Below are positions 1-60,000 of a stretch of 60,000 nucleotides of DNA, piece by piece (position 1 is the first letter of the stretch; each line of letters starts with the position of its first letter). The notes below the pieces were generated by a model, which saw only the letters and a program-made list of their open reading frames with translations, was not told where the DNA came from and searched no databases. The stretch comes from Tubulanus polymorphus (Eukaryota; Nemertea; Palaeonemertea; Tubulaniformes; Tubulanidae), in contig NC_134026.1 of the NCBI RefSeq assembly GCF_964204645.1, positions 14,722,450 through 14,782,449 of the forward strand, written 5' to 3'. Both the position numbers and the translations under genes were made by a program.

Positions 1-127
1 TAACGTATAAAGTTTCATCGGGATTAATATTTGAAGGGTTATGAGTAATTATATGATGTGATCTTTCTGCTTTAATAGCATTAGATATTCTATGATTCTT
101 CGAAGGATTGATATAACTCCCACTCAT
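1..127 (-). CDS. Major capsid protein (double jelly-roll candidate), N-terminal fragment cut by window edge
   Basis: Minus-strand reading from the ATG at 127 encodes a start MSGSYI and then ISNAIKAERSHHIITH and NINPDETLYV. This matches, with few substitutions, the first ~40 residues of the full-length 415-aa protein at 53806-55053. The rest lies left of the window. It is preceded by the T-run/TAAATAAATG signal found before the other genes of this element. The assignment rests on the full-length copy; this fragment carries no independent evidence of function. Confidence 0.75.
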   Translation of the reverse strand, partial: MSGSYINPSKNHRISNAIKAERSHHIITHNPSNINPDETLYV

Positions 128-150
128 TTATTTAACAAAAAAATTAATTA
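128..150 (-). promoter_or_regulatory. T-run/TAAATAAATG start signal before the major capsid gene
   Basis: On the minus strand the start is preceded by AATTTTTTTGTTAAATAA directly before ATG. The same layout (run of T, 3-5 bases, TAWATAA, ATG) occurs before most genes of both Polinton copies. It resembles the poxvirus late promoter core TAAATG. Function as a promoter is inferred. Confidence 0.5.
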
Positions 151-1599
151 TTTATTTTTTATCATGTTTACTAACCCAAAAATAATAGCACTTACAACTG
201 TAATTAAAAATAAAATAATATGTTCAGCAGCAAAGTTAATAATGTTTCCTGCAGATTTCAATATAAAACCAACAATTGAAGCAATAACTCCTGGCAATGC
301 TGCAGCAGATTTCTTTGATAGTTCCCATAAATATTTTGCTAATTTCTTTAAACCATCTTTAACTTTATCTTGTATAGAATTATTGCCTGGAGGTTTATCT
401 GGTTTATTGGGAGTAGGAGTAGATTTCAAAGCATTTGATATAGCTAAACCAATTGTTGTAAATAACATAGTTACAGCTGTTACAATTGAAAGAATTGTTA
501 TTCCTTCTAACTTAAATAATAACTTTATTCTGTCTTTTAATGATATTTCAGAATTTGGTTTAATCAACAAATCTTTAAAAATAACTTTTAATCTATTTAT
601 ATTATAATCATATGATTTTGATAATAATTTAATTTCTTCTTTTTGTAATTCTATGTTATATTCTAAATCATCTATTTCTTTTTCTAAATATGCATTTCTT
701 TTTTTAAATTCAATTTCTTCAATAACTTTATTATCTCTATCTAATTTTAGTTGTTCTATTTTTTTATTTTTATCAATTAATTCTTTTTCTAAAGTTCTAA
801 TTTTAAAATCTCTTATACTTTTATCATGTGCAATTTTATCAGATGCAAGTCTTATACTAATAATTTCTCTAATTGCTTTGTCAGAAAATATATCTAAATC
901 TTCTAATTCTTGATCTGTTGCATCAAGTAACCCATTCGGTAAAAGTTTTTCAATTGGAACTTTATTTGATTTAAGTTTACTAGTTTTGGAAGTTTTATTC
1001 TGTTCAGAAGTTGTTTCTGTTTCTAAATTATTATCGATTATTTCAAATAATTCATTAATTCTTTGTTTGAATTCTTTTCTATTATTATCTCTTTCTTCTT
1101 GTGTAACATCAGTTATTTCATTTCTAATACTTATTCTCTTAATTCTATCTGGTTCTAACTTAAGCAAAGTTGATTCTGCTAATATTATATTTTGAGTTTT
1201 ATAAGAGATGTCAATATAATAATCATCTTTCAATTTATTATAATATTCACCATCTAAATATTTTAAATCTTGTACTAAATGTCTGGCGCCTCTGTAATTT
1301 ATATTATATCCAGATTTTTTAAATACATCTTGAAACTTATAAATATATTCAATATTTTCTAAATTTTGTCTTGATAAACCTTGATTTTCATTTTCAGGAT
1401 TTATTCTCGATCTAGTTCTTCTATCAAATTCATCTGTTGATGGGGCTTTAGAACCACTATCTGCTAAATTAGAATTATATGCTGATTCATCATCATTATC
1501 AATATTAGCGTCTGCATCATTATAATCATCATCAATATATCCTTCATTATTATTTCCCATGTCATCCAATGGAATATCTTCTCCACCTTCTACATCCAT
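148..1599 (-). CDS. Polinton coiled-coil membrane protein (483 aa)
   Basis: I read an acidic, Asp/Asn-rich N-terminus (about residues 1-50). It is followed by a charged region and a long predicted coiled coil (about 255-345) rich in Glu, Lys, Leu and Ile with heptad spacing. Next come a hydrophobic segment (about 365-390), a Pro-rich linker with NKPDKPPGNN, and two hydrophobic segments separated by SAAALPGVIASIVGFIL and ending in a membrane-like tail with basic NKN-type end. The C-terminal half, with LEGITILSIVTAV and AAALPGVIASIV, resembles a protein I know from cnidarian Polintons. Its role is unknown; a virion or membrane-associated structural role is plausible. A decayed version lies at 13700-14800 and a C-terminal stub at 55077-55205. 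The start is the ATG preceded by the T-run/TAAATG signal. No lesion is seen here. Confidence 0.8.
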   Translation of the reverse strand: MDVEGGEDIPLDDMGNNNEGYIDDDYNDADANIDNDDESAYNSNLADSGSKAPSTDEFDRRTRSRINPENENQGLSRQNLENIEYIYKFQDVFKKSGYNINYRGARHLVQDLKYLDGEYYNKLKDDYYIDISYKTQNIILAESTLLKLEPDRIKRISIRNEITDVTQEERDNNRKEFKQRINELFEIIDNNLETETTSEQNKTSKTSKLKSNKVPIEKLLPNGLLDATDQELEDLDIFSDKAIREIISIRLASDKIAHDKSIRDFKIRTLEKELIDKNKKIEQLKLDRDNKVIEEIEFKKRNAYLEKEIDDLEYNIELQKEEIKLLSKSYDYNINRLKVIFKDLLIKPNSEISLKDRIKLLFKLEGITILSIVTAVTMLFTTIGLAISNALKSTPTPNKPDKPPGNNSIQDKVKDGLKKLAKYLWELSKKSAAALPGVIASIVGFILKSAGNIINFAAEHIILFLITVVSAIIFGLVNMIKNK

Positions 1600-1615
1600 T
1601 TACATAATAAAAAAA

Positions 1616-3025
1616 TTAAAATTTAAAATATAATATTCCTCCGATTACAATTCCTATACAAGTTATAGCTAATTTAGTATTTTCATGGGATTTATTATCA
1701 TCATTTAGTTTAATTATATCATGTTGAATTTTATCAGTTCTATTATCACCGTGTGGGTGCCGTACGGCACCATTTTCTGATGTATTGTAATCTTTTATTT
1801 TAGAATCATTATTTAATTTAATATTCTTAGTTTTAGTTTCAGTTGATTGAATATGTTTTTTATTTTTTTCACCTTCCATTAATTTTCGAGCAGTAATAAT
1901 CTTTTTATTTATATCATTTAATCCAAATGAATTATTTATTGTTGCAGTTTTAATTAGATTATTATAACCAATTATGTTTCCCATCTTTAATACTAAATCA
2001 TTAGAAATAATTAATAGATTAGGGCCTATACAATAATTTAGTCTTACATGAGATTTATCTAAATAATTTTGATATCTTATAATGTTTTCTGGAATCGATC
2101 TATTTTTATCATTATGAATTGAATCTTCAAATAAAACTTTAAATTGTTTCTGTGTATCAAATGATGTATTCAAATTTCCAATTATCGGTGATCTTGTTTC
2201 AACTTGTGATCCTAGAATACAATTCAAATAAATTCAAATAGATTGATTTATTCTTTCTATACCTGATTTAGTAAAACCTTCACTATTTTCTAAAATAAAA
2301 TAAACCCAACCATTATTGTTTTCTTGTTTTAAATTATCATAAAATCTTGGTAATTTATTGAAATTTAATGTTTCTAAATCCTTTGTTTCTATTTTACCAT
2401 AACCTAATTTATTATTATAGATATTATAAAAACTATTAGATGGTATGGGAAGTGCACAATATTCTGCAATCTTTCTAGGGCATGGAAGTGATCTTATTGT
2501 TCCAATTTTTGTTCTAAAATCAGAATTATTTATATCTATATTAAATTCATTGCAAATTTTATAAAACTTAGATAAATTAATATTATTATCTAATTCTTTA
2601 AAATATCTAGATCCTGGTAAAGCACACTCTAATTCATTTAATATTATTCTGATTTGAAAGTATGTATGAAATCTAAATAAACTTTGAATTAGTTTATATT
2701 TAGAATTATTCAAATGATCATTCCAACTTATACCACATCCTGTTGTTGCACAATAAACAGCAAAATTTAATTGGTTCTGCCAATACTTCATATTAGATTT
2801 TAATAACCATTGTTTTTCATCTTTCAATTTTTTAAAATTAATTAAATATACATGAAATATATTTTCCATCTTTGCATTAAAATTATTAGTTTCAGTAACA
2901 TAAATTTCTAAATTAGTTAATGAATCTAAAACTTCATTTCTATATGTAATATCTTTATTAAAATCTATTGCTGGAATATTATATTTAATTGATTTATTGT
3001 ATTGGAAAGCTTTTGGAAACCCCAT
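1616..3025 (-). pseudogene. Conserved Polinton protein (~469 codons) interrupted by an in-frame TGA
   Basis: Two reading frames, 3025-2234 and 2233-1616, are in the same phase and separated by a single TGA at 2236-2234. Copy B (55744-56421) has an AGA arginine codon at this place and reads through, so this is a nonsense change, not a gene boundary. The first part contains a Trp-rich core with NQLNFAVYCATTGCGISW and LFRFHTYFQIRIILNELE. The second contains LFEDSIHNDKNRSIPENI and GPNLLIISNDLVL, and ends in a C-terminal hydrophobic segment (TCIGIVIGGILYF). Both blocks recall a protein regularly present in cnidarian Polintons, function unknown. The Lys/Asn-rich linker before the membrane tail varies between copies. 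Confidence 0.75.
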
Positions 3026-3053
3026 TTATATAACTAAAAAATTAATAATTAAC

Positions 3054-3476
3054 TTATTCTTTTAATAATTTATCTTGTTCTTCAACTGTTATATGACCAT
3101 TTAAACTTATGATATAATCTAGTGTGTTCTTTAATTTATTAATTTCTTTTATATTAGTTTTAATTTTTTCTTTATTACTTTTTATATTTAATTTTGAACT
3201 TATACCAGTTAAAACACTTGAACTTAATCCTAACACACCAATTGATATAGCTAAAGGTGTTAATGGACTGAATATTGCTAGAAATGTTATTACAGAACTA
3301 ATTGTAACCGAACCACTTATAATCAAATAATATATAATTTTACTTTTTAAATATTTTTTCTTTTTTATCTTTAAGTCACTTTCAAATTCTAATATTTGTT
3401 TTTCTAAATATGTTTTTAATTTAGTTTTATTTATATCATGAGGAATAATATCAATACTATCAACTTTATCTTCCAT
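3054..3476 (-). CDS. Small two-segment membrane protein (140 aa)
   Basis: A basic N-terminal coiled stretch (about residues 15-45) is followed by two adjacent hydrophobic segments (about 47-70 and 73-95) containing SPLTPLAISIGVLGLSS. A Lys-rich amphipathic tail follows, ending LLKE. The shape suggests a hairpin in the membrane with both ends on one side. Copy B (56972-57406) encodes nearly the same protein but has ATA in place of the start ATG. It sits between the 469-codon gene and the 140-aa membrane protein at 3496, each 20-30 bp apart. The function is unknown; similar proteins occur in other Polintons. Confidence 0.75.
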   Translation of the reverse strand: MEDKVDSIDIIPHDINKTKLKTYLEKQILEFESDLKIKKKKYLKSKIIYYLIISGSVTISSVITFLAIFSPLTPLAISIGVLGLSSSVLTGISSKLNIKSNKEKIKTNIKEINKLKNTLDYIISLNGHITVEEQDKLLKE

Positions 3477-3495
3477 TTATTTAGAATAAAAATTA

Positions 3496-3918
3496 CTAAT
3501 TAGTAAACTTATAAGCAACAAATATAACAATAACTGTTCCACCTAAAATCCATATTATTTCATATTTCTGTTGTTCTTTACTTGGGGTATAATAATCTGA
3601 TAATTTAGGTTTGTACAGATGTAATTTTTCTTTATTGGTTACTGCGTTATATAAACTCATTGCATCATCAACTGATTGAAAATCTCTGTGTGAAATCTTC
3701 TGATCATATAATTCTTTATTGATGTAATCCATATAGTTTTGTCTCTTTTCTCTATATTCTTCTGCAGCTTTATTGTATTTCTGTAACGCTAAGTTATGTC
3801 TTCTTTGTTCTCCTAATGAACTATTTTTATCAATATGTTTAAATAAATATCCACCACCAGTAAATGCTAAAGCGTTAACAATTGCTGATCCTATAATAGT
3901 TATAATTGCAGAAGCCAT
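3496..3918 (-). CDS. Conserved Polinton bitopic protein (MASAI family, 140 aa)
   Basis: The N-terminus MASAIITIIGSAIVNALAF is a hydrophobic segment followed by GGGYLF. The middle is charged and helical, with RRHNLALQKYNKAAEEY, then LSDYYTPSKEQQKYE, and ends with a second hydrophobic helix (IIWILGGTVIVIFVAYKF). This N-anchor/charged arm/LSDYYTPS/C-anchor plan matches a small protein that recurs in cnidarian Polintons. The role is unknown and could be virion membrane or packaging related. The start is the ATG in AAATAAATGG after a T-run. Copy B has the same gene with a one-base loss near the start and a ~13-bp internal deletion. Confidence 0.78.
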   Translation of the reverse strand: MASAIITIIGSAIVNALAFTGGGYLFKHIDKNSSLGEQRRHNLALQKYNKAAEEYREKRQNYMDYINKELYDQKISHRDFQSVDDAMSLYNAVTNKEKLHLYKPKLSDYYTPSKEQQKYEIIWILGGTVIVIFVAYKFTN

Positions 3919-3941
3919 TTATTTAGCAAAAAATTATACAT
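3919..3941 (-). promoter_or_regulatory. T-run/TAAATAAATG start signal before the MASAI-type gene
   Basis: The minus strand reads AATTTTTTGCTAAATAA immediately before the ATG at 3918. The same string with small changes occurs at the same place in copy B (upstream of 57834). The spacer to the previous gene consists of little else. Confidence 0.5.
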
Positions 3942-4162
3942 TTATATGGGAGGAATATATTTTTGTTTTTCCAAATAATCAATAGTTAAATTAGATAAAG
4001 TAACTGCTAATGTTAATTTCAAAATATCATTGATATCAAATCTATCAACATTAACACTTCCCATTTTGAATACTTTTTTAATACCATTGAAGAACCAACA
4101 GTTCCAACTGATAGTAATGCGCCATTATATAATCCAGTTATTATCCACTTATTATCACTCAT
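3942..4162 (-). pseudogene. Small Polinton membrane protein (~73 aa), frameshifted
   Basis: From the ATG at 4162 the frame reads MSDNKWIITGLYNGALL and SVGTVGSSMVLKK, then shifts. The remaining frame gives VDRFDINDILKLTLAVTL and SNLTIDYLEKQKYIPPI. The stretch is 221 bp, one short of a codon multiple, and copy B keeps the reading frame across this point. A single-base loss near 4070 is therefore the simplest reading. Two hydrophobic stretches suggest a membrane protein. In copy B the frame is kept but Trp6 is a stop codon, so neither copy is intact. The ATG directly abuts the stop codon of the upstream gene. Confidence 0.65.
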
Positions 4163-4504
4163 TTATTTATCAACAAAATTACTATCATCAAAATATTTAG
4201 TTATCTTATTTGTGATTAATTCAACATTTATTTCATTACTAGTTTTATGATTATCATATATTTTGGATAATATGTTTTTAATATCATCAATAATTCCATC
4301 TTCATTTAATTCATAATATTCTAAAGGTGATTTAATTAAATCAATTACTTTTTCTATATTATACTTTTCTTTATCAATCATTGACGCATTGTTAAATGAT
4401 TTACTTTTTATATCAGTAATTACATCATTTAGTTTAATTCTCATTTCTTTACCATGTTTAAAATCAAACCCAAAACATATACTCGGTCCAACAGTTATAT
4501 TCAT
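4163..4504 (-). CDS. Unknown Polinton protein (113 aa)
   Basis: An intact frame begins MNITVGPSICFGFDFKHGKE. It has a short hydrophobic/aromatic N-terminus and then an acidic-basic helical body with many Ile, Asp, Lys and Asn. There is no signal peptide, membrane segment or motif I can name. Copy B has a near-identical 115-aa version at 58074-58421, so the frame appears under constraint or only recently inserted. Its TAA stop is directly followed by the ATG of the next gene, forming part of that gene's TAAATG signal. It lies between the penton-like gene and the small membrane protein. Confidence 0.7.
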   Translation of the reverse strand: MNITVGPSICFGFDFKHGKEMRIKLNDVITDIKSKSFNNASMIDKEKYNIEKVIDLIKSPLEYYELNEDGIIDDIKNILSKIYDNHKTSNEINVELITNKITKYFDDSNFVDK

Positions 4505-4521
4505 TTATATAGTGAAAAAAA
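4505..4521 (-). promoter_or_regulatory. T-run/TATATAAATG start signal before the 113-aa gene
   Basis: The minus strand reads AATTTTTTTCACTATATAA before the ATG at 4504. The spacer to the upstream penton-like gene is 17 bp and holds nothing but this signal. The same arrangement occurs in copy B before 58421. Confidence 0.5.
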
Positions 4522-5279
4522 TTACTCTCTACATCTTATAACTAATTCATAAATTACAGGGAAATTATTTAAATCAATTAAGTATCCATTATGATTTCTA
4601 ATTTCTAATCTAAAATTATTAAAACGAGGAATGCATGGTTTGAAATCACATTCTGTTAAATTATAATTTATTTGCGTTCCAAATTCTTTAACATTCTTCA
4701 ATGGTAAAATGTTTAGTAAACCAGAATTACAAGTTATATCTTTAGTTGCTTCGAATGTTTTTGTAGGATCGATTAAATTGCAATAAATATAGAAATGTGT
4801 AAAAGGCATTATATTTGGTGTAGCATCAGCATTGCGTATCCTTACATCTGGGGTTATTCCTAAAATTTTAGCTAAGGGTTTTTTAACTAGAAATTGATGT
4901 TGATCTTCATTACCTAATTTTATTCTTATTTTATCAGAACTATCACTTTTAATCAGTCTTAATCAAATCCAGCAGATGCACCCATTTTCAACCGAGCTCT
5001 TCTATTAATTTCCTGCGCTAATGTATCTAAATTATATAATCCTGGTTTAAGATAAAGATGAAACCATTTACTTTTATTTCTATCATGAATTAGAAAGACT
5101 CTATGTTCAATGGTTTTATCCGATACATTGTAAAAAGAATTACATAAACTTATATTAACTAATTTTAAATCAACACAATTCTTGAATTCTCTATCTAATT
5201 GTACTAGTAAATTATGAGATTTATAATTTGTAAGTCTTCTAGAATCAACAAATATTCTGTATTCTTTTAATTCCACCAT
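4522..5279 (-). pseudogene. Minor capsid (penton-like single jelly-roll) protein, frameshifted
   Basis: The N-terminal part (5279-4959) begins MVELKEYRIFVDSRR and includes VDLKLVNISLCNSFYNV and HLYLKPGLYNLDTLAQEI. The C-terminal part (4809-4522) begins FTHFYIYCNLIDP and includes NILPLKNVKEF and NHNGYLIDLNNFPVIYELV. The last block matches the pattern of the minor capsid/penton proteins of Polintons, where an IYVYCDI-type strand is followed by a Leu-Pro-Leu segment and a final domain ending in a hydrophobic strand. Copy B reads on through 4960, where copy A has lost one C (AATCAAATCC against AATCCAAATCC). Copy B has its own one-base loss elsewhere, so neither copy is intact. Both are 758 bp, one short of 253 codons. 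Confidence 0.75.
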
Positions 5280-5296
5280 TTATTTTACATATTTTC

Positions 5297-5638
5297 TTAT
5301 TCGAAATCTATTTCATGGTGCCCTTTTTCATTCTTACCTTTGTATACGAAATAGAAATCTCCAGAACATAATTCTTCTAAATCTTCACTTGATAATCTAT
5401 GAAATCTATCCGGTAAATATGTTCTGAATTTATATGTATTTCCTTTTAATCCTTCATATTCTAAGTGTATAACTAATTTATCTCCATAGTTATTAGTAAC
5501 TGTATCAATATTTGTAATTAGATATTTCTTATGGATTGTTAATTCTGTTAGTTTTTTAAATTTATAATCTACAGATTTGACGCTTGAAGTATCTTTAATT
5601 CTATCTAAGAATTCACTGTGTACTTGTTTACTCTCCAT
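5297..5638 (-). CDS. Small conserved Polinton protein, possible single-stranded DNA-binding role (113 aa)
   Basis: An intact frame begins MESKQVHSEFLDRIKDTS. Hallmarks are a central beta-rich segment with KKYLITNIDTVTNNYGDK, then FRTYLPDRFHRLSSEDLEEL, and an end FYFVYKGKNEKGHHEIDFE. The family of short proteins with FLP-R and a terminal Tyr-x-Gly-Lys-x-x-x-x-His motif often accompanies protein-primed polymerases in invertebrate elements. An OB-like fold and DNA binding is my inference only. It sits immediately downstream of polB (28-bp spacer). Close relatives lie at 59211-59564 (same place in copy B) and, on the opposite strand and more diverged, at 50356-50682. Confidence 0.7.
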   Translation of the reverse strand: MESKQVHSEFLDRIKDTSSVKSVDYKFKKLTELTIHKKYLITNIDTVTNNYGDKLVIHLEYEGLKGNTYKFRTYLPDRFHRLSSEDLEELCSGDFYFVYKGKNEKGHHEIDFE

Positions 5639-5666
5639 TTATTATACAAATTTTTATTGAAATTGA

Positions 5667-8600
5667 TTAACACGCTAGAATCCTTTTCATAATCTCATTT
5701 TCTTTTGTTTCTTCTCTTTTGAATTTTATATATTCATCTAAATTGCAACCATACGCGACTGTGTGGATTCCATCATCTAAAATATATCTTTTATCATCAA
5801 ATGGGTTTAGACTTATCTTTTCAATTTCTTCAATATACATTTCATGATCTTCAGATCTTAAACATTTCATTTTATGTTTTCTAACTTCTTCATTAAATAT
5901 ACAATTGATGTAATCTTTAAAATGAATATTCTTTTCAACAACGCTTTTGGTTATTCCTTTTAACTTTTTAGCTTCATGTTCTTTAGTTTTATATGAATAC
6001 ATTTTAGATCTAATACCTATGAACTCTATCATTTCTTCACCACCTAATTCATCTTTAAACTTCCCGGGAACTTTTTTATTATCATTGCTAAACAATTCAT
6101 GATCTTTAGGATAGTTACTGAAATCAAAATGATGATTTAATATTTTTAAATCATCAGTTATGTTATCACTTTTTATCTTTAATATGTAAGAATCTGTATC
6201 TAGATATAAGATTTCTATATTTTTTTCCCCAAAATGGGGTTGCAATACATTATAATAGAATTCATACATCAATAGCTTTGATAACTCTAAAACTGCAGCT
6301 CCAACATAAATAGGTTTATTGAACTTCATAGAAGTTCTTTTTAATTTAACTGCTGCTAAATTTTCATCAAATATTCTATTACCTATGAATTTCGGATACG
6401 ATTGCAAATGTCTAATTCTTTTACCATTACTAACTAACTCAATATCATTTCTATTTCTTATGTTTTCACATGTTTTTCCATAGAACGCATTATTCATTAG
6501 TTTAAAGTAATCTTTTTCAAAATCAGTTTTAGCTTCAGTTCTCTGTGTAGTATTAAAATCTATATATTTTTCTAACCACTTAGATTGATTAAATGAAATA
6601 TATCTATGTACTTTTTTTAATATCATTCCTTGTCTCAAATAAAACTTCAACATTCTATAATGTACTACATAATTATATTTATCTTCTTGAGTTACCATTA
6701 ACTTTTCAGTATGAATATGATTATCGGGTTTAATTCTTTTTTGATAATTTGATAATTCTTCATGTTTAACAGTTTTATGTTCGGGACAATATTCTAGATT
6801 TCTAGATTTGAATTTAATATTTTCAGGGTATTCTAAGTCTACAACGAAGAAGTAACCAATATCTGAATCATCTGCAATATCTAGGATTCTTTTCTTCCAA
6901 TCAAATTTATCAATTTGTAAAACTTCAGTTATTTCAAACATCCCATAAGGTTGTGGTTCCATCATTGCCCAACCATAAAGATTATTTGCATCTATGTATA
7001 ATAATTTATATCCAGGATTATCATTTACATTGAAATATCTATCACCTAATACACCTGAAACACCTCCTCTTATAGATTTTTCAAATAATAGTAATTGATC
7101 TATATTTGTTAACAAATCCATTTTTATATCTGTAAATTTTAAACCACAATCCCAAGTTAATCCTGGGCTAGAATAACAATGACAAGGATCAATATTGAAA
7201 TATTTTAGGTTTACATCTCTAAACCTTTCGAATATATCGGTTAATAATAATACATCTGATTTTAAATATAAATCTACTAATTGTCCATGATTTTTAATTT
7301 CAAAATGATTCCAAATATTCAATGTTCTATTATATACTTCATCTTTAACATATTCATTTTTTAATTCATCATAGAATTGTTCTTTCAATAATTCAGTTAT
7401 TTTAAAATCATTATGATTTTTATAGAAAGAATATGGAATTGCGCCTTTATATCTCATTAATTTAAAATCATCATAATTTGGGTAATATTCTTTTAATATC
7501 TTTAATTCATCATCAACTAATGATTTTGATAAGTTATCTAATGAACTATTTAAAAATCTATATGAATCTATAAATCTTAGACAACCAAATTGGAATGATA
7601 TATAATTCTCAGATGTTTTAGCTAACATTCTAAATTTATAAGTTGGTATTTTATCTTTTGATCTATTTGAATTTAATATTTCTATTTCATTATTGATTTC
7701 TTCTATTTTATGACACAGTTGCTTAATGAATAAATGCGCGTCATACCCCGATAAATTGTGAAATATAATGGGGACAAAATTTACTTTTTTAGCTTGTAAA
7801 TTGCAAGCCTCATGCGCTGCACCTCTAAATTTACCATTCAAATGATCATGGTCTCTTACTTTTTTATCTTTATAATTAAATAGTTTTTCACAATAATAAC
7901 ATTTATCTGCAAACTCAAATACTTCTTTATCTTCTTCTGTCATAATTATTTCTTTATTTGTATTCAATAATTTACTAAATCTTATTTCATATTCAATTAA
8001 TAAGTCACAAAAATGATTGATAACATTTTCATTTCTATACTGATAATATTCACTTTCAATTAGTTCTGGATAATCAGATTTAATGTATAACCCGAAAGCT
8101 GCAGCTGATTGATGAATCTTTTTAATTGTATTTGTTATTGGTGGTTCTTCTGAATAATCACTTTCATTAGAATTTAATTTCTTTCTTTTATAATATATAT
8201 CTTTTCTATCTTTATCTGTTAATTCTTTATTAAATGATTCAAAATCTCCATATATTACAAATGGTACTTTATTTTTGTAATCATATTTTTTGAATTCTAA
8301 TATTTTATCTTTTTCACTTGGTAAAACTAATTTACAATAATCATGATTATCACATAGTTGTTTATGATTTAATAATGTACTTTCATTACTGAATTTATGT
8401 AAACATTTTCTACAAAGATATATTTTATGGTGATCATTTTCTGATTTGAAAAATAAATCGATTTGTTTAATCCACATATAATGATTCTCATAATATAGTA
8501 TATCTATAACATCATTTGAATCATAATCTTTTGATAGATATAAAGGTTCTAATGTATAATGTTTTATGTTGTTACCTTTTGTATTTGGTAATTTAATTAA

Positions 8601-9698
8601 ATCAAATACATTTATTTTAAGATTATTATCTCTTTCTATTTTTGGAATATTTTTAATTCTAACAGGATACTTATCTATCTTATAATTATTTTCAAATTGT
8701 TTATAATGAGTTAATCTATAAGTATGTTTATTATAATCTTCAACTGGGTGTAAACAACTTATTATAGCCCATAGAAAACATTTATCATCTTCATTTTGTA
8801 CATTTATTACACCATTAGTTTTAAATGGTAGTTTAATATAACTTGTTCCATTTATACTATCATCTTTATAATATGATAAATTATTTTCATCAATTGGTTT
8901 TGATTTAGTTAACTTATTATATTTTGTGTTATAAACATGTAAAGTTATAAATATTATCTCATCAAATATTAAACCAGATCCTTCAAAATATTTCTCTTCT
9001 ATTTTAGTTTTTATTTCATTATAACATTTATTTAATTTATCATCTATATGTTGTTTAGATATAATATGTTGTGAATGAGAATTTATATTATATATTGGTT
9101 TATCTTCAGATTTTATAAACTTTACTTTAACTGATATACTAATTTTAGGATATTCAACATCTGTAATTATTTTTATTATTTCTTTCATATTTTCTAAATG
9201 TTTTTTATTTTCTTCTAATGTTTTACCTTTATGAAATTTAAACTCGATAGCTGCTGGACCAATATCACTTTTAAATGCTTCGGTTATCTCTATATCTTTT
9301 TTATTATCTAATGAATTAATATAATTTCTTACATCTTCCATGTATGGTCTTTTATTGTTTAATTTATTTTTTATTCTTTTAATTGTCTTCTGTTTCTTAT
9401 CGTTATCATTATCAAAATAATCTTCGCCTAAAATATCATTATTCTTATTTCTAATATGACTTATAGATTTTAAATGTTCTTTATAATATCTTTTATCACT
9501 GAATGATTGATTACATGTATCACATTTGTATGTTTCTTTTTCATTCTTTAATTCTTCTAATTTAGTTTCTAATATATCATCTTTATATTCTAGTTTCAAT
9601 TTATTCTCTAAATGTGTTCTAGTTTTATTGTGTCTTGCTTTTTGGGATTTATCTATATCGATATTACATGTTGGGCAGTAGTACTTATTTGCTTCCAT
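5667..9698 (-). CDS. polB: Protein-primed DNA polymerase B (Polinton type, 1343 aa)
   Basis: This is the replicative polymerase of the element, expected to copy a linear DNA from protein-primed ends. I see two N-terminal C2H2-like fingers (CPTCNIDIDKSQKARH from residue 8; CDTCNQSFSDKRYYKEH near 58) and a further C/H cluster near 430 (CRKCLHKFSNESTLLNH). Exonuclease motif I is YGDFESF near 485, and an HNH-like insert reads VRDHDHLNGKFRGAAHEACN near 615. Exonuclease motif II is NLSGYDAHLF. Polymerase motif A is LYIDANNLYGW near 903, motif B NNAFYGKTCENI near 1071 and motif C YLDTDSY near 1167. All catalytic acidic residues are present and the frame is open over 4 kb. The length fits Polinton PolBs. 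The start follows an AT-rich TATTAAAATG context. In copy B a different gene occupies this place. Confidence 0.95.
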   Translation of the reverse strand: MEANKYYCPTCNIDIDKSQKARHNKTRTHLENKLKLEYKDDILETKLEELKNEKETYKCDTCNQSFSDKRYYKEHLKSISHIRNKNNDILGEDYFDNDNDKKQKTIKRIKNKLNNKRPYMEDVRNYINSLDNKKDIEITEAFKSDIGPAAIEFKFHKGKTLEENKKHLENMKEIIKIITDVEYPKISISVKVKFIKSEDKPIYNINSHSQHIISKQHIDDKLNKCYNEIKTKIEEKYFEGSGLIFDEIIFITLHVYNTKYNKLTKSKPIDENNLSYYKDDSINGTSYIKLPFKTNGVINVQNEDDKCFLWAIISCLHPVEDYNKHTYRLTHYKQFENNYKIDKYPVRIKNIPKIERDNNLKINVFDLIKLPNTKGNNIKHYTLEPLYLSKDYDSNDVIDILYYENHYMWIKQIDLFFKSENDHHKIYLCRKCLHKFSNESTLLNHKQLCDNHDYCKLVLPSEKDKILEFKKYDYKNKVPFVIYGDFESFNKELTDKDRKDIYYKRKKLNSNESDYSEEPPITNTIKKIHQSAAAFGLYIKSDYPELIESEYYQYRNENVINHFCDLLIEYEIRFSKLLNTNKEIIMTEEDKEVFEFADKCYYCEKLFNYKDKKVRDHDHLNGKFRGAAHEACNLQAKKVNFVPIIFHNLSGYDAHLFIKQLCHKIEEINNEIEILNSNRSKDKIPTYKFRMLAKTSENYISFQFGCLRFIDSYRFLNSSLDNLSKSLVDDELKILKEYYPNYDDFKLMRYKGAIPYSFYKNHNDFKITELLKEQFYDELKNEYVKDEVYNRTLNIWNHFEIKNHGQLVDLYLKSDVLLLTDIFERFRDVNLKYFNIDPCHCYSSPGLTWDCGLKFTDIKMDLLTNIDQLLLFEKSIRGGVSGVLGDRYFNVNDNPGYKLLYIDANNLYGWAMMEPQPYGMFEITEVLQIDKFDWKKRILDIADDSDIGYFFVVDLEYPENIKFKSRNLEYCPEHKTVKHEELSNYQKRIKPDNHIHTEKLMVTQEDKYNYVVHYRMLKFYLRQGMILKKVHRYISFNQSKWLEKYIDFNTTQRTEAKTDFEKDYFKLMNNAFYGKTCENIRNRNDIELVSNGKRIRHLQSYPKFIGNRIFDENLAAVKLKRTSMKFNKPIYVGAAVLELSKLLMYEFYYNVLQPHFGEKNIEILYLDTDSYILKIKSDNITDDLKILNHHFDFSNYPKDHELFSNDNKKVPGKFKDELGGEEMIEFIGIRSKMYSYKTKEHEAKKLKGITKSVVEKNIHFKDYINCIFNEEVRKHKMKCLRSEDHEMYIEEIEKISLNPFDDKRYILDDGIHTVAYGCNLDEYIKFKREETKENEIMKRILAC

Positions 9699-9780
9699 TT
9701 TAATACTATATTTTTTATTAAAATTGATTTTAGAAGTTCAATGATTTAAATGTTATTCATATATATATGAATATTTTAAG

Positions 9781-10188
9781 AGTAATAGGGGTAATGGGCT
9801 TTCAAGCTAAAGGTTTAATGATCGAGCCCATTAAAAAACAAAATATTAAAAGTAATTAAAAAACTATAATATATTTTCATAACCGTGTGCATTTCAGTTG
9901 AATAATAGAATAATTATTATCATTTGAATATATTTGATTATTTGAATTTGTGTATTGTAATTAAATCAATTGGTCGCGGAGCGGAGCGGTGGCGAAGCGG
10001 AGCGACCAATTGATTTAATACAATATGCTTTTTATATTATTGATATCTTAGAATAAATATTTAGTTTTGATATAAAATACACGTGGTTATGAAAATATAT
10101 TATAGTTTTTTAATTACTTTTAATATTTTGTTTTTTAATGGGCTCGACCGTTCGACCTTTGGCCTGAAAGCCCATTACCCCTATTACT
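9781..10188. repeat. Fold-back terminal repeat: ~108-bp inverted arms around a second, GC-cored palindrome
   Basis: The outer arms are 9781-9890 (AGTAATAGGGGTAATGGGCT on plus) and 10081-10188 (the same on minus), differing by a few bases, mainly around 9806-9822. Inside lies a second palindrome: TTAAATCAATTGGTCGC (9961-9977) and its complement (about 10001-10018). The two flank a GC-rich loop built of GAGCGG/GAAGCG units, which stands out in otherwise AT-rich DNA. The 10188 end beginning AGT suits a Polinton terminus, making this the right terminal repeat with a second inverted copy inside. It could instead be an independent small fold-back element. No clear target duplication was found. Confidence 0.7.
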
Positions 10189-10540
10189 GATATCATTGAA
10201 AATATAAAAGGAAATCTAATTTTGAAATATATATGAAACTGATTTTAAAATTTTACAGGGTTCGTGTAGCAGCACTACACTTCAAGGAAAATGGTAGCAG
10301 AAAACAAGCTAAGATTAAGTTTGGTAAACCCTGCTACACTTTATCTTTTAAGTAGGCATTTTACAAGTAGCATCATTCCAATTTAACATAGTCTAACATA
10401 AAATCTAATGGGTAGTGGGTAGTCATTATGTATTTTATTCAAAGCTTTCTACCGGAAGATACAGAAAACTGAACTTTTCTATAAATAAAATTCGTGGATT
10501 TTATTGATTTTCAATATTCCTGTATTCATATTTTATACAG
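10189..10540. other. Non-coding stretch right of the Polinton end
   Basis: Base composition returns toward balance. I see no reading frame of interest. The last part reads as intron, with a pyrimidine-rich tract and TATACAG just before 10541. Confidence 0.4.
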
Positions 10541-10758
10541 ATGACGTACTTCGGGAAGTATTCGAGACGGCTAAGAGGGTTCCTAGTACGTTGGAGGCCG
10601 ATGATCTATATGTGCCACCATCATTGAGTGCGGGTCGAGATAGAATCTCCAAAGAAGATGCCATTAGGCAGCATTCAAGCCGATTCAAAAGTACTGAAAA
10701 AGTTGCATGCCGTCCCAGAAGCTCTCCCTTCAAATTCAAACAAAACTTGTCGAAATAA
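10541..10758 (+). CDS. Terminal exon of an unidentified host gene
   Basis: An AG acceptor (TTTTATACAG) precedes an open stretch reading DDVLREVFETAKRVP, then LEADDLYVPPSLSAGRDRI, ending in a basic tail PFKFKQNLSK and TAA. The amino-acid make-up is protein-like and unlike the AT-rich element to the left. No upstream exon is visible because the Polinton lies directly left, so the insertion may sit in the last intron, or the earlier exons may lie beyond the window. I do not recognise the family. The following ~700 bp look like 3' untranslated sequence or intergenic DNA. Confidence 0.45.
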
Positions 10759-11541
10759 GAGAAAGAAGATATACTGATTGATGTACATGTAAAACTTGAT
10801 ACAATGATTTATTAGCCCACTTGATATATTTTGTATTTGTACTTTATTACCATTACCAGACTGTAAGAGTGTATACATGATAGTGTGATTGACCGCATGA
10901 GTGTTTGATGAAGGCGTATGGCTGTATTTGTATATAGATGTGTTTGTGTGAATCAGTGTGTGCTGGAGGATTAGAAACCTTTATTAGTCTTTTTTGGCTT
11001 CATTTTAATGAATATTTCATATTTCGTATATCTCTGTTACGTTGTAATTTATTGTTGAAATTAAAAACCAGAGCCTCGCTACAGTTATTACTTTGGACAA
11101 CCTCACTAAGAAACCTTGTAGGCTAAAAAGAAATAATACCTTGTTTCTGATAAGCCTGGGTCCAGTTTCACAAAAGACTTTTAAGCCTAAAACGGTTAAC
11201 TTTGAATTGTTGTCCTCTTTGAAAACATGATGTAACCAATGGCAATTACACAAAAAATTTGAGTTTAACTTTTTTGTGAAACCGAGCCCTGGTAATTGTT
11301 GATATATTATTTGATATTTGATCCTTTCCACAGTACAAACTGCTAGGTCTGTTATTGTTAGCATGATCATGATTTGAAGAAGTATTTTTCAGGGTTGATA
11401 GAAATAGAAATGATAAACAAGGTATCAAATTTTTAAGCCTTACCATTGACTGAGTGTTGAGTAACAAAGAGTCAAAAGTCCAAATTCTCATTCTTATAGG
11501 CAGTAGAATAGTATTTTATTGATATAATGACATCGTTTCAA
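10759..11541. other. Non-coding; probable 3' untranslated and intergenic sequence
   Basis: No supported gene on either strand. It contains a short GTGTGTTTGTGTG-like simple stretch near 10940. It separates the plus-strand exon from the convergent minus-strand P2X7-domain gene. Confidence 0.4.
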
Positions 11542-12560
11542 TTAGTCCAAAATAGGGAGACGAAACCCTCTGTAGTTGGAGTTCTCCTCATCTGCCTCCG
11601 GAAAGTGAGCGCGAATACAAGATACAACACACGATGGAATGATGACACGGTTATTTTTTCCACAGAAAGCCCAACACCATCGAACGAACTGTCTATACGA
11701 AATATGGCGATATTTTGCATGAAGCGGCCTATCGAATGATTTGTTATTGTCAGAATTTCTTGCATTTATATCCGTACTTCGTTCTCTTCATGACAACATA
11801 CACATTCTGCTTCAGTGTGGAGAATCTGACAGTGTTTACATTGGCTCCTGGAAAATAAGAGAATAGGAGCCTGTTCTAACTTGGCTTCTTACTAGACATA
11901 AAAGACATGTCAAAAGATTTGACAGCACTAGCAGTAAACAATTGACAACAGATTCAATTTAGATCGATGGATGGCACTAGCTCAGCTGAAATTCAAATGT
12001 CAAGCCGACACACAGGACACATCCCGATTATAATCCCTAAATTTCAAGACATAAACATTGCCATCGAAGCTTCTAAAAGCAATCAAAATATTAAAAATTG
12101 ATTTATAGAACTTTTTATCGATGTGAGAACATTGAAAAAAAATACGAACGTTGAGAAATTCAGATGATGAATATTTCTATGCCGCGGCCTACCACGTGGC
12201 GCCGGTGTAGGTAAAATTGTATTATTTAAGCGAATTCCATAGCTGACGATTCTTTGATCAAAAATTATAAATTTTAGAAAGCGTAGCAATGAGTTGGACA
12301 TAAAATCTTACCACTTGTCTACATTGTCTAATTCTAAACGCCAAAATGCGATCTGGACGAACCTCTGGTCTTTCGCTTTCATCACTTTCGTCATCGTCAG
12401 GTTCGTATAAATGCGGTGGCATTTGACCAGCAATAGCTCCAATCGGTATTTCTTCGTCTTCTCCGTCTTCTAGCTCGAAAGCACCGGTGAAATCCTCCCA
12501 GGAATCAGTATTTTCCGAGTCGGAGTGTGTACTACGGCGTTCTTCATTATCCGCCTTTGT
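11542..12560 (-). pseudogene. P2X7-type intracellular (ballast) domain gene, probably damaged
   Basis: Minus strand. The upstream exon (about 12560-12312) is acidic: SENTDSWEDFTGAFELEDGE and GQMPPHLYEPDDDESDESE, ending at a GTAAG donor. The next exon (from 11847 after TTTTCCAG) gives CQCKHCQILHTEAECVCC and later RHISYRQFVRWCWAFCGK, IIPSCVVSCIRAHFPEADEE and NYRGFRLPILD before the stop. The CxC-x2-C/CC cluster and the YRQFVRWCW-G-K-IPSC block are the signature of the cytoplasmic domain of P2X7 receptors. In invertebrates this domain is often found alone in multi-copy genes. The segment between the CC motif and YRQF is much shorter than usual. It also changes frame at the TAA that follows EVRI (near 11765), and the two exons do not join in a compatible phase. 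I read it as a decayed or partly mis-joined gene. Confidence 0.65.
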
Positions 12561-13439
12561 TTTAGAAACAGTTCACGACGTGAGGTCACATCAGGTGATA
12601 ACCAACAACACCGCGTGGCTGATCAAAGCAAACTTCGTATTATTTTTAAACTGCCCTGAATCACAACAATTTGTACTAAAAGTTATTTTTAGCGTTTGGA
12701 TATGAAATATAGGTTTACGGTTTATATTGTTATGATAAAACATATAAATTACAAATTCTATCAAACAGAAAACACAGCGCTCATCTTCTGCTGCGACGAT
12801 TATTCAGCCTGTTATCATTATTACCAAACGTGAACGCGCCAAGCAGCGTTACAGCATCACCATATAGTAGTCTGTATGAGCGCATGTGTTTGTGTGTGCA
12901 ACAGTCTAATGTATGTTTAGCACTCCCGCGCACGTGGAGGCCGTGTGTAGTGAACGTTCGCTTCAAGCTCAATCAACACAATCACCGGGTATTAAAATGA
13001 AACAATACCTAAATGGCGATATGTGTAATAATCATATTCTCACCAGCAATGAGCATTTAAAATTCGCATATATAAGGCACCTAGTCCAATGAAACGTTCG
13101 CCATTAATGGCTTTCCCATAATTTTTTAAGTAGCGCCGGAATTCCCCGTATATCCCCATCACATTCGCTTGTAGAGACGATGCCCCCCCCCCCCCAATCG
13201 AGGTCATTGCAATTTTATACGCGAGAGCCAAGAATTTCCCCGCCAAAAACAGTTTTTCTTCGAATTTAATCTAAGTTGACCATGTCATCGACGGAGGTTC
13301 GCCATGTCTTCAATCGCATCGATTATACGTCGTTTAACCCGAGAACCAATGAAAAAATGCTCACATCAAAAACGTACCGCGATTTTACATGAATTGGCAA
13401 AATGCCCACCTCATACCGCTGACAAAGGTAAACCAAAAA
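12561..13439. other. Non-coding stretch with a C13 homopolymer
   Basis: No gene supported. It holds a run of 13 C at 13183-13195 and short frames without protein character. The segment ends where AT-rich Polinton-derived sequence starts on the plus strand. Confidence 0.4.
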
Positions 13440-13594
13440 ACATACACGATTAACAGAAACTAAAACTAAGAATATAAGATTAAATAATGATTCTAAAATA
13501 AATACATCAGAAAACATTAAAACTGATAATATTCAACATGATATAATTGAAAGTAATAATAATATATCACATGAAAATGCTAAATTAGCTATAA

Positions 13595-13680
<86 letters not shown>

Positions 13681-14800
13681 TTTAGATTTTAATTTTTATA
13701 TGATATAAATGGAAGGAGAAGGTATGGAAGGCGTAGAAGATTTTTGGAATGGATACTTACGACGAACCTGGTATGACTAATGAACAACCACCTGATTTTA
13801 CTGACACAAGTTTTAGCAACGTTAATGAAACAGCATATAATTCTAATTTAGAAGGCCCGGATTCTTATAATCTAGAGGGTTTTAAAAGAAACAATAAATC
13901 AAGAATCGATCCTGAAAATGATAATCTAGATTTAGTAAAAAAAAGACTAAGAACATAATGAATCAATTCATCATTTTAAACCTATATTTGAAAGATCAGG
14001 ATATAATATAAATGATATAGGTACTTATTGCCACATTTGAAATCTTTAGATGGCGAATATTATTATCATTTGAAAGATGATTACTAAATTAATATTTCTT
14101 ACAAAAATCAAAATAAAATATTAGTAGCAGCAACTTGAGTAATTTAGAACCATCTAGAATTAAAGGAATAATTGGTAATGATGTTATTACTGATGTTACA
14201 AAACATAAATAAAAGAGTATTTAAACAAAGAATTTGTGAATTATTTGAAATGGTTAATAATAATTTAGATAGAACCAGTATCAACTTCTTAATGGAATAT
14301 AACTTCTAAAACTAATAAACCTGAATCAAATAACGTTCCAATTGAAAAACTTTTACCAAATGGATTACTTGATGCGCCCGATCAAGAAATAGAAGCTTTA
14401 AATAAACAATTTTCTGATAAAACAATTAGAGAAGTTAAAGGTATAAGAAATGAAGCTGATACAATTGCCACAATAAAATGATTGGCGATTATGAAATTAA
14501 AACTTTAGAAGATGAATTATCAAAAAATGAAGAATTAAAACATTTAAAGTTAGATAAATGTAGATAGAGATAATAAAGTTATTGAAGAAATTGAATTAAA
14601 GAAAAAGAAATGTGAGTTTGGGAAAAGAAATTGATGATTTAAATTAATTTCTAGAAGTGCAGAAAGAAGAAAAATATATACTATTAAAATCAGAAGCTAA
14701 TAATTTTAAATGATTAAAATTTATTATTAAAGATTCATTAATAAAACCAAATTCTTAATTATCATTAAAAGATGGAATAAAATTAGTATTTAAGTTATAA
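13440..14800 (+). pseudogene. Third Polinton copy, decayed fragment (tail of the 469-codon gene plus the coiled-coil gene)
   Basis: This plus-strand sequence matches two adjacent genes of copy A in the same relative order. Positions 13455-13595 correspond to the Lys/Asn-rich C-terminal part of the 469-codon protein (LNNDSKI-, IQHDII- and SHEN-type words) up to its membrane tail, where a TA array starts. From 13709 the frame begins MEGEGMEGVEDF. It continues with NNKSRIDPENDNLDL, then in shifting frames with VPIEKLLPNGLLDA and KPNS-LSLKDGIKLVFKL, matching the 483-aa protein up to its first hydrophobic segment. Many stops and frameshifts are present. It ends abruptly at about 14800. Confidence 0.82.
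13597..13674. repeat. (TA)n microsatellite inside the Polinton relic
   Basis: About 78 bp of pure TA. It replaces the codons for the C-terminal membrane segment of the 469-codon gene. It therefore expanded after or during decay of the insertion. Confidence 0.95.
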
Positions 14801-15627
14801 GATGATCTCGCTTTACAAGTTCCCACAAGTCAGAAGCCCTTTGCAGCATCTAAGTAGGCTATAGACAAAACATTGTATCCATTGCATATGCCTGTGGATG
14901 ACAGTAGCTAGTGAGTCATTGGGAAAACCCATTTCCACGTATTGATCTACTGCTGCTCATAATAGTTCGTGGCTCCTCTTCGCGGAATACTTTATCTCTT
15001 CATATGTGGTTTTTAAATTACCTAGATAAACTTTTCTTTTTTGGAAAATATTTTGAAAGGCAGGTCGATTTTCCTGGAAAAAATTATTCCTGAAATTGGT
15101 CCGGTCTGGTGTATGAACCAATTAAGTTGTTTGACAAGCGCAGCTTCGCCCCTCGAAATGTCGATGACGACGTCAGATATAAACAATGACATTACCAAGA
15201 GCGCAATGCAAATAGACAAATAAGAAACAAGAAAATTAATTTTAATGAATTATAAATTGCTAATCGGGATCGTTCTCATGAAACCGGCATACCCGGCCCT
15301 AATATTTTCTAAAACATTTGAATACTGAAATTATATGTTTACACATTTCTACAATGATCGCTTGTGGCCACCGAAAATTTTTAAGCCAGGCCCTACACAG
15401 ATTTTAGATAGTTTCGTCATTCCACCAGCATCCATATGACAGGGCCTTACTTTTATATCAGACTTCCGCATCGTGTATGCATCCGCCATTTAACCGAATA
15501 ATCCGATTTAGTTATCATTTCTATTTGTGCCTGCCGCTTCTGATGTCATACAACCATTACTATTACAATGCGTCTTCTCATGATATTCAATGCAATATGA
15601 TATTTTGACGTTCATTATATACTATAA
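14801..15627. other. No gene seen
   Basis: After the Polinton fragment ends, composition becomes balanced. Only short frames without protein character are present on either strand. No splice-flanked exon stands out. Confidence 0.4.
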
Positions 15628-15944
<317 letters not shown>

Positions 15945-16183
15945 GTTAACCATTCAGCGTCATTTTACAAATCACAACCGTAAATCGCTATGCAAAACGT
16001 CACAGGGTTATGTGTACACATAAAAACTATTTGGCAAAACATTATTGACGAAGATGTAGAATGTCTTCCTGCATCCGACGATGAATAAATTTCTTCGGAG
16101 GTATATTTGGTGTATATCAGATGTGAACTATTTCTTATATTTTTTTCATAATTTTTGAAGTGGAGACCGGTGTCGGCAACCAC

Positions 16184-16949
16184 GCACGTACCTACCAGTA
16201 CTGCAGACCTAACAGACCATAGCAGTCAATCACAACGACTGAATGACAGCAAGCGATTAACACGCATACTCGCGCGCTCTCCAAAACCTCACAGAAAAAA
16301 AAAAAATCAAAATTGCGTGTATCCTACCGAGAAGAGGCCGCCAGTATAAACCAGCGACTAGAATCTTTTACTAAATCGAACAATTATCAATTTTACAGAC
16401 ATCGTGTAACCAAGGATGAACTATACGACAACAAACACGTAAAAAAGACTGTATCTACAAAGTAGCGTTAACTGGGAAAGCAGCACTGAATCCACCCTCT
16501 TCTAGGAGATTCTCAACTACTCGACGTATGGACAACGCTGGATCTACCCATAAACTAAAATCGCTGTTGCTACAATTACTTGGATAAATCATCTCTCGGA
16601 CTAATCAACGAACTTTTGGATTTTAATTTCTGAACTGTGATACTACTTCAACTGGACTGATACTACTTCAACTGGACTGTGTTTTCTGTGCATACTTTGG
16701 TTTGATATCTACTCTTTTCACTTGCGTATATATGTACATACTATCTTCATTCTATCCTATATACAATCTCTCTATTCAATATTTCACTTTTATTCTTTAC
16801 TCTATTTACTTTATAAACTCTACTCACCATTCATCTCAAACAATTGATTCCTAATTAAACCACTTATCACTAATTACCCATTCACCTGCCACATACCTAA
16901 TTTGCCTTCTCATTTATTTGACACCTCCTCACTCTGTGAGTCGAGAGTC
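16184..16949. other. Sequence upstream of the LINE; partly its untranslated leader
   Basis: No gene seen. It includes a ~22-bp direct duplication (CTGATACTACTTCAACTGGA twice, 16637-16679). From about 16700 the composition turns C/A/T-rich and continues into the LINE coding region, so the LINE's 5' end may lie in this interval. Confidence 0.35.
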
Positions 16950-18425
16950 GGTGAAATAATCATAATTAAACCTAGTGTTTATTATTAGTGCGTGTTAATT
17001 AATTATCGTCTGCACCTTTGTTATGGTCTCCGCTCAAAACAAACTCAACCACCTTAGAGCTCGAATTTTAAACAATCACCAATATAACAATACAGACTTA
17101 AACCTAACTTCACTTCTCAACGATCAGGATCCAAATCTATCTCTAAATCTAAATAGTTCACCTTACTACGACCTTTAACCTTTGAATCTATCCTATTAAT
17201 GATTCCAACTTCAATATCCTTAACTGGAACTGTAATGGTATTCTAGGCAAACTAAACGAACTTCAAAATCTCCTAAATATACTTAAAACCAAAAAAGAAA
17301 TACTTTTCGATGCAATAGCCATACAAGAGACTAAACTAAACTCCACAACCGAATCACTAATAAATCTTCAAAACTACAACTTCATATCAGATTGCACAGA
17401 TTCCCATGGAGGTGGTATAGGACTATTCCTTTCAAAAAACTTTCAGGATAAAGAATGCACACTCATTAACAAACCGACAACAGACCAAAATACACACATT
17501 CAATGGAAATTCATCAAAATATGGAAACAAAATGAAAAACACAAACAAAAAATAATAGGAATTGTCTACAAACCCCCAGCATCAAATACACTTAACTTTC
17601 TTCAGGCTTTTGAAAATGAAATTGCTAAATTAAAATCCGAACTCAGAAGTACTTATTTGTGGTGACTTTAACATCGATATTATCAAATCAACTCAAAATC
17701 CACAAAGTTCCCGATTTTTTGAAATTATGACCACAAACTCATTGACTCATCTTACCACTTTACCAACTAGGGTAACTCATCGAAGTGCCACTCTAATAGA
17801 CAATATATTCACCAATTCACACAACAACTATCACTCGGGTATCTTAACTACACCACTCTCGGATCATTTTCTCACATTCGCTTGCAGTCTCTCCAAAAAA
17901 CAAACAAATAATAGCAAGACTTTCAACACAAAACAAATAATCAACGAACAAGGAATGAAAAACATTTGTGAAAAACTAAGAACAACTAATTTCCAAGCAC
18001 TCCTTCACGATGATGACACCCCAATTAACGATGCCTTTGAATCGTTCTCTTCGACTATTAATCATATTATTGGATCTGAAACAATAACCAAGAAATTCAA
18101 ACACAATAAATATAAGACACCCAAAAAACCTTGGATTACGAAAGGTATAATTCAATCAATATACAACAAAGACAAAAAATATAAACATTTACTCTCGATA
18201 AAAAACCCTACTCTTCAAATAGTTGAATAGAATAACTATAAAATCTATAAAAATAAACTTAACTCTATTATCAGAGCAGCAAAAAACAGCACTATCAAAA
18301 ATCTTTCGAATCTGCAAATGGTAACATCAAAAACACATGGAAAATCTTACAAGAAATAATCAACAAAACAAACAACAAGCAAGACATCACGCACTGATTC
18401 AAAATCAATAACACTGATACAGACT
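16950..18425 (+). mobile_element. LINE (CR1/Jockey-like) 5' half: leader, endonuclease, linker; then interrupted
   Basis: From 17210 the plus strand reads NILNWNCNGILGKLNELQN, DAIAIQETKLNS and DSHGGGIGLFLSKNF. Then come IIGIVYKPPASN and a weak match to the CGDFNID motif near 17660 after a frameshift, followed by TTLPTRVTHRSATLIDNIF and SDHFLTFACSL. These are the successive motifs of an apurinic-type endonuclease of a non-LTR retrotransposon. At least one frameshift lies near 17655. The linker (NKYKTPKKPWITKGIIQSIY) leads toward the RT domain, then the element stops at about 18425, where CATCGTTTTTACCCGTCAAA iterons begin. The second half resumes at 29031. CR1/Jockey placement is approximate. 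Confidence 0.8.
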
Positions 18426-18637
18426 CATCGTTTTTACCCGTCAAAATCATCGTTTTTACTCGTCAAAATCATCGTTTTTACCCGTCAAACATATTGTTTT
18501 TACCCGTCAAACACGTCGATTTTACCCGTCAAAATCATCGTTTTTACCCGTCAAACACGTCGATTTTACCCGTCAAAATCATCGTTTTTACCCGTCAAAT
18601 TACGCATCAAACCACGTATTTGGATGAGTATTTGGAC
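18426..18637 (+). repeat. Left end: about eight tandem iterons plus 58-bp inverted repeat
   Basis: There are eight or so units of the form (C)ATCGTTTTTACCCGTCAAA, some with ACTCGTC or GTCGATTTTACCC variants, spaced about 19-21 bp. The last unit runs into TTACGCATCAAACCACGTAT and TTGGATGAGTATTTGGAC. The final 58 bp match the right end exactly in inverse orientation. Iterons at transposon ends usually bind the transposase; that role is inferred. Confidence 0.85.
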
Positions 18638-18738
18638 CAGGTTTTGCACGGTGGCGCATAATTAGACAGGCAACCAGTCTATTGTTTTAGCATACGGCGC
18701 GCTTTTTATGTTCGGACCGCTCCAGCCGACCAGCCGAC

Positions 18739-21700
18739 ATGGACGTAATATTAGAGGAAATCGGGTTGAAACATTTAGTTCCCAAGTTCACTATTGAAAA
18801 AGTAAGGATGCTGCACACTTGAAATTTGCAATACGGGATACCAAATCCGTAATTAGTTGAAGCCGCAGCTTAAGAGATCACGTAACCGCTCACACAAATG
18901 CAAATTCAAATTAAATTTTATGGCGCAAATGTATGGGGTTTTGAATTTGGTGGTTTAAATTTAATGATAATGATGAAATCAAAATGATTTCAAAGATGAT
19001 CTATAAACAATAACTACTTTAATTAATCTAATTAAAGAAAGTTTGCATATAGGCCTAGGCCTAGTTCTAATTAGCATTTGTTGGTGGTTATACTTAGTTA
19101 TCAGAATATACTTATAATAGAGTCTAGAGAGAGTGGTTTGGCCTCCCCAAATCAGTTTTTCATTCTATCAAATTTACTCTCGATTTCACCATTTTGGGTT
19201 ATTTCTAGTTTCAAACGGAACCCTATCTTGGAATGTCATATGATATATTACCTCTTATCATATGTTTTATACTTCAAATGGTATTTACTATATTGCTATT
19301 GACATTGTACTTCTGGAGGATGATATCCTCCAAAAGCTGTGAATTAAAATACCGTCGCGCAAAAGGTAAGTAGTAAGGTTAATTTGCATAAATTTAGGAA
19401 AGTAGAATAGATTATCTCGTGATTTGTCATGTAGGCCTATATGGTTATTTAAGTTTTCACCTTTTTTCACTGTAGCAGGTACGGATGTGACGTCTGAACG
19501 TAAACGGTTATTTTCATCGAGTACTACTCAGAACCAAAGAAAAGGGAAAAAGGAAGAAGTGATTCTGCATGTGTTCTGTTTCGCTGAAAAAGATACGGTG
19601 TTGAATTTGTTGCACATTAAAAGAATCGAGCCAAGGGTAAATCAATCCTTTGGGGAATAAGGAACAGATAGTAATATCGCAGGCACTTGAACTGGCTTTG
19701 ACCTTGTTGGTGTAAATGAAATTTTTCTGTAATCTATGACAATAAATCCACCAGTTATGCCATAATTTACCCAATTTACCCATGATGAAACCGTTTTAGC
19801 CATGATCCAATGCGTGCCCCTAGTTACCCATATTATAGGCCTATAACATATTTGCTAGTGAATCATTAGATTTCTCCATTATCAAAGCCCATATTCAAGT
19901 GCCCGTGGTAAGGTAAAATGGATTGAATTGAATGAATTAGGCCAAAGTAATAAGTCAGTCGAATTTAATCGTTCGTACCATATTACTTCAGCCAAGTGAA
20001 CTTCACTGTTTGTGGATATTGTTTTCCTGCTACAGTCTACACTCTGTATCAAATATCTTGATAAACACTCATCTATCGGAAAACGTTATTCAGGGACACA
20101 AAATGATAGGATAATTTGCTTTAATTTTCAATCAAACATAAACCTCATTATTCATTTCAGGAATCATGGGTTGGCCATAAATCGGCCACAATTGATTTGA
20201 TATCAATGGGCTTAGGTAAAAAGGTGTTACCTTTTTCCAAAACCGATACTATGCCCATGATTCGGCAGCAAATTATTGCTGAATATCAAGGACTCGATGA
20301 ATGTGGAGGTTTCGAGTTTGCAACCCTAGACCAATCAACAAAAATGCTCGAAATCTTAACTGTACCCTCGACCATGACGGCTGGTCAATTGAAGATTGTA
20401 TCGGGACGTAGTCGTTTGTACGTTCGACCAATCCAGAAGGATATTTCTCGGAAGGTAAAATTATGGTATCTACTGTGTCAATATTGCAGTCTAAATGATT
20501 TGGATTAGCTTTAAACTGCCATGGGTGCAATCTATGTGTTTTATCATCAGCAAATACAGTTAACAAAATGAAAAACCAGCCTTGGGTCTTGAAATTACAT
20601 CGGTGTATTGCAGTTTGACCACATTACAGAAAAAGTATTCGCACAAAACTTCTGGCTTCTATCTCTCCAACCAGCGTTTAGGGGTGGTGATCTGGTTTGC
20701 TAGCCTCGTAGTTATATTGGTCCGATACTATCGTATATATATATATATATAACACTTCTACATACTAATGAACAGCTTTTTAATATGCATTTTGTAGCAT
20801 AACTCGAAAGGTGAAGAAGATGAGTACAGTAGTTGTATCGTTTGTGGTCGTTCTATCAAGATGTCAGGAACTCAGGAAACATTCAATGAATTGTTCATCA
20901 GGGTACGTATTGTGTGCCGGTGTCTAAGAAATACGAAAAACGCCACCTACTCACGCCTATATATCATTGCGGGAGGTTGTTGGGTCCAAATTTTTTTAAT
21001 ACACACGTGTTTCCTTTTGAAAGATTACTGGCATGATATGTGGTGACTTGATTTCACTGACAGCTCCTAAGTCAATGGTTGATAATCAATTTTGTATGTG
21101 AACTATTTTATATTTGACAGGTTGGATGATGACTTTTCAGACGATGGTGATTTCCTTCCCCCCAGAAAAAGGTGTGTTAGCAATCTCATGTTTCGTTAAA
21201 TTGTATGAACTAGTGGAAAACCCGTGGAAACCACAAAGTGGTTTTTAGCCCACTTAGGACTTAAATCCCAGCGGGCTATTACATCCACTTTTCGTTTGTC
21301 CGTAGACGTAATCCAGTTATTTTGTGAAGTTTTGAAGATGCTTCAATGGATTGTCTTGATAATTGGTTTATACATGTATCTACCCTAGATACATCTTCTG
21401 CCCAAATATTGGCCCGATCAGACTCAAGATGGCCGACTTGCAGCCATTGTTGTGTGCCAAAATCAGCACTTATTACACATTTTTGAAGTTTTTAAGGCAA
21501 ATTTTGAAGATTTTGACAAATTATTTTGATATCAAATATATATTAATGTAGTCCCTCAAAATGGCCCCAATTGCAGTTTCATAATCAACACCAGGGGGTG
21601 TTGCATTTAGAAATTATTGATATCCATTAGTCAAAAATCTCTGCCTATGCGTGGTGTCCCTGAACCACTAGTTTGCTTTCTTAAACTTCATAAATAATTT

Positions 21701-24479
21701 TTGCAGGTAAACATTACCATTAACAACAAAACCAAATGAAACTGAGGCATGTAATATCCAGCCTTCTACGAGCACTGCTTCCGCTGGGGGAGAAATATTC
21801 GTAACAAGGTATTTGGTTAATAACATGCCAATGCTTTTGCTTTATATAATAATTAAACGATCAACCTGAATGATGTCAATTTCAGTGGCCATTGCCCAGT
21901 ATGTGATTTGTCAATGCCTCTGACAGAATTACCTTTGCATGCTGCAAGCTGTGGAGATATCGAGACAGGTGTCACTACTGAGAAGTATATTTTGCATTTT
22001 ATCCTGCTTGCATTCACTCTGCGTTCCCCTGTCGGTAGAATTAATCTGGTTGTGTTGAAATGTTTTGAAGATCTTTCGATTGATTGTCCCCAGGTTCGGT
22101 ATGTTTGATCAATCAGTCAGTAGATGGAATCAACTTATTTTGGGAAGTTCTGAAGATGCTGTATTGGATTGTCTTGATATTTGGTTTATACTTGTAACTA
22201 CCCAAGTCAGAGAACTGGGCTGGTCAGTATCAAGATGGCCAACTGGGGGCCATTGTTCACTGAACTTGGTACTTTTACACATTTTAAGCCCACTTGGGAC
22301 TTAAGTCCCAGCAGGCGATTGCTTTCAATCTTCGTACATCGTGCGTCAACAGGTTTTATGTTTATTTATTTGGGTATTTCGCACTGTATAAGTGGAATAT
22401 GTTTATGTCTAAGTAATTCATATTTCAGAAGTTTCATGGATGCACTCTCAGAGAAATGGAATGCAATTGAAAAACCCTGTTTTCGTGTAAATGTTGTGCG
22501 GAGTGCGTTTATCAAAACTGCTATGGAAGAACTTGCTTTTGCAAGTGAGGATGATTGGAACGGACGTATCAATGTAATGTTTATGGGTGAAGATGGTGTT
22601 GATAACGGCGGACTCACTCGTGAATTTTTCTCACTGCTGTTTAGGGAAACTCCATTGATAAACAGAGAGCATGGTACTTTCGTACACAACGCACATTTTT
22701 TGCAATCGATGGATTTTAAGGTGCTTGGGAGATATGTAGCACTTGCTTTAATCAGTGGACATCCACGGTGTTTCAGTTCATGGATTGTAGATTATATGCT
22801 TCTGGAGAAATACCCTGCAAACTTTACCAAGTTACCAATTGCTGCAGACGCTTCATCTGCCATTAATGAGGTTTGTAACATTAAGACCCTAGGAATGCTG
22901 TCATCCTTTTTAATGCCACTACTCACTTAACGCCAACATTTTTGAGAGAACAAATTCCCTCAATTTAACTCCAATGCAATGAAAATTCCATTCTTCATTA
23001 ACGCCAAAATTTTAACGCCATATTTTTCATCGATCCCAATAGTGGTATTATGAAGGACTTACGACTGTGGTTTCAAAGTGACAGTTATGATTTTCCATTC
23101 ATTAGAAATAAGTGCATGATACTAGCTAAAACAAAGGTAAGTTATCTACAGTTATTTCGGGTTCTATAGTACACTCCCAGCTATCGTACAATTCATGGAA
23201 GGTAAGAATACTGGATTTGCTCATCATTCATACATTACTCTTGTCCCCAATAAAGAAAAAAACAGACCCGAGTATGAGCTTCTCGCCAAATCAGATCAAT
23301 TTCTAGTCCATTCCAAATCAGACCAACTTAGTTCTATAGCCAATGTAGCAACTTAAGACCAGTCATGAGATTTATGACCACTTTTAGGACTTAAACCATG
23401 ACTGTGCAACCAGCCCCTGGTCGTTAAATTGTAAAATTAATGATTTTATACAACAATGTGAACTAAAAACTGTTCAAACGCCTGCAGTTATATTAACTTT
23501 TCACGCTATATTCGAAGAATTCTTTATTTGAATGTAGGTTTGGAACTGAGAGGAATTAAAAACTTGATGTTTAAATTCGCTGATGAGGCGCGAGCAGTCC
23601 TAGAAAAAGGCCAAGTTAACGAGGTGGAAATTATTGACTTTTACCAACCGTTATACTCAAGCAAAAGGGATGAGAAAGAACGTGAAATTCTAGTTGTCTA
23701 CAATTTTTCCCGCTTCATGAAAAACGTTGGAAGTGAGTATATGAATATATTGAGTATATATTTATATTGTTAGGCCCAGCTACTGCACATCCGTTTTTCC
23801 TGTGTGTCCATGAGTAGTTAAGTTTCAGCCATTGGTTAGAACGATATACAAGTCTGATGTCACTATTGGGACAACTGAAATCATGGCATTTGATAAGGGA
23901 CCATGCTAAGGAGGGGCTCAATGAAAATGCATACAAATGCGTACAGGGGAGGTATGGGTACAACGCTCTGCATACAGTATGCACCAAATGATAATTTTTC
24001 ACTCTATTGACCTTTAATTGTTTCTATTTGGTGTATATGGTCGATGTTTTTGTTGAAATAATTTTTGTATTCATTCTGCATTCAAATAAATGAAGTGTGA
24101 TTTAAGGATTTGATATTCTTAATCACATTGAGATGTTACAACTCGCACACCTTTGTCCTAAAATTCATTCTTGACAAATTGATGTCCCCAATATATGAGG
24201 CAGTTGGAAAAGGTCCAAAAAATCTGAACTTATAATGTTCTAGTTCGCCACAGGTTGGCAGCACCAGCAGTTTTTGTTGAACTGCGTACATTGGCCAATG
24301 ACAATAGACAATGGTTTAGGTTGATTAATATGCATTGAGAAAAATATATGTATCTTTTCAGGAGGAAACGTAAATGTTTGCGAAGAGTTAATTGACTTGG
24401 AGAAGGTTCTACAGTGCTTGGTTGCTAGTCCACAGTTACCATTGAATGTTAAAAGTGGCACTTTAATTTTTGACCTGTA
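18739..24479 (+). CDS. SAM-UBZ-HECT E3 ubiquitin ligase-like gene of the transposon (multi-exon, probably damaged)
   Basis: Exon candidates, in order: 18739-18801, MDVILEEIGLKHLVPKF (SAM-domain helix); ~19285-19366, SAM remainder with an in-frame TGA (IDIVLLEDDILQKL then TGA then IKIPSRKR) and no good AG acceptor; 19480-19636, KKEEVILHVFCFAEKD; 20161-20454, MGLGKKVLPFSKTDTMP and DECGGFEFATL, ending SRLYVRPIQKDISRK; 20798-20900; 21121-21171, LDDDFSDDGDFLPP; 21885-21967, HCPVCDLSMPLTELPLHAAS (UBZ-like C2HC finger); 22429-22869, HECT N-lobe with GEDGVDNGGLTREFFSLLF; 23041-23135; 23539-23732; and 24364-24479 with a stop after GTLIFDL. The order matches the G2E3-like HECT proteins that are multi-copy in fish and invertebrates. 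The HECT C-lobe with its catalytic Cys is not seen, so ligase activity is doubtful. Exon edges are by eye. Confidence 0.65.
21245..21600 (+). repeat. Interspersed repeat, CCCACTTGGGACTTAAGTCCCAGCGGGC family
   Basis: It starts with a short palindrome (CCCACTTAGGACTTAAATCC, then CAGCGGGCTATT), followed by a TTCGTTTGTCCGTAGACG-like segment, GAAGATGCTTCAATGGATTG and a CAAGATGGCCGACT word. The same order of words recurs near 22130-22340, 40625-41250 and 41310-41990. This copy lies inside an intron of the HECT gene. Confidence 0.7.
22130..22340 (+). repeat. Interspersed repeat, same family, rearranged copy
   Basis: It contains GGAAGTTCTGAAGATGCTGT, TCAAGATGGCCAACTGGG and CCCACTTGGGACTTAAGTCC CAGCAGGCGATTGC in a different order from the other copies. 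It lies just upstream of the HECT N-lobe exon. Confidence 0.6.
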
Positions 24480-26146
24480 GCTAATAGCTGTACCTGTAGC
24501 TTGTAGCTAATACATGTGGACCGAGTCTCACCTTCTCAAAAATATCAGAAATAACAGACTACGCAGTTTTTGAGAAGGATATGCTACGATTGGTTGTAGA
24601 TGCTACTTCCTTTGGAATTGAGTAGATACGTTAATCTATTTTTAGCCAACTTCGTCTCAGCAGGCTACAGTGGCGTTGAAAGTGCAGAGACTGCAGCGGT
24701 CAAAGCCGCGGTAATAATTTACTGAATGACGTTTTTTTTCTTTGAATACGTTTTTTGAAAAAAGTCTTGTAGCTCCCTACTAGTTCGCTATTTTTCATTG
24801 CGATGGGTATTCTATGAAAAGGGCACTTTGATACGTGAGACAGGAACTTTTGATCAGCCATTCATCACGCAATTGGCGACCATCGCAGTGCCATCAGTAC
24901 TCATCATTGATAGGTGGAAAATGTTTTTTGAGGAAAATATCAACAGGTTTTAACTTTAAGTCTGTTATCAGCACTGTCGTGGGATACACTTCCTAAAAAA
25001 TCGTTACCTGTACTGACATAATAGCCATTGAGTTTTGCCTATGGTCACCAAGGGGCGTTGAATAGTAGAACAACTTAGTACATATATTTCCATATTATAT
25101 TGGTACATAGTCATGTTTAAAAGTAGTAGCTCCTGACACATTCTATGATTGTGGTGAGTTTTGATGTCATTGATTTTTGTATATGGTCAACAGGGGGTGT
25201 TGAATATTGAAATTGTTAGATTGTTGAGCATTTGAAACCATTTTCCAAGTGGGCATGGCGTCCCTGGACCCCTAGTTTCGAGTTTCATTGTTTAACCTAC
25301 AACAGTTCAAAGATTTCTCAAACAGGAATCTATAGAACTACATGCATTGTTGTAGAATATATTTTGGATATCATTTATTGATTTTATATGGATTAAGAGG
25401 AGTTGACAAGTAGAATATATTTTAAGAATCTATAGAACTACATGCATTGTAAAAGAATATATTTTGTATCGATTTTAGCAGTTCTTCAACACAAATCTAA
25501 GTAACTACATGTAATGCATTACCGCGGAACCTTGTTACTATGAACTTCACGGGATCAGAAAATATGTTTGTTTAAAATTGTCTCACATCCTTATATACAA
25601 TCTTTAGAACTGCATGTTCAACAGTTCAAAGAGTTTATTCGATTTAGAATGGATTGGTTGCAGCTGTTTTCATGTATAATTAGTCATCTGGAGATATACT
25701 GATTAACTTGTCTATTTTTTGTCAGAGATCAGAACATTTGTCTTTGACCTAGTCAAAATTAACCCTCTGATGTTCAGTCATACCCTATCACTGATCTGTC
25801 CATGTAAAACTATCCTTTACTGTCATAGTTGTATATTTAGTGCAATTGGGCCAGTTGCTCAAAAAAAGGTTAAAGATAACCGGCCGTTAAATATCATAGT
25901 AACAATGAAATTTCAATTGTCACCATATCAACTATCCACTGGTTAACTCTCCAACTTTTGAGCAACCGGCCCGTGGTTTTTAGACTGACTGTCAATTCGG
26001 TTTCTATCATGAACTCCACATATTAGCCCCATTTGTTGAGTTCCAGTTCAATCAGAAAGCAGTTGGAACACTAAAGCATTTAGAACACTGATTTTAGATA
26101 AATCTTTGTATTTACTACGCGTTACTGTTTATGAATAATATTAATG
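24480..26146. other. Spacer between the two convergent transposon genes
   Basis: No HECT C-lobe and no other gene is seen. A possible exon with good splice edges lies at 24646-24712 (acceptor TTTTTAG, donor GTAATA) reading FVSAGYSGVESAETAAV, unassigned. Part (about 24770-25260) is a copy of the interspersed family seen at 41040-41240, with GATCAGCCATTCATCACGCA-like words. Short duplicated words (AATCTATAGAACTACATGCA) occur at 25330 and 25430. Confidence 0.45.
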
Positions 26147-28360
26147 TTAATTTGAATAAACCACAATTGAATTTCTAATTTCATGATAAATTTCTTTTTT
26201 ACTTAATGCCTTTTCAGAAGAAGCCGTCTCCTTAAGAATTGATATTTCATCATCGTCAACAATCGTCTCAATAGGATGGACTCGTACTTGATTTTCAGTT
26301 TCAAAATCAACATCCAACTGCTCCATAACTTCTCTCTAAAATGGAAAATTTGGAGGCTTGTATACCAATATAACATACATGCATTTTAATGTAATAGATA
26401 ATTTTTGGTTTTGCTTTTTACATAAAAAATCCCAGTTAATTTGGACATTTTTGAACATTTGAGTTTAAAATTACAGCCAAACCTCGTTATAATGCCACCA
26501 TCGGGACATGGCTAATTTCGGCGTTATAACGAGAATGGTGGTAAAAGGGATCATTTTTTGATTACGTACGCATGAAATTTGACTTTCCACTGTATGCCAC
26601 TTACCAAATCATCTTGCAGTGGTGGAGTTCCAAAATTTGTACCTCTCAGCCAGAGTTGTGTGGGAGATTGGTTACCAGCAGTACGAATCCTATGATGGAC
26701 CCACGCTTCTTTGAATCTATCCAAGGAATGGTTGATATCCTGATATACAATATGTAGCGCCAAAAGATCAAGTTCTGAATCTGGGTCAAGAAGACCGGCC
26801 TCTTCCAATTCGAAAAATTCTTTTTTGTATGTATCTAGAACACTAGTATATACATCTCTCCATAATCTTTCTATTCGTTGGTTATGGACGCTTCTGTCTG
26901 CAATGAAATGTCCTGGGCCTCTCTCTGAATGAGCAATCATAAGATTTTCACCTCCTTTGTCCGTCCTGACAACTCTTGGTAGCCCATATTGATCGACAGC
27001 TTCAGTGAAACATCGTAAAACTGTTTCGGCAGTATTGTTATCATTGCATTTTAAAAACACTGGTATTCTGCTATAGCCATCGATGGCTCCATGTATAACG
27101 AAACGCCACCTGCAATAGGCATTGACAAGAAATGTTTAAAATGAGTAAATTCTTCAAAAAAATATCGAATATCAAGTAAATTAAACGATACTATTTACCG
27201 TACGGTATCAGTTTGTGGTTGCCATCCATATGCCATAGGTAGTTCGGTCCTGGGACATTATATTCTCGTCTCCTAAAACTTTGCGTTTTTCTAGCATTAA
27301 CCCCGGCATTATCCACTCTGTGCAGTGAGAGCTGGACGCGCTTTTCACTTATGTGAAACCCTATCGAGCATAAATGTCCTAAATGCATGCGAAGTCCCCA
27401 GTTAGGGTGGTGTATGACAGCATCTTCGACAAGGATGTCTAAATTAAATAAATACCATTTCACACATATAACAAATGAAAGTGTTTTAATGTGATAATAT
27501 GTGGATGATTAGTTTGAAAATAACTGTAGGAAGTGGATATTTTGCCAATGCAGCATTATTTTCAACGCTATTTTGTCAGTGGCTATATACTAAGATACAT
27601 TGATAAAATATAACAATAAAATCATTATGTTTGGTTTGGACTTAGGGTCCAGGGGGTTAAGGTGAGGTTTAGGGCCCGGTGATCTTGTGGAAAGATGTTA
27701 GACTAGCAATACGCTGGTCCGGTTTCGAATCCGCTCTATGCTGCTATTTTCTCTAAAACTCTGTGTGTTCTCCACACTATCCTCCAATTTTCTTCATGCG
27801 TGGTGTAAATTAGCCAATCAGAACGTGCCATTGGCAAAATAGCGTTAACAGGAATAATACCGCATTGGCAAAATATCACTTGCCATAACCATTATATATA
27901 TACCAGTGACATGATCAGATATATCTTTTAGCCGCAAGCCATTTTCACTTAATCTTCGCGCTACGGTATTCTCTGAAATCTGATAAAATCACAACATATA
28001 GAGAAGATCTGTGTTCAAGTGTCAGAATGCTGGGAAATTGAACATTGTTATCCTCAACCAAATTGTGTGGCCTGCTGTAGAAAATAGGCATCGACATAGG
28101 TCTTAAAAGAGCGAACAGTTATTTGGAAGGACTGCAGTTCCAGGCGTCCTTAGTCTTATGTACTTAAAACAATTCCAGTCGTAAAACTACAAGGCCTAAA
28201 ACTAAACACTAACAACAATGGGCAGTAAAGTAAACAACATAATAAACAGACTCACGTCGAACATTCCTCCGATTTCTTTGTACGAAAAGCCTTGAAGAAT
28301 CATACTTTCAAGAGTATTTTGCTCAATTTCGAGCTTATGACGTCTACCGGCAGCAGCCAT
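26147..28360 (-). CDS. DDE integrase-core transposase, five exons, apparently intact (369 aa)
   Basis: Exons on minus: 28360-28256, 27979-27904, 27438-27204, 27109-26605 and 26335-26147. All have GT/AG edges and add up to 1110 bp in one continuous frame of 370 codons including the stop. The N-terminus [20 protein letters not shown], then [20 protein letters not shown], forms a helix-turn-helix. The core reads [12 protein letters not shown] (D132), [11 protein letters not shown] (D189) and [12 protein letters not shown] (E219), the DDE triad of retroviral-type integrase folds. The tail is acidic. The family is the integrase-core proteins that are multi-copy in fish and many invertebrates. It is convergent to the HECT gene and lies inside matching inverted iteron ends, so it is the likely mobiliser. 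No lesion seen. Confidence 0.88.
27668..27745 (+). repeat. tRNA-derived SINE-like head inside an integrase intron
   Basis: TGATCTTGTGG resembles a polymerase III A box, and GGTTTCGAATCC about 45 bp downstream resembles a B box with one extra T. Between them lie GACTAGCAATACGCTGG-type arm sequences. A normal tRNA fold is not obvious, so a SINE promoter relic is more likely than a tRNA gene. Confidence 0.4.
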
Positions 28361-28413
28361 TTTACAAGGGGATAAATCATTACATTACAGCTGTTATAAA
28401 ACAATCTAGTGAA

Positions 28414-28535
28414 GTCCAAATACTCATCCAAATACGTGGTTTGATGCGTAATTTGACGGGTAAAAACGATGTGTTTGACGGGTAAAAACGATGATTTTGA
28501 CGAGTAAAAACGATGAGTTTGACGGGTAATTCGAA
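28414..28535 (-). repeat. Right end, inner part: 58-bp inverted repeat and about three iterons
   Basis: 28414-28471 is the exact inverse complement of 18580-18637. It is followed by TTTGACGGGTAAAAACGATG units at about 20-bp spacing and a final partial unit ending GGTAATTCG. Unit variants (ACGAGTAAAAACGATG) match a variant unit of the left end. Confidence 0.85.
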
Positions 28536-29030
28536 AATACGAAGTTTGAATTTTGACAGTATATCTACGATAGGGATTTTGACGCGTCAAACGATCATTT
28601 AATTTTGACAGAATATCTACGATAGGGATTTTGACGCGTCAAATGATAACTAGTTTTGACAGTATATCTACGATAGTAACTAGGTAATGCGAGATCATAT
28701 TTGACGCGTCAAATACGATGTTTTGACGAGCATTTTATGTTGAATTGTCGGCAGCGGACACCGGCCCGGAAAGAATTTCAAAACGTGTATTGTCGGTACC
28801 TAGCACGATTTCAGCGTTTTTCGGGAATTCCCTGAAATTTCGGCGTTTTTCGGAAATTCCCTGAAATTTCAGCGTTTTTATTTCAGCGTTTCAGCTTTTC
28901 AGTGTTTCAGCTTTTTCAGCGAAGTTCAGGAACCGGTAAAAAATGAAAGTTTGACGGGTAGAATATGAAAGTTTGACGGGTAAAATATGAAAGTTTGACG
29001 GGTAAATTTGATGTTTAATTTTGACAGGAT
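28536..29030. repeat. Right end, outer part: three further tandem repeat types
   Basis: (a) Three ~50-bp units with TTTTGACAGTATATCTACGA, two of them running directly into TAGGGATTTTGACGCGTCAA (28549-28740). (b) A ~100-bp block of TTTCAGCGTTTTTCGG, AATTCCCTGAAATTTC and GTTTCAGC units (28810-28925). (c) Three units of ATGAAAGTTTGACGGGTA (28942-29010), related to the iteron core TTTGACGGGTA. The left end has no equivalent of (a) and (b). This points either to a lost left segment or to a later insertion here. Confidence 0.7.
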
Positions 29031-30426
29031 ATCATAAGTAATCGCTAACTCTTTCAACAATCACTTCAACGAAATTGGCGAAACCTTGGCTAACAATTCA
29101 CCTAAGCCCCAGTTTTCATCAGACTTTTACCTAAATAAAGTCCCCAAATCTAATTCAAATTTCTTGCTCTCACCAGTTTGTGAACAAGATGTCATAGAAG
29201 TTGTAAGGAATCTTAAACAAAAACACTCAGCAGGCCAAGATAACATTTCAACGCATTAAAACAAATTATCAACTATATCTCTTGTTCTCTCACACACCTT
29301 ATCAATCAATCTCTCAAAACAGGGGTTTTTCCAAATCATCTTTAAACAGTCATACAAAAACTAAATACATTATATTTCATAACTACCAAAGAAAACCGTT
29401 CTTGTATCACAATTTCCACATCAAATTAGGCGATACCGTTATAGAACGAGTAAAGCAAACAGACTTCCTAGGTCTAAGGATACACGAAAATCTCAATTGG
29501 AAACCACGCATCGAAAAAATACACAAAAAAATCTTTCGGATCACTGGAATAATAAACAAAACCAAGAACATAATTGACTATCAACACCTTGTTACACTTT
29601 ACTATACCCTCATATATCCTCACCTAACCTACGGGTTACTAGCATTGGGAACCTCGCAACACAACAACAAATGCCTACTCGTCCAGAAGAAAATTGTCAG
29701 AATCATAACCAAATCAAATTATACCGCCCACTCTGATCCTCTCTTCAAAAAGTTAAACATTCTCAAAATAAACGACATCCTCATACAAAAAACCACCATA
29801 TTCATCCATCATACTTTACTATCGTCACCACATCATTTCAAAAACATCTTTACCATTGAAAACCTTTATCCCACTATCAACACCTACAAAACATTCAACA
29901 TGATCACACATATTGTCTACCTCTAAATCAACCAAATACAAGTACTAAATCTTTCTCAAAAATGTTCTCAATTTGGGAAACCTTCCCTTCTCAATACAAA
30001 TGCTGCACATGAATAAACATACACTTAAACACCATCTAAAATCACATCTCACCTCCAAATACAATATGAACATAATCTGCAACAACCCAACCTGTTACAA
30101 TTGCTCCAAATTTGCCAATACATCAACTTAATGTCTCATTATTATAACAATACAAGTATTCCCTAAACCATTCTACTGTTCTTATAAATTCTCTCAAGCA
30201 CGAGCTCATCTGTTTCTTATCTTATCTCTTTCTTTTTCTTTATTCTCTCTCTTTCATTGGGTGCCTGCGTTAGCGGCCTTTAAGGCTTTGCAAGAAGGCC
30301 CACATGGATAAGCGCTATAATATTTGTAAATTTGTTTTATTTTCTCGTTCTCTTTTAAATTTGTTTAGCTTTCTTATGATTTTATTGTTCTGCTTTTCCG
30401 TGAAATAAATATTGAATTGAATTGAA
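29031..30426 (+). mobile_element. LINE 3' half with the RT core deleted, ending in a TTGAA tail
   Basis: It resumes the LINE of 16950-18425: ANSFNNHFNEIGETLANN, LSPVCEQDVIEVVRNL and SAGQDNIST (start of the RT domain). It then jumps near 29270-29340 to KTKYIIFHNYQRKPF and RVKQTDFLGLRIHENLNW. The C-terminal region follows, with HLVTLYYTLIYPHLTYGLLA and VQKKIVRIITKSNY. The part that should contain the catalytic YADD motif is missing, so this copy cannot make an active reverse transcriptase. The 3' region ends AATAAATATTGAATTGAATT, a short tandem tail common in CR1/L2-like elements. Confidence 0.8.
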
Positions 30427-30834
30427 TGTAATGAACGTCTATTCACATACTTTCGAGGCCTTCCGTGCATTCATGAGGAATAACCTATACACACCAATCC
30501 CTGACACTCGCTGTAGACTTCACAGGGATACGATAAAGACGAGTAATCCACGACACAACCAACGATCGATGCAGTTAAACATGGCACGACTTACTTGTCA
30601 ATCACTTACTATTCCAAATGTTTGGAATTTAAGATACGATTGAAAGTAAGAAACTTCTTTTGTACATTTATATAACAGAATATGATTTTAACCGGTATCA
30701 CCGATGTATATGGCTGATGTATAACTATTTGACCATTCTGATGTAGAACTATTTGACCAAATCACGACTTCATGCTTTGTTTTCTCCGATGCCATTTTTC
30801 GACGAAATTCTTTCGTCGGTACGATAACTAAGGT
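30427..30834. other. No gene seen
   Basis: Short non-coding spacer between the LINE tail and a Polinton polymerase relic. It contains a small direct duplication (GATGTA-AACTATTTGACCA words near 30710-30760). Confidence 0.4.
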
Positions 30835-31210
30835 TAGAAGTTGTTACAACTTCGAACCAAAAACTGAATCTATTTCAAATAAACCTTATAAGGAAAGTGT
30901 AAGAAATTATATTGATTCACTAGAAACAAAAGATACAATTAAAAATTTAGAAACATTACGTTGTAAAATTGGTCCTGCCGCTATCATATTTAGATTTTAT
31001 AAAGGAATAACAATTGAAGATTATAGCAAGTATATTGAAATAATTGAAAAAAATAATGGATTTTGTAACAGATGAATATTCAAAAAAATTCTTTTTCATG
31101 GAAAGTAAGTTTTATAAAATCAGAAGAAAAGATGGATCAAAACACATTCTAAAGAAATTATTTCGAAAACACAAATTAAAGAGAAATTAGAAAAAGTTAT
31201 TAATGAATTT
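30835..31210 (+). pseudogene. Fourth Polinton fragment: relic of the polB N-terminal region
   Basis: The plus strand reads NKPYKESVRNYIDSL, then LRCKIGPAAIIFRFYKGITI and, in shifted frames, SKEIISKTQIKEKLEKVINE. This lines up in order with residues ~110-270 of the intact polB at 5667-9698 (VRNYINSLDN, SDIGPAAIEFKFHKGKT, IISKQHIDDKLNKCYNEI). Two or more frameshifts and stops are present. Flanks are unrelated on both sides, so this is a short severed piece, not part of copies A or B. Confidence 0.8.
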
Positions 31211-32830
31211 AACCGTCATATTGTTATAGGTACATAGGACATTCGGGCGTTCCGGATTTTAAAGGTTGTTGGTGATAAGTAAGGCTGGTGGTGTAACAAG
31301 ACATGACTTTATTACAATTTCGTGTTCCCTTAAATGTACGAGATACACCCATTCACTCGCAGATGGCGAAACATGTCGTTCCACATAACAAGTTCATACA
31401 ACTGTCCCCAAAAGATCTCAATCTTTATTTTACTCTTTTCAACCAAACATGGTACCGGTATATCGGTACCATATTTCGTACTACGCGTAAGCCCACACAA
31501 CCATATATTCATAGGCTACATATGATCTCACCAACCACGCGTATTTCATGAAACTCAAACCCATTTTTGTTCTCCAATCTCAAAATTATTCCATTGATTT
31601 CCGAACTATGATTCGGAATATCAGCCAACAAAAGATATAGTAACAAATAATCCTGAACGATTAATCGAACCTACTTACCATGGCAAATCCCGAAAGATGT
31701 GAAGATATGTGGCAAATAGCTTTCAAACGTGCCTGGTCCCTGTGGAGTTTACACCATAATAATGAATCACCTCCAGTTTTTACGTACCCCAACTCCACGT
31801 CCATGTTCACGTCGGAATATTGTTAGATACAAAAGTTTTATGTTATCTCTAAAAGGTCGACGTTCAAGTTTCTTATACCTTCGATAATGATCTAGGCCAG
31901 AACGATAAAGCCTGCTACAAAGTCCGAAAATGAAAAAAAGCCTGAAGTCTTGACTTATGATACAGCAATGATGTTGATCGCATTTGGTTGTATATACCTA
32001 CGTAGCATAATTGGGTTCTGTATTTGTTTCGTTCCGAACGCATCCGATATTCGACCACGTCGGGTACACGTTTCGGAATTTGGCTACCAAACACCGACAC
32101 GCGTTTCGACTCCCACATATGGACGCAATGGAAATCCGAAGGTTCTTTATACGCTTAGTGCAGCTGCCAACGTGCTGTCCGTACCCATACCCTCAGACGA
32201 TCGACGTTGACGTCGTCAGTGTCTTATTGACGACCAGTCTTTGTGACGATTGCGAAAGGCTGTCGATACCATATCTGCCCTAATGGGGCAAAACGCTGTA
32301 TGACTGAAAAATTCAAAAAATGACTTTTTTATGGATTCTGGGTAAACTTAACCCGCTCTTTTCAATGGCGGAAACCTAAAATCAATATCTCCTATAGTTT
32401 TTGAGATATAAATTGGCAAAGCGCAGTATGTTACCTAAGCAATTGGTATTAAAGTTGACAAACTGAAGTATGTATCCATAATTTGACAAAATGAAGTATG
32501 TTTGTGACTTACTGCGTTTTGTCAATTTTTTTCTGACAACATACTTCATTTTGTAAAAGTAAAGTAGGGTTTTTTTTATAAAATCAAACAGCTTTAATTG
32601 TTGCAATTAAAGGATTTTTTGGCCTGAGGTCTAGCATTTTAGAACAGGCAAGATTTTTTAGGCTTTCATTTACAAGAGCAATACATTTCAAGGTAAAATC
32701 TGTGTTTCAAAAACCAAAATAAAATGACAGCCGTTATACACTGATAATTTGACACTAAAGTGTACTAAATCGGCTTATTTATGTAGGGCTTTTTATATAG
32801 GTTTCACTCTTATTTTACAGGACTTGGAAG
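31211..32830. other. Non-coding stretch with a hairpin-forming repeat
   Basis: No gene supported. At 32450-32560 the word GACAAAATGAAGTATGT and its variants occur directly and inverted (ACATACTTCATTTTGT), enough to form a hairpin of about 17 bp with a ~45-base loop. An acceptor-like TTTTACAG lies at 32812-32820, just before the next frame. Confidence 0.45.
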
Positions 32831-34185
32831 ATGGCTCAGCTGTCATTCTCAATGATTTTCAGTGCTTTAAGAGAGGAAGGCGTGATAGATGCCCCAAAAC
32901 CTGCGCCTTTAAAACCAACAATTGTCAATTATTCGCCACCAGGAAACAATACATACCAGGAGTTACAGAAAAAACCATGGACAGAAAATACCAAAAGGCC
33001 TTCTGAACAGATAGGCAATTCCAACCAAGCTGGTGAGCCCGAAATCCAAGTTTCCTTTTCCGAGCCAGAAAACCGAGTTGATTATAATGAGCCTGCTGGA
33101 GATTTGCAAGTGCAACGTGTCGCTGTTGCCGGTGAGTCTAATGAAGTTCAACCCCCAGCAGCTGCTACTGGTGAACCTGACAATGAATCTCCGACAGCCA
33201 AAACTGTTGGTTCCAAAAAGCGAAAACGCCTCAGCAAAAGAGATCAATTTCTTAAATTAAAGGCGGAACACCCACTTTTGAAAACGTGCAAATGCACCCG
33301 TGAAAAGTGTAATGAAAAATTTACTGAAGCAAGAAGAGCTGTTATCCATGAATTGTTTTGGGATATGGAGGAAGATGATAGGAGGAGAGCATGGGTTTTC
33401 AACCATGTTAAAATATACCCAACAAAACGACTAGGCGGCAAGAAAACACAATACAGAAAATTCCACATGCCTGATGTGAATAATACATCCCAAACGGTTT
33501 GCCAGAATTTTTTCCTGAAGACCCTGGGATACACATCAGATCGCATTCTGACAAGTGTTCTTAGTGAGGTATCTTCAGGTATGGAATCATTCTCACCACC
33601 ACCCGATAAAAGAGGCAGGCATACGCCTAAACATGCAATGTCAGATGAAAAAAGGCAATTGATTAAGAATCACATAGAATCCTTCAATCCCCATTGCTCA
33701 CACTACAGGCGGGAACATGCCCCTCACACGAGATACCTTACAAACGAAATAAACATTACTGAGATGCACAAGGATTACATTATAAAAAATGCTGACAATC
33801 AAGTATCATACGACACTTATAGGCGTATCGTGGCAGATATGAAGATTAGTTTTGCTGTTTTGGGCGAAGAAGAATGTGAAATCTGTTTGGCCCATGAAAA
33901 GCATGTTTGTGCCTCACCAAATGATTGTAGCTTGTGTAGTGAATGGAACATACAGAAAATGCTCGAAAGGTCCGTGAAATGTATAGAAATGATTCAGAAG
34001 TACCCTTCAATGGGGACACTCTAGTATGTTCAGTAGATCTTGAAAAAGTAATCATGTTACCCAGACTACCAGGGGTAAAAACTGCAATATTTACTCGGCG
34101 GTTAGTAGTTTTTAATGAAACCTTTGCACCTCTAGGGAAAAATTATTCAAAGATTAAGCCCATTGGCATTATCTGGCATGAGTAG
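32831..34185 (+). pseudogene. Transposase-like gene (DUF7869-type), frameshifted and cut off by the BEL element
   Basis: The first frame (32831-34024) has a Pro/Glu-rich N-terminus and a basic patch KKRKRLSKRDQF. It continues with TCKCTREKCNEKFTEARRAV, KTQYRKFHMPDVNN, CQNFFLKTLGYTSDRIL, a GRHTPKH segment, HIESFNPHCSHYRREHAP and a Cys-rich end. Near 33950 the reading shifts frame and continues as HTENARKVREMYRND, VCSVDLEKVIMLPRL and GKNYSKIKPIGIIWHE. This Cys motif, HI-SFP-SHY-R and then SVDLEKVLPLP order is that of a large invertebrate family often labelled uncharacterised, with a C-terminal DDE-like domain. Everything after WHE is missing because BEL sequence starts within ~10 bp. Confidence 0.65.
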
Positions 34186-34217
34186 ATTTAGAACCTCCAG
34201 TCTACAGTTTAAATTCG

Positions 34218-35668
34218 TTGCGTCGTTTTTATGATAATTTAGAGCTGCATATCCGAAGTCTTGAATCTTTGAAGGTCGCGGCCGAGTCCTATGGTACACT
34301 TCTCGTTCCTATTATCATGAATAAATTGCCCGCTGTGGTAAAGCGGAACATTGCGCGTGCGAATGGGAGTTGCGAATTTGAATTGTCTGTGTTACGTTCT
34401 GCGATATTAGATGAAATAAATATTCTCGAGTTCTGCGATACGTCATCAGCCGGAACAATGACGTTACTTCTCGTCGACAATAATACCGCAAATTATGTCC
34501 ATGATTATAATCGTGTGAAGTTTAAATGTCGTTTTTGTCAGTCGAATGACCATTACCCTACGGCTTGTGGGCGTTGAACCGCAGGCTAGGCTGAATTTTG
34601 TTTTACGAAACAAGTTATGTTTCAATTGTCTTGGGGCTCATAGAATGAATAAATGTTCGTCAAAGGGTTCATGTAGAGTTTGTAACAAACGACATCATAC
34701 TAGTATTCATAGGGCGGAATTTCCAGGGCAGTTGAAAGTTCAAGTTCATTCTATTAATTCGAAATCTGGGCCCTCACGTCCACCGGTAGCTAAAACTCCA
34801 CGTGAATTACAACATGGTAAAACGTCTAATAACGTTTCTAATTCAGATTCAGGGTCTTCAGACTGGCATTGATGATTTACCGCCGTCAGTTTCTGAATGT
34901 AATCATCTTTCCATGGTTGAGGGTGGTGTTTCCTCTACTATATATTTGAAGACAGCTGTAGCACCGGTGGGGAGTGAAGGTACTCGTCTTAATGCTCACA
35001 TACTATTAGATGATGGATCACATCGTACTTTTGTTACGTCGGCATTAGTTCGCCAGCTAGGTGTTAAACCTCATAGATTTGAATCCGTTGATTTGAGTGG
35101 GTTCGGTGCTGTCGGTACTGGGTCTAGAGTAGTTGATGTCGTGTGGATCAGTATTATTGCGTGTACTGTTGATAAATCAGTTGTTTCTGTAGAAGCTATC
35201 GTTGTATCGGAGATAACCAGACCACTCAAGAGTTTAAAACGGTTCGGTTAATTGCATACCTGAATTTAAAGGTTTGAATTTTGCCCATCCGCCGGGGTAC
35301 AGTTCTAGTTCCTTTGATATCTCATTACTCATTGGATCTGATAATTACTACCTTTTTGTTCTTGGTAATCAGTTCATTAAATCTGCAAGTGGTCCGGTTG
35401 CTGTTCCGTCGAAATTGGGTCATTTAATTGCGGGTCGGTATAACGGTGATGACTTAACCAATTCTGTTCAATTGTCTATAATTGCTGAACCTGACACTTT
35501 CGATCTCAGACGTTTCTGGTCTCTAGAAATGTTGGGTATAGAGTCACCTACTGACCGAGATACATATTTTCTGGATGAGTTCTGTAGTAAGTCTATCATG
35601 TTAGTAGACGGGAGATACAGGGTTAATTTGCCTTGGAAAGATAATCATACTACCCACAAATTATAATG
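34218..35668 (+). pseudogene. BEL gag zinc knuckles and aspartic protease, three broken frames
   Basis: Gag end: RRFYDNLELHIRSLESL and then the CCHC-type knuckles FKCRFCQSNDHYPTAC and CFNCLGAHRMNKC-SKGSC plus CRVCNKRHHTSIH. Protease: AHILLDDGSHRTFVTSALV, where DDGS is the active-site loop typical of BEL proteases. Then come LIGSDNYYLFVLGN, GPVAVPSKLGHLIAGR and FWSLEMLGIES before the RT. Frame changes near 34560, 34850 and 35255. Confidence 0.8.
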
Positions 35669-35703
35669 TTTCCAAATGTTTCCGCATCGCTAAAACCGAA
35701 GGT

Positions 35704-37099
35704 TTGTTGGAGAAGTATAGTGCTATAATTACTGATCAATTGTCACGTGGGTTTATTGAGAAATTCCCTCCGTTTCTAGCACTCGTGAGCATTATATTCT
35801 TAATCACCCGGTTTTCAGGCAGTCATCTACTACTCCGATTCGTATTGTTTTCGATTGCAGCTGTCGACAGTCGAAGTCTTCCGTATCTCTTAATAACTGC
35901 CTGGAAGCTGGGCCACCGTTGCTGAACGATATTACTCTAGCGATTCTAGAGTGACTCTAGCGATCCGGAGAGCGAGTTTACTATATATAGATTCAAGCGT
36001 ATCTTGTTCGGGGCAACATGTTCACCCTTTTTATTGAATAGTTGCATTATATACCATTTGCGAAATCATGAGAGTAAACTTTCTCTACAACTTCTGAGAG
36101 ACATATATGTTGATAACATTGTAATTAGTGTTCCTACTGAGTCGGATGCTTTGCGTTTTTTCCACGGTTCTAGATAATGTTTCTCGGAAGTCAATTTCAA
36201 TTTACGTTGTTGGTCTTCCAACTCGAAAGAGCTCCAAAAGTCTGCTACTGATCAGGGGGTTATAGAAAGCTCTACTGTCGTGAATATTTTTGGTATCAGT
36301 TGGGATGTTGAAAAGGAGTTGTGAGTTGTCTTATTTTCCCAAAGTTTTATCATCTGTTTATCCATGCACAAAACGCCTTGTCCTACAGAGAGCTGCAACA
36401 GTTTATGATCCACTAGGTCTCCTAGCTCCAGTTACGATTCGAACTAAAATGCTATAGCAGGATATTTGGAAGCAAAACTTTGACTGGGATGAACCCTTGT
36501 CAGTAGAGTTTCGAACTGAATGGCAAACTATACTTGTTGATATTCGTGAGAGTTTAGAGTTGAGTTTCCCTCGTATTGTAAATCGTCATTTACTGGACGG
36601 TACATATTCACCCGTTGAGTTACATGTCTTTTGTGACAGCAGTACATCCGCTTATGGAGCCGTTGTTTATATTCAGTGTAGAAATGGATCAAGTATTTTG
36701 ATTGCTAAAGCTAGGGCCGCACCTGTCAAGGAACTCACGGTCCCTGCGTTAATTGGTTTGCGATTGATTAAACATGCTTATGATTCTATATCTATTGTTA
36801 TTGATTTACCTGATGGACTCTTTGCGTGGTCCGACAGTCAAATTGTACTTGGCTGGCTTCGTTCGAACAAGAAGTTGTCTGCTTTTGTTTCTAACCGTGT
36901 AAAAGAGATTCAGTCTCTCGTATCAGCTGAAAACTGGCATTATTGTCCTACAGCTTTCAACTCGGCTGATTTGTTAACAAGAGGTGGTTCAGTTCAAAAT
37001 TTGAAGTCCGATTTGTGGCTCCATGGTCCAGATTGGTTGGTCAATGATTTATGCCGACCCGCTCTTGTTGACACGTCAGCGGTGTTACATTTGATGTAA
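35704..37099 (+). pseudogene. BEL reverse transcriptase remnant and RNase H
   Basis: 35704-36490 holds only scattered RT words in changing frames (LEKYSAIITDQLSRGFIEK; a YVDNIV-like piece near 36105). From 36497 a clean frame gives VEFRTEWQTILVDIRESL, then ELHVFCDSSTSAYGAVVYI and KARAAPVKELTVPALIGLRL. FAWSDSQIVLGWLRSNKKL and AENWHYCPTAFNSADLLTRG follow. These are the RNase H-like domain motifs of BEL/Pao polyproteins. The RT active site cannot be found intact. Confidence 0.75.
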
Positions 37100-37158
37100 T
37101 TAATGATGATTCGATCCATACGAATCATATCATAGATGTTCCTGGTTCTATTGATCAA

Positions 37159-38478
37159 GTGATCAACATTGATGATTACTCGTCTTTGATTGTATTGTTG
37201 AGAGTTACGGCTTATGTCCTTCGTTTTATATTTAACCTGAAATGTCGTGGTGATGGACGCGTCACGCATCCACTTCATGCTTCTGAAATCGACGAAGCGG
37301 AATGTTTGTGGATTAAACGGCTGCAAGATGTATCGTATCATGACGTGAAAACTAACCTCCTTAATGGTTCGAAGAAACGTTGTTCATTAATCGGTCAACT
37401 CCAGTTGTTCCTTGATGAAAGGGGCATAATTCGTTGTAAGGGACGCATTCAAAATTCTTCATTACCATCTGATATGAAATGTCCTATTCTTATTCCAAAA
37501 CATTCTCGCTTAGCCGATTTGATAGCACATGACGCACATTTGAGAGTATTCCACCTGGTTGTTCCTGCCGGTCGCTAAGATTAGAGAAATGTATTGGATA
37601 ATTCAAATTCGTCAGTTCATTAAGTCTCATGTGCGACGTTGCGTGACATTCCGAAGGTAACAATCTTTGCCATATCGACGGCCTGATTCTCCTGCGTTAC
37701 CAGAATTCAGGGTGTCTGAACTACCAGCATTTAGTTATACGGGACTGGATTACTGTGGTCCTTTTATTGTTAAGGGCAATGTGAAATGTTGGGTTTGTTT
37801 ATTCACATGCGCGGTTTCGCGCGCTGTGCACATTGAACTTGTTTATAGTAATTCTACCAAAGATTTTCTTCTCTCTTTCAGACGTTTCGCAGCAAGACGC
37901 TCCATACCAAGGCTTCTAATTTCTGACAATCAAACTGCTTATATTGGAGCGAACGCTGAACTACGGCGAATTTATCGCGACACCAAAGTACACAATTTTC
38001 TCTCTCGGAGAAACGTCGATTGGAAGTTCATAGTGAAACGCGGACCTTGGTATGGAGGCTTCTGGGAACGGCTTTGATGAAGGTACTCGGTAGAACGTCT
38101 GTTACTGGTGTCGAGTTGTACACGGTATTGTGTGAGATAGAAGCTTGGTTTACAGGGGACAATCGTGAGATTGCTAAACCTGGCTCTGTTGTCATCATAC
38201 ATGATGAAAATATCCCTCGACTAAGGTGGAAATTAGGAATAATTCAGAAATTGCACAGGGGTAGTGATGGTTTAGTAAGATCCGCCACTGTCAAAACCGC
38301 TACTGGTGTAACTAGTAGGCCCATCTCAAGGTTATATCCACTTGAGATTGATACCACTATTGAAGAGAACAAAGCTTGTTCAGATCCTGTTGACACAGAT
38401 CAAGTAGCTTCTAAACCTGTCCGTAGAGCTGCAGAGTTAGCTAAACTTAAGATCAATCAGTATTTTGCTGATAATTGA
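37159..38478 (+). pseudogene. BEL integrase, split by frame changes
   Basis: Zinc-binding part: CKGRIQNSSLPSDMKCPILI and LIAHDAHLRVFH. Core: TGLDYCGPFIVKG (first D), CAVSRAVHIELVYS, LISDNQTAYIGA (second D, where SDN-T is usual) and RRNVDWKFIVKRGPWYGGFW (E region). C-terminal: SVVIIHDENIPRLRWKLGII and SRLYPLEI. Frame changes near 37580 and 38050. The frame is mostly readable, so the insertion is not very old. Confidence 0.8.
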
Positions 38479-38616
38479 TAACTAGAGACTATTTTGTATT
38501 TGTATGTATTGGTTTGATCATGTTTATATAATAAGTATTTGTATGTATTTGTTTGATCATGTTTATATAATGCTCAATTGTTAGTCTATTTCTAGATTTC
38601 TTTGCTGGCGGAGTGT

Positions 38617-38780
38617 CGTGACTCGCACGATAGTGTTTAAGCCCCGTCAACACACATTGAGTTCTCAGTCACAAATCTCAATCTCTGTCACATATCGTTG
38701 AATTTCTATAGATAAAGTTGTATATATCAAGTCATATGTTATGAATAAAACTCAGATCGTGTCTGTATTCCAAGCAGTAC
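38617..38780 (+). repeat. Probable 3' LTR of the BEL element
   Basis: It begins TGTCGTGACTCGCACGATAG after the end of the integrase frame and contains AATAAA at 38743. No matching 5' LTR is in the window to prove the edges. Upstream, a ~35-bp direct duplication with GTTTGATCATGTTTATATAA (38498-38572) sits in the non-coding tail of the element. Confidence 0.4.
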
Positions 38781-38807
38781 TGTGTTTCTCTCTATCTCTC
38801 TCATGTG

Positions 38808-38924
38808 GTGTCGGCGATCTCATACTGGCATGTGTTTCACCACAATGGCCACGAGGTGGCAATGGGGTCTCGGCGATCTCATACTGGCATGTGTTTCACC
38901 ACAATGGCCACCAGGTGGCAATGG
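38808..38924 (+). repeat. 59-bp tandem duplication
   Basis: Two units with period 59 bp, each TCGGCGATCTCATACTGGCA followed by TGTGTTTCACCACAATGGCC and a GAGGTGG/CAGGTGG variant. Only about three bases differ, so it is recent. Confidence 0.9.
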
Positions 38925-39994
38925 ATAGCCGAATAACTTGGTATTTTCAGATAATATTGGTATCTAGGCATATTTTGTAATGCAAAATTATAGCTAGTGA
39001 CATGTTCTATGATTGTGATGAGTTCTAAGGTCATTCCTGTCTTAATATGTTCACCAGGGGGCATTGAATATTGACATTTCCTGTTTGTTGAGCATGGGAA
39101 GTGGGTCCCTGGACTCCTAGTTGTCTGACTGTCAGTTAGTTAAATTCGGTTAAAAAGACACTTTGTACCACACATACGTATTTTTTCAAAGAAACGTCCG
39201 CCTGAGGCATCCGTGGCATCCGTCTACTATATTGTCAGGTACTGATTGGTTTTGTTTTGCAAAATCATATCACTTAGAGCAAATAATACAAGTAGACATA
39301 GTTACATAGTTATAAGAGGACATTCGTGATTGAAGTGTGTATGTAGACAGGACAGTCAATTGAATCAATTTAACACGGACTGACTTTGATTGACAGACGA
39401 AAAATGCCCTGTTCGGCGTGATAGTAGAAAAAAAGATATATATTTAATGAGAAAATTGAATTTCTTTTCACTGATATCTCGTATCCACCTCACTACTAGT
39501 CAATTTTAAACTCTGTCTTACACCATATGCAGACCTGTCAACTGTTCCTGATTTTCAGTAATTGTTACTATTTTATAATGAGAAATACTGATCATATTTG
39601 ATTTGTTCGATGAATACAGAAATATGAAAGGTGTTACTGAGGGTCTTACTGTTGAATGAAATGTTACTGAAAAAAATTAAAATTGGTCCTCTTGTCTTTT
39701 ATAGGTAAAATCAATTTTCCTGCCCATGCTTTATAAAAATATCTGTAGAAATATGTTTTCAAAATGCAAGGAAATTCAAATAGTATTGGGTTGTGTCTAT
39801 TCAATGCCCATCCAGTGCTATAGGCTGAGAGCTGGATCAGATACTGTAAACAGATGAAGTTAAAACAGATTTATCACATATCTGATGTTTTTTAATATGC
39901 CTGAATTCATTTTCAAATTATTTGGAATAAAAGTTTACATCAACTTTATTTACATTATGAAATATTTGTAATGAGCTATTTCGATTTTCTTAGG
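38925..39994. other. Non-coding stretch, possibly intronic
   Basis: Contains words of the interspersed family seen at 25140-25260 (GACATGTTCTATGATTGTGA near 39000 and a CACCAGGGGGCATTGAATAT word). At 39190-39237 a short segment flanked by splice-like edges reads KRPPEASVASVYYIV; it may be another mini-exon, unproven. Confidence 0.4.
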
Positions 39995-40039
39995 TCCGGA
40001 AGGAAAAAGAAAAATGCCATTAAACGCTCGTTAAGAAGT
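39995..40039 (+). other. 45-bp mini-exon 1 of an array (decayed)
   Basis: After TTCTTAG, 45 bp read PEGKRKMPLNAR then TAA in the phase used by the two other members. The 3' edge lacks a GT donor. It is the most diverged of three related mini-exons. Confidence 0.5.
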
Positions 40040-40262
40040 TTACTGTTTTATAAGCTTTTGATTATGTGCTAGTTAGTTTCAAGGTCATTGGTATCTTTAC
40101 TTGTTCACCAGGGGCGTCGAATATTGGAACCGTCCAAAATTTCACCTAGCACCCTAGTTTTGTTGTAATATTAGAGAACATCTTTAATAAAGTGTTTCAT
40201 ACGTTTGCAATTATTTCACACATGTATCACTTTGTAACTAAGGCTTTTTAAAATCTTTTAAG

Positions 40263-40307
40263 GGCCAGAAAGAAAAAGAAAAGCCCAATTAGACGTTCGT
40301 CATGAAG
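40263..40307 (+). other. 45-bp mini-exon 2 of an array
   Basis: The acceptor TCTTTTAAG and donor GTAACT bound 45 bp reading PERKRKAQLDVRHE with two bases completing the first codon and one base left over. The exon is therefore phase-symmetric and can be added or skipped without a frame change. The KRK core is nuclear-localisation-like. Confidence 0.55.
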
Positions 40308-40624
40308 GTAACTTCAGTGAACTCCTCTTAATCCGGATCCCATTAATCCGGATTTGCTTATTATTGTGGTTTGTTCAGTCCGTTTTTTCTTCAAATCCTT
40401 AATGAATAATTCAGTTCATCCGTACGTATATCCGTTCATTCAGTTAAGTAGAAATCCGTATTTCCACTTTAACTGTACAAACATTTTGGTCCATTCATGC
40501 ATAATCGATGGTTTCCATGTCACTTATTCCCGTATCGCTAAAGGTTGAATGGGTCATGCTACTATGAGGCCTAGTTCATACGTCAAACATCATTGATTAC
40601 TTTTCTATCCTTTGGGAATTCCCC

Positions 40625-41250
40625 ATTTTAGCCCACTTGGGACTTTAGTCCCAGCGGGCTATTGCGTTCACTTTTTGTCCGTCGTCCGTTAGACGAAATC
40701 CTGTTATTTTGGAAAGTTTTGAAGACGCTTCAAGGGATTGTTATGACATTTGGTTTACATATGTTTCTTACCTAGATACATCTTCAGCCCAAAAACTGGT
40801 CCGGCCAGAATCAAGATGGTCGACTGGCAGCCATTGTCGTTTACTGAAATCAGCACTTCACACAGCTTTGAAGTTTTCGAGGGAAACTTTGAACCACTCT
40901 AATCAATTAACTTGATCATTCATGTATATTTGTATCCCCCAAAGGCCCATCACCTTTTGGAAAATTGGGTCGATCAGACTCAAGATGGCTGTCCTGTGAC
41001 CTTTTTTTGTGTCGAAAAATGTCAATTCTGACCCAAATTCTTGAGTCCTGTAGCTTCCTATTGGTTTGCTATTTTTCATTGAAATTCGTGATGGATATTC
41101 TATGAAAAGGGACATTGATACATGAGACAGGAATGATCAGCCAATTACCACGCAATTGGCGGCCATCATAGTGTCGTCAATACTCATTCTGTGGTGGAAA
41201 AAAGTTTTTTTGAGGAAAATATCAACAGGTTTTAACTTATAGTGTTGATA
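40625..41250 (+). repeat. Interspersed repeat, long copy
   Basis: It begins CCCACTTGGGACTTTAGTCC CAGCGGGC and continues with TTCACTTTTTGTCCGTCG, AGTTTTGAAGACGCTTCA, CAAGATGGTCGACTGGCAGC and later a TGATCAGCCAATTACCACGC word. Shares word order with 41310-41990 and, for its second half, with 24770-25000. Confidence 0.75.
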
Positions 41251-41309
41251 TTTGAAAGTTGTAGCTCATGACTATGATTGTGGTGAGTTTCAGGGTCATT
41301 GGTTTTTTA

Positions 41310-41990
41310 ACCCACTTGGGACTTAACCCCAGGGGGCAATTGCGTTCACTTTTCGTCCGTCCGACCATTCGTCCGTAGACGGATTCCAGTTATTTTGGGA
41401 AGTTTTGAAGACACTTCATGGGATTGTCTTGATATTGGGTTTATTATTGTATATGGGTTTAGACATGTATCTACCCTAGACCCATCTTCAGCCCGATCAG
41501 AATCTAAATGGCTGACTGGTGTCCATTGTCATTCGCCGAGCCCGAAACCTGCACTTTTTACACATTTTTGAAGTTTTGAAGGGACATTTTGAAGACACTT
41601 TCATTAATTATCTTGATCTTTCAAATATATATATTTGTATAGCCCTATCAGTGTTAGAAAAATTGGGTTAATCGAACTCAAGATTGCCGTCCTGTGACCT
41701 TTTTTGTGCCAAAAATAGCCAATATTGGCCTGAATTCTGAGACCTGTAACTTCCCACTAGTTCAGCATATTCCATTGAAATTTGTGATGGGCATTCAATG
41801 GAAAAGGATCTTTAATAAACCAGCCCGGTATTATCGATCAGTCAATTATCACGCAATTGGCGGCCAAATTGGCGGCCATCATAGTGTCATCAGTACTCAT
41901 TCGTAGGTGGAAAAAGGTTTTTTGAGTAAAATATCAACAGGTTTTAAGTTATTGTCTTGAATTTGTTTATTATTAGCACTGTCATAGGAT
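41310..41990 (+). repeat. Interspersed repeat, second long copy
   Basis: Starts CCCACTTGGGACTTAACCCC AGGGGGCAATTGCG, with a CCGTCCGACCATTCGTCCGT stretch, GAAGACACTTCATGGGATTG, and near the end ATCACGCAATTGGCGGCC. Lies in direct orientation ~60 bp after the previous copy, so the pair is a tandem duplication of the family. Confidence 0.75.
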
Positions 41991-42770
41991 GCATCTCCTC
42001 ACTTGGAATTGACACGATTGAATTTAATGGATAAACCATGTTTCGAACAGTATCCAGGTTGCATTTTGTTTTCTCTACTTATACTAATTGGTGCAAATGC
42101 ATGCACGTATAAGTAGTAGATGACCCGCATCGGGAAACAGGTCATGCATCAATCCACGTACATATCAACCTATCATCCTTGATTTGTCAAAAGGTCTTTT
42201 ATAGTCACATAATTGTTGGTGTTGAGCTAAGGTCTATGACTTTTATTGGGAAAAATATCCTAAAAAAACGAGTCAGACGATGGACTTTGTCAGTAATTAG
42301 TTTTAACCTGACTGTTGTTTGGTTTCACTCAGATATTTTCAAAAAATTCCATCTGATTTATAAATGCTTACCACCTGCAATAAGGTAACTAACTTTTCAG
42401 CAACTGGCCTGGTTTAATTTGTAATGCCGTAAAATTTGAAATACTTAAGGGCTCCTGGTGTATGATATTTTGTTGATCGAGCTTCCATATTTTGAGCCTC
42501 AGGACTTTTCAAAGTGCTAACGTTTTGCATTGATACATCTGTACATTGTCTATATTCCCAACTCATTGTCTAATCCAGTTGAACTTCGTTTGGACCCAAC
42601 TTGCAAAAATGTTTGATAAGCATTGTAACACTGTACAGTGTGTACCAACCAAGCTAACTCGTCTTCACCCAGAGTTTGAGTTTTGATTTCTCTTTCGTCC
42701 TATTAGAAAGTATCTTTCTAGTTTTACGCATGTATAACTTTAAAACTCACACTTTTTACTATCTTTTAAG
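41991..42770. other. Non-coding, probably intronic
   Basis: No gene seen. Its 3' end (TTTTTACTATCTTTTAAG) resembles the 3' end of the intron before mini-exon 2, which suggests that intron and exon were duplicated together. Confidence 0.4.
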
Positions 42771-42815
42771 GGCCGGAACGTAAAAGAAAAGCTGCATTAG
42801 ACACTGTTTGCGAAG
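42771..42815 (+). other. 45-bp mini-exon 3 of an array
   Basis: The acceptor TCTTTTAAG and donor GTAACT bound 45 bp reading PERKRKAALDTVCE, same length and phase as mini-exon 2 and 75-80% alike. It joins in frame to 43071. Confidence 0.55.
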
Positions 42816-43070
42816 GTAACTGGTTTAGTGGCCTTTGATTATGCGCAAGTTTGCACTACAATTTTAGTGTCCAGCAACAAATGGTGCTTGTGTCCAAACA
42901 AAATACAATTCAATTTACAGAAGTTAACTGACATCCTGTTACAAGGTGTTAGTGGTCGAATCTGAGGGGAGAAACATTTATCTTTTTTTTTTATATTTGC
43001 TGTCTGGAAAGGGGAGACATAATAATCTATTAATGTGTATGAATGTGAATGTAATTGTTTAATCTTTTAG

Positions 43071-43093
43071 ATGCAACAGATCGAAAGCTCTGA
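43071..43093 (+). other. Possible terminal exon after the mini-exon array
   Basis: After TCTTTTAG, the phase left by mini-exon 3 gives DATDRKL then TGA. The open exon could also run to a GTTAGA edge at 43166 in another frame. The parent gene is unknown; no upstream body was found. Confidence 0.35.
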
Positions 43094-43445
43094 GAGCGGA
43101 AGAAAAAAATGGTTGTATTGGAGGATGACGAGTTATGCGATTCAGGACAAGAATGGACAATTGGAGGTTAGAGAAAGTGATCGTTATTGATACCAATATT
43201 TAACTATGTTGTGTTAGAATTGGTGTTCAAGGTATAAATTTTTAGGCCAGCCTTAAGCTGAGTCTGTTACTATATAAATGGAGCGATTTCAAATGACATG
43301 GTTTCCAATAAAAGGCCTTTTGACCATGCGACTGAGCATATATTCTTACTAGTCATGCATTCAAGCGTTATCCATTCTCCAGGTAGCTGGATTTTTAAAA
43401 AGGGCCTCAGGAGGTGTACAGGAGGTATTTACTTCGAATACATTC

Positions 43446-43562
43446 CCTGGGAAAATACACTATAGCCATATTGCTTTTGGCTAGGCAGATAACGCCCGAA
43501 TCGACTTTTGGTAGGGGCCCCGTAACATAGCGCCATCTGGCGAGACGCCATCATCTTTTTGC
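43446..43562 (+). repeat. Left inverted terminal repeat of DIRS
   Basis: CCTGGGAAAATACACTATAG onward, through ATAACGCCCGAATCGACTTT and CATAGCGCCATCTGGCGAGA to TTTTTGC. This is the inverse complement of 49390-49506 with only one or two differences (GGGGCCCCG against CGGCGCCCC). Confidence 0.93.
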
Positions 43563-43935
43563 TTGGCGCTTGTTCTCTAGAGAACGTGTTTCGGCAGTGC
43601 TCGTAAATCGGTTAAAATTCTTCGTGTTGGATCGGACATCCGTTCTAATTGGTATAAGAAACAGACATAAGAGTGATTGATCTCGGAATAGAAGTCGAAC
43701 TTCGGGTGAGATCGTTTTTAATCTATGCGCATTTCAACATTTTGCCACCGGTTTTCTTCTTCCGGTTTCGCGGGAGCGCCGTGCTGTTTTCGTAGCGGCT
43801 CCTCCCGCCTTATATATTTAATGATTATCATTCAACGTAATTGATTTCCGTCTCATCATTCACGAAAATTAATAATCTGTACTAAAAATCGTATCAATAA
43901 TTAACCCTTCATTTCAGCTTATTTTAGGGTTTAAC

Positions 43936-45750
43936 ATGTCGGATCACGACGTCTCCAGTTCCCCTAGGGGACCGAGATTTAAACGTTGGGGCAAGGTTGA
44001 TACACCTTCTCAGACCCCAGCGTCCTCATCGGGCAAGGTTGATACACCTGAATGCCCGGATACTCGGAAACAGGGCAATGATCCGGGACGATCCGTGTCT
44101 AGGTCCAGGTCCCGATCGAGATTTAGTCGGTCCGACTCTTCGTCTCCTACTAGACGTAGGCACCAGCGCTCTAATAAAAAACGACGTCGTTCACCGTCTG
44201 AACCCAGCTCTGGGTCAAGGTCTCGTTCTAGGTCCCGTTCTAGAGTAAGTCGAAGCTATTCTCCGTCACCTACCAGGCGTAGGCGCAAGCGTGCTCATAA
44301 GCAACAACGTCGTCGCTCACGTTCTAGATCACCGGCTGATAAGCCGTCTGACTCTAGTGACATCAAGAATATGCTAGCGATATTCTCGCAGGAGATCGCT
44401 TCACTTAAGGAACAACTAAAAAGTAAGGAACCCCCGGGCCCCAAGCCTCCATCAGTGCCAACAGGGCTGTCCTGCAACCCAACAGATGGGTTAGTGTTGG
44501 ATGATGTCAACGATTTTTCTGACGAGGAAAAATCTCGTGATCCAGAAGATCCTGGTCTATCCAGGGACGGAGACATGCACAGATCGTGCTCTCCGTCACC
44601 ATCCACAATGGAAGAGACGGGAGACATTCCATTCAAGGACTTAGTAAAAGAAGTTTTCTCCCGATACGGAGGTACCAAGGCCAAACCTAAACCAACCCAG
44701 CCTAGAGGGTCGGCCGCCAAAATCTTCAGTCCATCCGATGACACCGAAGAGTTAGTTTCAGCACCACATTCTGCATATAGAGAAGAATGGCGTGAGACTT
44801 TGGACACGACACTGTGGGGTGGTAAGCGTACAGACAATACTTGGTCTTATCCTCCATTAGAGGCAGGCATGAAGGATTCAAAATTTTTCTCTCCGTTGTA
44901 TCCGCCCATATCGGGGTACAAGACTTATTACTACGCCACACCAGGTGCTGATGATCCCGGATTCAAACCACACTCTGAGTTAGACTCCGATGGGTCAACC
45001 ACGATAGGACTACCCAAAAAACCACCGCCCACCTACACTTTACCAAAACAAGCAATGGGAGCGTTGAACCAATTAGCTCGTAGCATTTGTCAAATCGCGT
45101 CTTTCCAAGACATTTCACTGGTTGCTATGCACGGCGAGTTAGAAAAAGTAAAGTCTCAACTAGTCCAGGATAATCCGGATCCAGAGACAATGTCCGAACA
45201 CGTGGCGACCATAGAGATAATTCTACAGTCTATGGCCAAGGCGTTGTGTCACCAAGTACCTTTGGGTATAAGGATCCAGGCTAACCTAGCCTTGATCAAT
45301 AGATATAGCTTGTTGGCCGACTCCAAACTTCCAGAACCGGTGAAAGTAGCTCTATACAGAGCACCGCTGGGCAATTCCTCACGGGTTTTCTCTGGATGCT
45401 GCGCATCCGCCGATGCGGAGGCCACCAAGATCAGAGAATCTCAGGCTAAGGCCGGTAGGCAGTCATGGAAGACACCAAAAAAGCCTAGTTATTACGCCGG
45501 CAACTCTACTTACAGAAACTCACCGGCAAATCAGCCCGGATACAATCAATCTCAAGTCAACAGCAAATTAAGCTACAAAAAAGCGGGTTGGACAAGCTCC
45601 AAGGGAGCTCAAAGCGACAACAATAACAATTTGAACTATGCCAGTTATTCTCAAAGTTCTTACAGTGACAATCCCCAAAGGGGTAGGGCTAGATTACGTA
45701 GGGGCTTCAATCGACCCTTTCGTGGCCGCGCCAACACAGGTACCCGTTGA
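43936..45750 (+). CDS. DIRS gag-like protein with an Arg-Ser-rich N-terminus (604 aa)
   Basis: An intact frame begins MSDHDVSSSPRGPRF. Two RS blocks (about residues 55-110 and 95-145), such as SRSRSRSRFSRSDSSSPTRR and SRSRSRSRVSRSYSPSPTRR, look like the RS domains of splicing factors. They are probably an internal duplication of ~70 residues. An acidic middle and a Pro/Lys linker follow, then a central domain with GALNQLARSICQIASFQDIS and KALCHQVPLGIRIQANLAL. The end is Asn/Ser/Arg-rich with RRGFNRPFRGR (RGG-like). In this position of DIRS elements a gag-type nucleic-acid-binding protein is expected. RS domains would suggest nuclear or RNA-processing contacts; that is inference. Confidence 0.75.
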   Translation: MSDHDVSSSPRGPRFKRWGKVDTPSQTPASSSGKVDTPECPDTRKQGNDPGRSVSRSRSRSRFSRSDSSSPTRRRHQRSNKKRRRSPSEPSSGSRSRSRSRSRVSRSYSPSPTRRRRKRAHKQQRRRSRSRSPADKPSDSSDIKNMLAIFSQEIASLKEQLKSKEPPGPKPPSVPTGLSCNPTDGLVLDDVNDFSDEEKSRDPEDPGLSRDGDMHRSCSPSPSTMEETGDIPFKDLVKEVFSRYGGTKAKPKPTQPRGSAAKIFSPSDDTEELVSAPHSAYREEWRETLDTTLWGGKRTDNTWSYPPLEAGMKDSKFFSPLYPPISGYKTYYYATPGADDPGFKPHSELDSDGSTTIGLPKKPPPTYTLPKQAMGALNQLARSICQIASFQDISLVAMHGELEKVKSQLVQDNPDPETMSEHVATIEIILQSMAKALCHQVPLGIRIQANLALINRYSLLADSKLPEPVKVALYRAPLGNSSRVFSGCCASADAEATKIRESQAKAGRQSWKTPKKPSYYAGNSTYRNSPANQPGYNQSQVNSKLSYKKAGWTSSKGAQSDNNNNLNYASYSQSSYSDNPQRGRARLRRGFNRPFRGRANTGTR

Positions 45751-45819
45751 AGATGTCAGGCCAGTGGGCTCTAGCCTTCAAGACGCCTCTTCCCACTGGC
45801 TAGAAAAATTTGGCGACAC

Positions 45820-47647
45820 TTGGGCTACAAAGATCGTTTCCAAAGGATACCAACTGAAATTCGTTCACAAACCGCATCTATCTCATCAGCCGGTGGAAAT
45901 GAGGCCAAAGTGGGGCAGGAGTCCCACGTTATGCCAGCGATCAACGAGATGATTTTAAAAAGATCGCTGGAAGAAATCCCTCTAGGATCCCCGGGATGGT
46001 ATTCAAGAATTTTCACCGTCCCAAAATCATCTGGGGGCTTAAGGACGGTAATAGATCTGTCAGCTCTAAATCGTTATATCATAGTCCCAAAATTCAAGCT
46101 AACAACACCCAAGGAGGTGATTCAGGGGCTGGAGCCAGGCCAATGGGCAGCATCCATAGATCTGAAGGATGCATAGCTACAAGTACCAATACACAGGAAC
46201 TCAAGAAAGTATTTAAGAGTTCATTGGAGGGGAAGAACATACCAATTTCGGTCTCTGCCCTTCGGCCTGAGTTCAGCCCCTTGGGTCTACACCAAACTTG
46301 TCAAAAGGGTTCAGAAACACCTTCAGTCGAAGGGAGTTCACATTTACTGTTACCTGGACGATTGGCTGGTTGTGGCAAATTCGAAAGCAGAGTGCAAGGA
46401 AGCCTTAGACAAGACAATGGCCTTGATCCGTCAATTAGGTTTCATAGTGAATTTAGAGAAGTCCCAGTTGACCCCCTCTCAAAGGTTCACGTACCTAGGT
46501 ATGCACTTCGACCTGACGCAGGCCTTAGTCAGACCAGCACAGGCCAGAGTTCAGAAGCTGAGGGAGGCAGTTCTCGGTCTCCTGACGGGGGCGCCCAGAT
46601 CGGCTCGGTCCTGGTCCCAGGTTTTGGGCCAGATGAGTTCCGTTGCACTCGTAGTTCCGCTCGGTCGTTTACACAGCCGTTCTCTTCAAAGATTCTGGAA
46701 GCAAGCTTGGAGATCGGCAGGGGAAGAGTGGGATACCTTATTGCCGGTACCACCGGTGAACCTAATCCCCGAACTCGAGTGGTGGACTCTCGCGCAGAAC
46801 TTGACAAGAGGCACCTCCCTAGCACCATTGAAGGCCCCGATTCATCTATTCACGGTTCCAGCCATCAGGGTTGGGGAGCACATGTAGAAGGTTTTCAGAA
46901 AGCCGGGAACTGGTCTCGAGCAGAAGCTCATCTCCACATAAATCACCTGGAACTGTAAGCGGTTCAAAAGGCCTTCAAATACTTCAAAAGGAGGTTAGGG
47001 GGTCATCACGTGTGGCTGTCAACGGACAACTCCAAAGTAAAGGATTATTTGCTCAACCAGGGGGGGGGACCAGGTCCCCAACATTATCCAACTTAGCAGC
47101 TCAGATTCTGACCTGGGTCCAGGCTCAAGGGATGATTCTTTCGGTATCCCACCTGGCCGGCAGCCTGAATGTGGTGGCCGACGCTTTGTCTCGCCAAGAC
47201 AGGCCAGTAGTCACCGAGTGGACATTGACAGTCAGGGTAGCCAATCAAGTCCGGGCCCTGATGGGAAGTCCGAACGTGGACCTGTTTGCCACTCGCTTCA
47301 ACACGAGGTGTCCGGTGTTTGTGTCCCCATTTCAAGACGACTTGGCGTGGAGGGTGGACGCTCTATCTCTGAGTTGGGACAACCTGCTAGCTTATGCCTT
47401 TTCCCCCACTCACCTACTCAATCGAGTGTTGGAGAAGATAGAGGGGGCAGTCAACTGTCAAGTGGTCTTAGTGGCTCCCCGTTGGCCGACTCAGACATGG
47501 TTCGTCAGACTCCTTCATCTACTGGTGGACTTCCCTCGCACTCTGCCCAATTACCCCGGGTTACTGTCCCAGGGACGATTCAAGTTACACCCAAATCAAT
47601 TCCAATTGAATCTACACGCCTGGCCATTGTCAAGCGACAGCTTTTAA
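45820..47647 (+). pseudogene. DIRS reverse transcriptase-RNase H with one stop and frame changes
   Basis: RT: GSPGWYSRIFTVPKSSGGLR and TVIDLSALNRYIIVPKFKL. SIDLKDA is followed by TAG near 46174 in place of the usual Tyr, then LPFGLSSAPWVYTKLV and the active-site YLDDWLVV, all in one frame. The frame shifts near 46855 (in SHQGWGAHVEG, start of RNase H), has TAA in HINHLEL-AVQKAF near 46957, and shifts again at a run of nine G near 47062. After that LAAQILTWVQAQGM, HLAGSLNVVADALSRQDRP and NVDLFATRFNTRCPVFVSPF follow to the end. Motif order is as in DIRS pol. Confidence 0.85.
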
Positions 47648-48738
47648 ACCAAGGAATTTCTTCGGGGGCAGCCAGATTTATCGTGGAATCCAAACGTCCC
47701 TCTACCGGAGCATTGTACGATTCCAAATGGGAATGTTACTCCGATTGGTGTAATAGGAGAGCGGTGGATTCTCTCCACCCCTCTGTGTCAGAGTTAATAG
47801 ATTTTTTCTATTTCCTGTTCGAAGAGAAGAATAGACAGGTTATAACCATTAAAGGCTACAGATCAGCAATAGGGCATACTTTTCGTTCAGCGGGCGTCCC
47901 TGTAGTGACGGAGGATGTGAAAATAGCTCAATTGATATCAGGTTTTGGGGTTAAGAGACCCAAACAGGTTTCAGATATCCCGCCATGGGACTTAACAGTG
48001 GTTCTTAGAGCACTTATGATCACTCCCTTCGAGCCTATCCGCAATACTACCCTGTCAGACTTATCTAAGAAAACGGTGTTCTTACTGTTCTTAGCGATGG
48101 CCGCGAGGCGTTCAGAGGTTCATGCTTTATCGATGCGTCCTGGTCATATTTCCTTTGGTCCACAAGATAGGTTTGTCATTTTAAGGCCTGGTCTTAGTTT
48201 CATTGCCAAGAATCAAAAGGCTTCCGTAGCAGCCAGATCTTGGAAGATCGAGGTTTTGACGCATAGGGTATCTCACGATCTTCCTGATACGTCGCTCTGT
48301 CCAGTAAGAGCTTTAAAGGAGTACCTAGAGAGGACACTTCCCCACAGACAAGATAGGGAGAGGCTCTTTATTCCTCTCCGACAAGGGGATAAGAGAGATA
48401 TCGCAAGGGACACAATCGCTTGATGGATTGTATCTTTAATTAAAGAAACTCTGCATTCTCAGGGGGCCCAGGCTCCGCTCGGGATACATTCTCATCAGGT
48501 GAGGGCATTAGCCACATCCTGGTCATTATTCACGGGGGCTTCCTTGGAACAGGTTTGTCGTTCAGCCTTCTGGACGTCTCCATCTACCTTCTCGTCATTT
48601 CATTTGAAGGACGTTTCTGGACAGTTAGGCTCACTGTCCACGTTGGGTCCAATTGTTACTGCACAACGAATAAGCGTACAAAAACCCAAAAAACATCGGG
48701 CCCAGTTAGACCTTTTTAAACCAGGTCCTGGGGATTAA
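47610..48738 (+). pseudogene. DIRS tyrosine recombinase with a stop and a changed nucleophile position
   Basis: It overlaps the end of pol in another frame. Core-binding part: ALYDSKWECYSDWCNRRAVD and TIKGYRSAIGHTFRSAGV. Catalytic part: AMAARRSEVHALSM (first Arg) and IAKNQKA (Lys region). A TGA at 48421 stands in DTIA-WIVSLIKE where an amino acid is expected, then comes IHSHQVRALATSWSLF (His-x-x-Arg). The box where the catalytic Tyr normally lies reads STFSSFHLKDV, with His (CAT) where Tyr (TAT/TAC) is usual. Either change would prevent activity of this copy. Confidence 0.8.
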
Positions 48739-49243
48739 AGGGTTTCTTCTGTATTCAGCTATAAGAAAGTTGATGTATATAAGTTGTGGGCATCTTTTAC
48801 AGGGCCTAGGTTACCTTAAGACAGTTAGTGGTAAGGGTTCCTTTTTTGTTATAGGTATTAAGTTTAGACATGAATCATGATTTCATTTATATAGCCTGGG
48901 CAAGGCTGCGTCTAGAGTTTAAGTTTTTTGCCTACTGGTTTAGGTTAATATCGAGGTAATGGCATTCAGTGCCTTACTAAGGTATCCGGGAGTGAGTTGA
49001 CACCGGGTTGTTTGATTTCCTTTTTTCGACTCAAACGTAACGGGGTCATAATAGGCATGTTATTATCTACCAATACAGTTAGGAACTGAAAAGGAAGCGG
49101 CACGGTAGCTCCCTGATTTTTGGTTTTCCACTGGCTCACCTGGGGTTTGTTGCGGTTTTCTGCAGAGAGTTTTAGGGTGAGTGTAAGTGTAGAGAATTTA
49201 AATCGACTTTTGGTCGCCTCCCTCCTCCATTCTTTGGGATTCT
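48739..49243. other. DIRS 3' non-coding region
   Basis: No frame of interest. It leads from the recombinase end to the internal complementary region. Confidence 0.5.
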
Positions 49244-49342
49244 GGCTATAGTGTATTTTCCCAGGGAATGTATTCGAAGTAAATATTACAATTTTGTTCA
49301 AAAATTGGTATTTACGAGGAATACTTACCTGGGAAAATACAC
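49244..49342 (+). repeat. DIRS internal complementary region
   Basis: GGCTATAGTGTATTTTCCCA through TGTATTCGAAGTAAAT is the complement of the left terminus (43427-43470). It is followed directly by ATTACAATTTTGTTC through GAGGAATACTTACCTGGG, the complement of the right terminus (about 49490-49549). The two complements joined head to tail form the template for circle closure in the DIRS replication model. Confidence 0.92.
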
Positions 49343-49389
49343 GGGTATTCCCACCCAGCCGTCCCCCAGGCGATTGAGGGATTATTGGC

Positions 49390-49506
49390 GCAAAAAGATG
49401 ATGGCGTCTCGCCAGATGGCGCTATGTTACGGCGCCCCTACCAAAAGTCGATTCGGGCGTTATCTGCCTAGCCAAAAGCAATATGGCTATAGTGTATTTT
49501 CCCAGG
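49390..49506 (-). repeat. Right inverted terminal repeat of DIRS
   Basis: Inverse complement of 43446-43562. Beyond it the right terminus has its own ~43 bp (TAAGTATTCCTCGTAAATAC, then CAATTTTTGAACAAAATTGT) that the left end lacks. Confidence 0.93.
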
Positions 49507-49549
49507 TAAGTATTCCTCGTAAATACCAATTTTTGAACAAAATTGTAAT

Positions 49550-50340
49550 TTTTCGCAAAAAGCTGAAAGCAAAAATATCAGTTTTAAAAAGCCAATCTCC
49601 TCTATGATTGGATTAGCTGCAGAAATCAGCAGGTGTTCATGTGAACCCGCGGTATCGTTTTACTGTTTTACTTCCAGGTTTTATCTTAAGATTTAAAATT
49701 GTATTTCAAGATCGATTTCTGTGAAATCTATATTTGATTTTGTTTTCGGAGGAATCTTTATTTACACTACAAAAGAAATTCATCCTTGACGATTGCCCAA
49801 TGGTCAAGAAAATTATGTTTTTCTCATATCGGATGGATGACCTTGATATGCTAATTAGCCATGTGCTCAAATTGCAAATTCAATAGGCAATCAATATAGG
49901 ACTGATATTTAATGCATTTCCAGTAGGTCACCGAATACCTTTCTCTGTGTCCGCCGTGCGCTGGTCCCTTTACACCAGTAATTGGGAACGTAGGCTTTCA
50001 TACCAGAGGTCGAGCGGTCGAGACTCCACTCATCACCACAAGTAATAATTCAATTGAGTATGAGACACCACTCATCACAGCTAGGCTCTAGTGAGAACGG
50101 ACGATTGCTCTGTGGTACACATATACAGTGAGTGCGCGTAACAACAGCTGCGCGTGGATAGATCGATACAGTGAGTCTCTACTGAGAACGGTTATTAACG
50201 CGTGTGCTATTACTGTAGTACAGTGATTGCGTGTCAACTGTTCCCAGATAAATAGATGCTGTGAGGCTTGGGTGAGAACGGTTAATAGCGTGTTTGTTAT
50301 ATACAGGGGGAAGTAATCCCCACTCATCACCACAAGTAAT
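49550..50340. other. Spacer between DIRS and Polinton copy B, with ~90-bp degenerate tandem repeats
   Basis: At about 50094, 50184 and 50274 the word GAGAACGG recurs, at about 90-bp spacing, followed by similar but diverged sequence (TTATTAACGCGTGTG against TTAATAGCGTGTTTG). The 19-bp word CACTCATCACCACAAGTAAT occurs at 50028 and again at 50322, just before the first Polinton gene. These could be part of the left end of copy B or old host repeats. Confidence 0.5.
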
Positions 50341-50355
50341 TTGTTTTCCTTATTA

Positions 50356-50682
50356 ATGGGAGATAGAAAAGCATTCTTAGCAACAATAAATAACAGAATA
50401 AAACCAGCAAAAAAACAATTTGAAATAAAAAAGTTAGTTGATGTTACAAAAGAAATTGAACATAAAATATTGAAATTAGAAAAGATAAAAACTAAATATG
50501 GAGAGAAAGTATCAGCTAATTTAAGCTACTGTAATGTAAGTACATCGCGAGAATTTAAAGTATTTTTACCTGATAAATGGGCTTCATTGAGTACAGAGGA
50601 ATTAAAAGATTTAGAAGGATTTAAAATAATCTATCATGGAAAAAATGAAGATGGCCATCATGATTTAGAAATTGTTGATTAA
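50356..50682 (+). CDS. Second, diverged small DNA-binding-like Polinton protein (108 aa), opposite strand
   Basis: From ATG at 50356: MGDRKAFLATINNRI, then KKLVDVTKEIEHKILKLEKI, TKYGEKVSANLSY, FKVFLPDKWASLSTEELKDL and YHGKNEDGHHDLEIV. The last two blocks match FRTYLPDRF-LSSEDLEEL and YKGKNEKGHHEIDF of the protein at 5297-5638. The two are clear paralogues within the element family. It alone faces right, at the outer edge of copy B. An upstream in-frame ATG at 50341 would add five residues; I prefer 50356 because the family starts with short M-[EG]-[SD]-[KR] ends. The role is unknown; OB-like DNA binding is a guess. Confidence 0.75.
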   Translation: MGDRKAFLATINNRIKPAKKQFEIKKLVDVTKEIEHKILKLEKIKTKYGEKVSANLSYCNVSTSREFKVFLPDKWASLSTEELKDLEGFKIIYHGKNEDGHHDLEIVD

Positions 50683-50814
50683 ATTAAAAAAACAAGATAA
50701 ATTAATAAAAATAATGAATATCTAGAATCCGAAATGACTTATCTGGACAATTTAATTGCTCCGCATAGATAGACAAAAGTAGTGAGATATTCAATTATTT
50801 TTTTTGTTTTTTTT

Positions 50815-51192
50815 CTAAAATATTAATCCATTTTTTTTTATTATCAATTTTGGAATTTCAGAAGTATTTTCATTTTTGATAGCAGTTGTTTCAGAATTAT
50901 TAATATCATGAATTTTATTTGATTTCTTATACCAATTACACCCAATCAAAATGAATAAAATTACAAATCCAACTGTAGAATATAGACATTTATCAAATAT
51001 TCTATCATTAGAAGGAGTAGAAATAACAATATTTTCACTATTTTTATTAACATTTTTATTACTTATTTTTTCTTTTACATCTTTTTTATATTCTTGTGAT
51101 TTAATTCCTAATTGCTGAGACCATTCAATTTGTTTCTGTGATCTCGGTTTTTTCTTCACAGTTAATTCCTTCACTTCTTCCACCTTGTTCAT
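50815..51192 (-). CDS. Polinton single-pass membrane protein (125 aa)
   Basis: A basic N-terminus with TVKKKPRSQKQIEWSQQLG and a Lys-rich stretch is followed by one hydrophobic segment (about 75-92, LYSTVGFVILFILIGCNW) and a polar tail. The start context is TATAATAAATG. A short basic arm with a W-S-Q word before a single anchor is seen in a minor protein of other Polintons. The function is unknown. Confidence 0.6.
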   Translation of the reverse strand: MNKVEEVKELTVKKKPRSQKQIEWSQQLGIKSQEYKKDVKEKISNKNVNKNSENIVISTPSNDRIFDKCLYSTVGFVILFILIGCNWYKKSNKIHDINNSETTAIKNENTSEIPKLIIKKNGLIF

Positions 51193-51728
51193 TTATTATA
51201 GAAATATTTTTACTTTCAATATTTGAAAATGTTATAACTCCAGTTGATAATAATGTCATAAATCCACCTAATTGAAATGATAAATATCCAATCCATTTAT
51301 TTAATTCAGTCATAACTAAATAATCATTTTTTAAATCGGAATATAATCTATTTTCATTCAATTGGTAGTATATAATTACATAATTTACTATAACCTTTTA
51401 CTACATTTTCTGATATCGCGTCATTAATTCTAGCTGTTCTCGCGGCTTCATAAATCTTAAATAATCTAATAATTTCATCTGATTTCATTGTATCTAATTC
51501 ATTATAAGTTAAATTTTTACCGACAAAATTTTTACATTTTCCAGATGCTATTAATATTTCTAATTGATGTTTACAATAAAGATAATATTCATAATTATTA
51601 TTTGTTGTAACATTATTTAAAGCACCATCATCTGGAGTTAATTTTGTTTCTGTTATTCCTAAATCATCTAAAGTTTTTTCAATTGGAACATCACCATTTT
51701 TAGATTTTATTTTCTTTTCACCTACCAT
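51125..51728 (-). pseudogene. Polinton membrane-associated protein (~195 codons), frameshifted
   Basis: The first frame (51728-51354) ends YSKLCNYILPIE. A second frame, starting at 51361, continues NENRLYSDLKNDYLVMTELN and has a hydrophobic stretch LSFQLGGFMTLLSTGVITFS. In related elements the helix with AARTARINDAISENV-like sequence, the short acidic YSDL-NDYLVK-EL block and the hydrophobic end form one protein. The change of frame near 51355-51360 therefore looks like a small deletion. The start is preceded by TTTTTGTTATATAAATG. It overlaps the start of the next gene. Confidence 0.55.
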
Positions 51729-51761
51729 TTATATAACAAAAATATTATTTGTGATGTTGTA

Positions 51762-52030
51762 ACTAGAATTCAACTAGAATGTAACTAGAATTCAACTAGA
51801 TTAACAAGCTAGTTGAAATATTGTTGTTTTTGTTTATTTCTTGTTAAATCTAGTTGATTTTTGTTCCAACTACTAACAACTAGAATTCAACTAGAATGTA
51901 ACTAGAATTAAACTTGATTAACAAGCTAGTTAAAATATTGTTAAATCTAGTTGATTTTTGTTCCAACTACCAATAACTAGAATTCAAATAGAATGTAACT
52001 AGAATTCAACTAGATTAACAAGCTAGTTGA
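51762..52030. repeat. Three degenerate ~95-115-bp repeats built from CAACTAG/CTAGTTG words
   Basis: Each unit reads AACTAGAATTCAACTAGAAT then GTAACTAGAATTCAACTAGA, TTAACAAGCTAGTTGAAATA, and, in the first two units, AAATCTAGTTGATTTTTGTT and CCAACTAC. The word CTAG with flanking AAC/GTTG is repeated about fifteen times in both orientations. The array fills the gap between the ATPase stop and the 195-codon gene start, where other gaps are 16-30 bp. Confidence 0.85.
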
Positions 52031-52032
52031 AT

Positions 52033-52611
52033 TTAGATAAATTCATATTTAAATGGGTGTTGTAATCTAAATAGTAATTTTGATCTTTTAATATTTTTCA
52101 ACTTATCCATATATTCATTATGTAAATCATGTGGAATAATATCATTTTCCTCAAGTGCATTTTTCATCGATTTTCTATCTTTATTGTAGAATAAAACTAG
52201 AAATCTAATGTTTTCTCTAAAGTCTTCAACAATTGAATTATATTTTTGATTTAAAACCCAAGTTGTTATCCCAAAATGTCTGCCAGAAAAAGCTAAATAG
52301 CATAACTCACTTTCTCTAACTTTTGAATCATGTAAATTTGCGCAATCATCTATGATAAATAATGTATTTGATCCTTTATAAATATCAATTGCTATTTTTA
52401 TACAATTATCTTTATCTAAATTTTCTTTTACTGTTTTATGATCTAATATAATAAATTTATTATTTCTAGTAATATTTCTATCATAAGTTTGATTAAATTC
52501 ATATGTTGGACAAAATAATACTATATTATCAAAATAGTTTTCATAAACAGTTTCTAATAAATTTAATATAAAATAAGTTTTTCTACAATTTGTTACGCCA
52601 GAAATTAACAT
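52033..52611 (-). CDS. A32/FtsK-HerA-type packaging ATPase (192 aa), Walker A altered
   Basis: It starts MLISGVTNCRKTYFILNLLE. The Walker A position reads GVTNCRKT, where GxTxCGKT is usual, so the Gly before Lys is Arg (AGA for GGA). Walker B is TLFIIDDCANL, followed by ELCYLAFSGRHFGITTWVLN and a sensor-like QKYNSI segment, the layout of the virus packaging ATPases carried by Polintons. In the element it should move DNA into capsids. The Arg change and the very short segment before Walker A suggest an inactive or N-terminally shortened copy. In-frame codons continue upstream to the integrase stop without another ATG (IFEPHN precedes Met). Confidence 0.82.
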   Translation of the reverse strand: MLISGVTNCRKTYFILNLLETVYENYFDNIVLFCPTYEFNQTYDRNITRNNKFIILDHKTVKENLDKDNCIKIAIDIYKGSNTLFIIDDCANLHDSKVRESELCYLAFSGRHFGITTWVLNQKYNSIVEDFRENIRFLVLFYNKDRKSMKNALEENDIIPHDLHNEYMDKLKNIKRSKLLFRLQHPFKYEFI

Positions 52612-52647
52612 ATTATGAGGCTCAAATATGAATAATTCCTTATTAAT

Positions 52648-53775
52648 TTATATATTTTTAATTTTACTTGATAATATCCATTCATTGAATTTATCTGGCC
52701 ATCCAACCCATTTTACTAAAGAATATTTTTTTCTTTTAATAGTTTTTGTTTTTAATACTTCTTCAGTTTTATATTCTTGTTCTAGATTTTCAGTAGTTAA
52801 ACTCAATTCTTCTTCGTAAAAGTAGCCATCAACTTCTTCACCATCTAAATCTTCTAATTTATAGACATATGGTTTTGTTGTTATTACCTTTTTTATTTTA
52901 TATATTTCTCTAGTAAAATTTCGATCGTATCCTTTATCAAATATCTTTTTATACTTAGAAATTCTAACATTTTGACCAACTTTAAATTTAGGTTCACCAA
53001 AATCATCTACAAGAAATGCTCCGTATAAATTATTCCAAACAATTTCAGCATTTTCAGGTTTTCTAGCATCAATAGGTTTCATTCCAATAGAAGAATGATA
53101 AGAATTATTATATCCTTCTATCAATTTTGGTAAAACATCAATCCATTTTAAAGTATTATTTGCTGTAAAATATTTCCACATTCTTGTTCTTAATGTTCTA
53201 TTAAATCGTTCAACAACTGCCGCTTTTTTATCCGATTTTGTTGAAAAATATTTTATATTATGATTATCTAAGAGTTCATGAACAAGTGAATTATCAAACT
53301 CTTTTCCATCATCAAATTGTATTATTTCTGGTTTTAGTTTATCATCCGAAAGAAATTTTCTTAAAACATTTGATGTTTGTACAGCATCTTTTCTATAAAG
53401 TGGGAAGCTCCATACATAACGACTAAAAATATCAATTATATTCAATATCTACCAATAATCATCATTATCTTTTTTAACATTTTTCATATCAATTAAATCT
53501 CCTTGCCACTGTTGATCTACATAACTTACCATAGTTTTACGAGTTTTATATTTTCTAACAATTTTTTTATGTGTTGTGTATGTTGGTTGTTCTAACATAA
53601 ATTCATTTATATCTTTATATTTAATTAAATTTTGTGGGATTATCTTATCTAATTTATCTTGTTTTACTTGACGCCATATTTTTTTGGCAGAAGAATAAGC
53701 AACCGAACTCTCAGGGTTGTAATATAAATTTCTTAAATATTGTTCTTTAGTATTAGGAGATTTTATACCACCCAT
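52648..53775 (-). pseudogene. Polinton integrase with chromodomain-like tail, one in-frame TAG
   Basis: From ATG at 53775: MGGIKSPNTKEQYLRNLYYN, a basic linker, then SYVDQQWQGDLIDM (first catalytic Asp). A TAG at 53451-53449 directly follows the Trp of NDDYW, and the same frame continues ILNIIDIFSRYVWSFPLY, IQFDDGKEFDN (second Asp) and KKAAVVERFNRTLRTRMWKY (Glu). FKVGQNVRISKYKKIFDKGY follows as an SH3-like part, and KYSLVKWVGWPDKFNEWI as a chromodomain-like end. The DDE set is complete apart from the stop. Integrases of this type insert Polintons and are related to retroviral/Ginger integrases. Confidence 0.88.
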
Positions 53776-53805
53776 TTATATATCGTTAATTTTAACTTTA
53801 TATTT

Positions 53806-55053
53806 CTAATATTGAATACTATCTAATTGTGAATTTACAATATTTAGTTGTGCGTCAGATATAATATAAATGTGCATTTTGAAATTTAAGCTTCCTTTTT
53901 TCTTTTTCATGAATAATTGTATTCCATCTTTTGTATTTTGTAGTTTTTTCCCAGAACCATGTAATGAATTATCCTCTGTTGTTCTAAAATCTAACCATAA
54001 TGCGTATTTATTGCCGGTATAATAATCAATTTGATTAATATTACAATTTTCAAATGATTTTACTTTTTCATTCATAAAATGTTTTCTAATTTCTGGCCAC
54101 TGATCTATCATTCTCATTCCTTGACAAAATATTTTATTTGCTATTCCTTCGATAGTTATTTCTACTTTTGTTATTTCAGGATTATAATAATTATCTACCT
54201 TTATTGCACCATTAGAATATGTTGCAATGGTAAAAAATATTAATATACCTTTAATAGATCTTCTTGGGAAGTTAATATTCTCATTAATTATTTCATCATT
54301 TGCATTAATAGTTACAGTTTTAAATTTATCAATATAATCATATAATAATGAAAATCCTTGATTGTATTGAGTTTGAATTGTGCTAGCAATATTTTCATTA
54401 GTTACTGTGTTATATTCTAAACATATATTCGATAATTTATAACCCATATCTTTAACAACGCTAGATAATACAATTTCATTCACAGGAGCAAATGTTATCT
54501 CAAATATAATATCTTCTTGAATTGCGTATTTATATACAGGTGCATTATTATTTATCAATTCAAAGTCTAATGGAATTTTATATTTGCTTCCATAAATCTT
54601 TTTAATCAAATCATCTATGGCACGAGTTACTATTGCGTCATTAGCTCCCGATCTTAATTTATTATGGTTTTCCGATTGAATACCCTGAAATATCATATTA
54701 TTTCTATTTTCTTTAGTTAACCATAAATCTTTATAATGCATAAATAAATTATAATCATCTAATGAGAAAACTGTTTCTGGACCAATCTTTATTGTTAATT
54801 TTATAATCAAATATCTCCCAACATTATCAACAACATAATTATTATCATGACCAGTTACTTTTATATCAGCTGATAAATAAATACTATTTGGAACATAAAA
54901 AGTATTTTGTGTTAATCTAGGAATTCTAACATATAAAGTTTCATCGGGATTTATATTTGAAGGATTATGAGTAATTATATGATGTGATCTTTCTGCTTTA
55001 ATAGCATTAGATATTCTAGAAATCTTAGAAGGACTTATATAACTCCCACTCAT
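53806..55053 (-). CDS. Major capsid protein candidate, full length (415 aa)
   Basis: An intact frame starts MSGSYISPSKISRISN. Beta-rich throughout, with DETLYVRIPRLTQNTFYVPN, IYLSADIKVTGHD, DIIFEITFAPVNEIVLSS, FPRRSIKGILIFFTIATY and ALWLDFRTTEDNSLHGSG before KKLQNTKDGIQLFMKKK and YIISDAQLNI. The position between the coiled-coil gene and integrase and the size fit. I also recall similar LDFRTT-DN-LHGSGR-L-N-KDGI strings in large proteins of invertebrate Polintons. On that basis I assign the double jelly-roll capsid protein. No structure check was possible. It is one of the few undamaged genes of copy B. The start signal is the T-run/TAAATAAATG. Confidence 0.72.
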   Translation of the reverse strand: MSGSYISPSKISRISNAIKAERSHHIITHNPSNINPDETLYVRIPRLTQNTFYVPNSIYLSADIKVTGHDNNYVVDNVGRYLIIKLTIKIGPETVFSLDDYNLFMHYKDLWLTKENRNNMIFQGIQSENHNKLRSGANDAIVTRAIDDLIKKIYGSKYKIPLDFELINNNAPVYKYAIQEDIIFEITFAPVNEIVLSSVVKDMGYKLSNICLEYNTVTNENIASTIQTQYNQGFSLLYDYIDKFKTVTINANDEIINENINFPRRSIKGILIFFTIATYSNGAIKVDNYYNPEITKVEITIEGIANKIFCQGMRMIDQWPEIRKHFMNEKVKSFENCNINQIDYYTGNKYALWLDFRTTEDNSLHGSGKKLQNTKDGIQLFMKKKKGSLNFKMHIYIISDAQLNIVNSQLDSIQY

Positions 55054-55076
55054 TTATTTAATAAAAAAATTAATTA
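55054..55076 (-). promoter_or_regulatory. T-run/TAAATAAATG start signal before the copy-B major capsid gene
   Basis: The minus strand reads AATTTTTTTATTAAATAA immediately before ATG at 55053, the same design as the copy-A site at 128-150. Confidence 0.5.
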
Positions 55077-55205
55077 TTTATTTTTATTATTTTTTTCTTG
55101 ATATCTTTTTGATATCATATTCACTAACCCAAAAATAATAGCACTTACAACTGTAATTAAAAATAAAATAATATGTTCAGCAGCAAAGTTAATAATGTTT
55201 CCTGC
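55077..55205 (-). pseudogene. C-terminal stub of the 483-aa coiled-coil membrane protein
   Basis: The minus strand encodes NIINFAAEHIILFLITVVSA and then a short basic tail that differs from copy A. The upstream ~440 codons are absent and unrelated sequence begins at 55206. This is therefore a deletion or replacement junction. Confidence 0.75.
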
Positions 55206-55665
55206 ATATTTGAATCATTATCAATTTGTTGAATATCTCTTCTCGATGTTTCGGGTGTTGAAGATCTTAATCAATCTAATCGATCTCCATATTCTTCCAT
55301 TTCTGGATCAAAATCAGTAGGGTTTAAATTTGGATTTTTTAATGGTGAATATTTGTCAATATCAATTTTAGGAATTGGTTCTTCTTCATTTATTCTATCG
55401 ATTGCATTCCATTTAATTCTGAGAAATTCTCTACCACCTTCTGAACGTTCAATTGAAGATCCTGCACGCATTTCAGGATGGAACAGATCTTCTTGTCCCA
55501 TTTTAGATAATTGAATTGATACAGTTTCGTTATTTAATTCAACTTAATAAAACCATGGATCATTTTTAAATTCTAAATTATTCATAAAATGTGGATCATC
55601 TTCTCTAATTTGTTCTGAAATATCTTCTGGTTCAATGTTATCTGTTATATTTTTTGGTAATAATA
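55206..55665 (-). pseudogene. Insert with a gene fragment absent from copy A
   Basis: Minus-strand reading in one phase gives NIEPEDISEQIREDDPHFMN and NLEFKNDPWFY, then TAA. ELNNETVSIQLSKMGQEDLF, FHPEMRAGSSIERSEGGREF, NAIDRINEEEPIPKIDID and FDPEMEEYGDRLD follow, then TGA, and a further LRSSTPETSRRDIQQID. It is acidic and without membrane segments, with two in-frame stops, and its frame seems to run toward the stub at 55205. It has no counterpart in copy A within the window. I do not recognise the family; a capsid-associated or protease-like role cannot be judged. Confidence 0.5.
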
Positions 55666-55743
55666 TAATAAGTTATAGCTAATTTAGCATTTTCATGGGA
55701 TTTATTATCATCATTAGTTTTAATTATAACATGTTGAATATTA

Positions 55744-56955
55744 TCAGTTTTTTATATTTTCTGTAGTATTGTAATCTTTTATTTTAGAATCATTATTTAA
55801 TTTAATATTCTTAGTTTTAGTTTCTGTTGATTGAATATGTTTTTTATTTTTTTCACCTTCCATTAATTTTGGAGCAGTAATAATCTTTTTATTTATATCA
55901 TTTAATCCAAATGAATTATTTATTGTTGCAGTCTTAATTAGATTATTATAACCAATTATATTTCCCATATTTAATACTAAATCATTAGAAATAATTAATA
56001 GATTAGGGCCTATACAATAATTTAATCTATTATGTGATTTATCTAAATAATTTTGATATCTTACAATGTTTTCTGGAATCGATCTATTTTTATCATTATG
56101 AATAGAATCTTCAAATAATACTTTAAATTGTTTCTGCGCATCAAATGAAGTGTTATCATTTCCAACTATTGGTGATCTTGTTTCAACTTGCGCGCCTAAA
56201 ATACATATCAAATAAGTTCTAATAGATTGATTTATTCTTTGTATTCCAGCTTTAGTAAAACCTTCTCTATTTTCTAAAATAAAATTAATCCAACCATTAT
56301 TGTTTTGTTGTTGTATATTATAATAATATTTTGGTAATTCATTCCAATTTAGTGTTTTTATATCTGTATTTGTCATTATTTTTCCAAATTCTTTAGTATA
56401 TAATATTCCTAATCCACCCATTGTTCCAATTTTTGCTCTAAAATCATTATTTGAATTAATATTAAATTCATTACATATTTTATAAAACTAAGAAAAATTA
56501 ATATTATTTTTCAATTCTTTAAAATATTTTGAACCTGGTAAAGGACATTGTAATTCATCTAATATTAATTTCATTTGAAAATATGTATGAAATCTAAAAA
56601 GAGATAAGTTAACATCAATGGTAAACTTGGTTTATTTAAATGATCATTCCAACTTATACCACATCCTGTTGTTGCGCAATAAACAGCAAAATTTTATTGG
56701 TTCTGCCAATACTTCATATTAGATTTTAATAACCATTGTTTTGCCTCATTTAAATTTCTAAAATTAATTAAATATATATGAAATATATTTTATCTTTGCA
56801 TTAAAATTATTAGTTTCAGTAACATAAATTTCTAAATTAGTTAATGAATCTAAAACTTCATTTCTATATGAAATATCTTTATTAAAATTTATTGCTGGAA
56901 TATTATATTTAATTGATTCATTATATTGGAAAGCTTTTGGAAAACTATCTACCAT
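55744..56955 (-). pseudogene. Copy-B version of the conserved 469-codon protein, damaged
   Basis: The N-terminal piece (56955-56764) and C-terminal piece (56421-55744) match copy A closely. The middle (56763-56422) has lost bases and gained stops (for example near 56488, in the KICNEF region). The C-terminal piece reads GGLGILYTKEFGKIMTNTD, NINQSIRTYLICILGAQVET-like sequence across the site where copy A has a TGA, and ends early at TTENIKN without the membrane tail. Neither copy is intact, but their lesions differ. Confidence 0.75.
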
Positions 56956-56971
56956 TTATATAATTAAAAAA

Positions 56972-57406
56972 TTAATAATTAACTAATTCTTTTAATAATT
57001 TATTTTGTTCTTCAACTGTTATATGACCATTTAAACTTATTATATAATCTAGTGTATTCTTCAATTTATTAATTTCTTTTATATTAGTTTTAATTTTTTC
57101 TTTATTACTTTTTATATTTAATTTTGAACTTATACCAGTTAAAACACTTGATGATAATCCTAACACACCAATTGATATAGCTAAAGGTGTTAATGGACTG
57201 AATATTGCTAGAAATGTTATTACAGAACTAATTGTAACTGAACCACTGATAATAAAATAATATATAATTTTACTTTTTAAATATTTTTTCTTTTTTATCT
57301 TTAAGTCACTTTCAAATTCTAATATTTCTTTTTCTAAATATATTTTTAGTTTAGTTTTATTTATATCATGAGGAATAATATCAATATTATCAACTTTATC
57401 ATCTAT
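56972..57406 (-). pseudogene. Copy-B version of the two-segment membrane protein, start codon lost
   Basis: The frame is open and matches 3054-3476 (SPLTPLAISIGVLGLSSS, HITVEEQNKLLKE), with a C-terminal extension LVNY. The start position reads ATAGATGAT where copy A has ATGGAAGAT. The first usable ATG lies far inside. The TAAATA signal upstream is otherwise preserved. Confidence 0.7.
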
Positions 57407-57425
57407 TTATTTAGCAAAAAAATTA

Positions 57426-57834
57426 CTAATTAGTAAATTTATATGCTACAAATATAACAATAACTGTTCCACCTAAAATCCAAATTATTTCATATTTCTG
57501 TTGTTCTTTACTTGGGGTATAATAATCTGATAAATTAGGTTTGTACAGATGTAATTTTTCTTTATTGGTTACCGCGTTATATAAACTCATTGCATCATCG
57601 ACTGATTGAAAATCTCTATGTGAAATCTTCTGATCATATAATTCTTTGTTAATATAATCCATATAGTTTTGTCTTCTTCTGCAGCTTTATTGTATTTTTC
57701 TAATGCTAAGTTATGTCTTTTTTGTTCTGATAATGAACCATTTTTATCAATATGCTTAAATAAATAACCACCACCAGTAAATGCTAAAGTGTAACAATTG
57801 CCGATCCTATAATAGTTATTATTGCAGAAGCCAT
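57426..57834 (-). pseudogene. Copy-B version of the MASAI-type membrane protein, frameshifted
   Basis: It starts at ATG 57834 with the same first residues as 3918, then loses one base (GTTACACTTTAG against GTTAACGCTTTAG). It also has a ~13-bp deletion near 57675. The last 78 codons (57662-57426) remain open and nearly identical to copy A, ending VIVIFVAYKFTN. Confidence 0.75.
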
Positions 57835-57837
57835 TTA

Positions 57838-58077
57838 TTTAGCAAAAAATTTATGCATTTGTATTCGAGGAATATTTTTTTTCTCCAAATAATCAATAGT
57901 TAGATTAGATAAAGTAACTGCTAATGTTAATTTTTAAATATCATTTATATCAAATCCATCAACATTAACAATTCCCATTTTAAAAACTTTTTTTAATACC
58001 ATTGAATAACCAACAGTTCCAACTGATAGTAAGGCTCCATTATATAATCCAGTTATTATTCACTTATTATCACTCAT
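57838..58077 (-). pseudogene. Copy-B version of the small membrane protein, Trp6 changed to stop
   Basis: MSDNK is followed by TGA where copy A has TGG, then IITGLYNGALLSVGTVGYSM and VFKMGIVNVDGFDINDI. A second stop (TAA) replaces Leu before KLTLAVTLSNLTIDYLEK. The frame is otherwise continuous, unlike copy A, which has a frameshift at the KK-V point. Confidence 0.65.
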
Positions 58078-58421
58078 TTATTTATCAAAAAAAAATTACT
58101 ATCTTCAAAATATTTAGTTATCTTAGTTATAATTATTTCAACATTTATTTCATTACTACTTTTATGATTATCATATATTTTGGATAATATGTTTTTAATA
58201 TCATCAATAATTCCATCTTCATTTAATTCATAATATTCTAATGGCGTTTTAATTAAATCAATTACTTTTTCTATATTATAATTTTCTTTATTAATCATTG
58301 ATGCATTGTTAAATGATTTACTTTTTATATCAGTAATTACATCATTTAGTTTAATTCTCATTTCTTTACCATGTTTAAAATCAAACCCAAAACATATACT
58401 CGGTCGTACTGTTATATTCAT
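58074..58421 (-). CDS. Copy-B version of the 113-aa unknown protein (115 aa)
   Basis: Intact, about 90% like 4163-4504, with a changed end (FEDSNFFLINK) that overlaps the ATG of the next gene by four bases. The start context is TTTTTTTCACTATAAAAATG, a slightly weaker form of the signal. Function unknown. Confidence 0.68.
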   Translation of the reverse strand: MNITVRPSICFGFDFKHGKEMRIKLNDVITDIKSKSFNNASMINKENYNIEKVIDLIKTPLEYYELNEDGIIDDIKNILSKIYDNHKSSNEINVEIIITKITKYFEDSNFFLINK

Positions 58422-58438
58422 TTTTATAGTGAAAAAAA

Positions 58439-59196
58439 TTACTCTCTACATCTTATAACTAATTCATATATCACAGGAAAGATATTCAAATCGATTAAAT
58501 ATCCATTATGATTTATAATTTCTAATCAAAATTATTAAATTGAGGAATGCATGGTTTGAAATCACATTCTGTTAAATTATAATTTATTTGCGTTTCAAAT
58601 TCTTTAACATTCTTCAATGGTAAAATGTTTAATAAACCAGAATTACAAGTTATATCTTTAGGTGCTTCGAATGTTTTTGTAGGATCGATTAAATTGCAAT
58701 AAATATAAAAGTGTGTAAAAGGTATTAAGTTTGGTGTAGCATCAGCATTGCGTATCCTTACATCTGGGGTTATTCCTAAAATTTTAGCTAAAGGTTTTTT
58801 AACTAGATATTGATGTTGATCTTCATTGCCTAATTTTATTCTTATTTTATCAGAGCTATCACTTTTAATCAGTCTTAATCCAAATCCAGCAGATGCACCC
58901 ATTTTCAACCGAGCTCTTCTATTAATTTCCTGCGCTAATGTATCTAAATTATATAATCCTGGTTTAAGATAAAGATGAAACCATTTACTTTTATTTCTAT
59001 CATGAATTAAAAAGACTCTATATTCAATAGTTTTATCCGATACATTGTCAAAAGAATTACATAAACTTATATTAACTAATTTTAAATCAACACAATTCTT
59101 AAATTCTCTATCTAATTGTACTAGTAAATTATGTGATTTATAATTTGTAAGTCTCCTAGAATCAACAAATATTCGGTATTCTTTTAATTCTACCAT
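58439..59196 (-). pseudogene. Copy-B penton-like minor capsid protein, frameshifted near its end
   Basis: Open for 224 codons from MVELKEYRIFVDSRR through the region where copy A is broken (MGASAGFGLRLIKSDS) and FTHFYIYCNLIDPTK. It shifts frame after PQFNNF because one T is missing near 58527 (AATCAAAA against AATCTAAA). The final strand region is still readable in the next frame to the stop at 58439. Same total length as copy A (758 bp). Confidence 0.75.
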
Positions 59197-59210
59197 TTAT
59201 TTTACATATT

Positions 59211-59564
59211 TTATTCGAAATCTATTTCATGGTGCCCTTTTTCATTTTTACCATTGTATATGAAGTAGAAATCTCCAGAACATAATTCTTCTAAATCTTC
59301 ACTTGATAATCTATCAAATCTATCTGGTAAACATGTTCTGAATTTATATTTATTTCCTTTTAATCCTTCATATTCTAAGGGTATAACTAATTTATCTCCA
59401 TATTTGTTAGTAACTGTAACAATATTTGTAATTAGATATTTCTTATGGATTGGTAATTCTTTTAACTTCTTAAATTTATAATCTACTGATTTGACATTTG
59501 AAGTATCTTTTATTCTATCTAGAAATAATTTGTTGTTCTCACTATGTGTTTGTTTACTCTCCAT
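59211..59564 (-). CDS. Copy-B small conserved protein (117 aa)
   Basis: Intact; MESKQTHSENNKLFLDRIKD and then the same core as 5297-5638 (KKYLITNIVTVTNKYGDK, CLPDRFDRLSSEDLEEL, GKNEKGHHEIDFE). It carries a four-residue insertion near the N-terminus. It lies directly downstream of the gene that replaces polB. Confidence 0.7.
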   Translation of the reverse strand: MESKQTHSENNKLFLDRIKDTSNVKSVDYKFKKLKELPIHKKYLITNIVTVTNKYGDKLVIPLEYEGLKGNKYKFRTCLPDRFDRLSSEDLEELCSGDFYFIYNGKNEKGHHEIDFE

Positions 59565-59582
59565 TTATAATCCATATTTTTA

Positions 59583-59999
59583 TTAAAATTTGATTAACAC
59601 GTTAGAATTCTTTTCATAATTGATATGTTTAACTGTTTGATAATGTTTTGATTTATGTGATCTTAAATATTTACCACCGCAATAACAATACACTTTTTCA
59701 TTAGGGTTGAATTTTCTAAATTCATCATCAAAGTTACATTGAACTGCAATATCTTTATAAGAATTATTATTAACTGATTCACATTGAATACCAATATTTG
59801 ATGAATTTTCATTATAGATAATTTGTTTATTATCAAAATTGAAATAATATAATTGGCTTTTTTCAATTCTTAAGTTAATCAAATCATTGTAATCTTTAGA
59901 AAGTATTATATCACTTTTTCTTTCATTGAAAGGAGTTTTAAGAATATTTATTATGTTTTCATCTAAAGTTCCTTTAAAATTAAAAACTGTATTGAACAT
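59583..59999 (-). CDS. Unknown gene in the polB position of copy B (138 codons, 5' part may lie outside)
   Basis: Minus frame MFNTVFNFKGTLDENIINIL, then SDIILSKDYNDLINLRIEKS, NIGIQCESVNNNSYKDIAVQ and a C-terminal Cys/His cluster KVYCYCGGKYLRSHKSKHYQ followed by TVKHINY. The cluster (C-x-C-x9-10-H-x4-H plus H) suggests a zinc-binding finger. None of this is found in the 1343-aa polymerase of copy A. Its last ~30 bp plus the spacer (AAAAG-ATTCTA-CGTGTTAATCAA) do match the 3' end of polB in another frame. It may be a C-terminal part of a longer protein. Function unknown. Confidence 0.6.
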   Translation of the reverse strand: MFNTVFNFKGTLDENIINILKTPFNERKSDIILSKDYNDLINLRIEKSQLYYFNFDNKQIIYNENSSNIGIQCESVNNNSYKDIAVQCNFDDEFRKFNPNEKVYCYCGGKYLRSHKSKHYQTVKHINYEKNSNVLIKF

Positions 60000-60000
60000 T

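Follow-up and report, generated by a model that had tools for sequence, protein, structure and literature searches.

Transposon families with a predicted ubiquitin-ligase gene beside the transposase in the nemertean Tubulanus polymorphus, and a damaged member inside a LINE

The window, the whole 60,000-nucleotide stretch of the Tubulanus polymorphus genome that was analysed, contained a LINE interrupted by foreign DNA at 18425–29036. The LINE part included an endonuclease-type match (17634–18230; PF14529, E 7.6e-6), slightly short of the Pfam cut-off. A genome search gave three uninterrupted LINE copies that spanned the insert-free junction with 94% identity. When the window was compared with these copies, the empty site was GATACAGAC-GACCCAGC-AGTAATCGC, and the window contained GATACAGAC, the insert, and AGTAATCGC. 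The empty-site sequence therefore placed the borders of the 10,612-bp insert at 18425 and 29036, with 8 LINE bases lost at the insertion point and no target duplication left in the window copy. The initial annotation had described a LINE split by about 10.6 kb of DNA, which was confirmed with corrected borders; the comparison with insert-free LINE copies that it had proposed fixed both borders and left no target duplication to be defined.

The exact 58-bp inverted repeat reported at the inner ends of the insert (18580–18637 and 28414–28471) had exactly complementary arms, and its ungapped extension reached 116 nt at 93%. The iterons described outward of it were found on both sides as tandem arrays of a 22-bp unit, with 8.0 copies at the left (18425–18599) and 3.5 copies at the right (28452–28529). 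The outer right end (28530–29036) held, besides 52-bp and 29-bp repeats, another block of 22-bp iterons (28935–29006). The outer part of the left end was absent in the window copy, though it was found at the right end and in other copies. The final bases of the right end were GATATC-ATA in the window copy and GATATCTATGCCATA in other copies, and the true termini (TATGGCATAG..) were lost or damaged.

The DDE gene, on the minus strand, was composed of five exons, which were joined at GT-AG sites into 369 codons and closed by a TAA stop (26149–26147). Exon 1 (28256–28360), with the start codon, and exon 2 (27904–27979) encoded the helix-turn-helix (HTH) part, and the N-terminus had HTH-like Pfam matches that were sub-threshold. 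The codon of the first catalytic Asp (27226–27224) was located in exon 3 (27204–27438), and those of the second Asp (26961–26959) and the Glu (26871–26869) in exon 4 (26605–27109), which contained the PF24764 region; the stop was in exon 5 (26147–26335). The 369-residue protein matched PF24764 (‘Integrase core domain’) with an E value of 8.3e-70, and this match and the GT-AG joins bore out the five-exon, in-frame gene of the initial annotation. A D-x56-D-x34/36-E motif was present in 11 of 11 relatives (alignment A1). In the window the spacing was D-x29-E, and 15 bases (five codons) of the C8 copy were absent between D and E. Two scans of viral contigs, with the DDE protein and with alignment A1, yielded no relative. 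The predicted structures of the DDE and HECT proteins, with mean pLDDT values of 54 and 31, respectively, were too poor for use.

A HECT-like gene was located on the plus strand, convergent with the DDE gene. Its SAM-like first exon (18739–18801; MDVILEEIGLKHLVPKFTIEK, followed by GTAAGG) had no Pfam match of its own and was judged by eye to resemble the SAM exons in two related families, 2 and 4; the second SAM exon, also read by eye, contained one stop. The next exon (20161–20454) encoded an N-terminal module (GLG..GGFE..YVRPIQ) without a Pfam match, which was likened by eye to a module common to family 2 and two homologues, P0001 and P0002. A zinc-finger-like exon (21886–21984; C-x2-C..H..C), previously labelled UBZ, likewise had no Pfam match. 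The HECT N-lobe exon (22429–22870; MGEDGVDNGGLTREFF) matched three copies of family 2 at 34–35% identity (E values from 1.8e-7 to 7.6e-7), and was followed by a middle exon with limits set by eye (23538–23732) and by a C-lobe exon that was read in frame to a premature TAG (24362–24480). The tail of the C-lobe, LVANTC..FGIE, continued in a shifted frame (24500–24625). The HECT frame was broken, as the TAG (24478–24480) preceded the candidate catalytic cysteine codon (24515–24517). A Pfam scan of these exons gave no HECT, SAM, or UBZ match, and the PF00632 profile missed the gene. The probable HECT assignment is based on the family 2 matches, over 108 residues, and on the C-terminal motif. The gene with SAM, UBZ-like, and HECT segments described earlier was thus retained as convergent and HECT-like, with no Pfam domain in the window and a broken frame. 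The window copy is a relic, with a truncated left end, a damaged right terminus, and damage in both genes.

In families 2 and 4, SAM (E 4.4e-5 and 7.5e-7, respectively) and HECT (E 7.1e-8 and 7.2e-9) passed the Pfam cut-offs, the HECT match of family 4 covering the C-lobe only. Both labels were supported in this way, and UBZ was unconfirmed; the family 2 counterpart of the zinc finger matched zf_C2HC_14 below the cut-off (E 7.5e-4). The features of a HECT E3, an N-lobe and a C-lobe with the catalytic cysteine, were found in families 2 and 4, and the C-lobe of the window was broken. The TC cysteine motif was ANTCAMVIRLP in family 2, ARTCAQILELP in family 4, SRTCINVLYLP at C6:16897k and C1:17443k, and SSTCINQLMLP at C2:16003k; the window had ANTCGPSLTF, read in a shifted frame. 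A scan of 12 loci for the motif gave eight positives. It was absent at C8 (L010 and L040), where the HECT gene was cut short, and the genes at L015 and L018 stopped before the C-lobe. Damage was also seen in family 2, as a 1-base insertion at C10:5248k and a stop close to the end of the gene at C5. A 632-residue open HECT frame was present at six family 4 loci, one of which was read. The family 2 protein matched Rsp5 over 244 residues (E 4.7e-6). Among the 7999 candidates sharing most words, which were the ones scored in each search, P0001 (EukProt) and P0002 (stickleback LOC120823632) were the only homologues found and the closest full-length relatives, at 27% and 23%; Pfam gave a HECT domain and no SAM in both. 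A UIM-like stretch in the family 2 protein was read by eye.

Across the whole genome, 33 of 58 DDE loci had a HECT match within 25 kb, and 32 of the 33 pairs were arranged tail to tail. Random placement in 2000 trials gave a mean of 0.73 pairs and a maximum of 5, although this control took no account of transposon clustering and many paired loci were near-identical copies. With stricter HECT rows, 26 of the 58 DDE loci were paired, 25 of them convergently (random mean 0.68, maximum 4). No HECT was detected within 25 kb of the other 25 DDE loci, some of which belong to a multi-copy family that has TACGG at one end. The HECT gene is therefore perhaps not in every relative; since PF00632 was blind to the HECT gene of the window, however, some of these 25 loci may have one that escaped detection. 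At least five families shared the convergent layout (1, 2, C1:17443k, C2:16003k, and 4). The transposases of the DDE–HECT families compared, to which family 4 did not belong, were only 35–58% identical to one another; those of families 4 and 1 were 42–43% identical over 77 residues. The initial annotation had beforehand made its reading depend on the recurrence of both genes together elsewhere in the genome, and they recurred in the same convergent layout.

Both genes were enclosed by paired inverted repeats in four of the five family 2 copies with DDE and HECT genes, as well as in the single copy read from family 4. The family 2 copies, located at different loci, were 98.3–99.6% identical and had a terminal inverted repeat (TIR) of 297 bp. 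Their target duplications were exact in two cases (TCACTC/TCACTC and GTTCTT/GTTCTT) and matched at 5 of 6 positions in a third (CTCTTC/CTCTAC). Copy C6 had the TIR at both ends and no target duplication, and copy C10:4848k had one TIR only. The family 4 copy had TIR arms of >1.2 kb, with 98.7% identity, and an AATATG/AATATG duplication. Exact 6-bp duplications were thus present in three of five units (four from family 2 and one from family 4). Because both genes lay inside paired repeats with such duplications, the repeats mark the two ends of a single unit, and the claim that the two genes are cargo of one mobile unit was supported. The genome also had short, non-autonomous elements that share these ends; exact 6-bp duplications flanked six of the seven short family 4 derivatives read and were absent from the seventh. 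In short family 1 elements, the duplication matched at 5 of 6 positions at C9, and TCAGTT was found on both sides at C12 with the register off by one base.

Taken together, the sequences suggest, with a probability of about 0.87, that the insert is a damaged cut-and-paste transposon of the IS3EU (IS3EU/GingerRoot) class, whose intact relatives pair an HTH-DDE transposase with a predicted SAM-HECT ligase encoded tail to tail, as seen at sequence level in families 2 and 4. The T. polymorphus genome contains several transposon families with a predicted ubiquitin-ligase gene beside the transposase, and the window copy is a damaged member. Known systems are described here after PMC10045372, PMC12730594, PMC2836005, PMC4411706, and PMC7204232. 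IS3EU elements have a 6-bp target duplication and TIRs longer than 30 bp, and TAYGG..CCRTA ends are given for those of fungi. Correspondingly, the termini of families 1, 2, and 4 were TATGG..CCATA, a single-exon family had TACGG at one end, and 6-bp duplications were found in families 2 and 4. The TIRs exceeded 30 bp in families 2 and 4 and, by the extended repeat, in the window, and the integrase-like DDE protein had no HHCC match. The transposase evidence for a probable place in IS3EU/GingerRoot is the PF24764 and PF00665 matches and the D-x56-D-x34/36-E motif. Fungal members are also described with extra genes, namely TET/JBP and an alpha-kinase opposite the transposase, whereas the second gene here appears to encode a SAM-HECT ubiquitin ligase.

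Ginger1 elements, according to the same sources, have an integrase-related transposase with OTU or Ulp1 protease domains of the ubiquitin/SUMO pathway. They share this link with the present elements, but their protease is fused to the transposase, whereas the ligase comes from a separate gene. Ginger1 also has a zinc finger and GPY/F, whereas no HHCC integrase zinc finger was found among the Pfam matches of the 369-residue protein up to an E value of 1. RAG-like transposons (RAGL/ProtoRAG), one of which is described in a nemertean, also have two convergent genes between TIRs, one being the transposase. They were rejected as a fit by the 6-bp duplication, in contrast to 5 bp, by the PF24764 transposase, and by the partner, which is the Kelch-PHD protein RAG2L instead of HECT. 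Polinton/Maverick elements, defined by a B-family polymerase and virion genes inside TIRs, did not fit, as the longest stop-to-stop frame in 18426–29030 was 250 residues (the HECT N-lobe exon). Cellular HECT E3s (Rsp5/NEDD4 and E6AP) resemble the element protein in the Rsp5 match of family 2 and the C-lobe TC..LP motif, but the element protein adds SAM and an N-terminal module that matches no Pfam family. The novelty lies in an IS3EU lineage of this genome whose recurrent second gene is a predicted HECT ubiquitin-ligase gene. No earlier report of such a lineage, and no paper containing both IS3EU and HECT, was found in the open-access literature that was searched. HECT was absent from the main text of PMC4255032 and was not found in PMC12062965.

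In the proposed mechanism, the N-terminal HTH would anchor the transposase on the iterons; cleavage would then take place at TATGG, and strand joining would be staggered by 6 bp. The recurrence of the pairing and of the cysteine motif across families with such divergent transposases suggests that the HECT protein may be a working E3 needed by the element. Its job could plausibly, if tentatively, be to ubiquitylate host proteins of chromatin, silencing, or repair, and so help the element to excise, to integrate, or to evade silencing. With somewhat less confidence, the ligase might act on the transposase instead, ubiquitylating it or the joined complex for removal after strand transfer or as a dose limit. 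A dedicated partner gene, convergent at nearly all paired loci, would suit a direct partner, and vertebrate RAG1, a transposase descendant, is described with a RING that has ubiquitin-ligase activity, but the sequence names no substrate. Autoubiquitylation of RAG1 is reportedly the subject of a published study.

A merely passive HECT gene, picked up from the host in a single capture and playing no part in transposition, is unlikely. Accessory genes such as TET/JBP in fungal elements are described as crossing superfamilies, and the HECT genes of the window, C8, and two family 2 copies are damaged; however, the layout recurs in families with divergent transposases, the TC motif was retained wherever the C-lobe was read, and family 4 has its 632-residue open frame. 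A domesticated host locus in the window is very improbable despite a DDE frame open over 369 codons, since five codons are missing from the D-to-E interval, three LINE copies have the empty site, the ends and the HECT frame are broken, and related copies look mobile. Chance neighbours, that is, two separate elements or a host HECT gene beside a DDE element, with inverted repeats that come from a short element inserted twice as the initial annotation had considered, have a negligible probability despite the existence of short elements with the same ends, given the excess of pairs over random placement and the single TIR-bounded units of families 2 and 4.

Beyond this genome, HECT could be of ancient origin and a standard second gene in a large IS3EU lineage of animals, a reading with slightly less than even odds. 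Many of the multi-copy ‘uncharacterized’ HECT and integrase genes of fish, echinoderms, and worms would then be its halves, and the ligase would act in trans, enabling transposition or disarming host control. If true, transposons would encode their own equivalent of the E3 ligases of viruses. Ubiquitin/SUMO proteases and RING fingers in transposons were earlier hints of ubiquitylation in DNA transposition, in which the Ginger1 paper suggests that it takes part. Because a separate HECT ligase gene accompanies the transposase in several families, some of which include young copies, this link can be tested directly. Genome annotation is also affected: 32 of the 59 HECT loci had a DDE locus no more than 25 kb away, so that numbers of HECT genes reported for such genomes may combine genes of the host with those of transposons.

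When the window was compared with the C8 copy, substitution counts were tiny throughout. No match was found for DDE exon 3. DDE exon 1 had changes at 2/71 nonsynonymous and 0/16 synonymous sites, and the zinc-finger exon, with one stop, at 2/74 and 0/22. The corresponding values were 5/394 and 5/110 in DDE exon 4, and 5/242 and 5/64 in the HECT N-lobe exon, which had a 1-base gap.

The limits of the insert were placed at 18425-29036, since three other LINE copies (94% identity) crossed the site uninterrupted as GATACAGAC-GACCCAGC-AGTAATCGC, while the window read GATACAGAC, insert, AGTAATCGC. The initial annotation had described a split LINE, an exact 58-bp inverted repeat, tandem iterons, and a DDE transposase gene joining in frame, and each was recovered: the repeat had no mismatch, the iteron unit was 22 bp, and the frame spanned 369 codons. 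Eight LINE bases were gone at the insertion site and no target duplication (TSD) remained; AGTAAT may represent the lost TSD. The outer end of other copies terminated in GATATCTATGCCATA or close to it, and the element start was therefore assigned to TATGGCATAG. The window copy is a relic, with the outer left end lost and a right end of GATATC-ATA. Its transposase frame was open, but the second D and the E were separated by 29 residues; this spacing was 34 or 36 residues in 11 proteins of an alignment of transposase relatives, and a related copy on contig C8 had 15 extra bases between the two positions. The HECT ubiquitin-ligase frame had a stop at 24478-24480, upstream of the cysteine tail (24500-24625).

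The proposal that both genes belong to one mobile unit held in better preserved families, where terminal inverted repeats (TIRs) enclosed DDE and HECT together in four of the five family 2 copies carrying both (C6, C10:5246272-5256062, C3, and C5) and in the family 4 copy on C1. The family 2 element on C6 was 9,810 bp with identical TIRs of 297 bp, and family 2 copies were 98.3-99.6% identical. The ends of the C3 and C5 copies were 28 and 35 kb apart, respectively, and both were therefore read as holding nested inserts. TSDs were TCACTC/TCACTC in C3, GTTCTT/GTTCTT in C5, and CTCTTC/CTCTAC in C10; none was found at the flanks of the C6 element. By eye, P0003 (LOC141902527 of the nemertean Tubulanus polymorphus) was almost the same in sequence as the family 2 transposase. 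Close to its right end, the C6 copy had a second SAM-like stretch, MNVVLSELNLHHLIERFQEENV, on the minus strand (L049 ~1097-1330; element coordinates 8845-9078).

The family 4 copy (C1:4406522-4416409) carried the TSD AATATG/AATATG, and its TIR arms were built of 144-bp tandem units. A search with its 95-bp end yielded 508 candidates; scoring 40 of them returned 40 rows at 100% plus two partial ones. The ends lay at many loci, with about ten inverted pairs 0.5-3.5 kb apart, and six of the seven short derivatives picked from them for reading of the flanks had an exact 6-bp TSD. Derivatives with identical 95-bp ends perhaps number hundreds (508 candidates, 40 of them scored). Family 4 looks recently active, its short derivatives resembling a recent burst.

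The co-occurrence of the two genes extended across the genome. Searching with the window HECT pieces gave seven matches at five loci (the window and four others), each adjoined by a DDE copy. Scanning for HECT with Pfam at E values of 10 or less yielded 117 matches, a DDE protein search 79, and PF24764 40; clustering reduced them to 59 HECT loci and 58 DDE loci. HECT lay within 25 kb of 33 of the 58 DDE loci (32 convergent; one HECT locus common to two of them), compared with an average of 0.73 and at most 5 pairs in 2000 random placements; the observed pairs are not independent events because many are near-identical copies and transposons cluster. At 5 kb, 28 of 58 were paired, all convergent. 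Without six HECT loci found only under the Pfam cut-off, the counts were 26 (25 convergent) at 25 kb and 22, all convergent, at 5 kb. The remaining 25 DDE loci had no HECT match within 25 kb. Among 27 HECT loci distant from DDE, 10 had a single match and 17 had at least three exon matches; the latter are likely host genes.

Thirteen loci entered the transposase comparison, including C4:10200k, which had no HECT nearby; no peptide came from C6:16476k, C7:11413k, family 4, or the single-exon family. The paired families nevertheless had distinct transposases: those of families 1 and 2, C1:17443k, C2:16003k, and C3:13008k (HECT match weak, E 0.217) shared 35-58% mutual identity over the compared stretch. 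In a second DDE family (loci L022, L023, L024, and L030; copies 95-99% identical), the first three were single-exon frames of about 400 aa. One end of this family read TACGG, and PF00632 matched nowhere within 25 kb of it; it may be an IS3EU lineage that lacks HECT or whose HECT is too diverged for detection.

The second gene of family 2 matched SAM (E 4.4e-5), HECT (E 7.1e-8), and, under the Pfam cut-off, a C2HC zinc finger, in a model provisional at one exon and the start codon. That of family 4 matched SAM (7.5e-7) and the C-lobe part of HECT (7.2e-9); a 632-residue open frame was reported at six family 4 loci, one of which was read. The cysteine motif occurred in families 2 and 4, C6:16897k, C1:17443k, and C2:16003k; the window copy also had it, but in a shifted frame. 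The nearest full-length HECT relatives found, P0001 (EukProt) and P0002 (stickleback LOC120823632; in a cluster of 72 member sequences), shared with family 2 an N-terminal module, GLG..GGxxxL..IYIRPxQ; Pfam detected HECT in both and SAM in neither. For the transposase, 1852 proteins passed, and named proteins among the best 120 included fish and sea cucumber.

The TATGG..CCATA ends, 6-bp TSDs, and long TIRs fit the published description of the IS3EU superfamily, an assignment based on these features. In that literature, IS3EU elements usually have 6-bp TSDs and TA..TA termini, and fungal members have 6-bp TSDs, TAYGG..CCRTA termini, and an alpha-kinase gene opposed to the transposase; an opposed second gene is therefore already known in the superfamily. 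No mention of a HECT ligase in IS3EU elements was found in the open literature searched. Next to the observed anatomy, termini, TSDs, pairing, and cysteine motif, a working scheme can be proposed in which the transposase HTH would bind the iterons, integration would proceed with a 6-bp stagger, and the HECT protein would be a working E3. RAG-like transposons also have convergent partner genes, RAG1 has a RING with ubiquitin-ligase function, and Ginger1 carries ubiquitin/SUMO protease domains rather than a ligase. Given these parallels, it is plausible that the HECT protein serves either the transposition reaction or host control.

Other elements were also present in the window. At 43876-48423, a reverse transcriptase (PF00078 E 2.6e-19) preceded an ORF that resembled a tyrosine recombinase but had no Pfam match, a layout like that of DIRS elements. 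A BEL/Pao-type retrotransposon piece (Peptidase_A17 E 2.6e-21) lay at 34790-38478. Two minus-strand gene clusters (148-9737 and 52033-59196) resembled Polinton/Maverick elements; the first included a 1356-aa ORF with an Endonuclease_7 Pfam match (5667-9737, minus strand), and the second an A32-type ATPase (PF04665 E 5.8e-12) with an rve integrase match below the cut-off (52033-53448, minus strand). The ORFs at 1616-2233 and 55744-56487 were apparent near duplicates.
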